Below the pieces are notes generated by a model. It saw only the letters and a list, made by a program, of their open reading frames with translations, was not told the DNA's origin and searched no databases. A stretch of DNA of 64,000 nucleotides from positions 1,054,001-1,118,000 of the forward strand of contig JBBPFI010000012.1 of assembly GCA_037974965.1 (NCBI GenBank), written 5' to 3'. A program made the position numbers and the translations under genes. The stretch comes from Dacryopinax spathularia. Its lineage: Eukaryota; Basidiomycota; Dacrymycetes; Dacrymycetales; Dacrymycetaceae. Below, in pieces: positions 1 through 64,000 of this stretch; within the stretch, counting starts at the first letter, position 1; the number at the start of each line of letters is the position of its first letter.

Positions 1-855
1 CTCCTTCGCTCTCTTACTGGGCTGCCGGGTTGATGGGTTGTGCGATAGTTGTGGGACCGTCGGACATCCCGTTCAACGAGTTCTACCCCAAGCCGAAGCC
101 GCTCACTCAGGAAGGCATTAAGGAGGTCGTGGACGCCTTTGCGGCAGCCACCGAGCGCTGCAAGAAAGTCGGATGTGCGTCCGCTTCCCATCTACCTATC
201 TCTCTTCTCCCGTTTCTCGTAGTGTACTGATTGATGCATAACGCGCGGCAGTCGACTTTATCGAGATCCACGGCGCGCACGGCTACCTCATCTCCTCATT
301 CCTCTCCCCCCTCTCGAACAAACGTACGGATTCCTACGGCGGCCCCCTCTCCAACCGGATCCGCCTGCCACTCGAAGTCGCCCAAGCCGTCCGGAAAGCA
401 TGGGGCGAAGACAAACCGCTCTTCTTCCGCGTTAGTGCTACGGACTGGGCGGACGGACCCGAGAAGGACGCCGAGTCGGGAGAGTGGAAACAGTGGGGTG
501 TGGAGCAGAGCACGATCTTAGCTGCGGAGCTGCAGAAGGTCGGGGTGGACCTGATTGACGTCTCTTCGGGGGGGAACTGGGCAGCGCAGAAGATCACCAT
601 TGGGCCGGGGTATCAAGTGCCGTTCGCGGAGCATATCAAGCGTGCTCTGCCCAACTTGTTAGTGGCGACCGTTGGGCTCATCACAGACCCTCAGCAGGCA
701 GAGGGGTACCTCAAGGATGGGAAAGCGGATGTGGTGCTTTTGGCGAGGGAGCTGTTGAGGCATGTGGATTGGCCGCTGTATGCGGCACAGCAGCTGGGGG
801 TGGCGGTCCATCCGGCGGTACAGTACGAGAGGGCGTGGTCGAGGATGTTGCAGTG
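1..855 (+). CDS. NADH:flavin oxidoreductase, Old Yellow Enzyme family (5' partial)
   Basis: The gene enters from outside the window, so only the C-terminal part of the TIM barrel is present. One intron (about 175-251) joins ...CKKVG to FDFIEIHGAHGYL. The downstream HGAHGYLISSFLSP and NKRTDSYGG stretches are the conserved OYE/YqjM-like substrate and FMN region, and GLITDPQQAEGYLKDGKADVVLLAREL is the phosphate-binding end of the barrel. The family uses FMN and NAD(P)H to reduce activated alkenes; the substrate cannot be read from sequence. The protein ends ...YERAWSRMLQ with a stop at 853-855. A decayed copy of its 3' half follows about 200 bp downstream. The family call is firm. The start and full length are not visible. 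Confidence 0.9.
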
Positions 856-1039
856 ATCTGCTTGGATCTAGATGTTTGGGCTGGAAAAAATGTAAAGAGG
901 AACTGGTAAAGGAGGATTGAAATGTGCATTGGAATATGTCTTGTTGACGAAAGATAAAAAGGTAGATAGATCTTGACTGAAATATAGATAGATCTTGACT
1001 GAGCAGAATGAGAAATTGGATCGTTGGATCTCGTGCGCC

Positions 1040-1430
1040 GACGTTTCTGGAAGATGGCTCCTATGGGGCTTGGAGCAGAGCACCATCCTCGCTTGAGAGC
1101 TGCAGAAGGTCGGCGTCGACTTTCTGGATGTCAGCTCGGGCGGGGACGGGGCAGCGCGGAAGACAGCCATCGCCCCTGGCTGTCAAGTCCCCTTCGCGGA
1201 GCATATCAAAAACGCTCCCCCGAGCTTGCTGGTCGGCTGTGTGGGGTTGATCACTGAGCCGGATCAGGCTAAAGGGTTTTTGAAGGACGGGAATGCCGAT
1301 GTCGTGTTGCTAGGCCGGGAGCTGCTGAGAAAAATGTGGATTGGCCGTTGTATGCTGCTCAGGAGCTGGGAGTCGCGGTTCATCCTGCTGTGCGGTATGA
1401 GCGGGCGCGGTCCCATTTGCTGCATTGGTT
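1040..1430 (+). pseudogene. Decayed tandem copy of the 3' half of the OYE gene
   Basis: This stretch repeats the upstream oxidoreductase from about its WGVEQSTILAAEL region to near the C terminus. LVGCVGLITEPDQAKGFLKDG and NADVVLLGRELL are readable at about 1226-1325 and match the functional gene almost residue for residue. The reading frame is broken: a TGA at 1094-1096 replaces the Ala codon of LAAEL, and the frame shifts again near 1325, after GRELL, so that WIGRCMLLRSWE is read in place of DWPLYAAQQLG. No intact 5' half is present, so this looks like a partial segmental duplication that has decayed. It is unlikely to make a working enzyme. Confidence 0.8.
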
Positions 1431-1722
1431 ATAGCTCCACAGAGGACTTCCCAGACATTAGACAGGTTGTGACTAGATTTCCTGTTGGACTAGGACAGAC
1501 AATGATGAGAAAAGGTTAGAATGACTCGCCCGCTGGCCTTGGGATACACAAACAATTACGTGCCGCAGCATTGGCCGTAAGGGTCGCGTCGTCAGGAGCA
1601 AGACGGGCCTCACTTTCGCGCAATATTCCTCGCCAATACAAAGCCAACGAACTCGACAGCAAGACTCATCGCCTCATCTCTCGACATACGACATCGCCAG
1701 CTCAAGTAAACGAACAAAAACA

Positions 1723-3778
1723 ATGGGAGGAGGGGACGAGGATGTCACCGAGTGCGTTTTCTCACTCAAGTGCGGACGTGCGGTATTAACGCGGACTATC
1801 AGGATCGAGCCCGTCTCGGCTCACTCGGTTGACGAATGGCGCAACATGTACATCGAAGCCAAGAACATGCTGGATGAGGCGATGGAGGAGATTGCGGAGT
1901 TTAGGGTGACGAGTGGGGAGATCGAGCAGGAGATGGAGAGGGAATTGAAGGATAAGGAGAAGGCGTTGATGGATCTGAAGGTCAGGGTTGGCAAGCTGGA
2001 GATCGAGAGGGACGATTGGAAGGTGCGTGCCCATCTCCCACCCGACGTGTGGCCCCTATTCAAGGAGTCGTTCAGTCGAAGTTTATGAAACTTCAAGCTA
2101 CCTTCAATACGACAACCAACTCGCTCCAACGAGAACTGGACTCGCTCCGCAAGGTGACCACTGAATACAAGACTCAAGTCCGAGAGCTAGAAATGGGCAA
2201 TGACGACCTCGAGCGGAACGAGCGATATGCGAAGAGCAGTCTTGCCGAGATGGAGGAGAAGTTCAACCGGGTTACAGAGGAGAAGATCATGCTCGAGCAC
2301 GAGCTGATGTCGAAGGCGGCTCAGGAGGAGGAGATGCAGCGATTGCGAGACGAACTAAGAGGTATGTCATGTTATACCGTCGTATATGCGGGGAATCTGA
2401 ACGATTCCTCTCAGATATGAGTTTGGAAGTCGCTGTTCTGAAGGACAAGGAGGATGAACTGCGCCGTCAGCTTGAAGCAAGGTCCTCTCTTGGACCATCG
2501 CCGGCGACATCGCCATCTCTCTCGGGCGACAAGGACGAATCCGTGATGCATCTCGACGATCTCACCGTCAAGCAGCAGCAAAAGATGAACACGCTCCCTC
2601 GCTCACCATCCATCGCAAGCAATGCCTCCTCGCCGGCTCCCACTCCGCCTCCAAAGCCGTATCCTCCGCTCGCAAATGTCAAAGCGTTACGGGCTTCTGC
2701 CATGGCCAGCTCGCCTTCTCGTATACCGGCGCCCCGCAAGTCTATGTTGGCTGATTCAACAGCATCGACTGCAACCGTCCTACCGCGCACCCGTTCGTCA
2801 GCCACACAGATGATGGTCGAGGCGCGAAATCGCTTCTCCCAGCTGGAGAAGAAATGGAAAGGAGGCCGCATTGTCTCCAATCCATTGGCTCGCAAGAAGG
2901 AGCCGGTCATACCAGAAGTCGAGAACAGCCCTGGATGGGTCGTCCTGTCCGATACCAGCAGTGCGGCCGACTCCTCGTCGTCCTTTGTCAAGATTGGGCC
3001 TGTCACGCCTGCTCTGTCCCGTCCCATATCAAGAGCGTCAAGATCTTCGACAGAGTACGGTCGTGGCTCATTTGATCGCCGACGATCTATGGAAGTACAG
3101 AGCCCGCCTACATCATATCTCTCGAGAATGCCGGCTGGCACAGATCAGCCGCGGCCACTATCGCAGTCCATTGCTCCTGCACGCCACCCACCAGCGCGAC
3201 CTCGCTCTCAGCTTACTGAGTCCACGGCCACGGTGAGAGGTGTTGACCCTCAACGTCCGCTACGCCCACCTACCCCATCATTCATACCCAAGCCAAACGA
3301 TACCTCCATGAACTCCGATACCTCTTTCTCTTCCAATCCAAGACCCCTTGGACGGTCTCAGTCCCAATCGGTCCGACGAGCTATCTCCACCACGTCGGGC
3401 AACGCTCGGACCGGTTCCCACACCCACTCTCGCCAGGGCAGCATCACTGCTACACCGCCTCTGCCACCGCTGCCGAGCAAGCTGGAACGAAGCACGGCCA
3501 TGATGGACATGTCTGCCATTCCGAGCCCCAGTTCCATTCCGAGCTCTACAAGCCGAATCGCCCGACCATCCAGCTCGGTCGTCGGGAATGTCCGGCGGCC
3601 CGCGAGCGTGCAAGCGGCGCCGAGGTCTCACACCCCGTTGGGCTACGGCAGCTATAGCAGCTATGACCGGAATGACGAGCAAGACTTTGGCGTGGGAGCC
3701 GTCAAGGAGCCGTTGCCGGGTATTGGCCTCGGACGTGCGAAAGTCAAGGCGAGGATACCGAGCGGAAACAGGATTTAG
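1723..3778 (+). CDS. nudE: NudE/NDE1-family nuclear distribution protein
   Basis: NudE proteins link LIS1 to cytoplasmic dynein and act in nuclear migration and spindle positioning. The spliced protein begins MGGGDEDVTEIEP. It then has a long N-terminal coiled coil (EWRNMYIEAKNMLDEAMEEI, followed by heptad-rich sequence to about 2460), as in NUDE domains that bind LIS1 and dynein intermediate chain. The C-terminal part (from about 2480) is low-complexity, Ser/Pro-rich and probably disordered, which is usual for the family. Introns are inferred at 1752-1802, 2023-2075 and about 2362-2416, each restoring the coiled-coil frame. The start is the first ATG that leads into the coiled coil after intron removal. 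The neighbours are unrelated host genes. Confidence 0.88.
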
Positions 3779-4814
3779 CGACCCGGACCGAGGACCAGTA
3801 CACATGCATATGAACATGATACACATTCCTTACAGTATTTTCTTTCTATACAGTACTTACAGCGTCATGTTGTACTTTTATTTTAGGCATTCAAAGGATC
3901 TGTCGTTACGGTTCTCACATTGTCTTTGTGTTTTCATTGTCCCCTCTGCTCGGAATTTCTATACAGAACCGGGGTTGATCGTCGTCAAGGGTCCCCCTGA
4001 TTGGTCAATTGTCAAGTCGCCCATCCCTGAAGTGGGCAGATTGATTCCGTTTGACTCGGATGAATCGAGAGACGCGTCCGAACAGCTGAGATGCGTCGTG
4101 CCATGGCTGAACCCACATCCCATCGACCAGCCTCCTCCTCGACTCGCCCCGTCCGACACAAAGGGCGCCTCACACACCTGGTCGCGAGCTAAACGAAAAT
4201 AGGAGAGCTATTATCGTCGGATATCTTGCAAATTAGTGGAACGATATGCGGAGATCTCCAGCTTCAGGCGGTGCTCGAAGCGAAGTCAGGGAGTTCAGGG
4301 ATCGACAATGGAAATGGTCTTTCGTAACTACGGACCTTTGCGATCCTGGCGATGCTAGCCCATTTCTGGGACGACGGTCTAAGCGAACAAAGACCTGCTA
4401 GGGGTCTATGTCTTGGAGTGACTGCTCGCTGGAAAAGATCTCGGCAACCGACACATGGGACATCTGGCTTGGGTCGAGCCAAACCTCGAGCTCAACTGAG
4501 ACAAGCCACCAAGAGCCAGCCCAAGTCACTCGTTCGGTGGACCGAGGCAGGCGAGACGCAAAGCAGCAGTCAGTGACGATGGCGGCGTCCGATCTGTCAA
4601 ACCGATCTGCCTGATGTCACCGATGCTGCGCCGAGACTGAGGCTCTGAACTCAAGGCAAATCTGCCGTGACATCCGTCGGGCTGGTCGAGGTTGACAGCT
4701 ACCCGGGACTCGCACGCAAGTCTAATAATCCCATAATGCCCTAAAGATTGGTGCTCACTGCATAACACCTGTTCGCCGCTCCCGCCTTCCCTACCATCTC
4801 GACGATCATTCACG
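3779..4814. other. Intergenic, no gene seen
   Basis: About 1 kb between the NudE stop and the hydrolase start. The first part (3,779-3,960) is AT-richer and probably holds the NudE 3' UTR. The remainder shows only short frames with no family resemblance. No repeat or clear promoter element was recognised. Confidence 0.5.
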
Positions 4815-6332
4815 ATGCTCTTCGTCGAGCTCCCCAACGAGGACGTACAGATGTTCTATCGATCGAATCTGCCTGGGGACGACGAATACGGGCGTGCTAT
4901 CACACCGAACGCGCCCCTCCCGAGCGACAGGGAGACAATATTGCTGCTGCCAGGAACAATGCTGGACAGCAGGGATATGAGCGAAATCTTGGCATCGCCG
5001 CTGTCGAAACGCTACAACCTAGTCGTCCTAGATCCACGAAGTGTCGGCCAAACGAAGAATCCACCAAGTGCGGCGAGGGATGCTTGGGTCGACGCGGCAG
5101 ATTTCGTGAAGGCTATGGAGGTGTTGGGTATTGAGAGCGCCCACGTCATGGCAGTCAGCGGTCTTTCAGTGGTTGCGGCGAAGCGCATGGCTGTTTTATG
5201 GCCGGAGAGGGTGAAGAGTCTCGTCTTGATTGCAATAGCACCGCCAGACCCGTATGTCCCCTTCTTCTTTGAGAGACGCAGAACCAACATCTTCTAGGCC
5301 GGAGTGGATTATGGAGTCCTGGAATGAGCTGCTCGGGATATACCTGAATGCCAAAGATCTGGAGACGATGGAGGAGTGCATCAACGACTTCTACCCATTA
5401 GCATACGGCGAGGTACGAGCGCATGTTGAAGACGAAGTATACGACTCTGACGCTCCATTGTAGTATTTATGTCCAGCCAAGGTGGACGAAGTCGCTCTGT
5501 ACTGGGAGACGCAGTATCATCCAGCCAATGGAGCGCGCTTCTACGATTGGGCGACCCCGTTTCTTCTCGTAAGTTTGCGATTTGGTTCCAGAAGCCGTCT
5601 CGCTAACCATATGCGCAGCGACAACGACTAGGTGCCGAATTCCTTCGCTTGATCCGACAACCCACCCTCATCATGAACGGCGCGTCTACGCTCGTCTCAT
5701 CACCAGAAGAGGCCGAACGGCTTCAGGCAAGCATGGTATCCGTTACGGGAGGAACAAAGCTCGTCATTGTCCCGGACGCGCCAGATCAGTTTCACTATAT
5801 CCCGCAATTCGCCGTCATCGTCGTGGACGAGATGACCGAGTTCTACCGGAACTTGCCGCAGATGGAGCCTAGGCCGTTCCTGAATGAGGAGAAGGATCCT
5901 TGGAAGCGGGCATTATTCGAGCTTGCTGAGTTACGGAATGATCCATCCATCAAGGAGCGCGATCCGCACCGATGCACCTCATTCTCCGGCGTTCCTCCTG
6001 AGATTGTCGAGCGGCGGAAGCAAGGCTACGTGGAGATTGCGAAAGCGAGCAAGGGAGCCTTCTCGCCTTTCGGCCCGAATGGCGAGCCACCTCGGAAGTG
6101 AGTGTTTTCGCTCTTGAAGCTCCAGGACAACGTGCTGATATCGTCCAGATTCTCCGAACGTCACATGGTACAAATTGCTCAAGATGTTAAGCATAGCCGC
6201 GCCAGAGCCAACAGCGGTCTGTGGGCGAACGGCGTGGAACTTGAGATAGTGGAGAGCGATGAGGAGCCTGAGACTCCAACGAAGCAAGAAGACTTAAGGA
6301 TAAGACTTGCGCGGGAGCTCCGTTCTTTCTGA
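4815..6332 (+). CDS. Alpha/beta hydrolase fold protein
   Basis: The protein starts MLFVELPNEDVQMFYRSNL and shows the usual alpha/beta hydrolase order: ILLLPGTMLDSR (oxyanion strand-loop), YNLVVLDPRSVGQT, then VMAVSGLSVVAA as the nucleophile elbow. Here the elbow reads A-V-S-G-L rather than the textbook G-x-S-x-G. Later parts include QPTLIMNGASTLVSSPEEAE and DQFHYIPQF, the latter placing a histidine near the expected catalytic position. Introns are inferred at 5252-5297, about 5440-5484, about 5570-5618 and about 6100-6149. The last exon encodes a charged tail ending RLARELRSF. The substrate is unknown; many fungal members are esterases or epoxide hydrolases. The gene has no obvious pathway partners nearby. 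Confidence 0.8.
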
Positions 6333-6651
6333 TGTACCGATCTGAATTTCCGCTGTATATTTCTGTTGACATCCTTCCCGGCTTTCACCCTGCATTTGAT
6401 ACCGCAACTGTTATCCATTTCATACTCATGTACAACGCATATAGGAACCTTTTGTACGAGAGATTGTGAAATACACACTTGTTCAGACGCCCGCAGCTCT
6501 CCTCGGAATCTCCGGGAATGTTAAATGACGCGCCTCGCGTCGCCACACAGAACTTGCTTCACGCTCTTGCATGCGTCCTAAGCATCTTACTCTCTCTCCG
6601 TCATCACTAAGTCCTTGTCGCTCCTCATCCAGCACTTCGCAAAGCAAGAAA

Positions 6652-7774
6652 ATGGTTCGTTCATAGCAAAGGCAGGCCATAGATGGGAGTTAACGATGCT
6701 AGGTTCGTGGTCTGTCAGCCCAAGACAAGCGCGACAAGTTGCTCGAGATCTTCCATGAGACGGTATATGCGCGTCATTAACCCACGTGAACCGTGCTCAT
6801 CACCCCTCCTTCGCAAACAGAAAGACTTCTATCAGGTGCGCCAAGCAAGGAGCGCGCCGGGCAGGCTGTATATGCTAACATCGACGCGCATATATGCAGC
6901 TCAAGGAGCTCGAGAAGGTATCCTCGCTCTGCCCAGGACCCGATCAGGTCTGACACAGTTCTGTCTTAGCTGGGTCCCAAGATGAAAGGGATCAGTAAGC
7001 ACCGCCATCTCCTGTCGTTGATCTGAGATCGCGCTTGCTGAGCGTTGGGCCTAGTCTCGCAGTCAGTCAAAGATGTCTTGCAGGAGCTGGTCGACGACGG
7101 GATGGTCCAAGTCGAGAAGATCGGAGCTGGAAACTGTGCGTGGCCTTCGTTGTCTCCCCTGGCTGAGCTGAGCTGAGCGGTCACCAGTTTATTGGTCCTT
7201 CCCATCCCAGGATGGAGCTATCGTGAGTGTCGCTTGTAGCCATCCGCAGAACACCTCTGACGACGGCTGCGTCTTCGTGTTCCATAACGCCTATAGATTA
7301 CCGGAAAGCTCGAAGATGTCAAAGCTGAGATCCAGAAACTCAAAGACCGTGAAGAGGAGATAGGTCGCTTGATGGAGATAGAGGAAGAGAAGCGGCCGCC
7401 CAGTGTGGGTAAAGTTTGCGCGGACCCCAGCAAAGAATCTGACAAGATACAGGACGAGCGCGAGGCCAATCTGGCTCGCCTCCGCCGTCTCAAACGTGAA
7501 AAGGAAGGGTTGAGCCGCGAGAAACTGTCTCTCTCGCAGTGCGATGCAGCCTTGTTTGAGCAGAAGAAGCGCGGGATCATTTTGTCGAAGGAAGCTGCGG
7601 AGAGGTGGACGGGTTCGTAGGCTGCATCTCGATCATCAGCATCGTCTGACGAGTTGTTTGTCAGACAACACTATGACCGTGCTCTCGTACCTTGAAGGTC
7701 GAGGTCAAGATGTCAACGCCGTTCGCAACCACTTCGGCATCCGTGAGGGATGGGAGGATCTGGAAGTGGATTAA
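6652..7774 (+). CDS. MND1: Meiotic nuclear division protein 1 (MND1)
   Basis: MND1 pairs with HOP2 to stimulate Dmc1/Rad51 strand exchange between homologues in meiosis. The spliced N terminus reads MVRGLSAQDKRDKLLEIFHET, KDFYQ, LKELEK, LGPKMKGI, SQSVKDVLQELVDDGMV, which is the family's winged-helix domain. A coiled coil follows (about 7300-7600), and the end is RWTDNTMTVLSYLEGRGQDV...EGWEDLEVD. The start rests on an intron directly after the ATG (6655-6702), which restores the conserved RGLS...KR motif. Exons 3 and 4 are micro-exons of 15 nt (6821-6835) and 18 nt (6900-6917). The stop codon lies only 9 bp before the target-site copy of the KDZ transposon, so the transposon occupies the original 3' UTR or terminator. 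Confidence 0.9.
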
Positions 7775-7791
7775 TCCGATGCGGAGTGGAG

Positions 7792-7898
7792 CACCCGTGG
7801 CTTCCCTGTTAATGCATGAATCTGTGTCCGGGGCAGTGCCTGCCACGGACACGAATTTGCGCTCCAAGCGGCGAGACCCCGTATCCAGCCATTTCCAG
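7792..7898 (+). repeat. Left terminal inverted repeat of the KDZ element
   Basis: Begins CACCCGTGGCTTCCC directly after the target copy GAGTGGAG (7784-7791). It pairs over 107 bases with the complement of 16444-16550. The inner end ATCCAGCCATTTCCAG is identical in both copies. Confidence 0.85.
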
Positions 7899-8006
7899 GT
7901 AAATAGGACCCTTTTACAAGAAAAATCAAGAATCACGTGAGCCAAGGGTCCAGCATAGCGCGCGTCGCGGCTCAGTGTAGTGCTCGCGCAGACAGCATCG
8001 TCCAGT

Positions 8007-11000
8007 ATGTCGACCTCCTCGCTACCCACTCTCTCCGGTCTACCACGCTCTCGCCAAGCCCCAAGTACAACCTCTCGTGGCGTACGCGTCTCCGTGCTGC
8101 CACTGGTGCAAGGTACTCAGAAAAGCAAGCACCGCCGCAGCCTTGCCGCCTTACGAGAGGCCCGCCTTTCACGTCCCTCGACTTACGACCCGCACTCGAG
8201 CAAGCATAATCTGGAACTCTCGTCTCAGGTGGTCGGGCTTGCTGCTCTCCATAATCGACAGACCAAGGCGTTGCCCGAAACTGATCTGGAGGAAGCGCGA
8301 GCTCTTGATTTCGTGAGCCAGCAATACGCGGGTCACGCCACCTCGCATGAGCAAGCTGCTTGGGCAAGCGATCTTGGCGTAGAAGACACAGACACGGTGG
8401 AGGATCATGAGGCGGGCGCATGGGTGAACGAGGAAGAACCCGCATTGGAGACCGTGCTGCGCGAGTTCAGGTGCGTTTCCATTTGCACACACCAGCCACT
8501 TGCTCATGCTGACCCTACTCCAGGGGTAAGAGTACGAGATATTCGCCAGGGAGCGGGGTTCATGGCGCACGCCTAGCCAATCGAATTGCTCGGTGGGAAG
8601 CCGAGATGCCTGGGCTCGTGCAAGCTTTCTTGCGCTGGCGCCATGACCCTCACGTTGACGAGTTGCCTGGCGACCAAGCTAAACCTCAAGGCCACCCTCT
8701 GCACGTAGTGGATTGGCATGGTGCGTGCTAACCTCGACACCCGGCACAATCACTCACAAATGGCTAGGAAGTACCATCAAGTGGTTCCACGCAACACGAT
8801 TCGGCGAGAACCTGTTGTGCCACCTAGTCGAGCGAGGCTACATGCCTTGCAGCCCGGACGAGCCCAAATGGGCCATCTCGCTTCACGTCATGGAAGTCTT
8901 GCACCATGCGCGAGTGCGTGCTTACGTGTCGCACGAGTCGTTCGCCAGAATCTTGTGCGATCTTCACGGGGTACGTGCTCGGCATTCTTGATCGCGGATG
9001 ACTTGCTCAACAACCCGCACACGCAGTTTCCCTACCGTCGACACTTGCGCGTGCAGCTCAGCCGTGCTTACGATGTATGGCTAGAGATTAGCCTCTCGAT
9101 CGAGAGGCGCGTCAAAACAGCATTTCGGCAGGATTCTCCCGACTGGCGCTTGCGCAACTCATGTCCAGCTTGCGAGTACCGGGTATGCAGCTGACACGCG
9201 CCAGGCATTAGTATGCTGACTTGTCGTGCAGCTTGAAGGCGAGGACCCGCTCCCACACAGCAAGCTGATCTCGGGCGATGGGAATAATTCCAGCAAGAGA
9301 TTCGCGGGTGCCGGGCACCAAGATACCCGCAAGTTCTCAAGCGATTACATTCTGGATCCCGACGAAGTAGATGAGTTTGCGAGAGGCCCGCAGGGGTGTC
9401 ATAGTGACCTCGAGACGGTATGTATCTTATTCACGCGAACCCCGAGGACAGGAGCTCATACAACTGCTAGCGTAAGCCCCAAGCCAGTCGAGCCCCGGAG
9501 GAGCAAGATACGGACTGCACCGTGCGCTGGACCACCACAACCGCGCAGAGAGAGGTCAAGCATTGGCGTGACGCCCTGCACGCATGTGGGAACTTCCTCG
9601 TATCGTGCCGTCATGCATTCGTCCTGCTCTCGGCGGATATGATCGAGTCAGGAGAGTTGTAAGCCTCCGCTTGCCAGGTACCTAGATCATTGTTACTCAC
9701 GCACACTTCAGGGCCAAATACTCTCTTGCCTGCTTGAACCGGCTTCTACGTGTTCACGGATCTGGCCTCGCCATGGGCTATGATATCGGGTGCGACCACG
9801 CCAAGACAATCGAGCGAAGTAGCTTGGGCGAGACGGCAAGAAAGTCTGGCTTGCGGATGTTCGTGGGTGCTTTCCACGGATATGCGCACAACCGCAAGTG
9901 CCAGCTAGACTACCACCCTCGCTTTGTAGCCACCGCCGGGCTAGAAGATTTCGAAACGAACGAGTGGATATTCTCGAAACAGAACTTGACCGCGCCTCTC
10001 TTCCGTCATGCGTCCGAGTATCATCGACACGCGACTCTACATTGCTTTTGGGCTCGATGGGACGAGGATCGACGAGCCGGTCTAGGTAGCTCGTCTCATG
10101 GCACACTCAGCTAGTCGCTGACCGGTTTTCAGGAGACTGGTTGCTAGGCAAGTACAAGCAGGCGCTTGCTATCGTGGAGCACGATGGCCGAGCTGTCTTG
10201 ACGCTCCAGCAACAATTGGGCCTTTCAGACGATGACTTCCGAGGATTCTTACGGGACGAGCGGGAATATTTCCATTCACTGCGGGTCGAGCCAGAAGGAG
10301 ACGGGCTGGCATTCAAGTATCTTGAAACACTCAAGAGCTTGCGAGACGTTCGGTAAGACTCGTCACGTCCATTCCTTCTGTCTCCTGATCGCTCGTTCCT
10401 GTCTAGGTCGCGACTACACGATCTAGGCTATGACGGCTTCGTAACGATGACGCCCGAAGCCTGGTCCTCGCTCCCCGCTCTCACAAGGCAGCGTACCCTT
10501 GAGCGCGATTACCTTGCCCTAGTGAACTCCGAGCAACGACTGGAGGGTCTTGCAAGCCAGTATGAGCTGGCCCTAGATACTGAGCGATGGGTGCCCGATG
10601 GCGAGCCTTGGAAGGATACGGAAAATGCTCTGGCTTGCCGCGCGTATAACCGTGCCCTGGACGAGCTCGAAAGTCTCGTCGTGCAGCGTCTTTTCGAGAT
10701 GGAAAAGCGCAATCTCCGAGGGACCGGTAGGCCAGAAACTGCAGTCATGCGATCGAGCTGACATGCGACTAGGATACAAGCTGCGTACTGCGATTGCTAA
10801 GGCACTCAAGCAGCGGAGCTTGGCTATACAGTCCGCATTAGCGAGATACAACAAGCTCGCTCGAGAGCTAGCAAGGCCGACTTTATCTTTCCAAGACGTC
10901 CTCGATTACTCGTTCCTTTCCGACTTTGCTCTCCTTCGATACTCAAGAAACGATATTCTTGAGAAACCTTGGGCAACGCCGAAAATCAGGCAAGCAACGG

Positions 11001-11458
11001 TCAAGTGGCTGCTCGTCCAGTGTGCTAGAGAAGAAATCAAGCGGCTGGACATCGAGATCCGCCGTGTCTGGTCCGCAGTCCACCTAGAAACTCCCGCGCT
11101 CCAGCCAGCAATACAAGCCGCCGAACAGCTGGGTGACATGCTGTTCGCCTGTGAACTTTCGAAACGGCTCCAGAAGCAAGCACGGGTCGACGCTCGCTTA
11201 CGAGAACGGCTACAGCAAGTGTCTCGCCTGCCTGGATTCTCCGGGACACTGGCTGTTGGGCGACGTTCGACTCCCGAGAAGGACATCATGGGGGAGGAGC
11301 TTGGCTGCGCGGACCATTTGAGTGCCAGTGCCGTGTTATCGTTAGACAAGGAGGAACGCGACGAGGACGAGCTACTAGACGACGAAGCCCTCGATGACGA
11401 TGAGCTCGTCCAGGTCGAGCAGCTCGCTCAAGTGTTCGCTGAAATGGATACCAAGTAG
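8007..11458 (+). CDS. KDZ-superfamily transposase
   Basis: Multi-exon gene (introns of about 45-60 nt) starting MSTSSLPTLSGLPRSRQ. Family hallmarks in order are a CPACEYR Cys pair followed by SGDGNNSSKRF (about 9160-9300), LSADMIESGEL, MGYDIGCDHAKTIE (about 9772), GAFHGYAHNRKCQLDYHPR (about 9868) and GLEDFETNEWIFSKQN (about 9940). A long helical C-terminal region ends in an acidic tail (DEDELLDDEALDDDELVQ). In this superfamily these motifs form an RNase H-fold DDE catalytic core behind a Cys-rich N-terminal domain. Exon joins that restore the motifs lie at 8470/8524, at about 8720/8768, and after SGEL. Every exon is open and the termini of the element are intact, so the transposase may be functional. 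Confidence 0.9.
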
Positions 11459-12227
11459 TTTTGTACCTAGCAATCATACAGCCTAGATTCTGTCCTTCTT
11501 GTTGTACGTCTAGTTCGAGCTCTGTATCGTGATGATCTCGTAGAAAATATACCACGCGAACCGCATGCTGTTCGTAACGTGTCCACGACGCCCATTCCCT
11601 GCGTGAATCGGAATGCACGAAGCGTGCGGCGCGACTCCCAGCGCGAGGGAGGAAGTCTTGAGTCACATTTCCAGCTTGTGAGTTGCTTGTCTTGCACGAC
11701 ACTTGGAGAGCGAATAGGACTAGCAACGTAGAAGGAGGTAATTTTTTTGAAGACAAGATTAAGAGGTAGTTTCATGTTGCCGGGTGACTCGTACCTAAAG
11801 AGCACGAGTTTTTCATGCGTCATTTGACCTCCCTTAAGTACTTGTCGTTTACAAGCAGTCTTGACCGAGAATTCTACACAACACGCAATTTTTTCGACTT
11901 GATTTTTGCATTAACTGGCACAAGATACTAATATAAGCAAGGTAATTTTTTTTCATCTCGTCCAGATGCACGAAAGAGGAGTTAGAGGCGAGGTGATGAC
12001 CCCAGGCTCGAGTCATGTGATCCTGTGTCACGGGGCTGCACGCGTCTTCTAGCGTCGGAGCCGCGCGTCTCTCTCCTTCTCTTCTTTCCTCCTGACCATC
12101 ATCTCTAGCTTCTCGTCTACCACACTCCACTCGTCTAGCTCTCGCTCACTGATCCTCGACTTCAAACAAACACTAGCTCTCGTCATCTCGACCAACAAGA
12201 TCAACACAATCAAGGAAGGATAGCAAG

Positions 12228-13753
12228 ATGTCTTCCCAAGGTGAGTGCATATAGCTAGCTAGCTATATGCGCGCTAACGCATGTGTCTAGGTCGCTCGCA
12301 GCCTGGACACGGCTCGCAGGCTGGCAGGGATGTGCAGGCTGCTAGTCTGCTCGCTCCCTTGATCACGCCCGCCGGCGCAACGCTCCACCCGGCTCTATTC
12401 TCGTTCGAGTCGCTCCTCAGTCCCGCCCATCAAGGACCCATGCTTCCCATAGTCCAGCAGCCTCGCGTCCGCCCCGCCTCGTGGGGGACCGGGTCCTGGA
12501 CTCCTCAAGCCCAAGCCACTTGGGATCAAGCGCGCAACACTGCGCAAGTGGCCCCTCGCGTGATTCGCGGGAGCATGCTCGACGGCCTCGATCTCGCTGG
12601 GCACACGATGCATGTCTTCACCCTGGAGTTCACCGGTCGCGTGCGGCGCAATGCTTGGGGCGGGAGCTTCATTCCCGATGTATACGATCTCGTGCGTATG
12701 CAACCCTCGGCATGCTTGATCTGCTTGCTAACTCGATTCTAGCTCACTGCCGGTGATCGCTTGCTCGGCGGGAACGTCATGCTCTTCTTGAATGCTCGCC
12801 TTGATAACGGGCCTGGTCGTCCCCCTCAGGTCGAGGTCTGGATGTCAAGGAGCATGTGGCCTCGCCAGTACAACGAAGTCGGGATGGGTCTCGCCGGCAT
12901 CTTCCAGGACGTGATCGCGAGAGGACTTACCCAAGAGATTGACGCGTACCTCTCGGCCAAGCGCGAGCAGCACACGAACAACCCCGTGGTCTCGCCTACA
13001 CCCCTTCCCTCGTTCGACCCTAGCTCCTACTTCAACGCCCCGAACGGCACGGGCCACGTCTCGGCGAGTTATCCCGGCAATCCCCCGCCTCCGAGTGGCG
13101 GGACTGCGAGCTATCCCCCATCAAGCCAGCCTCGCCGTAGCTCGACGAGCTACCCCAACATCACCACCGCTGGAGCGCTCGTCTTTGGTGGTGCAAGCGG
13201 CTCGGGAACAAGCAGGAATACGGGATCCACTGCTGGCCCGTCCCGCACGAGTACTAGCGGCTACGTACCTCTCACTGGCGGCGTGGGCACGCCTCGTGCT
13301 ACTGGCCGCGCTAGTACCCCTCGCCCTCCCGCTAGCCCGACTCCTGGTGGCGTCGTGAATGTTGGCCTTCACTCTCCAGCTCCGGGCACTCCTCCCTCTG
13401 CTCGCGACACGAGCTCTCGCTTCTCGTTGTCCCTCCGCGCCAACCCTGGCGCTGTGCACTCGCCTCGTGACTTGTGGACTCGTCCTGGTGGGCTCGTGCC
13501 CCCGTCCCTGCCCGAGAACGTGAGGGCGGTCCTCGATACCTGGGCGGATGCCATCATGATCGCGGACTCGATCATGCCCGCCCTTGTCGCCGAGCTGGAG
13601 AACATTTACCAGTGGGACCCCTCGCGTACGTGGCACACTCGTGTTGCCGCGGTGGTCGAGCATCTCCTCGGCGTGGGCTTTGATCGCTTCGAGGAGTTCG
13701 TCGAGGACATTGTCAACATCATGAAGGACACGCGCCTCGCCACCATGCTGTAG
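12228..13753 (+). CDS. Ser/Pro/Gly-rich protein carried by the KDZ element
   Basis: Three exons: 12228-12240, 12291-12691 and 12743-13753, giving 474 residues starting MSSQGRSQPGHGSQ. The splice choices keep one open frame. The N-terminal third has an ordered-looking part (LDGLDLAGHTMHVFTLEFTGRVRRNAWGG, then LTAGDRLLGGNVMLFLNARL). The middle is a low-complexity Ser/Thr/Pro/Gly stretch (about 13000-13480). The C-terminal part is helical (LPENVRAVLDTWADAIMIADS to the end). No known family was recognised. It lies in the same orientation as the transposase, with about 770 bp between them and an apparent promoter region of its own. It could be a transposition accessory protein, but that is inference. 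The first coding exon is only 13 nt and the first intron contains a perfect palindrome. Confidence 0.75.
12247..12270. repeat. Perfect 24-nt palindrome inside a 50-nt intron
   Basis: The sequence from GCATATAG to CTATATGC is its own reverse complement over 24 bases (core AGCTAGCTAGCT). It fills about half of intron 1 (12241-12290) and would form a hairpin in the pre-mRNA, or a dyad binding site in DNA. Confidence 0.8.
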
Positions 13754-14314
13754 CATACAAGGCACTAGGGCTCGACGCCGGTTCCTCCACCGCTCAAGTC
13801 TTACGTTACTCCAGGCACTTACGACACTCGATGCATTGCACGATTCAAAGCAAGTCTCACGTCTCACGTTTCACGACTCAAGATAATGGACCCAGTTCCC
13901 GTCTCACGCCTGTAGCTCAAGATACACTCGTCAATAATACCAAAAACCAAAAAAAATCACTCGTCACTCGATATCCTCAAGATCAGTTTCTCGAATTTCT
14001 CGTGGACTAACAAGTATGCGTGCTTCCCTGCTCGAGGGGGAAGACGCGGTCGTGGCCTCTGTCTAGACATCGGGAGGGAGGGAGGGACATGTTCTAGATA
14101 GTTAGAAAAAGTACAAGCAGCTCGTGGACATGTTGTAGCTTGGTGCGTGCCCGTGACGCGTAATGTACACTAGTGGCTTGTATCTGTGTGACCGTGTCAT
14201 TATTGTTCACGTGATTAGTAGGGTCACGTGAGCAAAGCAAGTCGCGTCGCGCGGGGCATTACGTCCCGTTTCTGTCTGGGGCACGCATCCTCGATCCTGC
14301 CAATCTTCTCCCCT

Positions 14315-15910
14315 ATGCCTCGTCAAGATTCTGTCGTGAAGTCTTTCGCCCATCGAGACGCAGTGACACGAGCCACTCGCGAGAAACATGCCCTGGCAAG
14401 ACAGCGAATGCTTGAAGTCGAGGGGGCGCTTCACGATGAGCTTGATGCCGTCGCCGCCGATTACAACTTGCCCAAGCACAAGGTACATGGGGCCTTTCGT
14501 GTTCGACGATTCGAGCGAAGAAACGAGGGAGTAAGCGCTACAAACGCAGCTCGGCATATCTTGGCAACCGAGTTTCAAGCTGCAGGTGAGCGAGCATGGA
14601 CATGCAGACTAGACCCCGCTGACTTCTCGTAGGCAAGACATTCAATGTCATTGATCCCTCTTTCCACGCTCTAGTGCTCGAGAAGCAGGCGCAACTAGAG
14701 CAAAATCCAGCGGCTTTAGAGGATGCTCGTCGTGCCGTTCTCGCTGCTCGTATTACGAAGGAGACCCAGGTTCGGGCTGGTGGTCAATCTTGTCTCACGG
14801 ATACCATCAAGGTGCAGGAGGATTTTCAGCGCGAGGTACGTGCTTACTCACCCGCTCCAAGCCCCTGTCTTACTAGTGGCCGAGCAGGCTGCGAACTTTC
14901 ACTTGCGAACTGGGGGCCATGCTTGTGGCTTCGTATTGCGAGGCTCCGTGAAGGATTTCGCCAAGCCTCAGTGGTACGGAGACGAGGCCTGTCGCTCGTT
15001 TTTCGAAGATGTCCTGAAGATACCAATCGAAGAACTCGTACTTGCTCTCGAGGCGTGGGTCATAACGGGCGCGGCGCAAGGTACCGCAGTCAAGGTACAA
15101 AGCCGTATGAACGAGCACAAGGCGTGTATTCGAGCTATGCTGGATAAGTCCCTCCGTAAGCGAGACAAGGTGTTACTCCTACATCTTGCTGATGACATTC
15201 TAGAAAAGGCCATAAACAACCCAGACGCTCGAATGGCTTACGCGCGGTTCAAGGAAGACATCGAGGAGAAGCACAATATCACGCTGCATGGCTGGCCCCT
15301 GCCTGGGCCAATCGTGAACCCCTCTAATATAGCCAACCTGGTTTCGCTTGTTACCGTGCGTCGAGCCCTTGTGTCGGGCACTTGCTACTTTCGACCCATG
15401 ACACCCGAGGAACTCGATCGGCAAGCGGATCGGCAGCGTCAAGAAGCTGCAGCACAAGCTCAGAAACGAGCCAGTCAAGTGGATGCTCGAGGCACGAAAC
15501 GCAGGCTACCGGCATGCGAGCCTGAGACTGCTACAAGTTCAGGTGGGAACACTCAAGCACCCGAGCTGCCAAGAAAACGTGGGCGTCCTCGCAAGCACCC
15601 GGAGACGACGCAGCCCACAATACTGGAGCCCGTTAGAAAACGAGGTCGCCCGCGCAAGCCGCTAGTCGAGATTGCGAGCAACACAAGTCGAGCAGCAACA
15701 AGTATTTCACCGCCCTCGGCCGAGACACATGCAACCGCATGGTGGCCCCTTCAGCAACCTCAAGTCCCTGCGACGTTTCCGCCGATGATGCCAGTTCACA
15801 CGCCTCAAGGTTGGAACTGCGGGTTCCCTGCTCCACAAGCCCCTGGGGTCACGATGCATAACACGTACATAGTCATGGACAGGAACGGAATGACCGCGCC
15901 TCATACCTAG
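14315..15910 (+). CDS. AT-hook protein carried by the KDZ element
   Basis: Starts MPRQDSVVKSFAHRDAVTRAT. Exons are inferred as 14315-14585, 14633-14835, 14888-15155 and 15204-15910, all phase-consistent. The N-terminal part is helical and basic, with KHKVHGAFRVRRFERR, a short-motif style of DNA-binding segment. The middle (GGHACGFVLRGSVKDF, then about 150 residues) matches no family I know. The C-terminal region has two AT-hooks, PRKRGRPRKHP and VRKRGRPRKPL (about 15565-15665), which bind the minor groove of AT-rich DNA. The last 80 residues are Pro-rich. A role in recognising element ends or chromatin is plausible but inferred. No HxD motif typical of the TET/JBP dioxygenases linked to fungal KDZ elements was seen. 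Confidence 0.78.
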
Positions 15911-15960
15911 TACAAGCCAAGCTAGATACAATGGATTCTAAAACCTTGCCATACAAGCCC

Positions 15961-16321
15961 TCACGCACTGCTTTGAGCTGCTGGGTCGATAACGGCTCTC
16001 GCGAGCAGGAGTAGAGCATGCGCACTCTCCTGCTCTACTTGCTCCACTCGTTTCCGGGCCTGGTAGTGCTTGAGCCGATCGAGAGACGCGCTCTTGACTT
16101 GCTTGATGGTGGTTCGACGGCGCGAATCATAACGACGATGATACTCTCGTATCTCGTGTTCGTGCCTGTGAAGTGGTGAGCGACTTGGATGACGAGCTGC
16201 GAGAAGGCTCGCACTTCTTGAGCCAACGCTGTCTTGCGCTCGACTTCCGTGAGGGAGGCTTGCTATCTTGCTTTGGCGTTCCCCGGCTTGGCTTGCCTCG
16301 ATAACCGCCGTGTTTCGCCAT
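15961..16321 (-). CDS. Small basic protein, opposite strand, inside the KDZ element
   Basis: Two exons on the - strand (16321-16215 and 16165-15961) with a 49-nt GTGCGA...CAG intron give exactly 103 residues: MAKHGGYRGKPSRGTPKQ..., then HEHEIREYHRRYDSRRR, ending AVIDPAAQSSA. The protein is strongly basic in its first two thirds and then predicted helical (DRLKHYQARKRVEQVEQESAHALLLLARAVI), like a small DNA-binding or dimerising protein. It converges on the AT-hook gene, with 50 bp between stop codons, and lies 122 bp inside the right terminal repeat. No family was recognised. Support is the clean splice and codon-phase agreement only. Confidence 0.55.
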
Positions 16322-16443
16322 TGATCAGGCTTGTAGGTGTCGTGAGTATATGCAGAGACGTGGGGAAGGCTCGCCAACGAGAGAACGCGACTTGCTAGGG
16401 TCTAATACACGTAAACGAGATTACTAATAAATTTAGCTAAAAG

Positions 16444-16550
16444 CTGGAAATGGCTGGATTGCGGGGTCCTCGGGTATGGGCACAAATGTGTGTCCGAGGC
16501 TTGCACCGCCCCCAACACAAGTTTGCGTGGCCCCTGGGAAGGCTCAGGTG
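16444..16550 (-). repeat. Right terminal inverted repeat of the KDZ element
   Basis: Read on the - strand it begins CACCTGAGCCTTCCC, matching 12 of 15 outer bases of the left end. The second target copy GAGTGGAG follows at 16551-16558. Confidence 0.85.
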
Positions 16551-17058
16551 GAGTGGAGGTGAATATGATGATGACCGGTGCAATGAACCCCCGCAATTGG
16601 GCCGAGGCGGGGCTCCAGGCTGTAAATAGCTCCCGCAAAGTTGCGCAAATGATGACGTCTCTCGAATTGGTGCGTTCGGCCAACATCTCTTCCAGAATTC
16701 CTCACGTGCAGCAAGATTCGCATGGACATTGTACGGCTGTCGAAATAGAATGGGCCGGCCCGGCCGGCCCGCTGGTCAGCAGGAGTGCTGCATTGTCATC
16801 TCGACTGCCCATTGGCCAGAAATGGTGTGACTTCCGAAATAGACGCTACCCGAACCTGACGGCAATACACACCATGGGGCCTCTACCTGGAGTTTCTCTG
16901 GAGCAATCGTCTTCTTATGGTGGTTTGCGGGAATCGGATCGACAGAAGCGCCAAGCACAAGCTTCTGGCCAGGCGAGGGCTATAAGAATGCACCTCATGG
17001 ATATTTGCGAGGCACCGTGGTCCCCTAGCGTCCATTTCGAGCCAAACAGCAACCGGTC

Positions 17059-18909
17059 ATGCAAGTACTTCCTCTTTTGCTCGCATTGCTGCCCCTGGGC
17101 ATCTCGGCCGCTGTGGTAAAGAACAACGGCACATGTACGGTCGTTCCTGTCGGCAAGGGTGGGGATGACGGACCCAGCATCTTGTCGGCGTTCTCTCAAT
17201 GCGGGCAGAACGGCAAGATCGTCCTCGACAAGTACTACAGCGTCAATACTGTCTTGAACACCACGGGTCTGAACAATGTCTCGATCGAGTTGAGCGGTGT
17301 TCGTGAGTACATCATAGCTCATCCCCCGGCTTTACGTTGCTCATGCATAGTCCAATACACCCCCGATATTGCGTATTGGAGCCCGAACTCCATCTATCTG
17401 ACATACCAAAATGCGTAAGCGACTCTTCCGAGCAGTCGCCGAAGCGATGCTAAGTGGATTGCAGGACAACCGCCTGGCTTCTGGGAGGGAACAACATCAC
17501 TCTTGTGAGTCCCACTATACAATCGCTCCGGTCTTAGACTGATAATACGGGCCATCTAGTACGGCGGCGGCACCATCGACGGCAATGGACAGGTTTGGTA
17601 CGATGGCCTGAAGACCTTCGGTTCCGCCGGAACAGCTGGCGGTTCTTCGACAACATTTGCTCGGCCCGTCCCTCTTACCGTCTTTAACTCCAAGAATGTC
17701 TTGGTCACGAACATCACTTTCCTGAATTCGCCTTTCTGGGTAAGCGTCAGATCCCCGGACCTTTGGTTGGAACGTGCTAACCTGGTTCCAGAACAACTTT
17801 GTCTACCAGTCGCAATATGTCGAGTATTGTAAGAACCTGTTTCCCCTCTCCGCACAAGTGCTTACATCCTTGTAGCGTACATCACCATGTACAGCGCCTC
17901 CTACTCGAACAACTCGGCTTCGAACACAGACGGCTGGGACATCTACCGCTCGTCAGTACCAAAGCTGCCGCGATAGCGCTGGAGCTCGGGACTAACCATC
18001 TGGCAGGGATCATGTCACGATTCACGACTCGCATATCACCAAGTAAGCCGTCTTACATTCTCCAAGCATTCTCGATATTGACATCGTTCCAGCGGCGATG
18101 ACTGCGTCTCGTTCAAGCCAAACACGACGAATGCCTGGGTCTACAACATGTTCTGCAACGGCAGCCACGGTATCTCCGTTGGCTCGCTCGGCCAGTACGC
18201 CGGCGTAAGTACCTCCGATATCATGGCATTCTCGAGGCTCATCCCCGGCAGGAAACCGACATCGTCGCCAATGTTCTGGTGAACAACATCACCATGCTGA
18301 ACGCTCAGAACGGTGCTCGTATCAAGGTGTTCGGTGGCAATCCGAGCCCTAACAGCACGGCTGGTGGTGGAACTGGCTATGTTAGGAGTATGTCTATCCT
18401 CTTCTGCAACATTTGTTATTCTAACCTCCCTATCAGATATCACGTACTCGAACTTCTACGTGAACAACACCGACTTCCCAATCACGACCAAGTAGGCTTC
18501 TTTCTCGTATGACTCTCACATGCGACTGATGTCTCTCTAGCCAATGCTATTCCACCCCCGCCTCAGTCTGCGCCGCCTACCCGTCCAAAGTCCAGATCTC
18601 CGACGTCCACTACATAAACGTCACCGGCCAGTCAAGCGGCGCAGAGAACGCGACCGTCGTCACCCTCGAGTGCTCCGAGTACGTCCCAAATCCCCTCACC
18701 GGGAACCCTCGGGTCTGATGGGTATAATAGGCCGTGCAACAACTTCACTGCCACTGGGACTCATTTGATGCCTCCGCCGAAGTTCAACACTTCTGTCTAC
18801 CTTTGCGCGAACATCACTGACCCGAGTGCGGTACGTCCATCTCTCCTCCCTCGTACCGATCCTCCACTAATCCCGGTCATAGCTGGACTTCCCTTGCACT
18901 GCTCCTTGA
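17059..18909 (+). CDS. Exo-polygalacturonase, glycoside hydrolase family 28
   Basis: A signal peptide ([17 protein letters not shown]) points to secretion. The enzyme would release galacturonic acid from pectin ends. GH28 motifs appear in order across about ten short exons: NTDGWDIY, then [23 protein letters not shown] and ARIKVFGG. The first two carry the three catalytic Asp residues, and the last carries the substrate-binding Arg-Ile-Lys. The [12 protein letters not shown] form (rather than GHGLSIGS) together with many N-glycosylation sites fits fungal exo-acting members. The last short exon gives LDFPCTAP and the stop at 18907-18909. The gene lies about 500 bp right of the KDZ insertion and appears untouched. 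Endo- versus exo-action is inferred from motif style. Confidence 0.87.
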
Positions 18910-19141
18910 GTTGCTTCGTGCATATGGTTGAGTTCAATCCATGCAAGTTGCTCTTGTGGATTGCGTGGATTATGTGGGACACGATAGTCATGAATGAAAA
19001 ATGCGTTACGTTATCATTATTGCCTTGATCCCAGATCAGATATAAACTACATCAAACCCTCCCCTCCAAGCCATCCCAAAACACCCCAACCAAAACGCTC
19101 CACTCCCAACGATCTCGCCGCTTATTCCTGGACCGCGCCAC

Positions 19142-20270
19142 TCAGAGCATCTCGATCCTCTCCGGCAACGGAGGCGGCAAAGCCTCGTCCGGCCCATACT
19201 TGTAGAACAGCCTGTCCACGCGGGACGCCGCGAACAGGGTTAGGACGAGGATCTCGAATCCGGGTATGACGACGTAGAACGTCGCTTTGCTGTAGTACCA
19301 GGGCGCGTTTGCGACGGTGTAGCTTTGCAGGCTTGTGAGCATCCTGAATGCCTACATCACTCACGCGTCAGCCGCGGCTCAGCTGTAAAGGGATATAGGG
19401 GAGGATGCATATGGAGAGGGTGATAGGATGTGGAGGAGGCAGGGACGCACCAGCTCGGTAATCAACAACGACGTCGCCACCAAAACAACGCTCATCTTCG
19501 TGATCGTGCTCCCCGTCCGGGTCCGCTGCTGGATGAGGAAGACCTCCTCCTTTGTCCGTTCGGTCGGGATGACGTACAGCCAGAGCGGGACGAAGAAGGG
19601 GGAGAATGTGAATGCGACAAAGTAGGCGAGGGCGACTTTGAGGATTATTGTGAGTTTGTGTTGTTCGCTGGCGGAGGGGGAGCGGGTTTGGAGGACGACG
19701 ACGGTTATCACTGTTGCTCCGTTGAGCATTGCCATCGCCAACTTCTGGGGGAGCAAGGGTACGCACGCATGGGGAGGAAGGCGATGACGATTATGTACGG
19801 GAGACGGTTCATGATGAACGCCCATGGCTGTCTCGTGTCAAACTTGGGATGATACTCCGCCAGGAGTCGAGTCGCAAATATCCTATTAACAATCCACTAA
19901 CATCTCCGTCAGCCTTGACTCACGCTTCCTAGAACACCCAAAGTCAAGGACGCACCAAGAGCAGCACCCCCGCAGCCACAAAGATCCCCGACGCCAACGC
20001 CAGGTTCGTATTCGCCTGATGACAAGCCCACGCGATCCTAACCGAGAAAGTCGTTATCCTAGCCATACAAAACCCAAACATCATCACGCTCGGCCTGAAC
20101 CTCCTCTTCCTGGCCAGGTTCCGGCGGTAGATCGTCATGTGCGTCGCGGCGAGGGCGACGTAGCATGCGAGGAGGACGGCGCAGATGGGGACGTCGACGT
20201 GGGTGGTGGGGATACCGCCGAATGAGGCGGGGCGGTTTGCGAGTTGGGCTGCGGGGGGTGGGGAGGACAT
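19142..20270 (-). CDS. Seven-helix family C-like G-protein-coupled receptor (fungal DUF3112 type)
   Basis: Read on the - strand it starts MSSPPPAAQLANRPASFGG. Hydrophobic segments follow: VPICAVLLACYVALAATHM, SVMMFGFCMARITTFSVRIAWA, LALASGIFVAAGVLLL, IIVIAFLP, LAMAMLNGATVITVVVLQ, ILKVALAYFVAFTFSPFFVPLWLYV, MSVVLVATSLLITELV and FYVVIPGFEILVLTLFAAS. The MTIYRRNLARKRRFRPSVMMFGF loop between helices 1 and 2 is typical of the fungal membrane family annotated as family C-like GPCR. The ligand and coupling are unknown. Introns lie at about 19897-19956, 19747-19768 (short, uncertain) and 19345-19453. It points away from the dienelactone hydrolase gene, with the MITE in the space between them. Confidence 0.75.
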
Positions 20271-20780
20271 CGGTGTAGACACAGGCAGCAAGGTGTGGAA
20301 GACGATGAGGATGAGGAGGTGGGTTCGTCGGAGAAGCCCCCGTCAGCCCGGATTAAAAGGTACAAGTATCATTATCGTCGATTTTAGCCGTCGACAGCAG
20401 CACTCCTCTCATCGACTGTCGAACGCCGCTCGAAGGTTGCGGATCGGTACGCGCCGTTGTCGCGGCGCTGTTGAAGGCGCGTCACCACCTTTCGGGCGCA
20501 GGGGAGCGAGTCGCGGGAACGGAGATGTTAGTAAGATCGCCGAAGTAAGCAGTCCCGCCACAGAGGAGGCTGGCCAATCACAGAAAGCCGTTCATCGATG
20601 AAGCGCCCATCCGTCGACCCCTCTCTTCACCCTGGGGTGACTCGGGGGAAGGAGACGTGTCAAGCGAGTCAACTGACCATAACCACGTCTTTTTCTGGAA
20701 TTGGGGAGGAGGAGAAGAGGAAGGGGACGGAGGACTCGCGGCTCCGATTAGCACGCGCGGGGAAGGTCAGCGGGTGCGGG

Positions 20781-21363
20781 GAGAAAATTGCTTTACTGAC
20801 CCCTCTGCGGAGGCGTTGTTGCTACAATGACCCCGGAGGCGGATTTTGCTATTCTGACCCCTAGGGTCCGGACATTAGCCGTGTTAAGTCGTAATTACAA
20901 CCTCCATTAGCGCAAATAAAATAGAATTGTAAGGATCGCTTCCTGAAATTTACATGTAAACGCACCAGTAAATTCAGCAGTAATTCCAGAGAGGGAGTGA
21001 ATCTTTAGAAGGGGAAAGATACGTGAATAAGGGCTCTAACACCACACTTACAATAAGTGTTTGATATTAAATTTGCGTTTTACTCAGAAGCTTTTGATGA
21101 CCTTACATGGCCACTAATCCTGGAAGTGCACCTCAGAGAGCCTCCTCCACATCTCAACTCATTTGCGTATTTTTTGCTCTTTTATTTTTTGGCGCTTATC
21201 TGAAGTTCTTGGCTCAAACTGCTCTTTTTGCTAATAACAGCGCAAATGATACAAATTAACATACTTAACTAGGAGGACCCTAGGGGTTAGAATAGCAAAA
21301 TCCGCCTCCGGGGTCATTGTAGCAACAACGCCTCCGCAGAGGGGTCAATATAGCAATTTTCTC
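20781..21363. mobile_element. 583-bp Mutator-like MITE
   Basis: Two 89-bp terminal inverted repeats (20781-20869 and 21275-21363) differ at only 3 positions. They start GAGAAAATTGCT. The flanks carry the 9-bp direct repeat GGGTGCGGG at 20772-20780 and 21364-21372; the repeat can be read as up to 11 bp if the terminal base is shifted. A 9-11 bp target duplication and long inverted ends fit Mutator-like elements. The AT-rich interior has no open gene, so the element is non-autonomous. Each inverted repeat holds three spaced copies of a TTGCT...TGACCCC block about 29-30 bp apart. Confidence 0.8.
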
Positions 21364-21930
21364 GGGTGCGGGGTGCAGGAAGGGGATGATAACCCTAACT
21401 CCGTCTTCGTGGGTTCTCACGCTAACCCTAACTCTGCTCTTATGGCCGAACAGCGCAGGGTACGACGGACTGCTGTTTGGCAGGAGCAGGGCTGTAGACG
21501 GTGAGGACCCTCGTGAGACTGCGATCGAGATCGTTATATTCAGTTGTTGGCTGGGATGACAAAGAAATCTGTTTAGCATGTGTGGGGTAACTGTCTGGGC
21601 AAGATGAGCAATACAGTTCGTTTCTAGGGATCGACTTCGCAGGCGGATTGTTGTTGGTAATAAAACCCCGATCAAGAAGATGAAGGACCTGCTTTCGACG
21701 TTGTTTTGTAAGCCAACAACTTCAAACTGCAACGGCTCACGAGAGATCACAGAGAAGGTGGTACGATCCAACACGCGATCCTTCCCTCTCAGGGACGCGC
21801 CCTCTCACAGCGCACACCTCAGGTAAGAATCCCTTGGCCCGCATGAACCCACTTTACACCCGATGACGTCGATCGCTGGCCGTGTTCCCCCTTCCGATCC
21901 CAAGCATGATGGGCATATACGTCGGCCCGC

Positions 21931-21936
21931 TATAAA
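21931..21936 (+). promoter_or_regulatory. TATA box for the first dienelactone hydrolase gene
   Basis: TATAAA lies 147 bp before the ATG at 22078, followed by a pyrimidine-rich leader, as expected for a strongly expressed fungal gene. Confidence 0.5.
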
Positions 21937-22077
21937 CTCCGGCCACATCTCTTCACTTCTCTCTCACCTCTCACTCGCTCACGAACTGCCAACTCAGACC
22001 ACTCTTCTCTTCTTCCCCTTCGAGTCATCTCTGCCCACAACCCATCTTCTGCTCAACAAGTACTGTAAACGACAACA

Positions 22078-23117
22078 ATGGCCACCACCGCCGGACTCTC
22101 CGAATGCTGCGTCTCCGGTCATCTCCACGAGGGGACACCGACGGGTACGGTCGAGAAGATCACCGACCTGGACGTGTACGTCTCCAAGCCGGAGGACGGG
22201 AGTAAGGCCAAGACGGTCTTGTTTATTACTGATATCTTTGGCTGGGAGCTGCCGGTGCGCTGTCTTTCATCTGGATGCGCCGGATATTGTAGACGGTGGC
22301 TGACGAATGAGTAGAACACCAGGCTGCTGGCGGATGAGTATGCTAAGGCTGGGTTCTACGTCTACGTCCCGGACTTCTTCAAGGGTGCGCACGCATACAC
22401 TCTCCTTTCCTCTCCTGCGAGCTCCTCGCTAATGCCTGTGCATCCGTGCAGGGGATGCAATCTCGCACGACATGCTCAACACCATCGCCCCGCGCGAGCC
22501 CGAAAAACGGAGCACCCTGCAAGTAACAGCCGACAACGCCAAGACGATGGCCACTTTCGGCCCCTGGGCGCTCAGGCACAGGGAAGCAGTTGTAAAGCCG
22601 CTCATGGACGAGTTCCTCAAGTTCTTGAGGACTGACCCGCTGACGGGTAAGATTGGTGCGGTGGGGTTCTGTTGGGGTGGGAAGTATGCGCTGTTGTTGT
22701 CTGCTGAGGGGGCTGTTGAGTGAGTATTACGTGCTGGCCTGGGGGAGTTGTATGCTGATGCGGGTGGTAGCGCGGCGGTGGCGAACCACCCGTCTATGGT
22801 TGCCGATGCCGACTTCTTGGGTATTACCAAGCCTACCCAGATCAACGTCGGCACGAACGATATCGTAAGCCCCACCCCTACTCCCTGCACCGAGCATATA
22901 CTTACACGATCTGCAGTTCCTGCCGAACGAAACGGTCGACAAAGCCAAAAAGGAGCTCTCCGAGAAGAAAGCCGACGTGCCCTTCGAGATCAACGTCTTC
23001 GACGGCGCCGTGCACGGGTTTGCGGTCAGGGGTGATATCACCAACCCGAAGGAGAAGGAGAACAAGGAGGCCGCTGCGGCCGCGACGATCAGGTGGTTCA
23101 ACAAGTATCTTGTCTGA
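22078..23117 (+). CDS. Dienelactone hydrolase family protein (copy 1)
   Basis: Starts MATTAGLSECCVSGHLHEGTPTGT. It is an alpha/beta hydrolase of the dienelactone hydrolase family, with the Cys nucleophile in GAVGFCWGGKYAL and the catalytic His in DGAVHGFAVRGD near the end; the family's Asp would be in VGTNDI. The family hydrolyses dienelactones in aromatic catabolism, though many fungal members have other ester substrates. Introns are inferred near 22254-22315, 22385-22451, 22721-22770 and 22865-22916. A paralogue with the same exon pattern lies at 26686. The SGHLHEGTPTGTVEKI lead is nearly identical between the two, so they arose by duplication. Confidence 0.87.
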
Positions 23118-23433
23118 TCGTCCCTCTGTGTATTCGTCTATTGGGGAATGTGGGTCGTTGTGTAGGAAAAATAAAGGAATGAGAAAGTGTATTGTGTGAT
23201 GTTTAGTTATCCTCTGAAGTACATGTAGTTAGACAAAAGCGTGTTGGTGGTCGTGGTCGAAGGTGCGAGTCGGCGAATGAGTGGCGATCCCATTCGATGA
23301 CGCGTCGGCTCACACTCGGAATTTTGGCCGCAACCAACTGAACTCATACGCGTTGACCTCCAGAGGCCTTGGCTCGTACTTAATCGCACTTCATTCCTTA
23401 CCGCCACCATCTCCTCCTCATTGACCGCTCATC

Positions 23434-25751
23434 ATGGTAGGGCTAGTTATGCACCTGTGAAGGGTGGTGCTAACGGCAGTCCTCAGATCATCCGCGTCCG
23501 CTCGAAAGACGGTACATTCCGCTTCGACCTCGACCCAAACGCACCAGCCTCAGAACTAGGCCAAAAGGTCCGCCCCACTCCCACTCCCACTCCCCCCTCA
23601 TCGTACATGCTCATCCTGTTCTGTTCATAGATCGTGGAATCAGCTCCTAATGCCAACCCTTCTACGATCGCCATCTCCAATGAACCGAGAGGGGGGGAGA
23701 CGTTGCTGTCTACTTTGGCGGGGAAGACGGTAGGCGGGTTGGGCTTGAGGTGCGCTTCTCTTGCTGTGTCAGCAGGATCTGGACACTGATCGGTGGGGCT
23801 AGGCATGGGGATATGATCTTCGCCTCGTACGAGCACCTCTCTGAACCTGCAACAAATGGTGCTCCTCCACCTCCTGCTAGCGCGCCTAGCGCACCCAGCG
23901 CCTCTAAGCCCGCACCTACCGCTGCGGAGCCTGTAGGCTCAGCAGCGGTGGCGAAACGACCTTGGGAAGACGTGAAAGAGGACCCGGTGGACGATTATTG
24001 GCGGAATAAGGATGGGAAGATCCCCCGACAAAGGGATCCGCAGTTCTGCAAACATGGCGCTAATGCTATGTGTGATTATTGTATGCCTCTCGAAGTGCGC
24101 CATCTCTTTCACGAGAAATTCTGCTTGTGACTCACATCTTCCTAGCCATATGACGCCAAATATCACGCCGAGCACAGTATCAAGCATCTCTCGTACTGGG
24201 CCTACTTGAGGAGCAAGACCGCCGGCCAATCAGCAGCCTCCTCAAGCCTTCCACCGCTGGACAACCTCTCTTACCGGGTCAAAGTCCCATGTCCGTCCGG
24301 CACACACGCCTCCTGGCCAGCAGGCATCTGCAGCAAGTGCCAACCATCAGCAATCACCCTCCAGCCCCAACCGTTCCGCATGGTGGACCATGTCGAGTTC
24401 TCCTCTCCTGCTATTATCGACCGTTTCCTCGCTGCGTGGCGCAAGACCGGCCTGCAGCGGTTTGGCGTCTTGATTGGTCGGTACGAACCGTACCCTGAAG
24501 TTCCAATGGGGATCAAAGCTGTCGTCGAGGCGATCCACGAACCGCCACAAGAAGGCGAAGTAGACGGCCTCACACTCGGACTGCCGTGGGAAGACGAGGA
24601 AAGAATTAAGAAGCTCGCCGTGGACTGCAAGGGGATGCAGATGATCGGCGTCATCTTCACTGACCTCACTCCCGACCCGGACGACCGCACCAAGCTGGTT
24701 TGCAAACGACACGCGGACTCGTTCTTCTTCTCCTCACTCGAGACCATCTTTGCCGCTACCCTCCAACTCGCCCACCCTAATCCTTCTCGTGCCGCTCCAT
24801 CTGGACATTTCTCTTCGCGCTTTGTGAGCTGCGTTTTGTCCGGTACACCGGAAGGCGGGATCGACGTCTCCTGCTACCAAGCTAGCGAGCAAGCGTGCGC
24901 CATGGTCGATGCCGATATCATCGAAGCCAGCGTCGAGCCTGGCATCGTGCGGGTGAAGGAGGAGACCGGGACACGCTATGTGCCAGATGTCTTCTACCGG
25001 TACAAGAACGAGTACGGCTTGGATGTGCAGCAAACGGCCAAACCATCCTTCCCGGTGGAATACTTGCTCGTCAATGTGCGTATGACGTCTTCCCATCCTC
25101 GCAGCTTACTGATTGATATGCCAGGTTACGCATGGATTCCCCACTAATCCAAGCCCGGCTTTCCTGTCCACATCGTTCGCTATCGAGAATCGACCAGGAC
25201 TGGAAGATCAAGATATCTCCAAGGTCGTTGCCGATCTTTCCCGGATAGGAGCGAATGCCATCTCATCACCACGAGACGCCCGAACGAACCCGGCCAAAGC
25301 GCAACAGGTCCTCACCTATTTGAGTGATTGGCATCTGCTTGCCTTCTTGGGAACTGCGGGAATTCTTTCCGAGGACGACATGCGGGTCATTGCCGGCGCC
25401 GTCACCGCGCCGGACCTGGAGTCGACCGAAGGCATGGAGGCGATAGCCAAGCGCGACGGGTGGCAGACGCTCATGGCTATTGTTGGCACGCACAGCCCAG
25501 CCGGTAAGTCCTATCCCCTTTCGAGCAAGTTCGCCTCTGACGTACTGTATCCAGTAGCCGCACGGCCACCACCGGCCCCATCGGGGGACGTTGGAATGGA
25601 TGAAGACTTTGAGATACCCGATGACATTGATGTTCCGCCTGACAACGTGCCACAAGCAGGTGCCACGGGCACCAAGACATGTCCCCACTGCACGTTCGAT
25701 AACCCAGCCGACGCGACCGATTGCATGATTTGTGGACTTCCGATGGATTAG
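23434..25751 (+). CDS. NPL4: NPL4, Cdc48/p97 ubiquitin-substrate adaptor
   Basis: NPL4 with UFD1 delivers ubiquitylated proteins to Cdc48 in ER-associated degradation and other extraction pathways. The first coding exon is the ATG alone (intron 23437-23486), then IIRVRSKDGTFRFDLDPN opens the ubiquitin-like domain. DPQFCKHGANAMCDYCMPLEPYD begins the NPL4 zinc-finger region, and CPSGTHASWPAGICSKCQPSAITL continues it. FRMVDHVEFSSPAIIDRFLAAWRKTGLQRFGVLIG is the MPN-like core. The C-terminal TKTCPHCTFDNPADATDCMICG is an NZF-type zinc finger, present in metazoan NPL4 but lacking in budding yeast. About six introns. The gene sits between the two dienelactone hydrolase paralogues. Confidence 0.93.
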
Positions 25752-26685
25752 AGGCATGTCGTCGGATATCCCAACCCATTGTATTATGATTTGAGCTGCA
25801 TACGCAATAGATTCTATTGTCATGACCAGTGGCCATGTCTCCCCGATTGTCCTGTCTTCTTTGTTAACGGCAACGTGCTTCGATGGGCAGCATCGCGGGC
25901 TTGCATGTGTCCCGGTGGCCGCCAGCATCTCCGGAACAAAGTTTCCATGTTGTCCCCTCCAAATCAACACAACGGCGAACCAGTCCGTTCGCACGGGCAA
26001 CCTATGGCGAAGGACCGAGAACAAGGGGGCCTAAACGCGGTTTTATTGTCGGCCCTGCTGACGGACATATCACGTAAGCGATGCACTTCGAAATCTCCGC
26101 CCTCTCAAGCACATGACTTCCTGGGTTAGCATGCTCTCCTTTTGGACTTACGGGACAAGCACTTCTGCTCCGACAATGATGGGCAGCGCTCTTTTGAGGG
26201 ACAGGCTCTGCACCGCTTGGAAGGAGGGCAAATTCCGCATGCGTCGCTCGGCATCAGAGCTGACCAATTGGTTAACTTATACATTCAGGGTCTCCCTTGT
26301 GCCACAAGCCCCTTCACTGCGCCCTGCACCTCAGTCTCTCAACCTGACCTTGGCAGAACACGGGATTGATTCATATTGGCTTGCTCCAGATCATTCGCCC
26401 TTACGAAGTTGGCACAACTCTTTACGGCACGCAAGCTGTTTCCGGATCATACGTGACCCCGCGCATATGATTCCCGATGACTGCTTGCGGCCCGACTTGC
26501 TCTGTCCTCCCACGCCGTTCTCACGGCACACTTTGCCCAGGCTCAGCGAGTCGCGGACTCCAGGTCGTTAAATAGGCCGTTAAGATCGCGCCCGATGGCA
26601 CCCCGAGGATACTTGTCTGCTTTCTCTCGTCAGCGCCCGTCGTTTCTTTGCCGATATCCGCACCTGAACAAACTTCATCGAAACA
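25752..26685. other. Intergenic, no gene seen
   Basis: The 934 bp between NPL4 and the second dienelactone hydrolase should hold the NPL4 3' UTR and the hydrolase promoter. Frames here are short and unlike known proteins. A pyrimidine-rich leader (TTTCTCTCGTCAGCGCC region) precedes the ATG. Confidence 0.45.
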
Positions 26686-27695
26686 ATGTCTAACCCATCT
26701 GGATTGTCTTCTTGCTGCGTTTCTGGTCACCTCCATGAAGGTACCCCCACCGGTACCATCGAGAAGATTGAGGGTCTGGACGTGTACGTTGCGAAGACGG
26801 AGAGCGGCAGCAAGGCCAAGACTGTGATCTTCATTACCGATGTCTTCGGCTGGGCTGTTCCCGTAAGTAATCGAACTGAGCTGGAAGTGTCTCCCGCTGA
26901 CCCACAGCGCAGAACGCTCGTCTCCTCGCTGATGAGTACGCGAAAGCTGGGTTCTACACCTACATTCCAGACTTGCACCAGGGTATGCATTATTTTGGTG
27001 GCGCCGTTGCGCTATTACTCACAAGCCATTGCAGGCGACAGTGTCCCATACTCGATGCTGTTGACCATCCAGCCCGCTGAGCCAGAAAAGCGCACTCCTG
27101 AGCAGGCCCAAGCCGACCACGACAAGACTATGGCGTACGTCGGACCTTGGTCGCAGAAGCACAGCAAGGAGGTTGTCAGGCCCCTGCTTGACAAGTTCGT
27201 TGCCCACCTCCGTGCCGACCCGGCAGTCGGCAAGCTTGGCGCCGTCGGCTTCTGCTGGGGAGCCATGTATGCTCTGGACCTGGCTGACTCCGGCTCCGTC
27301 GAGTGAGTTTCGTGACGGAGGTTGTTCTTGCCTGTTATTGATTGATGATAGCGCGATCGTCGGCAACCACCCTTCGTTCGCCGGTGAGCCCGAGTTCAGC
27401 GGGGTCACCAAGCCCACGCAGATCAACGTCGGCGACAACGATGTGGTACGTATGCTCCTCGCAGTAGCTTCTTCTCAAACTGAAAATACCCGCCCAGTTC
27501 ATGTCGAACGAGTTTATCGCTGAGGTCAAGGCGGCCATGGAGAAGAAGACCCATGTGCCATTCGAGGTCAACATCATCCATACCGCCGTGCACGGCTTCG
27601 CTGTCCGTGGTGACCTCACCAACCCGCAACAGAAGGCGAACAAGGAGAAAGCCTACGAGAACACTGTTAGGTGGTTCAACACGTACCTTGCGTGA
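26686..27695 (+). CDS. Dienelactone hydrolase family protein (copy 2)
   Basis: Starts MSNPSGLSSCCVSGHLHEGTPTGT and keeps the nucleophile Cys in GAVGFCWGAMYAL, the Asp candidate in VGDNDV, and the catalytic His in TAVHGFAVRGD. It ends VRWFNTYLA. The exon layout matches copy 1, with introns near 26862-26912, 26982-27034, 27306-27351 and 27447-27497. Divergence from copy 1 is moderate, so the duplication is not recent. Both copies appear intact. The substrate may differ, since residues around the active-site Cys (WGGK versus WGAM) are not the same. Confidence 0.87.
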
Positions 27696-28200
27696 GGGTC
27701 GTTGTATATAAGGAAGGACGGCGCCTTTGAGTACAGAATAATAACAAGAGTGTCCACGGTTCACCTTAGCGCGGGTACGGCGAACAACTCCGCCAGTTAC
27801 GCCAGTTACGCGCGTTCGATTCCTTGTCGATAGTGATTTCCGGTTGCGACAATGATGTATTCGTATCATCATCATCATCGCAGACTAGCGGCAGCCACAT
27901 ACGTACTAATTTTGGATCGTCGTGGAGCGAAGAGCGCTAGTTTGCAAAGTAGGGGACACCCCTCTTTTTAGGTTGTCGTTGTGAAATGAATATGCGGTAA
28001 TGTGCTGTCAGGTGGAACCGGTCGCACGTTCGACGCCGGCAGCCATAATCACACGCTATCACTGACAGCCTCAATAGGCACCGATATGGCCCTGACGACT
28101 ATAAGGGTCGGTCGAGGAGAGGGCACAGCTTCTTCGCTGTCCTCAACGGCTAGCTGGTCGCTGTCTCTCGCACTCGTTCTGTACTTGTACTATAGACGCT

Positions 28201-28897
28201 ATGGTGTCCGTCAAAACGCTGTTCACGGGCCCGCAGGTCACCTTTGACAACCACCTCGAAGTTCATTCCGTCATCGCCCACTCCGAGAAGTTGCTCCCAA
28301 TCGTCGACGCGGTGAGCAAGTACATTAAGTCGAAGCACAAGCGCGGTCGGTCGGCCGAGGAGGTCGTGGCCAAGCTAGAGAAGCTAGAGGCAGTCTACGT
28401 GCATGTGCCGGAGGTCCATCGGGCTTTCCACATAGCACGCGAGGAGAACAACTTGCCATCGTCGAGAGTTTTGAACGGAAGTGCGTGCATAACCACGTTG
28501 GACTGGACATTGCTGATTGTCTACAGGCGCCCAACCATACTACAACGTCCCTCTTCGCTCGTCCAGCCCAACTCCAAGCTGGAACACCGAGTCGACCTCT
28601 GCGCACTTTGTTGAGCCCTTGCCGTCGGGGGTCTCGACCGCCGTTCACTCGCAAGTCGACCTCTTGCCCACTTCCGGTGCACCGCAAGCAAACACACCAC
28701 GGCGTCCAAGCGTGCCTAACTCGAGCTCCTGGCGCAAGCTCCTTCCTGGTGGGCGACGGAACTCGGCTGCTGGTCAGACCACCCCTGCTCGCCCGAGCAT
28801 TCCCTCCGAGATGCGTCCAAATATGTCGCCTTCTCCCGCTTCAAGCGTAGCCACCCTGCGGGTAGGTTCGAATGAGGCATCCGGGCGACGAGAGTAG
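28201..28897 (+). CDS. Hypothetical protein with helical N terminus and Ser/Pro-rich tail
   Basis: Two exons with an intron of about 50 nt (28481-28527) encode MVSVKTLFTGPQVTFDNHLEVHS..., a first half rich in charged helices (SKYIKSKHKRGRSAEEVVAKLEKLEAVYVHVPEVHRAFHIAREE), then a Ser/Pro-rich disordered tail ending NEASGRRE. No family was recognised. It is supported by an open frame, a phase-consistent intron (NG joined to SAQPYYNVPLR) and host-like codon use. It is the last clear host gene before the repeat-rich half of the window. Confidence 0.55.
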
Positions 28898-31240
28898 AAA
28901 GATTCGTTGATTGGACTTTGCGGCCCTGCGAACGAAAAGGTATGTGAAGGACATTCGACTTTCCTAGCCCGCTATGGCCCGAGACTTGCAAACGCGTATA
29001 ACGCTGTACAACGTTTCCGGCCCCCAATAGGTCATGTACTCTTTACAAACATGTGTCGCCTCCGTCGAGTCAGTGGGGCAATGTGTGGTAGGCCCCGGGC
29101 ACTCGTCGCCAGGCGATGCGTCTGTACAGTGCGTAAACAGGATCACCCCAGACTGACAGCTCAGACGACCAACGGATCTCGGAAGGTGTTGACCACAGTT
29201 CTGTGAAATGTAAAAAGTGTAGAGTACACCTCTTGATACTACAGTTGGGGCTACAGATGGTTTGGATACTTTGCCTTTCCGGCCTCACTCCTTTACTGTC
29301 TCTACCCAGAGAGTTGTTACATAGAGTATGTCACTGAGCTAAGGCCAGGACTGACTTGATCTGAGTTTTAATCTGCAAGAGCTAACCCACAAAGGCTCAG
29401 CAAGCTCAGTTAGCCTGCAACCCAAAAAACTACACAGCAAGCTTTGGCCTTCTGTTTATATCTCTGCTTTTCGAGCCCACACTCATCTACCACCCAACTA
29501 CCACAGGCAACTTTGCACCTCTTATGCTGGCCAAACAACCGATACAAATGACTCCTTCTCTGTATGGACTCACAGCAATGCAAGCGGTTCTGGAAACACA
29601 TTGTAAATCCTTAAACATCAAGCATACATCTGAGATTGTTAGCAGGACAAGAATGGGGTTTCTGAATGCTCAAACAGTCAATTTCTATTTCCTTAGAATT
29701 GTGAGCTTGATTTTGTTGTTCCCTTTTGCCTAACTTTTCATTCCTATCGCAGGCCATAGGTGAGAGCAGGCTGGGACAGGGAGATATTACGTTTGGGGAC
29801 TTTCTTTTTGATACCGGTAAGCTACCTGTGCCCACCGCCATGAAACGTGCTCATGTAACTGGAAGGGTCAAGTTGAACGTATGTGCCTCATGCATGTCAT
29901 CTTTGTTCTTGCTCACATGATACTTGCTGTAGATGGGCAGCAGCTAAAATTCTGCACTGCAGCGCAACCTCCGCACCCACACAGGTCCCTGTGGAAGAGT
30001 CATGGCTAGACATGACTCCGGAAAAGATCCAAAAGGGAACGAAAGGTTTTATCCAGTTATACGTAAGTGGACACATGGCATGTACATCTACAGCTCTAAA
30101 CCCATGCATTCTCTTATTAACATGAAATTCACCGATGCAGAAGGCTTTTGGCATACTCTCAACCTTACTTTCCGGACCACCTCTGGAGGCAAAATGATGA
30201 TGAAAGAGTTCCCGATGGGCATCGTCACCTGGTTGACTGGCTGGTCTGATAACCACCTGCTGTACTCTGGCGTGATCAGATTTGACTATGGATGGTTAGT
30301 CGCTTAACTGTTGATCTCCCATCTATACCCCTTTGACGCTGGGTTCAGGCCAGGGTTAAGGCTAGGTCTGAAGCCTGATGACATTTGCCACAGCCGCTCA
30401 GCCCCTTATGGGCCAGTGGCTGCGCGTACCCATACTAATGCACAGCCACCGTTAGTATGCGTCACGCACTTGTATGCATGGGGGCAGCCACCATGTTTGC
30501 AGCTAACTAGCCCTGGACCAACATGGTATTCACCACACGACCTTTGTGCACCACTTTTTCCCACTTTCTTTCAATTTATAGGATGCAGGCACTGCATGCA
30601 TTGTTTATGGACCGTAGTCACATCTTGTAAAAGTGTTGCTTGTGATCTCCTTTGCAGTGTGCGGCACTATCACATCCCCTACCTCTCGGTTATATACAAT
30701 TCTTTGTTTGGATTTTTGTAGCTTTTCTACAGACATTCTGTATCTACCATTCTTTTTTTGGGCTTTCTTGGTTAGTTCTAATCACAGTCTTTATCTACAT
30801 TTCTTTTTTGACCCTTGTGATCCATAGCTTTTGGTGGCCTACCACAAATCGTTCTCATCCTCCCTCCCGGCACGCATCAGATTGGCTGTGTCGTCATCCC
30901 ACACTTGCTTCTGTTGTGAGCTTCCCTGTTGTGCCGACCGGCCCACATACAGTCAAACCCAACACCTCGCATACCGCCAAACTCGCATAACTCCTCAAGG
31001 GGCATGGCACTCGCCGGCTCCCAGGGCCGTGCATAGATGGAGGTAGTATAGATATGCATAAACCTGCGTTATGTCATAATGCATCGCTTTTTGACCGGAA
31101 TTTCATAGTTGAATGCAATGTGACGGGTCATCTGGACCGGCCAGACCAGCTCTTCCCTATCATGGGAAAGTGGTCTGTGTGCCAGTCCACGTAGCTGACT
31201 GCTGCAATCACAGTAAACAATGCACTTGTGATAAGAGCTC
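28898..31240. other. Gene-poor, AT-richer stretch with possible gene remnants
   Basis: Base composition drops in GC compared with 1-28 kb. Between about 29524 and 30307 there are several adjoining short + strand frames (for example ITFGDFLFDTGKLPVPTAM, then RKWTHGMYIYSSKPM) with intron-like gaps, suggesting one decayed or poorly resolved gene. I recognise no domain. From 30310 to 31240 nothing beyond short frames was seen. Confidence 0.35.
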
Positions 31241-31279
31241 ATGCTCTGGATGAGGAGAGCATCACCGCTGTCTCACAAG

Positions 31280-31606
31280 ATGCCTGCCAAGCGCAAAGCA
31301 CCCTCTCGCCAGCACCTCACCCTTGAGCAGAAGATCTCCGTGCTTGACTTCATCAATGCCCACCCCAACTATTCTCAGGCAGATGTCGCGACACACTTCC
31401 AGTCCGAGGGCTTCCAGTCCATCACCCAGTCCTCGGCCTCTCGGAGCCTCCGTGATGCCGCCAACCTGTATGAGCTGGCGCTCACCTCCGGCAACCTAGG
31501 GCTGGGTTCCCCAGGAATCCATATGGAGTTTTGCGCGCGGCTGAAATCGTGCATAACGCGATGCACATCGCATGTCCCATGCCTTGGAATGCCAGAATGG
31601 GTTTAG
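31280..31606 (+). pseudogene. N-terminal fragment of a pogo/Tigger-like transposase (CENP-B HTH)
   Basis: The frame starts MPAKRKAPSRQHLTLEQKIS, then VLDFINAHPNYSQADVATHF and SASRSLRDAANLYELAL. This is the CENP-B N-terminal helix-turn-helix pattern used by pogo/Tigger transposases and by CENP-B-like host proteins. About 75 residues match. After SGNLGLGSP the frame leaves the family and stops at 31606. No second HTH or DDE catalytic region follows, so it is a fragment of a Tc1/mariner-class element. No terminal repeats were found. Confidence 0.6.
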
Positions 31607-31734
31607 GAGGCATGCCCAAACATATTTAATTAATGGTAGAACCTTTGTTTATTAGCTGAATAAAGGAATAAGAATGGACCATTTATATAGTAGCAGAGAT
31701 TGAGGGTGGAGAAAAACAAAAAAAACATCAAAAT

Positions 31735-32860
31735 AGGGTCCTAGGGGGGCCCCTGTCCGTCCTTGCGACTGAGTCGCAAAGATTCACTGGACGCGGAAGG
31801 GTCGAAAAATAGGACCCTAGTTGGGCCCCTGTCCGTCCTTGCGACTGAGTCGCAAAGATTCACTGGACGCGGAAGGGTCGAAAAATAGGACTCTAGTTGG
31901 GCCCCTATCCGTCCTTGCGACTGAGTCGCAAAGATTCAGTGCACGGAGAACAGGCGAAAAACAGGACTCTAGTTGGGCCCCTATCCGTCCTTGCGACTGA
32001 GTCGCAAAGATTCACCCGACGCGGAAGGGTCGAAAAATAGGACTCTAGTTGGGCCCCTATCCGTCCTTGCGACTGAGTCGCAAAGATTCACCCGACGCGG
32101 AAGGGTAAAAAAAAGACGACCCAAGTTGGGCCCCTGTCCGTCCTTGCGACTGAGTCGCAAACATTCACTGGACGCGGGAGCGTCGAAAAAAGGACCCAAG
32201 TTGGGCCCCTGTCCATCCTTGCGACTGAGTCGCAGAGATTCACTCGACGCGGAAGGGTCGAAAAAACAGGACCCAAGTTGGGCCCCTGTCCGTCCTTGCG
32301 ACTGGGTCGCAAAGATTCCCCACATGCGGAAGGGTCAAAAAAGAAGAGCCTAGTTGGGCCACTGTCCGTCCTTGCGACTGAGTCGCAAGGATTCACCCGA
32401 CGCGGGAGGGTCGAAAAATGTGGCTCTAGTATCACCCCCTGTCTGTCTTTGCGACTGAGTCGCAATAATTCACTGGACGCGGGAGCGTCGAAAAATATGG
32501 CCCTAGTATAACCCCCTGTCTGTCCTTGCGACTCAGTCGCAAAAATTCACTGGACGCGGGAGCGTCGAAAAGTAGGACCCTTGTAAGGGGCCCTGTGCGT
32601 CCTTGCGACTGAGTTGCAAAGATTGACTGCATGGGGAACGGTCGAAAAACAAGACCCTAGTGGGGTCCCTTCCCTTCCTTGCAACTCAGTCGCAAAGATT
32701 GACTGGACTAAGGAGCGTCGGCAAATAGGAGCCTTGCAGATCGCCCTGCCCGCCCTTGCGACTCAGTCGCCAGAATCCACCGCACAACTGAGCGTTGAAA
32801 AATAGGACCCTCTAAAGGGGCCCTGTTCGTCTTTGCGACTGAGTCGCAAATATCACTCCA
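31735..32860 (+). repeat. Tandem array of about fifteen 76-77 bp units with a dyad core
   Basis: The core TTGCGACTGAGTCGCAA recurs at a 75-77 bp step (first T at about 31763, 31839, 31915, 31991, 32067, 32144, 32219 and so on, to about 32833). It is a 17-base palindrome with an odd centre. Between cores are conserved pieces AGATTCACTGGACGCGGA, GGGTCGAAAAATAGGACC and TAGTTGGGCCCCTGTCCGT. Units are closest to each other on the left and middle and decay toward the right. The array ends about 1 kb before the SNF2 gene. Confidence 0.92.
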
Positions 32861-33888
32861 CATGGGAGCAGCAAAGACAACGGTCCTATGCCCTGATCCT
32901 TTTCTGTCCCTGCGACTCCGTCCCGCGTATTTACGCTCCAACGCCGAGATCTCCACCGAACAACGAGGGATGCCATGCATCAAACGTGAATTTCCTCGCG
33001 ACCACCTTGATGTGCAGAAGGCCTTTTGCGAGCCCTGTACCGCCTCTGCACAGCGTGCACCCACCTGCTCCACCTCCGCGGACGCGGAGCCAAATCGGCG
33101 ATGGCCTTTGTCCCAGGGCCCTGTCGCGCCCTTCACCCGCCTTGGAAGACCAAAGCCGAGGCGCGTCGGAACCATTGAGGCAACCTTCATCTTCTGGCTT
33201 GCCACGCAGTCCTTTGTTTTTCACTGACGAATACTTGTTGGCCTTTCATCTGCTGCGGAAACTCATTCCACCCGCGGACGCTCCCAATCACTCCTCGCCG
33301 GCTTTCCCTTGGCCTTGCGCCTTGTTGCATGCCCGCGCATGTGAATCGCCCTGCCCTTCCTTCCCTTTCACCTTTCACCTGCAAAACCTCCTGGCTTTGG
33401 TCATTTAGTGGCAACCGTACCGTGGTCGGGGCGTATTTGTATCTGACTGCGCCGATACGATCAATTTTAATGCCCATGAATCGGTCCATGCGGGGTCTGC
33501 GGAACCCTTCGCGTTCACTTCCAGTTCGCACAACGGTGCCACTCACCACGGATTCCCGTCTCCGCCCCCACTTTTCCATGGAAAGTATTCCCTGTTTTCC
33601 TCCGCCTTCTTGCCTGCCTTCTATTTCCACTATCTCCGTAGGCCCCGGCGGAACCCCTCTTCGAATCCATCGGAGGTCTGTGGCGATTCGCCGCCCTCCG
33701 CCGGTCATGCAGACGGTTACCAAGCAGTTTTTTTCACCCCCGTTTTTTTTTTACCTCGGTCCTCTTGCCCTTTCAGGTATATAACCCCGTTGTCTCATCC
33801 CATTCCTGCATTCCAGTCCCCTTCTGTCTCACGCCCACATTCCCACCTCCACCCCGACACTCCACCCCCACCTGCCCTCGCACTCGAC
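32861..33888. other. Upstream region of the helicase module
   Basis: No gene seen. One more degenerate repeat unit (CCCTGCGACTCCG, about 32908) is followed by pyrimidine-rich DNA. A TATATAA box lies near the right end. Confidence 0.5.
33778..33784 (+). promoter_or_regulatory. TATA box of the SNF2 gene
   Basis: TATATAA lies 111 bp before the ATG at 33889, with a C/T-rich leader between them. The other two genes of the module have TATA-like boxes at similar distances. Confidence 0.6.
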
Positions 33889-36800
33889 ATGGGCATTCTA
33901 TCGCTCTGCCATATCTTTCTCTCCTTCACTTTTCTGCCCGTTCGCCTGAGCGAGCCCTCGACAACTTCGCGACGCAAGCCGACGAAGAAGCACCCAGCGC
34001 CCGATGACGCAGAAGCGACTGAAGGCGAGGATGCTACGGACCTGGCAACCGCCGCCGTCGTCCCCGATGTGGATGATTCCGAAGAGGTAGTGGCCTGGGT
34101 GAACGCGTCGAACGACTCTGCTGGTGCGGAAGCCGGCACCGCCAGTTTTCCGCCCGGCATGGAGCTCTGTCTGTCCCCGTCGGCCGATGATACTGTCTGG
34201 GCGCTTCCCACCTGGCGCAAACTCTTCGCCGTTGAGGGCGATCCCCGCTTTGTCAACCCTGGCATGTGGGGTCGTGTTGAACATCGTCAGGTTCAGGTCT
34301 TTCTCCATCAAATCGGCTCGTTCTTTGCCACGGCCCGTCAGGCTGCCTTCGCGATGTACATGAAGTATGGAGTTCGTCGCTCCAAACTTGGTCATGAAGG
34401 TCAACGCATCTGGGAGGCCTTTGTCATCGATTTAGTTCGTTTTCGACTCAATCCGGCCGTGCACTCGATCCTCCACTCCATCCCCGATCTAACCCCCCAT
34501 CGCAAGATCCGCGAGACGCAAGGCAAAAATGTGCGTGTCACCCTGCCAACGTTCCGTATCGTTGCTCACTTCTTGTTTCGCAGACCACCCTGCCCAAAGA
34601 CTACGATCGGTTCTACCCTCGCACGGCCCGCGTCTTCCTAGGAGGTCCCGAGGATAACGCCTACTCGCTCAAAGAGGTCCCCGGCAAGACCTACCCTGAG
34701 ATTCACTGGGGCAACCCCGACCTGCAAATCCTGTTCCACGATATCTTGTACACGAACTGGCGCCGTTACTCAGCCGCGGGTGTAACCAAATACGGTCGCA
34801 TGAAAAAGAAGTATGAGGAAGCCCGAAAGTTATGGCAAGGTGCGCTGCTTGTGTCCTCCTCTCAGCATTGCCTCACCTCTTTTCCAGAGTGGAAAGCCCA
34901 ATCCACGGAACCGACCGAAGCGCCCGCTCAGTACATGCACCGGATCATGAAGGCGTCTCGTGAACTTCTGAATGAGGTTCGTGGAATGGAGCTTGCCCCA
35001 GAATGGGAGACCTTCGTCGAGACCATGTCGGCCGACCTTCGCTTGTTGATGGAGGCGCTCAGCTTACCTCCGGACGCCCGAGTTATTTTCTCTGGGCAGA
35101 GTGCGTCTTTGTTTCCCTCAGGCCAAATTCCTGTCACGTGCTGATCTTGTGCTGCAGAACTGCACCCCAGTGTCGCTCGCACTCTCGCCCGCCTTACGTC
35201 AGCCACGGACATCGAAGATCTGCGCATTGTGCATGTCGCTCGTCTTCGTGAAGCGATCGCTGACAGGCACCTGGATGCCGAGGACGATAATGACGATCCA
35301 GCCATGATGGAACCGGATGATCGTGAAAAGTGGCTGGCCAAGGAATTCGAAAACTGGACGGGCGAGCTCAAGGCGCAGGCGGGCCTCGATGAGGCCACGT
35401 TGACGAAACGATTAGGCGGTAACCCCTCGGAACCCGGCCGACTGCCCGGTCTTCGGCCTGAACTTCATGCGTTGGGTCTCCTTCCTGAGGACATTCCGGA
35501 GCAATGGAAGCAAGATCGGGACAAGGGCCTCGTCTCCCCCTTCCGACTGCTTCATCATCAGCTGCAAGCGGTTGATGAGCTGATGGAGCGCTTCCTCTAT
35601 GGGGAAGCGATGGGGCTTTTCGATGAGGTCGGGCTTGGGAAGACCGCCCAAATGATCGCCCTGATCTGCTTGGCCGTGGAGTTCCACGACTTTTGGGAGA
35701 TCCACAAGCGTTTCCCTGGGAGGTACGGCGATGCACAGATGGATTGCCGCCGCTACAACCGCCGCGCTGTTAGCGACGATTTCTCGTACCAGGCCTACAC
35801 GAGGTTCCAGAACATCCCGAACCTTCCGTGGCTCATCATCCTGCCGCCGACCCTCATTGACCAGGTGGCGTCCGAGTTTGCCCGGATGGTGGAACGCAAC
35901 TACCTCGACGTGATCGAGTATCAAGGCACGCTCGCCGTTCATGAGCAGGTCGTTGGCCAGGGCATGGTATGGCAGCACTCCAAGCAGCCGCTTATCCGCC
36001 GAGTCGTTCTTGCCAGTCAGTCTGTGAGTGTGTTTTTTCTCTCCGTCCATAACTTTCTGATGAATGTATTCTATCAGGCCATCGCTGTGGATGCCAAAGC
36101 ACTTTGGGCGAACGATAAGACCCATCGTCCTCTCTACGCTGCCCAAGAGTGTTCGCCGCTCTTCCCCACTGCCGTGGAGAAGACCATTTTCTCCATCAAG
36201 TTTGGCGGCGTCATCGTCGACGAAGCCCATCACCATCGCAACCCTGGTCACACTCTATGGGCGCTGTACCATCTCCGCGACACGGGTGCATGGATGCTCG
36301 CCATGACTGCTACTCCGCTCATGAATTCTCCCCGAGTAAGTGTCTTTCACACTACTGCTCGCTTCCAAAGGTTCACATCTCTCCAGGATCTCGCCAACCT
36401 CGGCCGATGGCTTGGCATCCCCGCCTTCACGAGCAATATACGCGAGGAGGAAATTGAGGAGATGGAGAAGGAGGTGAGGCGCGCGCGCAACCAAGCCAAT
36501 TCGCGCCGTCGTAAGGGTTTGCCTGCGCTCCCGGCCATTGAGCTTGGGGCGATGCAGAAGATGCTGGAGTGTTATCGAAAGTGGTGGGAGGGCCGGGTCA
36601 TCCGCCGCACCATCGACTCGAAGAAACCGGATGGTAACCCGATCATCCCGCTTCCTCCGTACGTGTCGGTCAAAATGTGGCTTCGGATGTCCGATGTGGA
36701 GGAAGAGGCGATGACGAAGATTGCGGAAGCCACGCAAAAAACGGCCAAGACGCACTTCAACCGGATCGCCGGGATCATACCGTCTCTTTATCAGGACGGA

Positions 36801-38683
36801 GGAGTGCGTCGTCCTCTCTCTCTTCTCAACGCATACTGATCCCCCTGGCACAGAACTTTTGGATTAGCTATCGCACAGGCGTCCTCAACCCCGTCGTCAG
36901 CGTCACCAAAGGGCTCGAGGCAACATGGCCCACTTCCATCGAACATTACCACAAGTATCGCAGTTCGAAGTTCGATGCCATGATCACCCTCCTCTTGTAC
37001 TTCAAGTTTTTCGGTCAGGATGCCCCGCCCATCAAAATGTTTCCCGCCAATGCTGAAGAGGCCGCGAGCGGACGTTACACGCGCATGGTGTTCTTCGATG
37101 AACATCTGTACCCGGCTGACCCCGCTCAATTTCAAGACCCTTCGGATGAACATTTTGCCGCCCTCGAGATGACGGACCTTAAAGGGCAAGCTCTTTTCAT
37201 ACGTTACCCGGACCAGTTCCCGAACCTTGGTCCCCCTGTGCGTCGCGTTCTGGATCGTCTGGCTGGGCGTCCACCGACGGACCTTGAGCTCCAGCCCGGC
37301 TTCGCTCCTGACCCTCTCCCTCACGGCGTGCTGAACGGTGAACGGCCTGATCATACGCCGTTCACGCCAGCCCAGATCCGTGCGGTACGGCACTGGATCC
37401 TGAAGGACATCGAAGCACGTCTCGACCGGATCCAGCAGGGCGAGCGGTTCATGTTCCGTTGGGCGAAGGATGCGGGTTACCCTGGTGCGATCAAGGGCAT
37501 GCCGCACCGCCCCATTGCCGTGTACCAGCATTTCCCCTCCAACTTCCCCATGACGAAGCGGGTGAGTCCTTTACTTTGTGGCGGAAGACACTTTTGTCTG
37601 ATCTTTACCCTTCGTCCAGATCCTCAGCCTCTTCGGCTTCAAGGTGTCCACCTTGCATGGCAGCATGAGCATGGGCGAGCGGACCGAAGCTGTCCGTGCT
37701 TTCAAGGCCGGCAAGACGGACGTGCTTCTGTTCTCCCAGGTTGCCTCTGCCGGGCTCAACTTGGCCGAGTGCAACATTTTGATCGTCATGGTGAGCACCT
37801 ACTCTTCCGCATCAAGTCGCTTCACTGACTCCGCTCTTTATTTCAGGACTTGATGTGGTCTGCTCAGCTATGGCGCCAGACCGTGGGACGCTTTTGGCGT
37901 TCTCCGCAATCGCGAGAAGTCCAGGTCTACGACCTCCTCCTTTCCGGCACCATCGAGGACGTGATGTACACCGGCTCGGTTGGGAAGCAGCGTCTCCTTC
38001 AGACGTATCTCGGCAACGAGGCGCTGGTGGACCGCCGGGAGGCGCAAGCAGCTCGTCAGCGGGCGCGCGCTGAAGACGACGGCCGGAAAAAGGGAAAGAA
38101 GGCCCTCAAGCCGATCTCCGCGGAGGATGAGGAGATCAATGTCCCTCTGGCGGGGCTCACTGAGTTGCCGCCCGCCGAGCTGAGCGACGGAGACGACGGA
38201 TTGGGGCGCCTCCCTTTCCCCGAGAAGAAGGCGGCGATGGAAGCGCAGAAGTTGGCAAAGCAGCGGGCCAGGGAGGAACTTGCCGCGAAGCGCGCGGCTT
38301 CGAAAGCGGCCAAGGCGAACGCTGCCGCTGATGGTCAGCCTGCCAAGAAAAGGCAGAAGAAGAAAGCGGCAAGCCCGCCCGCGCAGGAGGAGCCAATCCC
38401 TACTGTCGACCCACCCGCCGCAGACGATGTCCCCATGGCGGAGGCGAGCGATGCGGATGCGGAGGGTGAACCAGATCCGGACGTTCCGCAGGCAGGGCCA
38501 TCGAGGCCCACCCGGAGCCCTCAGAAGCGCAAGCAGGCTGCGAGGGGAACGAGAGGCAAGAAGAGAGGTCGAGGCAGAGGCGGCAAGCAAGCCGCTCAAG
38601 CCACGCAACGCACTTCCCGCAGGCCACCGGGCGGTATCGGGAGGAAGGAGAGTGAGTTTATCCTTCAACAATTACCCCAGTGA
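33889..38683 (+). CDS. SNF2-family DNA-dependent ATPase/helicase (full-length copy)
   Basis: Nine exons (33889-34530, 34584-34839, 34888-35100, 35158-36023, 36078-36335, 36387-36803, 36854-37561, 37620-37790, 37847-38683) give 1,455 residues in one frame. Helicase motifs in order are HHQLQAVDELMERF, DEVGLGKTAQM (Walker A Lys about 532), VDEAHHHRN (about 707), LAMTATPLMNS, then in the second lobe HGSMSMGERTEAVRAF, SQVASAGLNL and RQTVGRFWRSPQ. About 400 residues before the ATPase match nothing known. The C terminus is a long basic Lys/Arg/Ala-rich tail with a PRGxRGRGRGG-like end, likely for DNA or chromatin contact. The insert between the two lobes is large. It probably acts on nucleosomes or stalled DNA, but the target is unknown. 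Confidence 0.87.
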
Positions 38684-39390
38684 TACCCCCCTTTTTCTTA
38701 ACCTTCCTGTGTAATTCGGTTTTGCCCTCCATTAATGTCATAGGTTCTTTGAGCTGGTTGAGCAGCAGACATTCCAGCTACCTCGCGTTGACAACACTCA
38801 ATTCCTGCAGGGCGTACCGTGTATTGCTCAAACCACGCTGTTCCTATCATCCGTTTTCCTCTTGCCCCTGTCACGTCCTTCGCGAACATCAGGTTGCTGT
38901 GAGTACCATTTCAATTGAGGCGACCGTTCACACCATCATCCGTTCCTCCTTCTGCCCCTGTCACGTCCTTCGCGAACATCAAGTTGCTATGAGTACCATT
39001 ACATTCGAGGCCATCATTCACACTGATTGTCACCGCAGACCTTTCGCAACCGCAAAATTGCATGAACACCAGATTTCCATCTTTTCTTCACCGCGCTCCC
39101 CCTGTCACATCTCCGGCAGTTGTCTGCTCCGTTTTTTGAGCGGGAAGAGCACCAGGTTTCCATCATTCGTTCCTGGTTTGGCCCTTGTCACATCACCGGC
39201 AGTTGTGGCCCCCATCTATCGAGTTGCTATGAGCAGACTCGCACCTAACCACCGTCCAGCCAATTCTACCCTCGTGTACCTCCTTCAGCCATAAAAGGGC
39301 CTACTGACAGAGGATGCAAGGTTCATACTCCTCCGGAGCTGCCTTTGTCCCGCCGTAATCTGCATACAACCACAAAGCACCTGTCTCACC
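38684..39390 (+). repeat. Intergenic spacer with degenerate about 90-bp direct repeats
   Basis: Two good copies (38863-38952 and 38953 to about 39030) share TGCCCCTGTCACGTCCTTCG, CGAACATCA and TTGCT(G/A)TGAGTACCATT. Two weaker ones follow (CCTGTCAC or CTTGTCAC near 39108 and 39186, each with CCGGCAGTTGT). The same spacer recurs at 46877-47583. It probably holds the promoter of the RecQ gene. Confidence 0.75.
39290..39296 (+). promoter_or_regulatory. TATA-like box of the first RecQ copy
   Basis: CATAAAAGGG lies about 100 bp before the ATG at 39391. The identical box at 47483-47489 precedes the second copy. Confidence 0.55.
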
Positions 39391-42300
39391 ATGCCTGCGA
39401 GGCGCTCAACGGCCAATCGCATCACAGTGGCCCTCGTTGACTGCCCGCCCTTCATCTCTGGTTTGACTACTGTTTCCGTTGTGCCTGTGCCGTGTTCTGA
39501 CATTGTGCATGTAGGAGCTGCATGCAACATCGACGCATGTGATTTTCGGACCGATTTCAAAGGACGCTGGCTGACCCACTGGTCGGCCCATCATGCTCTT
39601 TCGGTCAGCCTTCATTACATGAGCGAGGCGCACCCGGTCCTGCTTCACCGCCGTATGGAGTCTGATGACTTCTTGTGCCCGGAATGCAACTTCACTCATC
39701 AATCGGCGCACAGTCTTATGGATCACTTCAACCATCATCATTCGTCGGTAAAGAAGCCTTCTGGACGCATCCGCTTGCCTGGTCGTCGAGTCGCAGCTGA
39801 CAACGCGTCGGCTTTTCCCGTTGTCCTCCGCACTGAGCTGGGCGAGGAGGAAACGGAGATGAAGGTCGACTCCCCTGTGTCTCCCTCGGATTTTGTGCCT
39901 GAGTCGCCCATCCCATCCCTTCACAGCAGCCCAGCACCCGTGGACGATCTCCCGATGTACTCCTCCGATGTGGTGCCTGAGTCGCCCCTCCCTGATCACG
40001 GCAGCCCGGGAACGATGTTGGAGGACAATCCGCCTGCGCTGTCCTTCGCGCATGTATCTGACCCACTCCGCGACTCCGTCGAAGGAACGGTAGATCCGAT
40101 TTCGGACCATTTCGACAACCGCCTTGCTTCTGAGCCCTTCCTCTCCCGATTAGGCCTCATGCACCATCCCGGCCTTCGTGCGGTGATATGCACTGGAGAA
40201 GACTGCGGATTTGTGGTATTGCCATCCGCCGTCCATCATCATATCCACCATGCACATAAGTATGGTTTTCGCATTTCGAAGCGCGAAGTGCTAGATGGCC
40301 TCGCCCCTTTTGGTCTGGCTGAGGACGGCGAAACCATCCGCGTGCCTGAAGGCCTTTGTCCGCGCATCGTGGGACTCAATGTCAAACGTGGCCTGCGTTG
40401 CCCCCTCTGCGGTTATCTCTGTGGCACCGAGGGAACTTTCAAGAAACACGTGCACGCGGCTCCCGATCATTCGCGATCCGTCGTACCGATCCCGGTTGCC
40501 CTGCAAACACTCTTGCAAGGTGCGGCCTTCGCTATTTTGAAGTGCACCTTGGCCTGCCGACTGGCGAGATGGAAGGCGAAGATGCGAGTTCCATCTTCGA
40601 GGCGGACTGGACTCGGTTGCAGCAGCGGGATGCCATCATTTCGCTTCCTCATTCGGACCGAGACTTGAACCCCCTGCTGGAGAAGCTGCGTTGGGCGCAC
40701 CATTTGGAAGGCTATCCCGCTGGGGCCTTTGCCGCATTGGCCAAAATGCCAAACGCGGACGAGCCCGAAGGCGTGGGCTTCGTGGCATTGAAGACCATCG
40801 TGGAGCGCATGTATCGCCAGATGATGAGTGTGGTGCGCAATGGTGACACGCTCAGCCTGAAATGGGTCAAGAGCACCTCCGAGTGCGTTCCACCCCATGC
40901 GCTCAAATTGTATTATTGAATGTCTTTTCAGGGAACCCGCCCTCCATGCTTTCGAACCCCACCAGACTCTGAAGGCGGGCGACCGGTGCGCGCACGCATT
41001 GCTGCGGCTGACCTGCTTCTGTTTGCGGACGAAACCGGCAGGTTACGCCCTCCCAACTACGGAAGCACAACATGAGGCCGTGGCACAGCTGCGCAAGGCG
41101 CTGCGGCACGCGTTACGCAATGGTATGGAAGCTCTGAGTAACTCCATGTCTGAATCGAGCGCCTTGGACTCGCCGTTGCTTACTCTGTGGCTGGCGCTCA
41201 TCCGCCATGAGACCAGCGAGCGGACTGGCGATCCCTTCCCCCATGTGGTAGAGCGGTTTGTGATTTGTTGGTGTCTTCGCGAGGACGGGTCGTTTGAGTC
41301 TGCGGAAAGTGTCAGCCCCAAAATTGGTTACCTGAAGCATGCTTTTCGCGCGGTGATCTATGCGGCGGCTGAGGCGGAAGCGGAACGGGCCAACGAAACG
41401 ATCTTCTCGTACGCAGCCCTTTCTTGCCTGCTCGCTCTGCGAAGTCTTATCGTGTTTCTTTTCAGGGTTATTCGACGAGAACGTCGTTGGCTTGTGCCGT
41501 ACACACCTACGCCTTGGACGTCGATCACCCATGTTGGTGCCATTGCTGCTACCATTGCCGAACGGACCATGGCGGTCAGCCACGTGATGTGGATGGAGGG
41601 ACGGCGCAAGATGTGCGTTGATGGCGTCCGAATCAGTGCAGACACGATCTCGACATCATGGCTCAAGCTACTTGGCGACCTTGAAACCGAATTCGATACC
41701 ATGCTGGATGGTGCCGGATCCGTTTGCGATCTGGACCCGAGCTACACTCACCTGGTGGACCCGCTGGAGTGCAATCGGGCATACCACTCTTTCCTGCTTG
41801 AGCCACAGAACCCGTTCGGTTCAGGGGATATGCGTCTTCTGCGCGCGTGGCTCGGGATGGCTTCCGGCCCGTACCACAATGGCACGGAAGACGGTGTTAT
41901 TATTTGGCGCACCGGGCGTATGTATCACCTCCTCAAAACGTGTGCCACCTTTGAGCTTGGGTTATGGACGTTGTACACACTCGGATCAGGCCTACCGTCT
42001 CGGGCGGAAGAGGACGCCACTTTAAGCTTCTGTAACACGCCCGGCCACCCCAGCAACCTTCATTGGATTCCGACAGGCGAAGTCGATGACCCGGACGTTC
42101 ATGGGCTCCTTTGCATCATTGGCGGATATCACAAGAACGCCCACCAGACCGGAGAGAATAAGGTGGTCATCAACGCCATGCCGCCCCGCCTTGGTCGCCT
42201 CTTTATCCGGTATGTCGCCTTCATGAAGCCAGTTCTGTACTATTTCTCGACGGTATTGGGCGCCAGTCCGAAGACGGTGGAGGCATACCGAACCCAACTA

Positions 42301-43848
42301 TTTGTGGGTCTGAACGGGCATCTGGACGGGGAGGACCTCTCAAATGCCCTGCATGCGTTCAGCACGCGATGTTGGTCGGACGCGCTTGGGGTGCGAACAT
42401 GGCGTCATGCCGCGACCGCATGGGCGCGTGAACACATCAAGACGCAAGACATTGTGGACCTGGTCGAGGCCCTCGTGGATCTCCAGTCCGGGCACTCCGC
42501 CACCACCGCTGATCGTATCTATGGGTTGACGGCGGGTTCTTTCCGTCACCTTTCTGATACCCATCTCCGAGGATCGTTGCGGATCAGTCTCTTTTGGGCG
42601 GCGTCCTTCGGGATCGGCCCTGGCCCTCGGTCCTCTCAGCCTAGCGCGGTCATCCGTTTGCCGACGCACGAGGGATCTAAGGCGGCCTCGTTCACGCTTG
42701 AAACACTTGTGGACGCGATCTCGCAGCGACTGGATGCACGTGAGGTCTCTCGTCTTGGAGAAGCCTTCGGGGAAGCCCTTGCACCCTTTGCGCGGCAGTT
42801 GGAGACGATTTCGGCCCATGCACACGTCCGTCCCCTGACGCCTCTGCCTGGTGACTTTGCGCATCTCGCACTACTCCGTCGAGTGTTGGGGCAGCCCGAT
42901 GCATCCTTCCGACCAGGTCAAGGGCCGCTTCTCGCGGAAGCGTTTGCGCGCAAGCACTCGCTGCTTGTCGCCCTGCCGACAAGCGCCGGAAAGTCCATGA
43001 GCGTCTTCCTGCCGGCGGCGAGCAGTGCCGAGCAGGGAATGACCACCGTGGTCGTGATGCCACTGCTTGCCTCCATTGAGGATGCACTCCACCGCGGATC
43101 ACGGCTTGGTGTTACAACCGCCGCATATGATCCTGTCATGACATTGAACGCCGTCCCCCAAGTCCTCCTAATGACTCCGGAGGCGTTCGGAAGCAGCGCG
43201 GCGCTTGCCTTTGTTCGGAGTTTATCGGCGTCGTGTCGTCTCTCTCGCATTGTGTTCGACGAGGCCCACCATGTCATCACCTCGGAGGGCTGGAGGAACG
43301 TCACGCGGCCGATGCAACATCTGCATGATGTGCCGTGCCCAAAGATTGCCATGTCGGCCACGATACCCTATGCGGCACGCCCGTATGTGCAAGCCCAGCT
43401 TGGGCTGCTGACCCCGGTCTGGGTGAGCGACGTGACGGTGCGGACCAACCTGGAAAGGAGGGCACTGCGCGTGGGCAAGGATGAGCTGGTGAACGCGGTT
43501 GTCGCCGCTGTGCGTCTTGCTGCCGCCAAACTGGGGCCGGACGGTCGCGGCATCGTGTATTGCGTGAGCAAGTCGATGACCGAGTTGCTCACGCGCGCGC
43601 TGAGTGAGGCTCAAGATGTCTCCGCGGTGTACTACCATGCGGGCTTGAATTCGCAACAACGCAAGGCGCTTTTTGAGGACTGGTGTGCTGGTACATCGCC
43701 AGTGATCGTCTGCACCACTGCATTCGGAGAAGCCGTCGATGTTGGCGCCGTTCGCTTTGTCATCCATGCCGAGTCCCCTCGTTGCCTCATTGACAAGGTC
43801 CAGCGGGGCTTTTCGATGAGGTCGGGCTTGGGAAGACCGCCCAAATGA
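39391..43848 (+). pseudogene. C2H2 - recombinase-like - RecQ gene, 3'-truncated copy
   Basis: Same gene as the whole copy at 47584-53214, with exons 39391-40519, 40576-40882, 40932-41408 and 41466 onward. It reads normally through the zinc-finger, recombinase-like and first RecQ parts, then is cut at 43804 in the middle of motif VI (after CLIDKVQ). Beyond that it runs out of frame into the SNF2 duplicate for about 14 residues (RGFSMRSGLGRPPK) and stops. It lacks the arginine finger region QDGRAGRDG and the Cys-rich C terminus, so it should not work as a helicase, though the N-terminal domains could still be made as a truncated protein. Confidence 0.88.
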
Positions 43849-46800
43849 TCGCCCTGATCTGCTTGGCCGTGGAGTTCCACGACTTTTGGGAGATCCACAA
43901 GCGTTTCCCTGGGAGGTACGGCGATGCACAGATGGATTGCCGCCGCTACAACCGCCGCGCTGTTAGCGACGATTTCTCGTACCAGGCCTACACGAGGTTC
44001 CAGAACATCCCGAACCTTCCGTGGCTCATCATCCTGCCGCCGACCCTCATTGACCAGGTGGCGTCCGAGTTTGCCCGGATGGTGGAACGCAACTACCTCG
44101 ACGTGATCGAGTATCAAGGCACGCTCGCCGTTCATGAGCAGGTCGTTGGCCAGGGCATGGTATGGCAGCACTCCAAGCAGCCGCTTATCCGCCGAGTCGT
44201 TCTTGCCAGTCAGTCTGTGAGTGTGTTTTTTCTCTCCGTCCATAACTTTCTGATGAATGTATTCTATCAGGCCATCGCTGTGGATGCCAAAGCACTTTGG
44301 GCGAACGATAAGACCCATCGTCCTCTCTACGCTGCCCAAGAGTGTTCGCCGCTCTTCCCCACTGCCGTGGAGAAGACCATTTTCTCCATCAAGTTTGGCG
44401 GCGTCATCGTCGACGAAGCCCATCACCATCGCAACCCTGGTCACACTCTATGGGCGCTGTACCATCTCCGCGACACGGGTGCATGGATGCTCGCCATGAC
44501 TGCTACTCCGCTCATGAATTCTCCCCGAGTAAGTGTCTTTCACACTACTGCTCGCTTCCAAAGGTTCACATCTCTCCAGGATCTCGCCAACCTCGGCCGA
44601 TGGCTTGGCATCCCCGCCTTCACGAGCAATATACGCGAGGAGGAAATTGAGGAGATGGAGAAGGAGGTGAGGCGCGCGCGCAACCAAGCCAATTCGCGCC
44701 GTCGTAAGGGTTTGCCTGCGCTCCCGGCCATTGAGCTTGGGGCGATGCAGAAGATGCTGGAGTGTTATCGAAAGTGGTGGGAGGGCCGGGTCATCCGCCG
44801 CACCATCGACTCGAAGAAACCGGATGGTAACCCGATCATCCCGCTTCCTCCGTACGTGTCGGTCAAAATGTGGCTTCGGATGTCCGATGTGGAGGAAGAG
44901 GCGATGACGAAGATTGCGGAAGCCACGCAAAAAACGGCCAAGACGCACTTCAACCGGATCGCCGGGATCATACCGTCTCTTTATCAGGACGGAGGAGTGC
45001 GTCGTCCTCTCTCTCTTCTCAACGCATACTGATCCCCCTGGCACAGAACTTTTGGATTAGCTATCGCACAGGCGTCCTCAACCCCGTCGTCAGCGTCACC
45101 AAAGGGCTCGAGGCAACATGGCCCACTTCCATCGAACATTACCACAAGTATCGCAGTTCGAAGTTCGATGCCATGATCACCCTCCTCTTGTACTTCAAGT
45201 TTTTCGGTCAGGATGCCCCGCCCATCAAAATGTTTCCCGCCAATGCTGAAGAGGCCGCGAGCGGACGTTACACGCGCATGGTGTTCTTCGATGAACATCT
45301 GTACCCGGCTGACCCCGCTCAATTTCAAGACCCTTCGGATGAACATTTTGCCGCCCTCGAGATGACGGACCTTAAAGGGCAAGCTCTTTTCATACGTTAC
45401 CCGGACCAGTTCCCGAACCTTGGTCCCCCTGTGCGTCGCGTTCTGGATCGTCTGGCTGGGCGTCCACCGACGGACCTTGAGCTCCAGCCCGGCTTCGCTC
45501 CTGACCCTCTCCCTCACGGCGTGCTGAACGGTGAACGGCCTGATCATACGCCGTTCACGCCAGCCCAGATCCGTGCGGTACGGCACTGGATCCTGAAGGA
45601 CATCGAAGCACGTCTCGACCGGATCCAGCAGGGCGAGCGGTTCATGTTCCGTTGGGCGAAGGATGCGGGTTACCCTGGTGCGATCAAGGGCATGCCGCAC
45701 CGCCCCATTGCCGTGTACCAGCATTTCCCCTCCAACTTCCCCATGACGAAGCGGGTGAGTCCTTTACTTTGTGGCGGAAGACACTTTTGTCTGATCTTTA
45801 CCCTTCGTCCAGATCCTCAGCCTCTTCGGCTTCAAGGTGTCCACCTTGCATGGCAGCATGAGCATGGGCGAGCGGACCGAAGCTGTCCGTGCTTTCAAGG
45901 CCGGCAAGACGGACGTGCTTCTGTTCTCCCAGGTTGCCTCTGCCGGGCTCAACTTGGCCGAGTGCAACATTTTGATCGTCATGGTGAGCACCTACTCTTC
46001 CGCATCAAGTCGCTTCACTGACTCCGCTCTTTATTTCAGGACTTGATGTGGTCTGCTCAGCTATGGCGCCAGACCGTGGGACGCTTTTGGCGTTCTCCGC
46101 AATCGCGAGAAGTCCAGGTCTACGACCTCCTCCTTTCCGGCACCATCGAGGACGTGATGTACACCGGCTCGGTTGGGAAGCAGCGTCTCCTTCAGACGTA
46201 TCTCGGCAACGAGGCGCTGGTGGACCGCCGGGAGGCGCAAGCAGCTCGTCAGCGGGCGCGCGCTGAAGACGACGGCCGGAAAAAGGGAAAGAAGGCCCTC
46301 AAGCCGATCTCCGCGGAGGATGAGGAGATCAATGTCCCTCTGGCGGGGCTCACTGAGTTGCCGCCCGCCGAGCTGAGCGACGGAGACGACGGATTGGGGC
46401 GCCTCCCTTTCCCCGAGAAGAAGGCGGCGATGGAAGCGCAGAAGTTGGCAAAGCAGCGGGCCAGGGAGGAACTTGCCGCGAAGCGCGCGGCTTCGAAAGC
46501 GGCCAAGGCGAACGCTGCCGCTGATGGTCAGCCTGCCAAGAAAAGGCAGAAGAAGAAAGCGGCAAGCCCGCCCGCGCAGGAGGAGCCAATCCCTACTGTC
46601 GACCCACCCGCCGCAGACGATGTCCCCATGGCGGAGGCGAGCGATGCGGATGCGGAGGGTGAACCAGATCCGGACGTTCCGCAGGCAGGGCCATCGAGGC
46701 CCACCCGGAGCCCTCAGAAGCGCAAGCAGGCTGCGAGGGGAACGAGAGGCAAGAAGAGAGGTCGAGGCAGAGGCGGCAAGCAAGCCGCTCAAGCCACGCA

Positions 46801-46876
46801 ACGCACTTCCCGCAGGCCACCGGGCGGTATCGGGAGGAAGGAGAGTGAGTTTATCCTTCAACAATTACCCCAGTGA
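43805..46876 (+). pseudogene. SNF2-family gene, 5'-truncated copy
   Basis: Begins inside the ATPase core at GLFDEVGLGKT and continues with the same introns as the whole gene to the same stop codon. It lacks its promoter, start codon and the first about 523 residues. Walker A itself is retained just after the break. The first in-frame ATG would be the Met of TAQMIAL, 3' of Walker A, so no intact ATPase is expected. It is probably silent or a read-through tail of the truncated RecQ transcript. Confidence 0.88.
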
Positions 46877-47482
46877 TACCCCCCTTTTTCTTAACCTTCC
46901 TGTGTAATTCGGTTTTGCCCTCCATTAATGTCATAGGTTCTTTGAGCTGGTTGAGCAGCAGACATTCCAGCTACCTCGCGTTGACAACACTCAATTCCTG
47001 CAGGGCGTACCGTGTATTGCTCAAACCACGCTGTTCCTATCATCCGTTTTCCTCTTGCCCCTGTCACGTCCTTCGCGAACATCAGGTTGCTGTGAGTACC
47101 ATTTCAATTGAGGCGACCGTTCACACCATCATCCGTTCCTCCTTCTGCCCCTGTCACGTCCTTCGCGAACATCAAGTTGCTATGAGTACCATTACATTCG
47201 AGGCCATCATTCACACTGATTGTCACCGCAGACCTTTCGCAACCGCAAAATTGCATGAACACCAGATTTCCATCTTTTCTTCACCGCGCTCCCCCTGTCA
47301 CATCTCCGGCAGTTGTCTGCTCCGTTTTTTGAGCGGGAAGAGCACCAGGTTTCCATCATTCGTTCCTGGTTTGGCCCTTGTCACATCACCGGCAGTTGTG
47401 GCCCCCATCTATCGAGTTGCTATGAGCAGACTCGCACCTAACCACCGTCCAGCCAATTCTACCCTCGTGTACCTCCTTCAGC

Positions 47483-47489
47483 CATAAAA
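47483..47489 (+). promoter_or_regulatory. TATA-like box of the full-length RecQ gene
   Basis: CATAAAAGGG about 100 bp before the ATG at 47584, identical to the copy at 39290. Confidence 0.55.
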
Positions 47490-47583
47490 GGGCCTACTGA
47501 CAGAGGATGCAAGGTTCATACTCCTCCGGAGCTGCCTTTGTCCCGCCGTAATCTGCATACAACCACAAAGCACCTGTCTCACC

Positions 47584-50500
47584 ATGCCTGCGAGGCGCTC
47601 AACGGCCAATCGCATCACAGTGGCCCTCGTTGACTGCCCGCCCTTCATCTCTGGTTTGACTACTGTTTCCGTTGTGCCTGTGCCGTGTTCTGACATTGTG
47701 CATGTAGGAGCTGCATGCAACATCGACGCATGTGATTTTCGGACCGATTTCAAAGGACGCTGGCTGACCCACTGGTCGGCCCATCATGCTCTTTCGGTCA
47801 GCCTTCATTACATGAGCGAGGCGCACCCGGTCCTGCTTCACCGCCGTATGGAGTCTGATGACTTCTTGTGCCCGGAATGCAACTTCACTCATCAATCGGC
47901 GCACAGTCTTATGGATCACTTCAACCATCATCATTCGTCGGTAAAGAAGCCTTCTGGACGCATCCGCTTGCCTGGTCGTCGAGTCGCAGCTGACAACGCG
48001 TCGGCTTTTCCCGTTGTCCTCCGCACTGAGCTGGGCGAGGAGGAAACGGAGATGAAGGTCGACTCCCCTGTGTCTCCCTCGGATTTTGTGCCTGAGTCGC
48101 CCATCCCATCCCTTCACAGCAGCCCAGCACCCGTGGACGATCTCCCGATGTACTCCTCCGATGTGGTGCCTGAGTCGCCCCTCCCTGATCACGGCAGCCC
48201 GGGAACGATGTTGGAGGACAATCCGCCTGCGCTGTCCTTCGCGCATGTATCTGACCCACTCCGCGACTCCGTCGAAGGAACGGTAGATCCGATTTCGGAC
48301 CATTTCGACAACCGCCTTGCTTCTGAGCCCTTCCTCTCCCGATTAGGCCTCATGCACCATCCCGGCCTTCGTGCGGTGATATGCACTGGAGAAGACTGCG
48401 GATTTGTGGTATTGCCATCCGCCGTCCATCATCATATCCACCATGCACATAAGTATGGTTTTCGCATTTCGAAGCGCGAAGTGCTAGATGGCCTCGCCCC
48501 TTTTGGTCTGGCTGAGGACGGCGAAACCATCCGCGTGCCTGAAGGCCTTTGTCCGCGCATCGTGGGACTCAATGTCAAACGTGGCCTGCGTTGCCCCCTC
48601 TGCGGTTATCTCTGTGGCACCGAGGGAACTTTCAAGAAACACGTGCACGCGGCTCCCGATCATTCGCGATCCGTCGTACCGATCCCGGTTGCCCTGCAAA
48701 CACTCTTGCAAGGTGCGGCCTTCGCTATTTTGAAGTGCACCTTGGCCTGCCGACTGGCGAGATGGAAGGCGAAGATGCGAGTTCCATCTTCGAGGCGGAC
48801 TGGACTCGGTTGCAGCAGCGGGATGCCATCATTTCGCTTCCTCATTCGGACCGAGACTTGAACCCCCTGCTGGAGAAGCTGCGTTGGGCGCACCATTTGG
48901 AAGGCTATCCCGCTGGGGCCTTTGCCGCATTGGCCAAAATGCCAAACGCGGACGAGCCCGAAGGCGTGGGCTTCGTGGCATTGAAGACCATCGTGGAGCG
49001 CATGTATCGCCAGATGATGAGTGTGGTGCGCAATGGTGACACGCTCAGCCTGAAATGGGTCAAGAGCACCTCCGAGTGCGTTCCACCCCATGCGCTCAAA
49101 TTGTATTATTGAATGTCTTTTCAGGGAACCCGCCCTCCATGCTTTCGAACCCCACCAGACTCTGAAGGCGGGCGACCGGTGCGCGCACGCATTGCTGCGG
49201 CTGACCTGCTTCTGTTTGCGGACGAAACCGGCAGGTTACGCCCTCCCAACTACGGAAGCACAACATGAGGCCGTGGCACAGCTGCGCAAGGCGCTGCGGC
49301 ACGCGTTACGCAATGGTATGGAAGCTCTGAGTAACTCCATGTCTGAATCGAGCGCCTTGGACTCGCCGTTGCTTACTCTGTGGCTGGCGCTCATCCGCCA
49401 TGAGACCAGCGAGCGGACTGGCGATCCCTTCCCCCATGTGGTAGAGCGGTTTGTGATTTGTTGGTGTCTTCGCGAGGACGGGTCGTTTGAGTCTGCGGAA
49501 AGTGTCAGCCCCAAAATTGGTTACCTGAAGCATGCTTTTCGCGCGGTGATCTATGCGGCGGCTGAGGCGGAAGCGGAACGGGCCAACGAAACGATCTTCT
49601 CGTACGCAGCCCTTTCTTGCCTGCTCGCTCTGCGAAGTCTTATCGTGTTTCTTTTCAGGGTTATTCGACGAGAACGTCGTTGGCTTGTGCCGTACACACC
49701 TACGCCTTGGACGTCGATCACCCATGTTGGTGCCATTGCTGCTACCATTGCCGAACGGACCATGGCGGTCAGCCACGTGATGTGGATGGAGGGACGGCGC
49801 AAGATGTGCGTTGATGGCGTCCGAATCAGTGCAGACACGATCTCGACATCATGGCTCAAGCTACTTGGCGACCTTGAAACCGAATTCGATACCATGCTGG
49901 ATGGTGCCGGATCCGTTTGCGATCTGGACCCGAGCTACACTCACCTGGTGGACCCGCTGGAGTGCAATCGGGCATACCACTCTTTCCTGCTTGAGCCACA
50001 GAACCCGTTCGGTTCAGGGGATATGCGTCTTCTGCGCGCGTGGCTCGGGATGGCTTCCGGCCCGTACCACAATGGCACGGAAGACGGTGTTATTATTTGG
50101 CGCACCGGGCGTATGTATCACCTCCTCAAAACGTGTGCCACCTTTGAGCTTGGGTTATGGACGTTGTACACACTCGGATCAGGCCTACCGTCTCGGGCGG
50201 AAGAGGACGCCACTTTAAGCTTCTGTAACACGCCCGGCCACCCCAGCAACCTTCATTGGATTCCGACAGGCGAAGTCGATGACCCGGACGTTCATGGGCT
50301 CCTTTGCATCATTGGCGGATATCACAAGAACGCCCACCAGACCGGAGAGAATAAGGTGGTCATCAACGCCATGCCGCCCCGCCTTGGTCGCCTCTTTATC
50401 CGGTATGTCGCCTTCATGAAGCCAGTTCTGTACTATTTCTCGACGGTATTGGGCGCCAGTCCGAAGACGGTGGAGGCATACCGAACCCAACTATTTGTGG

Positions 50501-53214
50501 GTCTGAACGGGCATCTGGACGGGGAGGACCTCTCAAATGCCCTGCATGCGTTCAGCACGCGATGTTGGTCGGACGCGCTTGGGGTGCGAACATGGCGTCA
50601 TGCCGCGACCGCATGGGCGCGTGAACACATCAAGACGCAAGACATTGTGGACCTGGTCGAGGCCCTCGTGGATCTCCAGTCCGGGCACTCCGCCACCACC
50701 GCTGATCGTATCTATGGGTTGACGGCGGGTTCTTTCCGTCACCTTTCTGATACCCATCTCCGAGGATCGTTGCGGATCAGTCTCTTTTGGGCGGCGTCCT
50801 TCGGGATCGGCCCTGGCCCTCGGTCCTCTCAGCCTAGCGCGGTCATCCGTTTGCCGACGCACGAGGGATCTAAGGCGGCCTCGTTCACGCTTGAAACACT
50901 TGTGGACGCGATCTCGCAGCGACTGGATGCACGTGAGGTCTCTCGTCTTGGAGAAGCCTTCGGGGAAGCCCTTGCACCCTTTGCGCGGCAGTTGGAGACG
51001 ATTTCGGCCCATGCACACGTCCGTCCCCTGACGCCTCTGCCTGGTGACTTTGCGCATCTCGCACTACTCCGTCGAGTGTTGGGGCAGCCCGATGCATCCT
51101 TCCGACCAGGTCAAGGGCCGCTTCTCGCGGAAGCGTTTGCGCGCAAGCACTCGCTGCTTGTCGCCCTGCCGACAAGCGCCGGAAAGTCCATGAGCGTCTT
51201 CCTGCCGGCGGCGAGCAGTGCCGAGCAGGGAATGACCACCGTGGTCGTGATGCCACTGCTTGCCTCCATTGAGGATGCACTCCACCGCGGATCACGGCTT
51301 GGTGTTACAACCGCCGCATATGATCCTGTCATGACATTGAACGCCGTCCCCCAAGTCCTCCTAATGACTCCGGAGGCGTTCGGAAGCAGCGCGGCGCTTG
51401 CCTTTGTTCGGAGTTTATCGGCGTCGTGTCGTCTCTCTCGCATTGTGTTCGACGAGGCCCACCATGTCATCACCTCGGAGGGCTGGAGGAACGTCACGCG
51501 GCCGATGCAACATCTGCATGATGTGCCGTGCCCAAAGATTGCCATGTCGGCCACGATACCCTATGCGGCACGCCCGTATGTGCAAGCCCAGCTTGGGCTG
51601 CTGACCCCGGTCTGGGTGAGCGACGTGACGGTGCGGACCAACCTGGAAAGGAGGGCACTGCGCGTGGGCAAGGATGAGCTGGTGAACGCGGTTGTCGCCG
51701 CTGTGCGTCTTGCTGCCGCCAAACTGGGGCCGGACGGTCGCGGCATCGTGTATTGCGTGAGCAAGTCGATGACCGAGTTGCTCACGCGCGCGCTGAGTGA
51801 GGCTCAAGATGTCTCCGCGGTGTACTACCATGCGGGCTTGAATTCGCAACAACGCAAGGCGCTTTTTGAGGACTGGTGTGCTGGTACATCGCCAGTGATC
51901 GTCTGCACCACTGCATTCGGAGAAGCCGTCGATGTTGGCGCCGTTCGCTTTGTCATCCATGCCGAGTCCCCTCGTTGCCTCATTGACAAGGTCCAGCAGG
52001 ACGGACGCGCTGGCCGGGATGGGCGTCCGTCTTTGGTGTACACCATTTACAGCCACCCGCCTCCGGAGCACGCCGCCGGACTACCGGATCATGCGGGATG
52101 CAGAGCCATGCGCGCCTGGCTGCAGGCCCACACCCAAGGACGGTGTCTGGTGGCGGTGGAATCCGATTTCCTGGACGGTGCTCCTCGCACGTGTGTGGAC
52201 TTGGGATCTACGCCGTGTCAAAGTTGCTGTGGGTCGGTTTTGGGGGATGGCGTGCTGGGAGATTGGGTGAGGCCCCTTGCGATCCCCACCGCCCCTATCC
52301 CGAAAGGCAGCATCGAAGTCGCCCCGTCACCTAGCTATCCAATGGACGACGATCCGGCTTACATGGCGGAAGTGGGCGCGATCATGGACCGTGTCGAAAC
52401 CGCCGCGCTCCCACAGGAGAGCAGGCGAAGAAGTAACGCTTCTTTTTCCCCCCACGTGACCACTGCTTCGCCGGAGCCGTCCTTGATCTCCACGGGGAGC
52501 CGTCGAACACTCCAATCGACTACATCCGGTGCCCGGCATGTAGCATCGTCCTACCCTACCCCCGCACCTTCCTCACGTGCGTCTTCTTCCACTGATCGCC
52601 GTGTGGCCACGGTCCCTCGGCCCGCACTCAGCGTGGGTCCCTACGTCGATGCTGAGGTGGCGATGCGCCGTCGGCGGGAGAAATCTGCCGTGGCGGTGGC
52701 GCTCCATCGCGCGCTGGTATCGACCGAGGCGACGTGCCCGCACTGTTGGTTCCATGATCCGGCACGTCCCGGACATCATGGGCTTTTTTCTTGCCCATCC
52801 ATGGCACGCCAGAAGAACGTGTACTCAACCTTCCGAAACGCACTGCAACAAGGTTATCCGCCATTGTCGGACGTTTGCACGCGTTGCTTGCTTCCCAATT
52901 GGTCACCAGAGTTCCATTCAGACCGCACTTGCCTCATGAGCGACACCGCTTGCACGATTGCATTCCTGCTCCACACGAATGTGGATTGGTTTGAGCGCGT
53001 GGCGCGCGCCTTCGAGCCGCGGATGAGCGAGGCAGAACGAGCGCTTTACCCACAGGCTTGGGTGGATCCGCAGCAGTTTGCCCGCTGGCTCGGTCACCAT
53101 GAAGGTGGCGTCGTCTGGGTCATGCCGTGCCTGATGGAGGTATGCAGCTGGTTCGTGCAAGAGAAGGATCGCATCCACACAGCAGACGCCATGCAACCTT
53201 CGTCCTCGTCGTAG
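47584..53214 (+). CDS. C2H2 finger - tyrosine-recombinase-like - RecQ helicase fusion, 1,822 aa
   Basis: Exons 47584-48712, 48769-49075, 49125-49601 and 49659-53214. Residues about 45-375 hold finger-like Cys/His groups: FLCPECNFTHQSAHSLMDHF, VICTGEDCGFVVLPSAVHHH and RCPLCGYLCGTEGTFKKHV, resembling fungal DUF3505-type regions. Residues about 770-1000 show the tyrosine-recombinase order: GSGLPSRAEE (Arg 817), GYHKN (Lys 861), VRTWRHAATA (Arg 951, His 952), LQSGHS (His 981) and DRIYG (Tyr 990); the His-to-Tyr distance of 9 equals that in XerD. From about 1115 comes a RecQ-type helicase: LPTSAGKS (Lys 1147), VFDEAHH (Asp 1236), AMSATIP and QDGRAGRDG. The C terminus has CPHCWFHD...GLFSCPS and CTRCLLPNW...DRTCLM Cys/His clusters. 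Fungal telomere-linked RecQ helicases share part of this architecture. Function here is unknown. Confidence 0.87.
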
Positions 53215-53343
53215 CTCCCATGCTTCCCTTTCTTATTTGGAACATTCTGCCGCCTTTCTCCTCTTAATCCCTTATGTTATCTAGTTTGCCGTCTACCCTT
53301 GACAAAAACCGGGTGTATTTAGCATCCGTCCACCTCTGCCGCG

Positions 53344-53350
53344 TATATAG
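53344..53350 (+). promoter_or_regulatory. TATA box of the small third gene
   Basis: TATATAG lies 93 bp before the ATG at 53437. Confidence 0.5.
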
Positions 53351-53436
53351 AGGCCTGTTGGGGCTCAGATTGTCCCCCCATCCTTTACCACTGCTCTGGA
53401 AACCCCCCCTCCACGATCGCTTGAAACCCCTGCACG

Positions 53437-53992
53437 ATGAAATACTGGTAAGTCGCGGCTTCTATAATCTGAGGTGGGCTTCTCTCATGTGCCTGCTAGG
53501 CACCGCCTCGATCTCCCGTATGTTGGCGGGTTTTACTTGCCGAATGAAGCGTGGATTTCTTGGCTTCGTTCGCCTCCTGCGCAAGGGAAGATGATTTTAC
53601 CTGCAAGTACCGTCGATGCGGCGGCGACCGGCCCATTGCACCAGCGCCTCACTCTTGCCGCACTCACGGAATACATCGTCCAAGCCAACTCGGACTACGA
53701 TGCCATGGTCGTCCCGATTTTGGAACAGCAGCCGAATGGCCCCATTCCCGGGGGCGAAACCGACTTCCAAGGCATTATGTTGCTTGTGATCATCTCTCCC
53801 ATCCGTGAGGAGATAGAGGTGGATGAGGATATCAAGAACATTCGGGTTGCGCTGGAACGTCAGCTTGGGGTCAAGTTGAGCTGGATGGTTGCCGACCCCT
53901 TGCTGCCTGTTCTGGAAAACAGCGAGTCGACCGGCGGTTTAGAAAGAGAGGCGGCACCGTGCTGGACCCTGCATGCAGACATTCTGGCGTGA
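53437..53992 (+). CDS. Small hypothetical protein, third gene of the helicase module
   Basis: An 11-nt first coding exon (53437-53447), a 52-nt intron with GTAAGT donor (53448-53499) and exon 2 (53500-53992) give 167 residues: MKYWHRLDLPYVGGFYLPNEAW... The protein has a mixed alpha/beta look (LTLAALTEYIVQANSDYDAMVVPILEQQ, then FQGIMLLVIISPIREEIEVDEDIKNIRVALERQLGVKLSWMV) and no recognised family. It follows the RecQ stop by 222 bp in the same direction with its own TATA box. Its link to the helicases is by position only. Confidence 0.65.
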
Positions 53993-54478
53993 TTTTCCCG
54001 CACATCTTCCCTGTTTTTCTTCCCTGCCTGTATCCGCATGCTCCGTAGGGCAGTCGACCATACGCTTGCAATACGATAGTCCTAATAATATAGTCTGGTG
54101 AGCGGTAGTACCATTACACATTTTCAAGAAATGTTTCCAAACGGTCTGAAAGGGCCCATAAGTGAAAGCAAGGGATATAGTTCCATGATTTAAAAGGAAC
54201 TAGGGTTTGGGAAACAAGCAAACAACGTCTTTCCCCTCATATGAAAGTGCGCATATAAATAAGGAGGCCAGAGAAGGAAATCGCTGGAGCACAGCGAGAG
54301 GCAGAAAGAAAACATGTTGAATTAGATTTACACCACATTGTAAGTCATATGAACATGATTACCTAGCCATGCTTCAGAAGGGAACATGTTAAAGGAGAGG
54401 CAAGCAACTGAAATGAGGATCTGCGCGGGGGCGATACTGATGAATCATGGGGGATATGGCCAAAAGACTTTCACCTTT

Positions 54479-54566
54479 GGCAGTTTGGTTCAGTTGGTTG
54501 ACGCTCGACTTGCAGAAGTCTTGTAATCGATAGAGCGGAGGTTGTTTGTTCAATTCCCGCTGCAGG
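54479..54566 (+). ncRNA. tRNA-like sequence, probably a SINE head or tRNA pseudogene
   Basis: An A-box-like TGGTTCAGTTGG (54486-54497) and a B-box-like GTTCAATTCC (54548-54557) stand about 51 bp apart, as in polymerase III internal promoters. GGCAG and CTGC at the ends can form part of an acceptor stem, but the T-stem is imperfect and the anticodon arm is longer than normal. I cannot assign an anticodon with confidence, so a decayed tRNA or tRNA-derived SINE fits best. Confidence 0.45.
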
Positions 54567-56448
54567 GGTTTCCTTCCATTTAAATGTGGAATACGCCCAC
54601 GCCACTGACGCGCTTCCTCCTGCGGAGGACGGAGCTGTCCGGGGACCCGGAGGTCCCTGTGTCCACGGTAATAAGTGGACCGTCAGTGTGTGTCTGGTCA
54701 CCACGACTGAATCGATGTCAAAGGGAGTTTTGCTTTTTGAATGTATGAGTCGTCTTGATAGTCGTGACCGGGCAAGTTTGAATACCCGCGGAGGTAGACA
54801 TCCACTCCGGGTGAATCAAAAGATTGCGGCGGACCGGGAAGGTCGGAACGAAGAACAAGCAGCGCATCGGGGCCGGCGGGCTACGGTTGGCACAGTATGT
54901 GGGAATAGGCCGGCGGGAGAACCTTATAGGTGGGACGGACAGTCGGAGGAAAGAGCGTTTATTTTTGAACAAGACCAATGTGGGACCAGGGGCCAATGGC
55001 CGAAGAAGCCGGCTGAACGGGAGGGGAAGCAGGGCCGGTCGGACAGCCTTTTATGCTAACTCGGGCAAAGAGAGTAGGAGGCGGCGTACAGAGGAAGCTC
55101 ATGTGGGGCCGAACTGCGATCCGGTCAGCATGTACCGGTCATCAAGGCCCGCCAGACTCGGGCAAGGGTCGGACGTGCGCGGAGGGCCGGTGACGAAGGA
55201 AAATGACGCGGCACGTGAAACCGGGAGCTGTGGGTTGAAAGCCTGCGGGCGGAGTGACGGCGACGTCGAGCGGTGAGCAGGGACGGAAGCCTCATGGGCA
55301 TAAGCTGGAGAACTCGGACCAGAGGGTGGAGATGCCAGACCAGGGGCCGGGGAGCACAGACCGGAGGCCGCAGAACTCAGGCCGCGGCCGAAGAAGGGCG
55401 ACCCCGGTCCTCAGCGGCGTACCTGGAATCAACGGTCATTTGCTGGTTGCAGTTGGCGGTCGGGGACCGCCGGCCTGCTAACTGCACGGCAGTCGGTAAT
55501 CGGTCGACGTGGACCGGTCAACAGGGCGGTCAGCAGGGTGGGAGGCCAGATAACTCGGGGAATTCCAGGCAGCGGACTCTGAGCTGAATGAAGAGGGCAG
55601 GTGAGGTGCGGGGTTGAAGGGTACCGGCCGAAGAAGGGCCATGTCGATTGGTGACTGGAATGGAAGCCTCATGGGCAGAGGCTACAGATCGAAGAGCAGA
55701 CGCCGGGGACGAGAGACCGGCGGCCGCAGGCCGCAGGCCTGCGGGCCGGGCGCGGGGGGTCGTGGACGGGAAGGGAGGCCGGGGACGGGAGACCGGAGGC
55801 CGGAGACGAAACGCCGGAAGCTGCCGGCTGAGCCGGAGACCGTTCCCCGCGCGCAGGCTGCCCATCGCAGAGCGGCAATCATAAACCCGCGACTTGCAGT
55901 TGCCGAGCGGCAACCAGCGGCCCGCGACAGGCACCGGCGAACGGCAATCGGTATATGTAGACAGGCCAACCAGGGCCACCCGAAGAGCAGGAGGGGAGAT
56001 AACTCCGTGAATTGTAGCCAAGAGGCCCTTGATGGTATGAGCGATAAGAAGGAAGCACGCTGTTGCCCATGTGAGGGGGCAATGCTCAACATAAGGATTT
56101 GGGCCCGGTGCGCACGGGCAGTTGGAAACGGTTTCGGCGATCCAGTCTAACACCACCCATGTAAGTAACTTCAATGTAATCGGGTTTTTCTAGAAAGTGG
56201 AACAAAGCGGTGGCCGACATCAAGCACGGCTGGCCGGTCCCTATTGAGTACTTTGTTGACCGGTACATGTGCTGTGTCGGGAGGTGGCAGGTGGGTCGCA
56301 TGTGGAGTATCACGTGAGCGAACGAGAGGAAGCTTGTCAGAGGAACACTAGGGCCTCCCTCGGAGCTCTCCTTTTTATCACTCCTGCAGTTTTCCCGCCT
56401 TTCTCTCGCTTTTCTGTGGAAGTTTTTTCTTCTCCCAGGCAACAAACT
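54567..56448. other. GC-rich, low-complexity intergenic stretch
   Basis: Dense in GGCCGG, GGGACC and CCGGAG words on one strand, especially 55,250-55,950, with imperfect internal repeats (GGAGACCGGAGGCCG-like). Long open frames here reflect base composition, not a gene. No protein family or terminal repeat was recognised. Confidence 0.4.
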
Positions 56449-57505
56449 ATGCAACGACAACAGCATCATTCCGACCGGCATTTCATGCGAAGGCGAAAGG
56501 TCGCTATCGGCGGCACCAGTCTTCCAAATGAGATCCTGTTGCACATCATGGAGATGGCAGCAAGCGACAAGGTGAAAGGGGAAACCCTCTGTACGTTATG
56601 CAGGGCCTGGTCGCTTGGTTGTTATGTTGCAAGGAAGGAGCTCTATCGTGACCCCGGTCGTTTTCTGGGACGGCCGCCGAGGACCATGCGGCTGTGGAAA
56701 CTGTTCCGGGCCCTTTTGGGACCAAACGGTGATGAATTGAGAAGACTCGTCCAGCAGTTCAACATCATGCTTCCGCATGACTTCGGAGCGAATGGGGAGA
56801 ACGGATGGGCCTATCTGGAAGACTGTGCGGTCGTCCTCGGATCTCTACCTTGTCTTCGGCAGCTGTCGATCGATTGCGACTTCAGACCCGGTGCTGCGAA
56901 GCAACTTGTGAAGCATGCAATCCAGAAGGAACACGCTCTGGAGCAGTTCTTGGGGCCATTGGATGTAGCCCGAGAGCTACTCTCTGTATGGAGTGCTCGT
57001 GACTTGATGCTCACCGATTTGATATCATCCGGCGGACACATCGGCCGAGCCGCGACCCCCCTGGAGAGAAACTTCGCGGACCTGGTGGAAGATCTCTCAG
57101 TCACTGTTTCGAAACCGAGCAGCTTCCTACGTCATTCCGCGAAGCTCTTTCCTTCTCGATTTCCGCGACTGCGATGCCTCAGGTTGATCATTATGGAATG
57201 GGGTGCGTCTGTAGGTGATGGTTGATTTGACATGCCACAGCACTCATGCTCACCTGACTCAGTCTCGGGCAGACCTCCAGTCGAAGTCACTGGGAACAAT
57301 GTTGGCCTGGCTTGGGCCAATCCGGGTTCTATATCTCAATCCTGTCAAGAAGATCACGGCGGCGGAGGTGGAAATTGTCGGCCCCGCCTTGTTGAGCAAC
57401 GTTCCTGGCTTGAGTTTGGTGAGGACGGGAAACTGGGCATGTTCTGTGTTGGACGGCGGAAAGGCGCTGATGGCAGGAACGGAGCAGGAATGTACCAACT
57501 TTTGA
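56449..57505 (+). CDS. F-box-like protein
   Basis: Exons 56449-57210 and 57263-57505 (donor GTAGGT, 52-nt intron) give 334 residues beginning MQRQQHHSDRHFMRRRKV. The stretch TSLPNEILLHIMEMAASDKVKGETLCTLCRAWSLGCYVARKELYRD follows the F-box pattern (LPxEIL..I......L..L..VCR.W) used to bind Skp1 in SCF ubiquitin ligases. The rest is helical with Leu-rich segments (LPCLRQLSIDCDF, FPRLRCLRLIIMEW) like fungal F-box/LRR-type proteins. An in-frame ATG at 56269 would add 60 residues with no F-box character; I prefer 56449. Such proteins are strongly expanded in Agaricomycetes. Confidence 0.7.
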
Positions 57506-57944
57506 TGGCGGAGCCCTGATCACATGTGAAGAACGTGGTGGAGTAATTTGTTTGTATTAATGAGCGACTGGACCTGGTGTCGCCCTCAGTTCATCCCTAG
57601 CGTATACGGAGGCGGAAGGAGCACAAGTGAGCCAGGGGTGAAGACAGACCTCAGCGGGTCGCACGGGCTGAAGTGGAAACGGCAACTTCGGACTAAATCC
57701 AATTGTTGTTTCGACACTGCGGTATAGAAAGAGAAATTGGCGGGTGGCGCATAAGTCGATGAGAACAAATACGTTTAAGTCTAGGTTTGCAGTGGTCTCG
57801 AAGACAACATAGCCTTCTTTGTTTGTCTTAGGAGGCCGGCGAGGCGCACAACTCATTTCCAACAGTGAGAAGCGGGTGTCTCGACTCTCCGGAGACACCC
57901 GGAGGCACACCGGAGCTAGGGCATGAAATTGCTCTGGGACCAGA

Positions 57945-58345
57945 CTGCCGCGATCATTGGTCGGTGGTGATGGTTTCGTTCAGCCGAGGGACCGACCAGC
58001 GAACCAGGACCTATCGGTTCTGTAAGGGCAGCACCGTCTTCAACCGGTCCAGGACGGGTCTCAACAACACGTGCCCAATTGTATGGAATGGACGTGGATG
58101 ACGTAATATACAATCGAGGCTTGATGCCGCTGCAACAACAAGTTGTGGGACGGCTCATGCTGTTCTTTGCGGAGCAGCATTATACTCTCTTCGGTCCTCG
58201 TTTACTTGCAGGAGTATCTCAATCTTGGTGGGGCAAACACAATGTGGAAGGGACGAAACCGGGACCGGTCCAACACCGGACCCAACCGGGACCGAGACAC
58301 TGAAGGACCATGTACCCGTTTTGCTGGAAAACAAGAACCGGTTCG
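57945..58345 (-). repeat. ACCGGT-rich dispersed repeat, copy A (reverse)
   Basis: On the - strand it reads GAACCGGTTCTTGTTTTCCA (58325-58344), then GGTCCTTCAGTGTCTCGG, CACATTGTGTTTG, and later TGTATATTACGTCATCCACG. The same blocks in the same order occur on the + strand at 61,120-61,400. No open frame. Confidence 0.6.
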
Positions 58346-58617
58346 TTGCTGGACCGGACAGAAGACGACCGATGCCATACGTAGCCTAGACGGAGCTGGT
58401 CAAGGTTCAGAGGTGTTCATCTCCGGGCTTTCAGAGGAAGGGGGCGAAGCAAAGATGGGCCCAAGCGGACAGTGCGGAAGGGGCCGGTCGGCTGTTACCT
58501 ACATATTGGGGACCCTTTACTTCTGCAGCCGTGGAGACCATTCTGTGGCATACAACCAGTGAAGTTCACCTTCCCGACACAATCCGATTCCTCCCTTCAC
58601 CTGTCTGACCTGGGACC

Positions 58618-59058
58618 ATGCCTTCCCGACGTCGTTCAACCATCTGTGAGTCATGCCTTCCACCCTCACCTTGCCTTCCTCTGCTGAGTATGTATTTAGC
58701 GTGGTGCTACCTAGCTACCGCCCATCATTTGATTTGGCGTCGCCTCGTCCTAGTAGTTCGCCGCACTCTGCCTCACCGATCGTCCAAGGCGATGTTAAAA
58801 ATGCTTTCACTTCTCCGCCTCCGATTTGTCTCCAGGGCGCAACAGCGGGCTGAAGAAGACGGTCCCACACCGTCGCTAGAAGAGCTGTCACGGTTCGACT
58901 GCTGGCACTATACCTTCTCCATTGCTTGCCGAGAGGCATTGTTCGTGCGAGGACATGCCGGAATCCTTAACCGACTGGACCGCTCTCTGTTAACTTACGA
59001 CGCTTCCATGGACCGCCTCTTTCTACAAGCTGCGGAACTCCCGGTCCTCCTTCGGTAA
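58618..59058 (+). CDS. Possible small hypothetical gene
   Basis: A 146-codon open frame with a helical, Arg/Leu-rich second half (ALFVRGHAGILNRLDRSLLT, MDRLFLQAAELPVLLR). No family was recognised. It lies in repeat-rich DNA, and a GTGAGT donor at 58646 may mean the 5' part is not coded as read. Support is weak. Confidence 0.25.
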   Translation: MPSRRRSTICESCLPPSPCLPLLSMYLAWCYLATAHHLIWRRLVLVVRRTLPHRSSKAMLKMLSLLRLRFVSRAQQRAEEDGPTPSLEELSRFDCWHYTFSIACREALFVRGHAGILNRLDRSLLTYDASMDRLFLQAAELPVLLR

Positions 59059-60243
59059 TTGTCCTGGAATGCAAGCATCGTGGCCCACGGCGTCGACCGC
59101 GGGACGCATACTTGCCGCCCTATTGTTTGCTTCAGACCGCTTTTCCTTTCGAACTGTATTCCCTGCGCATCGTTGTATTCGTGCACCCAGCTCGACTAGA
59201 CTACTTTGACAGCAATTGCTTGAATATACAAAATACACCGCGTTGATAGGCAAGGGATGCGAAACGTGTCTCCTGCCCATAACCATCCTGTAAGAATTTG
59301 CCGCCCCCTCGCCATACTCGATGTGCACCTAGGGATGGATTCCGTCGGCCATGATTCGGCCCCATTATCAACAGTGATCACCTCCCTGGAAAGTCAGGTT
59401 TTGTTCAGTGACCTTCTCAGAACCGGTTTGAACCAGTTTTCCTTGGCTAGCTTTGCTTGGTTGGTTTGAAGTTTGGCTGGCGTATGTGGCGAGGGTTCAG
59501 CCACGGGAAGGCAAATAACAATCTAGCCAATCAGTTGAATCTCCCATTTGTAACAGTGATTAATTTCGCTCGTAACTGAATTCTTCCCTCTCATGCTTGG
59601 GGGTCCGTCCAATTACGCTGAGGAAGCCTTGTTAAGGAGAAGTCGGCAGTTCCCTGTCGCGTGCTATGAGAACTGCGATGACCGGTTGATACCGGTGCGG
59701 ATCGCTTTTAGAAATGTGGAACAGGCGGCTATGGTTTCGGTTACGCTTCGGTAATCTATTGACACTTGAGCAATAAACGAGGTCAATCCGGTTAGGTGAT
59801 AACCGCGAGTCATGCTTGTCCCCTGCTGTCTGTTCTCTGGCTTAGAGCGGTTGGACCGCACAGTCAACTTTGCAAACCGCTTAGAAGTGTTGTGGATACC
59901 TCCTCTCGGATCTCTGAAAGGAAGCACCTCCCGGGGGAGTACCCCAATGCACGCAGACCGAGGCCACAACACCGAGGTAATTCTGGCTTTCCCTCCTGCC
60001 AAACAGACCATACTACGGCCATATCACCGCGCGTTTTAGGGCCATCGTTCCAGAAGACCGCCCGTAGGCCTGTATGTTGCCGGACATGTAATTTACCGAT
60101 GTCTAGGCCGAATCGTCGCAGGGTGGGGACACCGTCCTGTCTCCAAACTGATGTTGGCTGCGGGAGAACAGGCGGAAAAGTATCCAACATTCTAGTTGTT
60201 CCCTCTTCTCCTCACACACTTGCTCCGCAATGAGGGATGGGTC

Positions 60244-60700
60244 CGGCCCGGTTCAGTCCGGTTCAGTCCCGAACCGGTTCCAGGCTTTGAGCAAACCCGG
60301 TCTTTGGACCTTCAGTGTTTCGGTCCGGTCAACAGTTTGCTTGGGCTGAGAATAGTAGAGACGATCTTCTTGTTGTGCCCTTTTGAGGCGCCCAAGGGTT
60401 GGGCGATGTCTGCCACTCATTGCAAGCCGCCTTGACGAGATAATTAACGCGCTCCACAGAGAACAAGATGAACCACCCACAGCTTGTTTTTGTACCGGCA
60501 TGAATTTTCGAGTGTATATTTACATTATTCATATGAATTCCAGATATTTTGTCATGCATTGGTAGGACCGGTTGAGCTCCGGTTGAAGACAGTCTCCGGT
60601 TCTGCATCTTCCGGCTTGACCGGTCCTGTTTCTGTTGTCAGTCCCGGGAGTGAACCGAACCACGACCAAGAACCGGCGGTCGTCGCGGTCCGGTCCTGGA
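60244..60700 (+). repeat. ACCGGT-rich dispersed repeat, copy B
   Basis: Starts with clustered CCGGTTCAGTCCGGTTCAG, then TTTGGACCTTCAGTGTTTCG, and later GCATGAATTTTCGAGTGTAT (60500-60519), ending in GGTCCGGTCCTGG. It shares block order with copy C but is more diverged. Confidence 0.5.
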
Positions 60701-61089
60701 CGGCTTCCATCCCTAGGTATGCTAAACAATACTGCCTTTTTCTTTGTCCTTACCTTGCTGAGAAGAGCCCGGAACACCGAGGTCTCGAAGCTCTTCGGCC
60801 CGGCCTTTCATGTGTGGTGTGGAGCCGGAGCGAGTGGCGTCGTCTGAGAGCGATAGCCACACCCCGAGGGGCTACTGTGCAAGATGTTGAAGGCAAGCGC
60901 CTGAGTCCGTCGTTATCCCGTTCAACCTTCTTCCGCCCGTCACCGGCAACTCGGTACATGACTGCTAAGTGTTCGTGTCCACAGCCACTTTCCGGCAGAT
61001 TCGATCTGGTGGCCCTTTCCCCTTCCTCCGTGCACACAGAGGAGGCCCTGCGGAACTTGAACAGCGGTGTTTGGGGCACTAGAACTGGC

Positions 61090-61565
61090 ATTCGACCGGT
61101 TCCGTCCGGTTCGACACCGGACCGGTTCGTGTTTTCCAGCAAAGGCGGTATGCGGTCCTTCAGCGGTTTGGCCCGGTTCCGTCCAGTCTTGGACCGGTTC
61201 TGAACCGCTCCTTTGCACAATGTGTTTAGCTTGAGGAGATTTACCTTTTTTTTTTTTTTTTTTTTTTTTTTTTGTGTCCGCCGTGGAATGGACTTGGGAA
61301 GCGAGAATCGCGGTGCTCCGGAAAGAAGAAGAAGGACCGTCCGACACCTTGCTTTGCACGGGCATGCCTTTTCAACTGTATATTTACGTCATTGACGTGG
61401 ACGCAGTACATTTGGCGATGAGTTGCTAGCATCCGTTCACGACCGGATGAAGACATTCCTGCACGTCTGGCCGTGACCGGCCCTAGTCTTCTTGTTGGTC
61501 CGGGGGTTGGGTTGAACCGGAAGCATGGACCGATGGTGGTCACTGCTCGGTCCGGAACAACGCCA
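61090..61565 (+). repeat. ACCGGT-rich dispersed repeat, copy C, split by a poly(T) tract
   Basis: Reads GACCGGTTCCGTCCGGTTCG, TTCGTGTTTTCCAGCAAAGG, GGTCCTTCAGCGG, CACAATGTGTTTAG, then a 28-base T run (61246-61273), and resumes to GCATGCCTTTTCAACTGTAT and TACGTCATTGACGTGG. The T run may be the A-tail of a retroposed sequence on the other strand, or simple slippage. Confidence 0.6.
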
Positions 61566-62739
61566 TCCCGGCTCTGTTCCCGGCAGTGCCGGCCGGGGAC
61601 AGTAAGGAGTCACTAAGGGCGTGGAAGAGTCGGGTGGCTTCATGGAGATTGTTGTGGTGAAAGAGGGCATGACGGTGCGACGGATGGTTACAGTCCCCGG
61701 CCGAACCGGGAGGACCGCAGGTTCTGGATTCACACCCAGTCTTCCTGAAGTACGAACTGGGCCCACGGCTGCCTTTCCTGGAAAATGCAGAATGGCTTTG
61801 AACCGGCCGGAAACCTGTTTAATGCCGCAGCTAAGTCACGGGTTAAATGCTGACAATTGGCTGATGATGTAATGTTTACAGTGGAATGTTTGCTGTTTGC
61901 TCCCACCGCTGGGTTTGTATAGCAACGGTGATTCATGGGGTTTGGGGTGAAGTGGAGAAAGTCCTTTGGTTTCTTCGTCCGTGGTTTCAGAGGACCAAGA
62001 CAAGCGGTTTGATGATTCATACAGGTCCTGGGAACGGCCGGATTGGGAGCTGCTTTTCCTGGAAAGAAGGCACATTCCCAAACTAGTATTCAACCATGCT
62101 TCAGATATGAACTTAACTTGTGTCTGGGCAATCACTGGAACATCTTGTTACTGGGGGCTACTAGAGCACTCCATCATTATGTCATTGCTGTGAGTTTCCT
62201 GGCCTAATTATGTCCTGAGTTGGCATACACCAGCATAGATGCACCTGAAGATGGTACATATATGTATGAGTAACTCTGGCCTTTAACAATCAGCACTGGA
62301 GAGCCTGCAGTGTTTGTTGATGTTAATATATATCTTGATATGTAAAGTTGACCAGTGAGTTGAATGAAACCTCCTAAAAAGGCAGAAGAACTGCTTACTT
62401 GCTGATGATTTCTTCTGTGCTTGAGGCAGGAAGGAGCTAGAGCAGGAACACATCTTAAAGGGGAACATGATGGCCAACAACCCTGGAGATCTCTGTTTTG
62501 TTGAAAGTGTTGCTTGCTGAATGGCCATGCAAAATGGCTTGCCAAACTAGGAGGTCATATCCCATGCAACTCTTTATAGATGTTGTTCTTACGATGTGAT
62601 AGTGACTGGTGGTTAATGCAGACATGGGATAACTGAACAAAGTGCTCATGTGAAGCATGCAATAGTGCCATAAGAACTTTGAGGTAGTAGCTGCTCACAT
62701 TTGTGGTGACATGTTGCACCAATTGGTCAATCAAAGGAG

Positions 62740-62935
62740 CATGTTTAGCCAGTCATATACAGTCACTTGGGCTGTTGTTCCAGAGCAGCGTGGCACAGAA
62801 TAGGATGTACTGGTGCAGGTCGGTCTCGATCCGCTCCTCGAAGAGCGCACGGAGGTGCTCGAATGCCGGTCGATACTGCGCACCTGTCGCCCCACGCCCC
62901 CCGCCCTTGCAGAGCTCTTCAAAGCCGTTGTTCAT
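62740..62935 (-). pseudogene. Protein fragment of unknown family
   Basis: The - strand frame MNNGFEELCKGGG... to AFEHLRALFEERIETDLHQY and ILFCATLLWNNSPSD looks protein-like and helical, but is only 60 residues with no partner exons. A related-looking segment (QLVQHVTTNVSSYYLKVLMALLHASHEH) lies just beyond on the same strand, in another frame, near 62640-62720. Probably a gene remnant. Confidence 0.35.
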
Positions 62936-63183
62936 CTCCTCGGACAGGTCCCTGCGGAAGGTTGGAATCTAGGTATGAAAGGTGTAAGGTCGGACATGGG
63001 TCGGACATACCCCTTCTGCAAACTGAATGTGTCAGAAACGGGTCTGTGGGGTCCAGGAGGGTACCAGGGGTCCCTGGAAGGTGCCGGGTGGCGTCCCCGG
63101 CCTGGGGGCGGCCCGGTTCCTGCGATATCGCGGGTTCAGTGCTGCACTATAGGGGGGGGTATGCCACCGTGCCTCTACAGCGT

Positions 63184-64000
63184 GATTCCTGATGACTAAT
63201 CATGTTTTTTTGATGACTAATTGGGTCTGGGAGTCCAATGGGCATGATTAGTCATCACCAATCACGATTAGTCATGCGGGAATGGCACACGGATGCTGTT
63301 ATGGCTGGGGGCTAGATCGCCCTTCATCAAAGGTACGGCACAGCGCTCTGCAGCGGGATTCCTGATGACTAATCGTGTTTTTAGGTGGACTAATTGACCT
63401 AAAGAGTCAATGTGCACCGATTAGTCATCAGGGATCTGGCTCAGTGATGAAGCAATGGCCGCTGCGGGATATTGCAGGCGGTCCAGGAATTGCACCATGC
63501 GCAGAGCAGCCCGCAGGCAGAATTCTGATGACTAATCATGTTTTTTGGTGACTAATGGACCTAAATAGTCAGTCTGCATGCATTAGTCATCAGGAATCTG
63601 GCTCGGTGACGGAGGAACAGCCCCTGCGGGATATCACAGGCTACAGCCATGTGCACCCACCGCAGAGCATCCCGCTGGCAGATTCCTGATGACTAATCAT
63701 GACATTTGGCGACTAATTGACCTGTAGAGTCTGTCTGCACCGATTAGTCATCAGGAATCTCGCTCGGTGATGGCGAAATGGCCTTGACGCAATATCAAAG
63801 GAAACAGCCATGCATATGCACCGCACAGCATCCCGCAGGCAGAATCCTGATGACTAATCGTGTTTTTTGGTGACTAATTGACCTATAGAACCAGTCTGCA
63901 CCGATTAGTCATCAGGGATCTGGCTCGGTGACGGAGAAATGGCCGCTGCGGGATAGCGCAGGGGGCCAGGAATTGCACCATGCGCCAGGCATCCCGCTGG
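63184..64000. repeat. 161-173 bp tandem repeat (satellite-like) with internal inverted repeats
   Basis: Five units start near 63184, 63357, 63520, 63681 and 63842; the last runs off the window. Each opens with CCTGATGACTAATC(A/G)TG and about 70 bases later has the inverted form CGATTAGTCATCAGG, able to form a stem of about 13-14 bp around an inner GACTAATTGACC. The right half of each unit (GGATCTGGCTCGGTGACGG, CCGCTGCGGGATA) is less well kept. No coding frame. Confidence 0.85.

Follow-up and report, generated by a model that had tools for sequence, protein, structure and literature searches.

The protein predicted from the gene at positions 47,584 to 53,214 of the window (the whole 64-kb stretch of Dacryopinax spathularia DNA analysed here) combines C2H2-like and OrsD fingers, a middle region, a RecQ-like helicase and C-terminal Cys/His clusters, in that order. 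The middle region carries residues in the order and with the His-to-Tyr spacing of tyrosine recombinases (YRs), and it aligns to these enzymes above chance. The gene probably belongs with or near the fungal OrsD and RecQ-type helicase genes (telomere-linked helicases and related repeats), its middle being a divergent YR-type domain. A YR-like domain with the order R..R-H..GH..Y is moderately supported by an unguided alignment with controls and by an uncontrolled threaded model. The evidence, which comes from sequence, is suggestive and formal membership in the tyrosine recombinases is not claimed.

Gene model, helicase and genomic setting

The gene and the parts of its product are as follows.

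47584..53214, + strand: predicted gene for the 1,822-residue OrsD / YR-like / RecQ-helicase protein; four exons, splice sites by inspection
47869..47934, + strand: N-terminal C2H2-like finger, CPECNFTHQSAHSLMDHFNHHH, from residue 96 (pattern; Pfam finger matches sub-threshold)
48349..48651, + strand: OrsD domain (PF12013), residues 256-356 (hmmscan E 1.8e-11)
50077..50784, + strand: tyrosine-recombinase-like region, residues 778-1013 (unguided alignment with controls; threaded model; Foldseek)
51133..52023, + strand: RecQ-like superfamily 2 helicase (PTSAGKS, DEAHH, QQDGRAGRDG; span of two Pfam matches)
52735..52974, + strand: pair of C-terminal Cys/His clusters, starting at residues 1664 and 1711 (pattern)

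The exon structure is a prediction, in which exons 47584-48712, 48769-49075, 49125-49601 and 49659-53214 join into a single open frame of 1,822 amino acids. The introns measure 56, 49 and 57 nt and all three are bounded by GT..AG. Intron 1 (48713-48768) is the least secure, because the frame shifts there, the splice sites could be chosen differently and a frameshift could explain the change instead. The recombinase-like region lies within one unbroken ORF (49090-53214) and is therefore independent of splicing. The OrsD domain scores 44.9 bits, above the Pfam gathering score of 26.6; the middle of the protein has no significant family match in Pfam.

The helicase had been read from the sequence as RecQ-type, and this is supported. 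It contains DEAD (PF00270, 5.4e-11) and Helicase_C (PF00271, 4.3e-15) domains together with a Walker A motif, a DEAH box and motif VI, the hallmarks of a RecQ-type superfamily 2 helicase. Among the best 20 of 1001 plasmid matches to this part, 13 are annotated as RecQ, 5 are unannotated and 2 hypothetical; in viral_contigs it matches 5 loci at 23-25% identity. Pfam matches in the ORF, taken up to E 10, include neither an RQC nor an HRDC domain.

Most of the intact gene lies in the second unit of a perfect tandem duplication of 8,193 bp.

35612..43804, + strand: duplication unit 1; gene copy truncated within the helicase domain
43805..51997, + strand: duplication unit 2; contains most of the intact gene

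The duplication may be an assembly error, and its joint has no shared bases; on these grounds it was dropped as evidence of a YR product. The suggestion of a link to telomeres holds as a family resemblance only, the 64-kb window containing no run of at least two TTAGGG units and an NPL4 gene lying about 22 kb upstream.

Candidate catalytic residues and alignment to recombinases

The residues proposed from the sequence as a recombinase active site fall in the middle region.

50194..50196, + strand: Arg 817, candidate catalytic Arg I (RxxE; sequence, alignment)
50326..50328, + strand: Lys 861, candidate catalytic Lys (sequence; unaligned with the recombinase Lys)
50596..50601, + strand: Arg 951-His 952, candidate Arg II (RTWRH; sequence, alignment, HMM, box scan)
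50683..50715, + strand: Gly 980-His 981 to Tyr 990 (GHSATTADRIY), candidate His III and nucleophile (sequence, alignment, HMM, box scan)

The motifs GSGLPSRAEE, GYHKN, VRTWRHAATA, GHS and IYG begin at residues 811, 858, 947, 980 and 989, and the numbers given to R817, K861, R948, R951, H952, H981 and Y990 are all correct in the spliced translation. Arg I, Arg II, His III and Tyr follow in order (R817, R951, H981, Y990), and the distance of 9 from H981 to Y990 equals that of XerD, as had been claimed. This order and spacing are shared with XerC/XerD and phage integrases. The distance between the two arginines is 134, compared with 99 in XerD, and the identity of the protein to 51 aligned recombinases is 12-25%. 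The one exception already recognized, Arg 948 in place of the first His of HxxR, is present in the translation; this position is His in 53/53 rows of the YR comparison set. Of the proposed series R-K-(H)xxR(H)-H-Y, the part R..R-H..GH..Y is moderately supported by the unguided alignment and its controls. K861 as the catalytic Lys is unconfirmed; it aligned with the recombinase Lys in no run (mafft --add, unguided MAFFT).

For the unguided alignment the window protein was aligned by MAFFT with XerD and 51 recombinases from IMG/VR contigs, 52 sequences in all, and scored at seven diagnostic residues. R817, R951, H952, G980, H981 and Y990 fall de novo on columns where the 51 IMG/VR sequences all agree, and with XerD added six of the seven diagnostic residues match. 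The decoys numbered 77 segments, 70 of them taken from stop-to-stop ORFs of E. coli K-12 and 7 from other parts of the gene's ORF; their best match was 4 of 7 and none reached 6. Of 250 shuffles, 8 gave five matches and 1 gave six. With residues 700-1050 as the query the same six residues were recovered by three MAFFT strategies, six being reached by none of 150 shuffles and five by 5. These control rates are optimistic because the region was chosen for its motifs.

The result depends on the query. With residues 430-1120 Arg I shifts to residue 685, and R951 is also lost in one of three strategies. With the full protein G980, H981 and Y990 alone hold and the count is still 6/7; match counts therefore come easier in long queries. 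The C-terminal piece of the protein by itself matches at 4/7. Under mafft --add 4/5 match, a result equalled or bettered by 9/300 shuffles.

Profiles, structure models and homologue searches

Comparison with tyrosine recombinase profiles leaves the YR assignment unsupported. Family and PDB sequence searches with the window protein returned no recombinase match, and the hhalign probability is about 1%. A YR HMM places WRH and GHSATTADRIY in the correct register at a score of 3.4 bits, which 6/3000 shuffles matched. A scan of the entire ORF with four boxes selects R817, R951 and H981 with the Tyr at +9. Its score of 2.6, compared with 129.6-201.2 for the YRs used to build the scan, was attained by 17/3000, 47/1500 and 27/700 shuffles and surpassed by 2/138 decoy ORFs.

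Structure prediction, proposed in the sequence-only reading as a check, yielded two models. The single-sequence model has a pLDDT of 37.5, offers no usable fold and has meaningless Foldseek matches. An AF2 model built on the YR alignment reaches a pLDDT of 70.5; it is a threading, because recombinases supplied its alignment, and it has no control. Of the 50 PDB matches listed by Foldseek for this model, the best 9 are all YRs, namely Cre and the Cre-derived Tre, an integron integrase and Tn1549 Int, with no match at E <= 0.001. The pLDDT falls below 50 around K861, H981 and Y990, K861 sitting in a loop flanked by two predicted strands.

Searches for relatives of the middle region found none in viral_contigs or genome_contigs. 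A tblastn search against phages gave two records, both from a single phage and with E 2, which were dismissed as chance. One pattern scan returned no match and another a single contig, whose ORFs at that spot are, by eye, unlike a helicase. PF12013 was matched neither in one IMG/VR record nor in 14 control genomes, which is uninformative. An unsourced probe and three unsourced fungal-type sequences, the latter aligned with the window protein, were used for fishing only and carry no evidential weight; neither the probe nor this alignment fished any homologue. In the alignment the three rows have R817, the YHK around K861, H981 and Y990 in common with the window protein, the R951 column not being invariant. 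None of the three ranked in the top 25 of the YR HMM search, and a profile of the alignment found no recombinase in PDB or PHROGs. Weak Pfam matches of this four-row alignment to Peptidase_S8 (3/4 rows) and Phage_int_SAM_1 (E 0.18, 1/4 rows) were taken as chance.

Relatives, rival readings and a possible mechanism

OrsD/DUF3505 and helicase domains occur together in fungal subtelomeric repeats, according to the available text of PMC5576322 and PMC10532341. The telomere-associated repeats of Colletotrichum higginsianum (DHX_G198 and relatives) resemble the present gene in having DEAD, Helicase_C and DUF3505 domains with RQC undetected; they differ in being subtelomeric with TTAGGG repeats, an array that the window lacks (PMC5576322, available text). 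The word 'recombinase' is absent from the main text of that paper. The telomere-linked helicases of Ustilago maydis, compared by description, similarly have a RecQ-like helicase in UTASa and OrsD in UTASb but differ in location, and the available text of PMC10532341 mentions no YR ('recombinase' 0 times). Cryptons, also compared by description, are mobile eukaryotic YRs, fungal ones included, with R-H-R-Y (PMC3212892, available text); in that paper the word 'helicase' occurs 0 times. A literature search found no report of a YR in fungal subtelomeric genes with OrsD and helicase domains.

Within the YR-type assignment, somewhat over half of the weight goes to an active enzyme and the remainder to a sub-case in which the fold derives from a YR and catalysis has been lost, leaving a DNA-binding or scaffold domain for the helicase (cf. 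DUF3504, Cbf2/Gcr1). This sub-case is rather unlikely. The Arg in place of the first His of HxxR and the unplaced Lys speak for it, as do domesticated Crypton YRs without a catalytic site; however, the present protein has R, R, H and Y in the right order, whereas DUF3504 genes lack the Tyr and the second Arg (both points from the available text of PMC3212892). A chance arrangement of motifs in an unrelated domain of unknown fold, a somewhat less probable reading still, would fit the insignificance of every profile method and the choice of the region for its motifs, with control rates optimistic as a result. Against chance stands the match count, which was equalled by 0/77 decoys, 1/250 shuffles and, for residues 700-1050, 0/150 shuffles. 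It is very improbable that the gene belongs to a KolobokH-type transposon, in which a RecQ helicase follows a DDD/E transposase and there is no YR. KolobokH is reported from fungi only, with RecQ downstream of its transposase domain (PMC9587614, available text), but the middle region of the window protein has no transposase family match in Pfam and the protein contains an OrsD domain. Comparison of the two flanks turned up no convincing common repeat, the best one measuring 23 nt at 87% (E 0.56).

For a divergent YR-type domain, what we infer of fold, activity, DNA target and any mobility can be put as a scheme. The fingers would put the protein onto its target DNA. Tyr990, activated by R817, R951, H981 and perhaps K861, would cut one strand to form a 3'-phosphotyrosine link, followed by rejoining, and the helicase would open the DNA beside the cut, allowing exchange of an element end or repeat copy. 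A wider proposal, which is possible although on balance doubtful, is that the unannotated middle of the OrsD-RecQ family across fungi is an active YR. Telomere-linked helicases and their internal relatives would then form one class of mobile or self-amplifying elements, each relying on one protein both to cut and rejoin DNA and to unwind it.

Chromosome-end helicase genes of fungi have reportedly been on record for decades, including in a 1998 Ustilago paper, and we know of no explanation for their spread. A recombinase in the same protein as the helicase, if true, would provide a testable mechanism for it. The recombinase reading would also matter for annotations in which OrsD genes are assigned to orsellinic-acid biosynthesis (e.g. 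in the available text of PMC11051394). With a YR domain, if true, a poorly understood fungal gene family would look like a mobile-DNA engine.

Gene model and domain architecture

The gene under study encodes a predicted protein in which a middle region (the tyrosine recombinase-like, or YR-like, residues ~778-1013) lies between the OrsD part and a RecQ-type helicase:

47584-53214, + strand: OrsD-helicase gene, four predicted exons, 1,822-aa protein

The three introns are of the short GT..AG type (56, 49 and 57 nt); together with the OrsD domain and an NPL4 gene they point to a fungal origin of the window. Intron 1 is imposed by a change of frame and is one choice among several splice options; a frameshift could stand in its place. 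The YR-like region lies within the long last exon and is therefore independent of this uncertainty. In Pfam searches the OrsD domain (PF12013) reaches 44.9 bits, its cut-off being 26.6, and the two halves of the helicase reach 42.9 bits (PF00270) and 56.3 bits (PF00271). Neither RQC nor HRDC is among the matches up to E 10. Cys/His clusters begin at residues 96, 337, 1664 and 1711. A tblastn search of plasmids matched 1001 records; in the best 20 the alignments are confined to the helicase part, and the annotation reads RecQ in 13, hypothetical in two and is lacking in five.

The middle region and the tyrosine recombinases

The sequence-only reading had proposed a tyrosine recombinase-like domain with candidate catalytic residues R817 (Arg I), K861, R951-H952 (Arg II), G980-H981 (His III) and Y990 (nucleophile), and these residue numbers are all exact in the spliced protein. 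The middle region has no significant family match in Pfam, NCBIfam, PHROGs or the PDB. In the long ORF's N-terminal portion the sole Pfam match is STAS_2 (E 0.15), and 49663-50799 gives none up to E 1; NCBIfam and PHROGs give none up to E 10, and the PDB sequence search returns one designed protein (E 0.32). No relatives were retrieved from collections of viral contigs, genome contigs and phages; as these cover viruses, phages, bacteria and archaea, this says little about fungi. Many fungal OrsD-RecQ proteins carry the motif order RG(T/E)E, YHK, YR(E/H), GH and IYxR, which raised confidence in the recombinase assignment but serves as a lead only.

The reference set was drawn from IMG/VR loci encoding XerC/XerD relatives (the best 80 of 198), cut at 70% identity and joined by XerD and XerC to give 53 rows. 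An HMM of the catalytic domains scores the middle region at 3.4 bits with filters off, and is outscored by 6 of 3000 shuffled sequences (1542 of which were given a score). The alignment spans the C-terminal half, where WRH falls opposite LRH and GHSATTADRIY opposite the GH..IY box. The proposed profile-profile comparison gave no significant match, hhalign returning 1.1% for the window protein alone and 0.9% with auxiliary fungal-type rows, of no evidential weight, included. With mafft --add four of the five catalytic residues are matched, as are four or five in 9/300 shuffles. Over the whole 1,374-aa ORF a four-box matrix scan selects R817, R951, H981 and a Tyr at +9, and not K861. Its score of 2.6 is far under that of the training recombinases (129.6-201.2), is attained by 17/3000, 47/1500 and 27/700 shuffles at three query lengths, and is beaten by two of 138 decoy ORFs (141 scored, of which xerD and both copies of the OrsD-helicase gene in the window were left out).

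The recombinase interpretation is moderately supported by unguided MAFFT alignment with controls. Aligned de novo with 52 recombinases, the middle region matches six of seven diagnostic columns, the Lys being the one missed. The maximum among 77 decoy segments is four, reached by nine of them; of 250 shuffles, eight reach five matches and one reaches six; other pieces of the same protein give two, two and four. With residues 700-1050 as query the identical six residues are recovered under three MAFFT strategies, and six matches occur in 0/150 shuffles. With residues 430-1120 Arg I shifts to residue 685 under all three strategies and R951 is also lost under one (5/7). The full protein, under a single strategy, gives 6/7, yet only G980, H981 and Y990 are among the residues originally proposed. 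Judged by this behaviour across query lengths and strategies, the GH..Y signature is sturdy, the Arg II assignment fair to good and the Arg I assignment fair, K861 being no more than a candidate for the Lys.

The single-sequence AF2 model of the middle region is useless (pLDDT 37.5), so its Foldseek matches carry no meaning. With 51 IMG/VR recombinase rows as the alignment, the model reaches pLDDT 70.5 and pTM 0.63, the stretches holding K861 (model residues 82-86) and H981 with Y990 (200-223) falling under 50. In Foldseek this threaded model best matches Cre and integrases: among the best 50 of 109 PDB matches, ranks 1-9 are Cre, Tre, integron integrase and Tn1549 integrase chains (best E 0.010; query-normalised TM 0.36-0.45), and from rank 10 on they are non-recombinases. 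Against BFVD the named entries near the top include several integrases or tyrosine recombinases. The first rank goes to an uncharacterised Tetraselmis virus 1 protein (E 0.0022), and no match has E 0.001 or less. As the recombinase rows drive this uncontrolled model, it shows compatibility with the recombinase fold, short of proof.

Genomic setting and kind of element

Around the gene lie the following features:

24206-25748: NPL4 gene, two ORFs (PF05021, 5.3e-91 and 4.6e-15)
35229-36839, same orientation as the OrsD-helicase gene and upstream of it: SNF2-type helicase ORF (PF00176, 1.4e-15)
40897-43848: ORF of a truncated helicase-gene copy, at the end of the first duplication unit

NPL4 represents ordinary chromosomal surroundings, and no TTAGGG runs of two or more units are present in the 64-kb window. 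A dienelactone-hydrolase-like stretch lies at 26668-27303 (PF01738, 2.2e-07). A minisatellite occupies 31730-32857 (76-bp unit, 14.8 copies) and a second tandem repeat 63360-63962 (161-bp unit, 3.7 copies); in the 161-bp unit, as judged by eye, complementary stretches around GACTAATCA / GATTAGTC stand at the start and in what follows.

Segments 35612-43804 and 43805-51997 are identical throughout their 8,193 bp, forming a perfect tandem duplication whose joint shares zero bases (no microhomology). One breakpoint falls inside the SNF2-type ORF and the other inside the helicase domain, so that the SNF2 ORF keeps its intact 5' part ahead of the first unit, which closes with the truncated helicase gene. 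The second unit has the reverse arrangement, its SNF2 ORF being without the 5' part. The duplication may be a recent event or an assembly error, and the SNF2-type ORF and the OrsD-helicase gene may form a single element.

The main alternative for the kind of element is one of KolobokH type, described as a fungal DDE element bearing RecQ (PMC9587614). OrsD is found together with a helicase in subtelomeric repeats, according to papers on C. higginsianum (as DUF3505/OrsD; PMC5576322) and on U. maydis (as UTASa and UTASb; PMC10532341). Among the literature matches listed, mainly open-access journal papers, we recognised none that ascribes a recombinase to OrsD proteins or to telomere-linked helicases. 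As the His of HxxR is absent and there is no significant profile match, the domain is not classed as an established tyrosine-recombinase member. The recombinase reading is partly supported: the middle region is probably a divergent domain of that type, active or decayed. The protein that hosts it is most likely an already known type of fungal OrsD-helicase protein.
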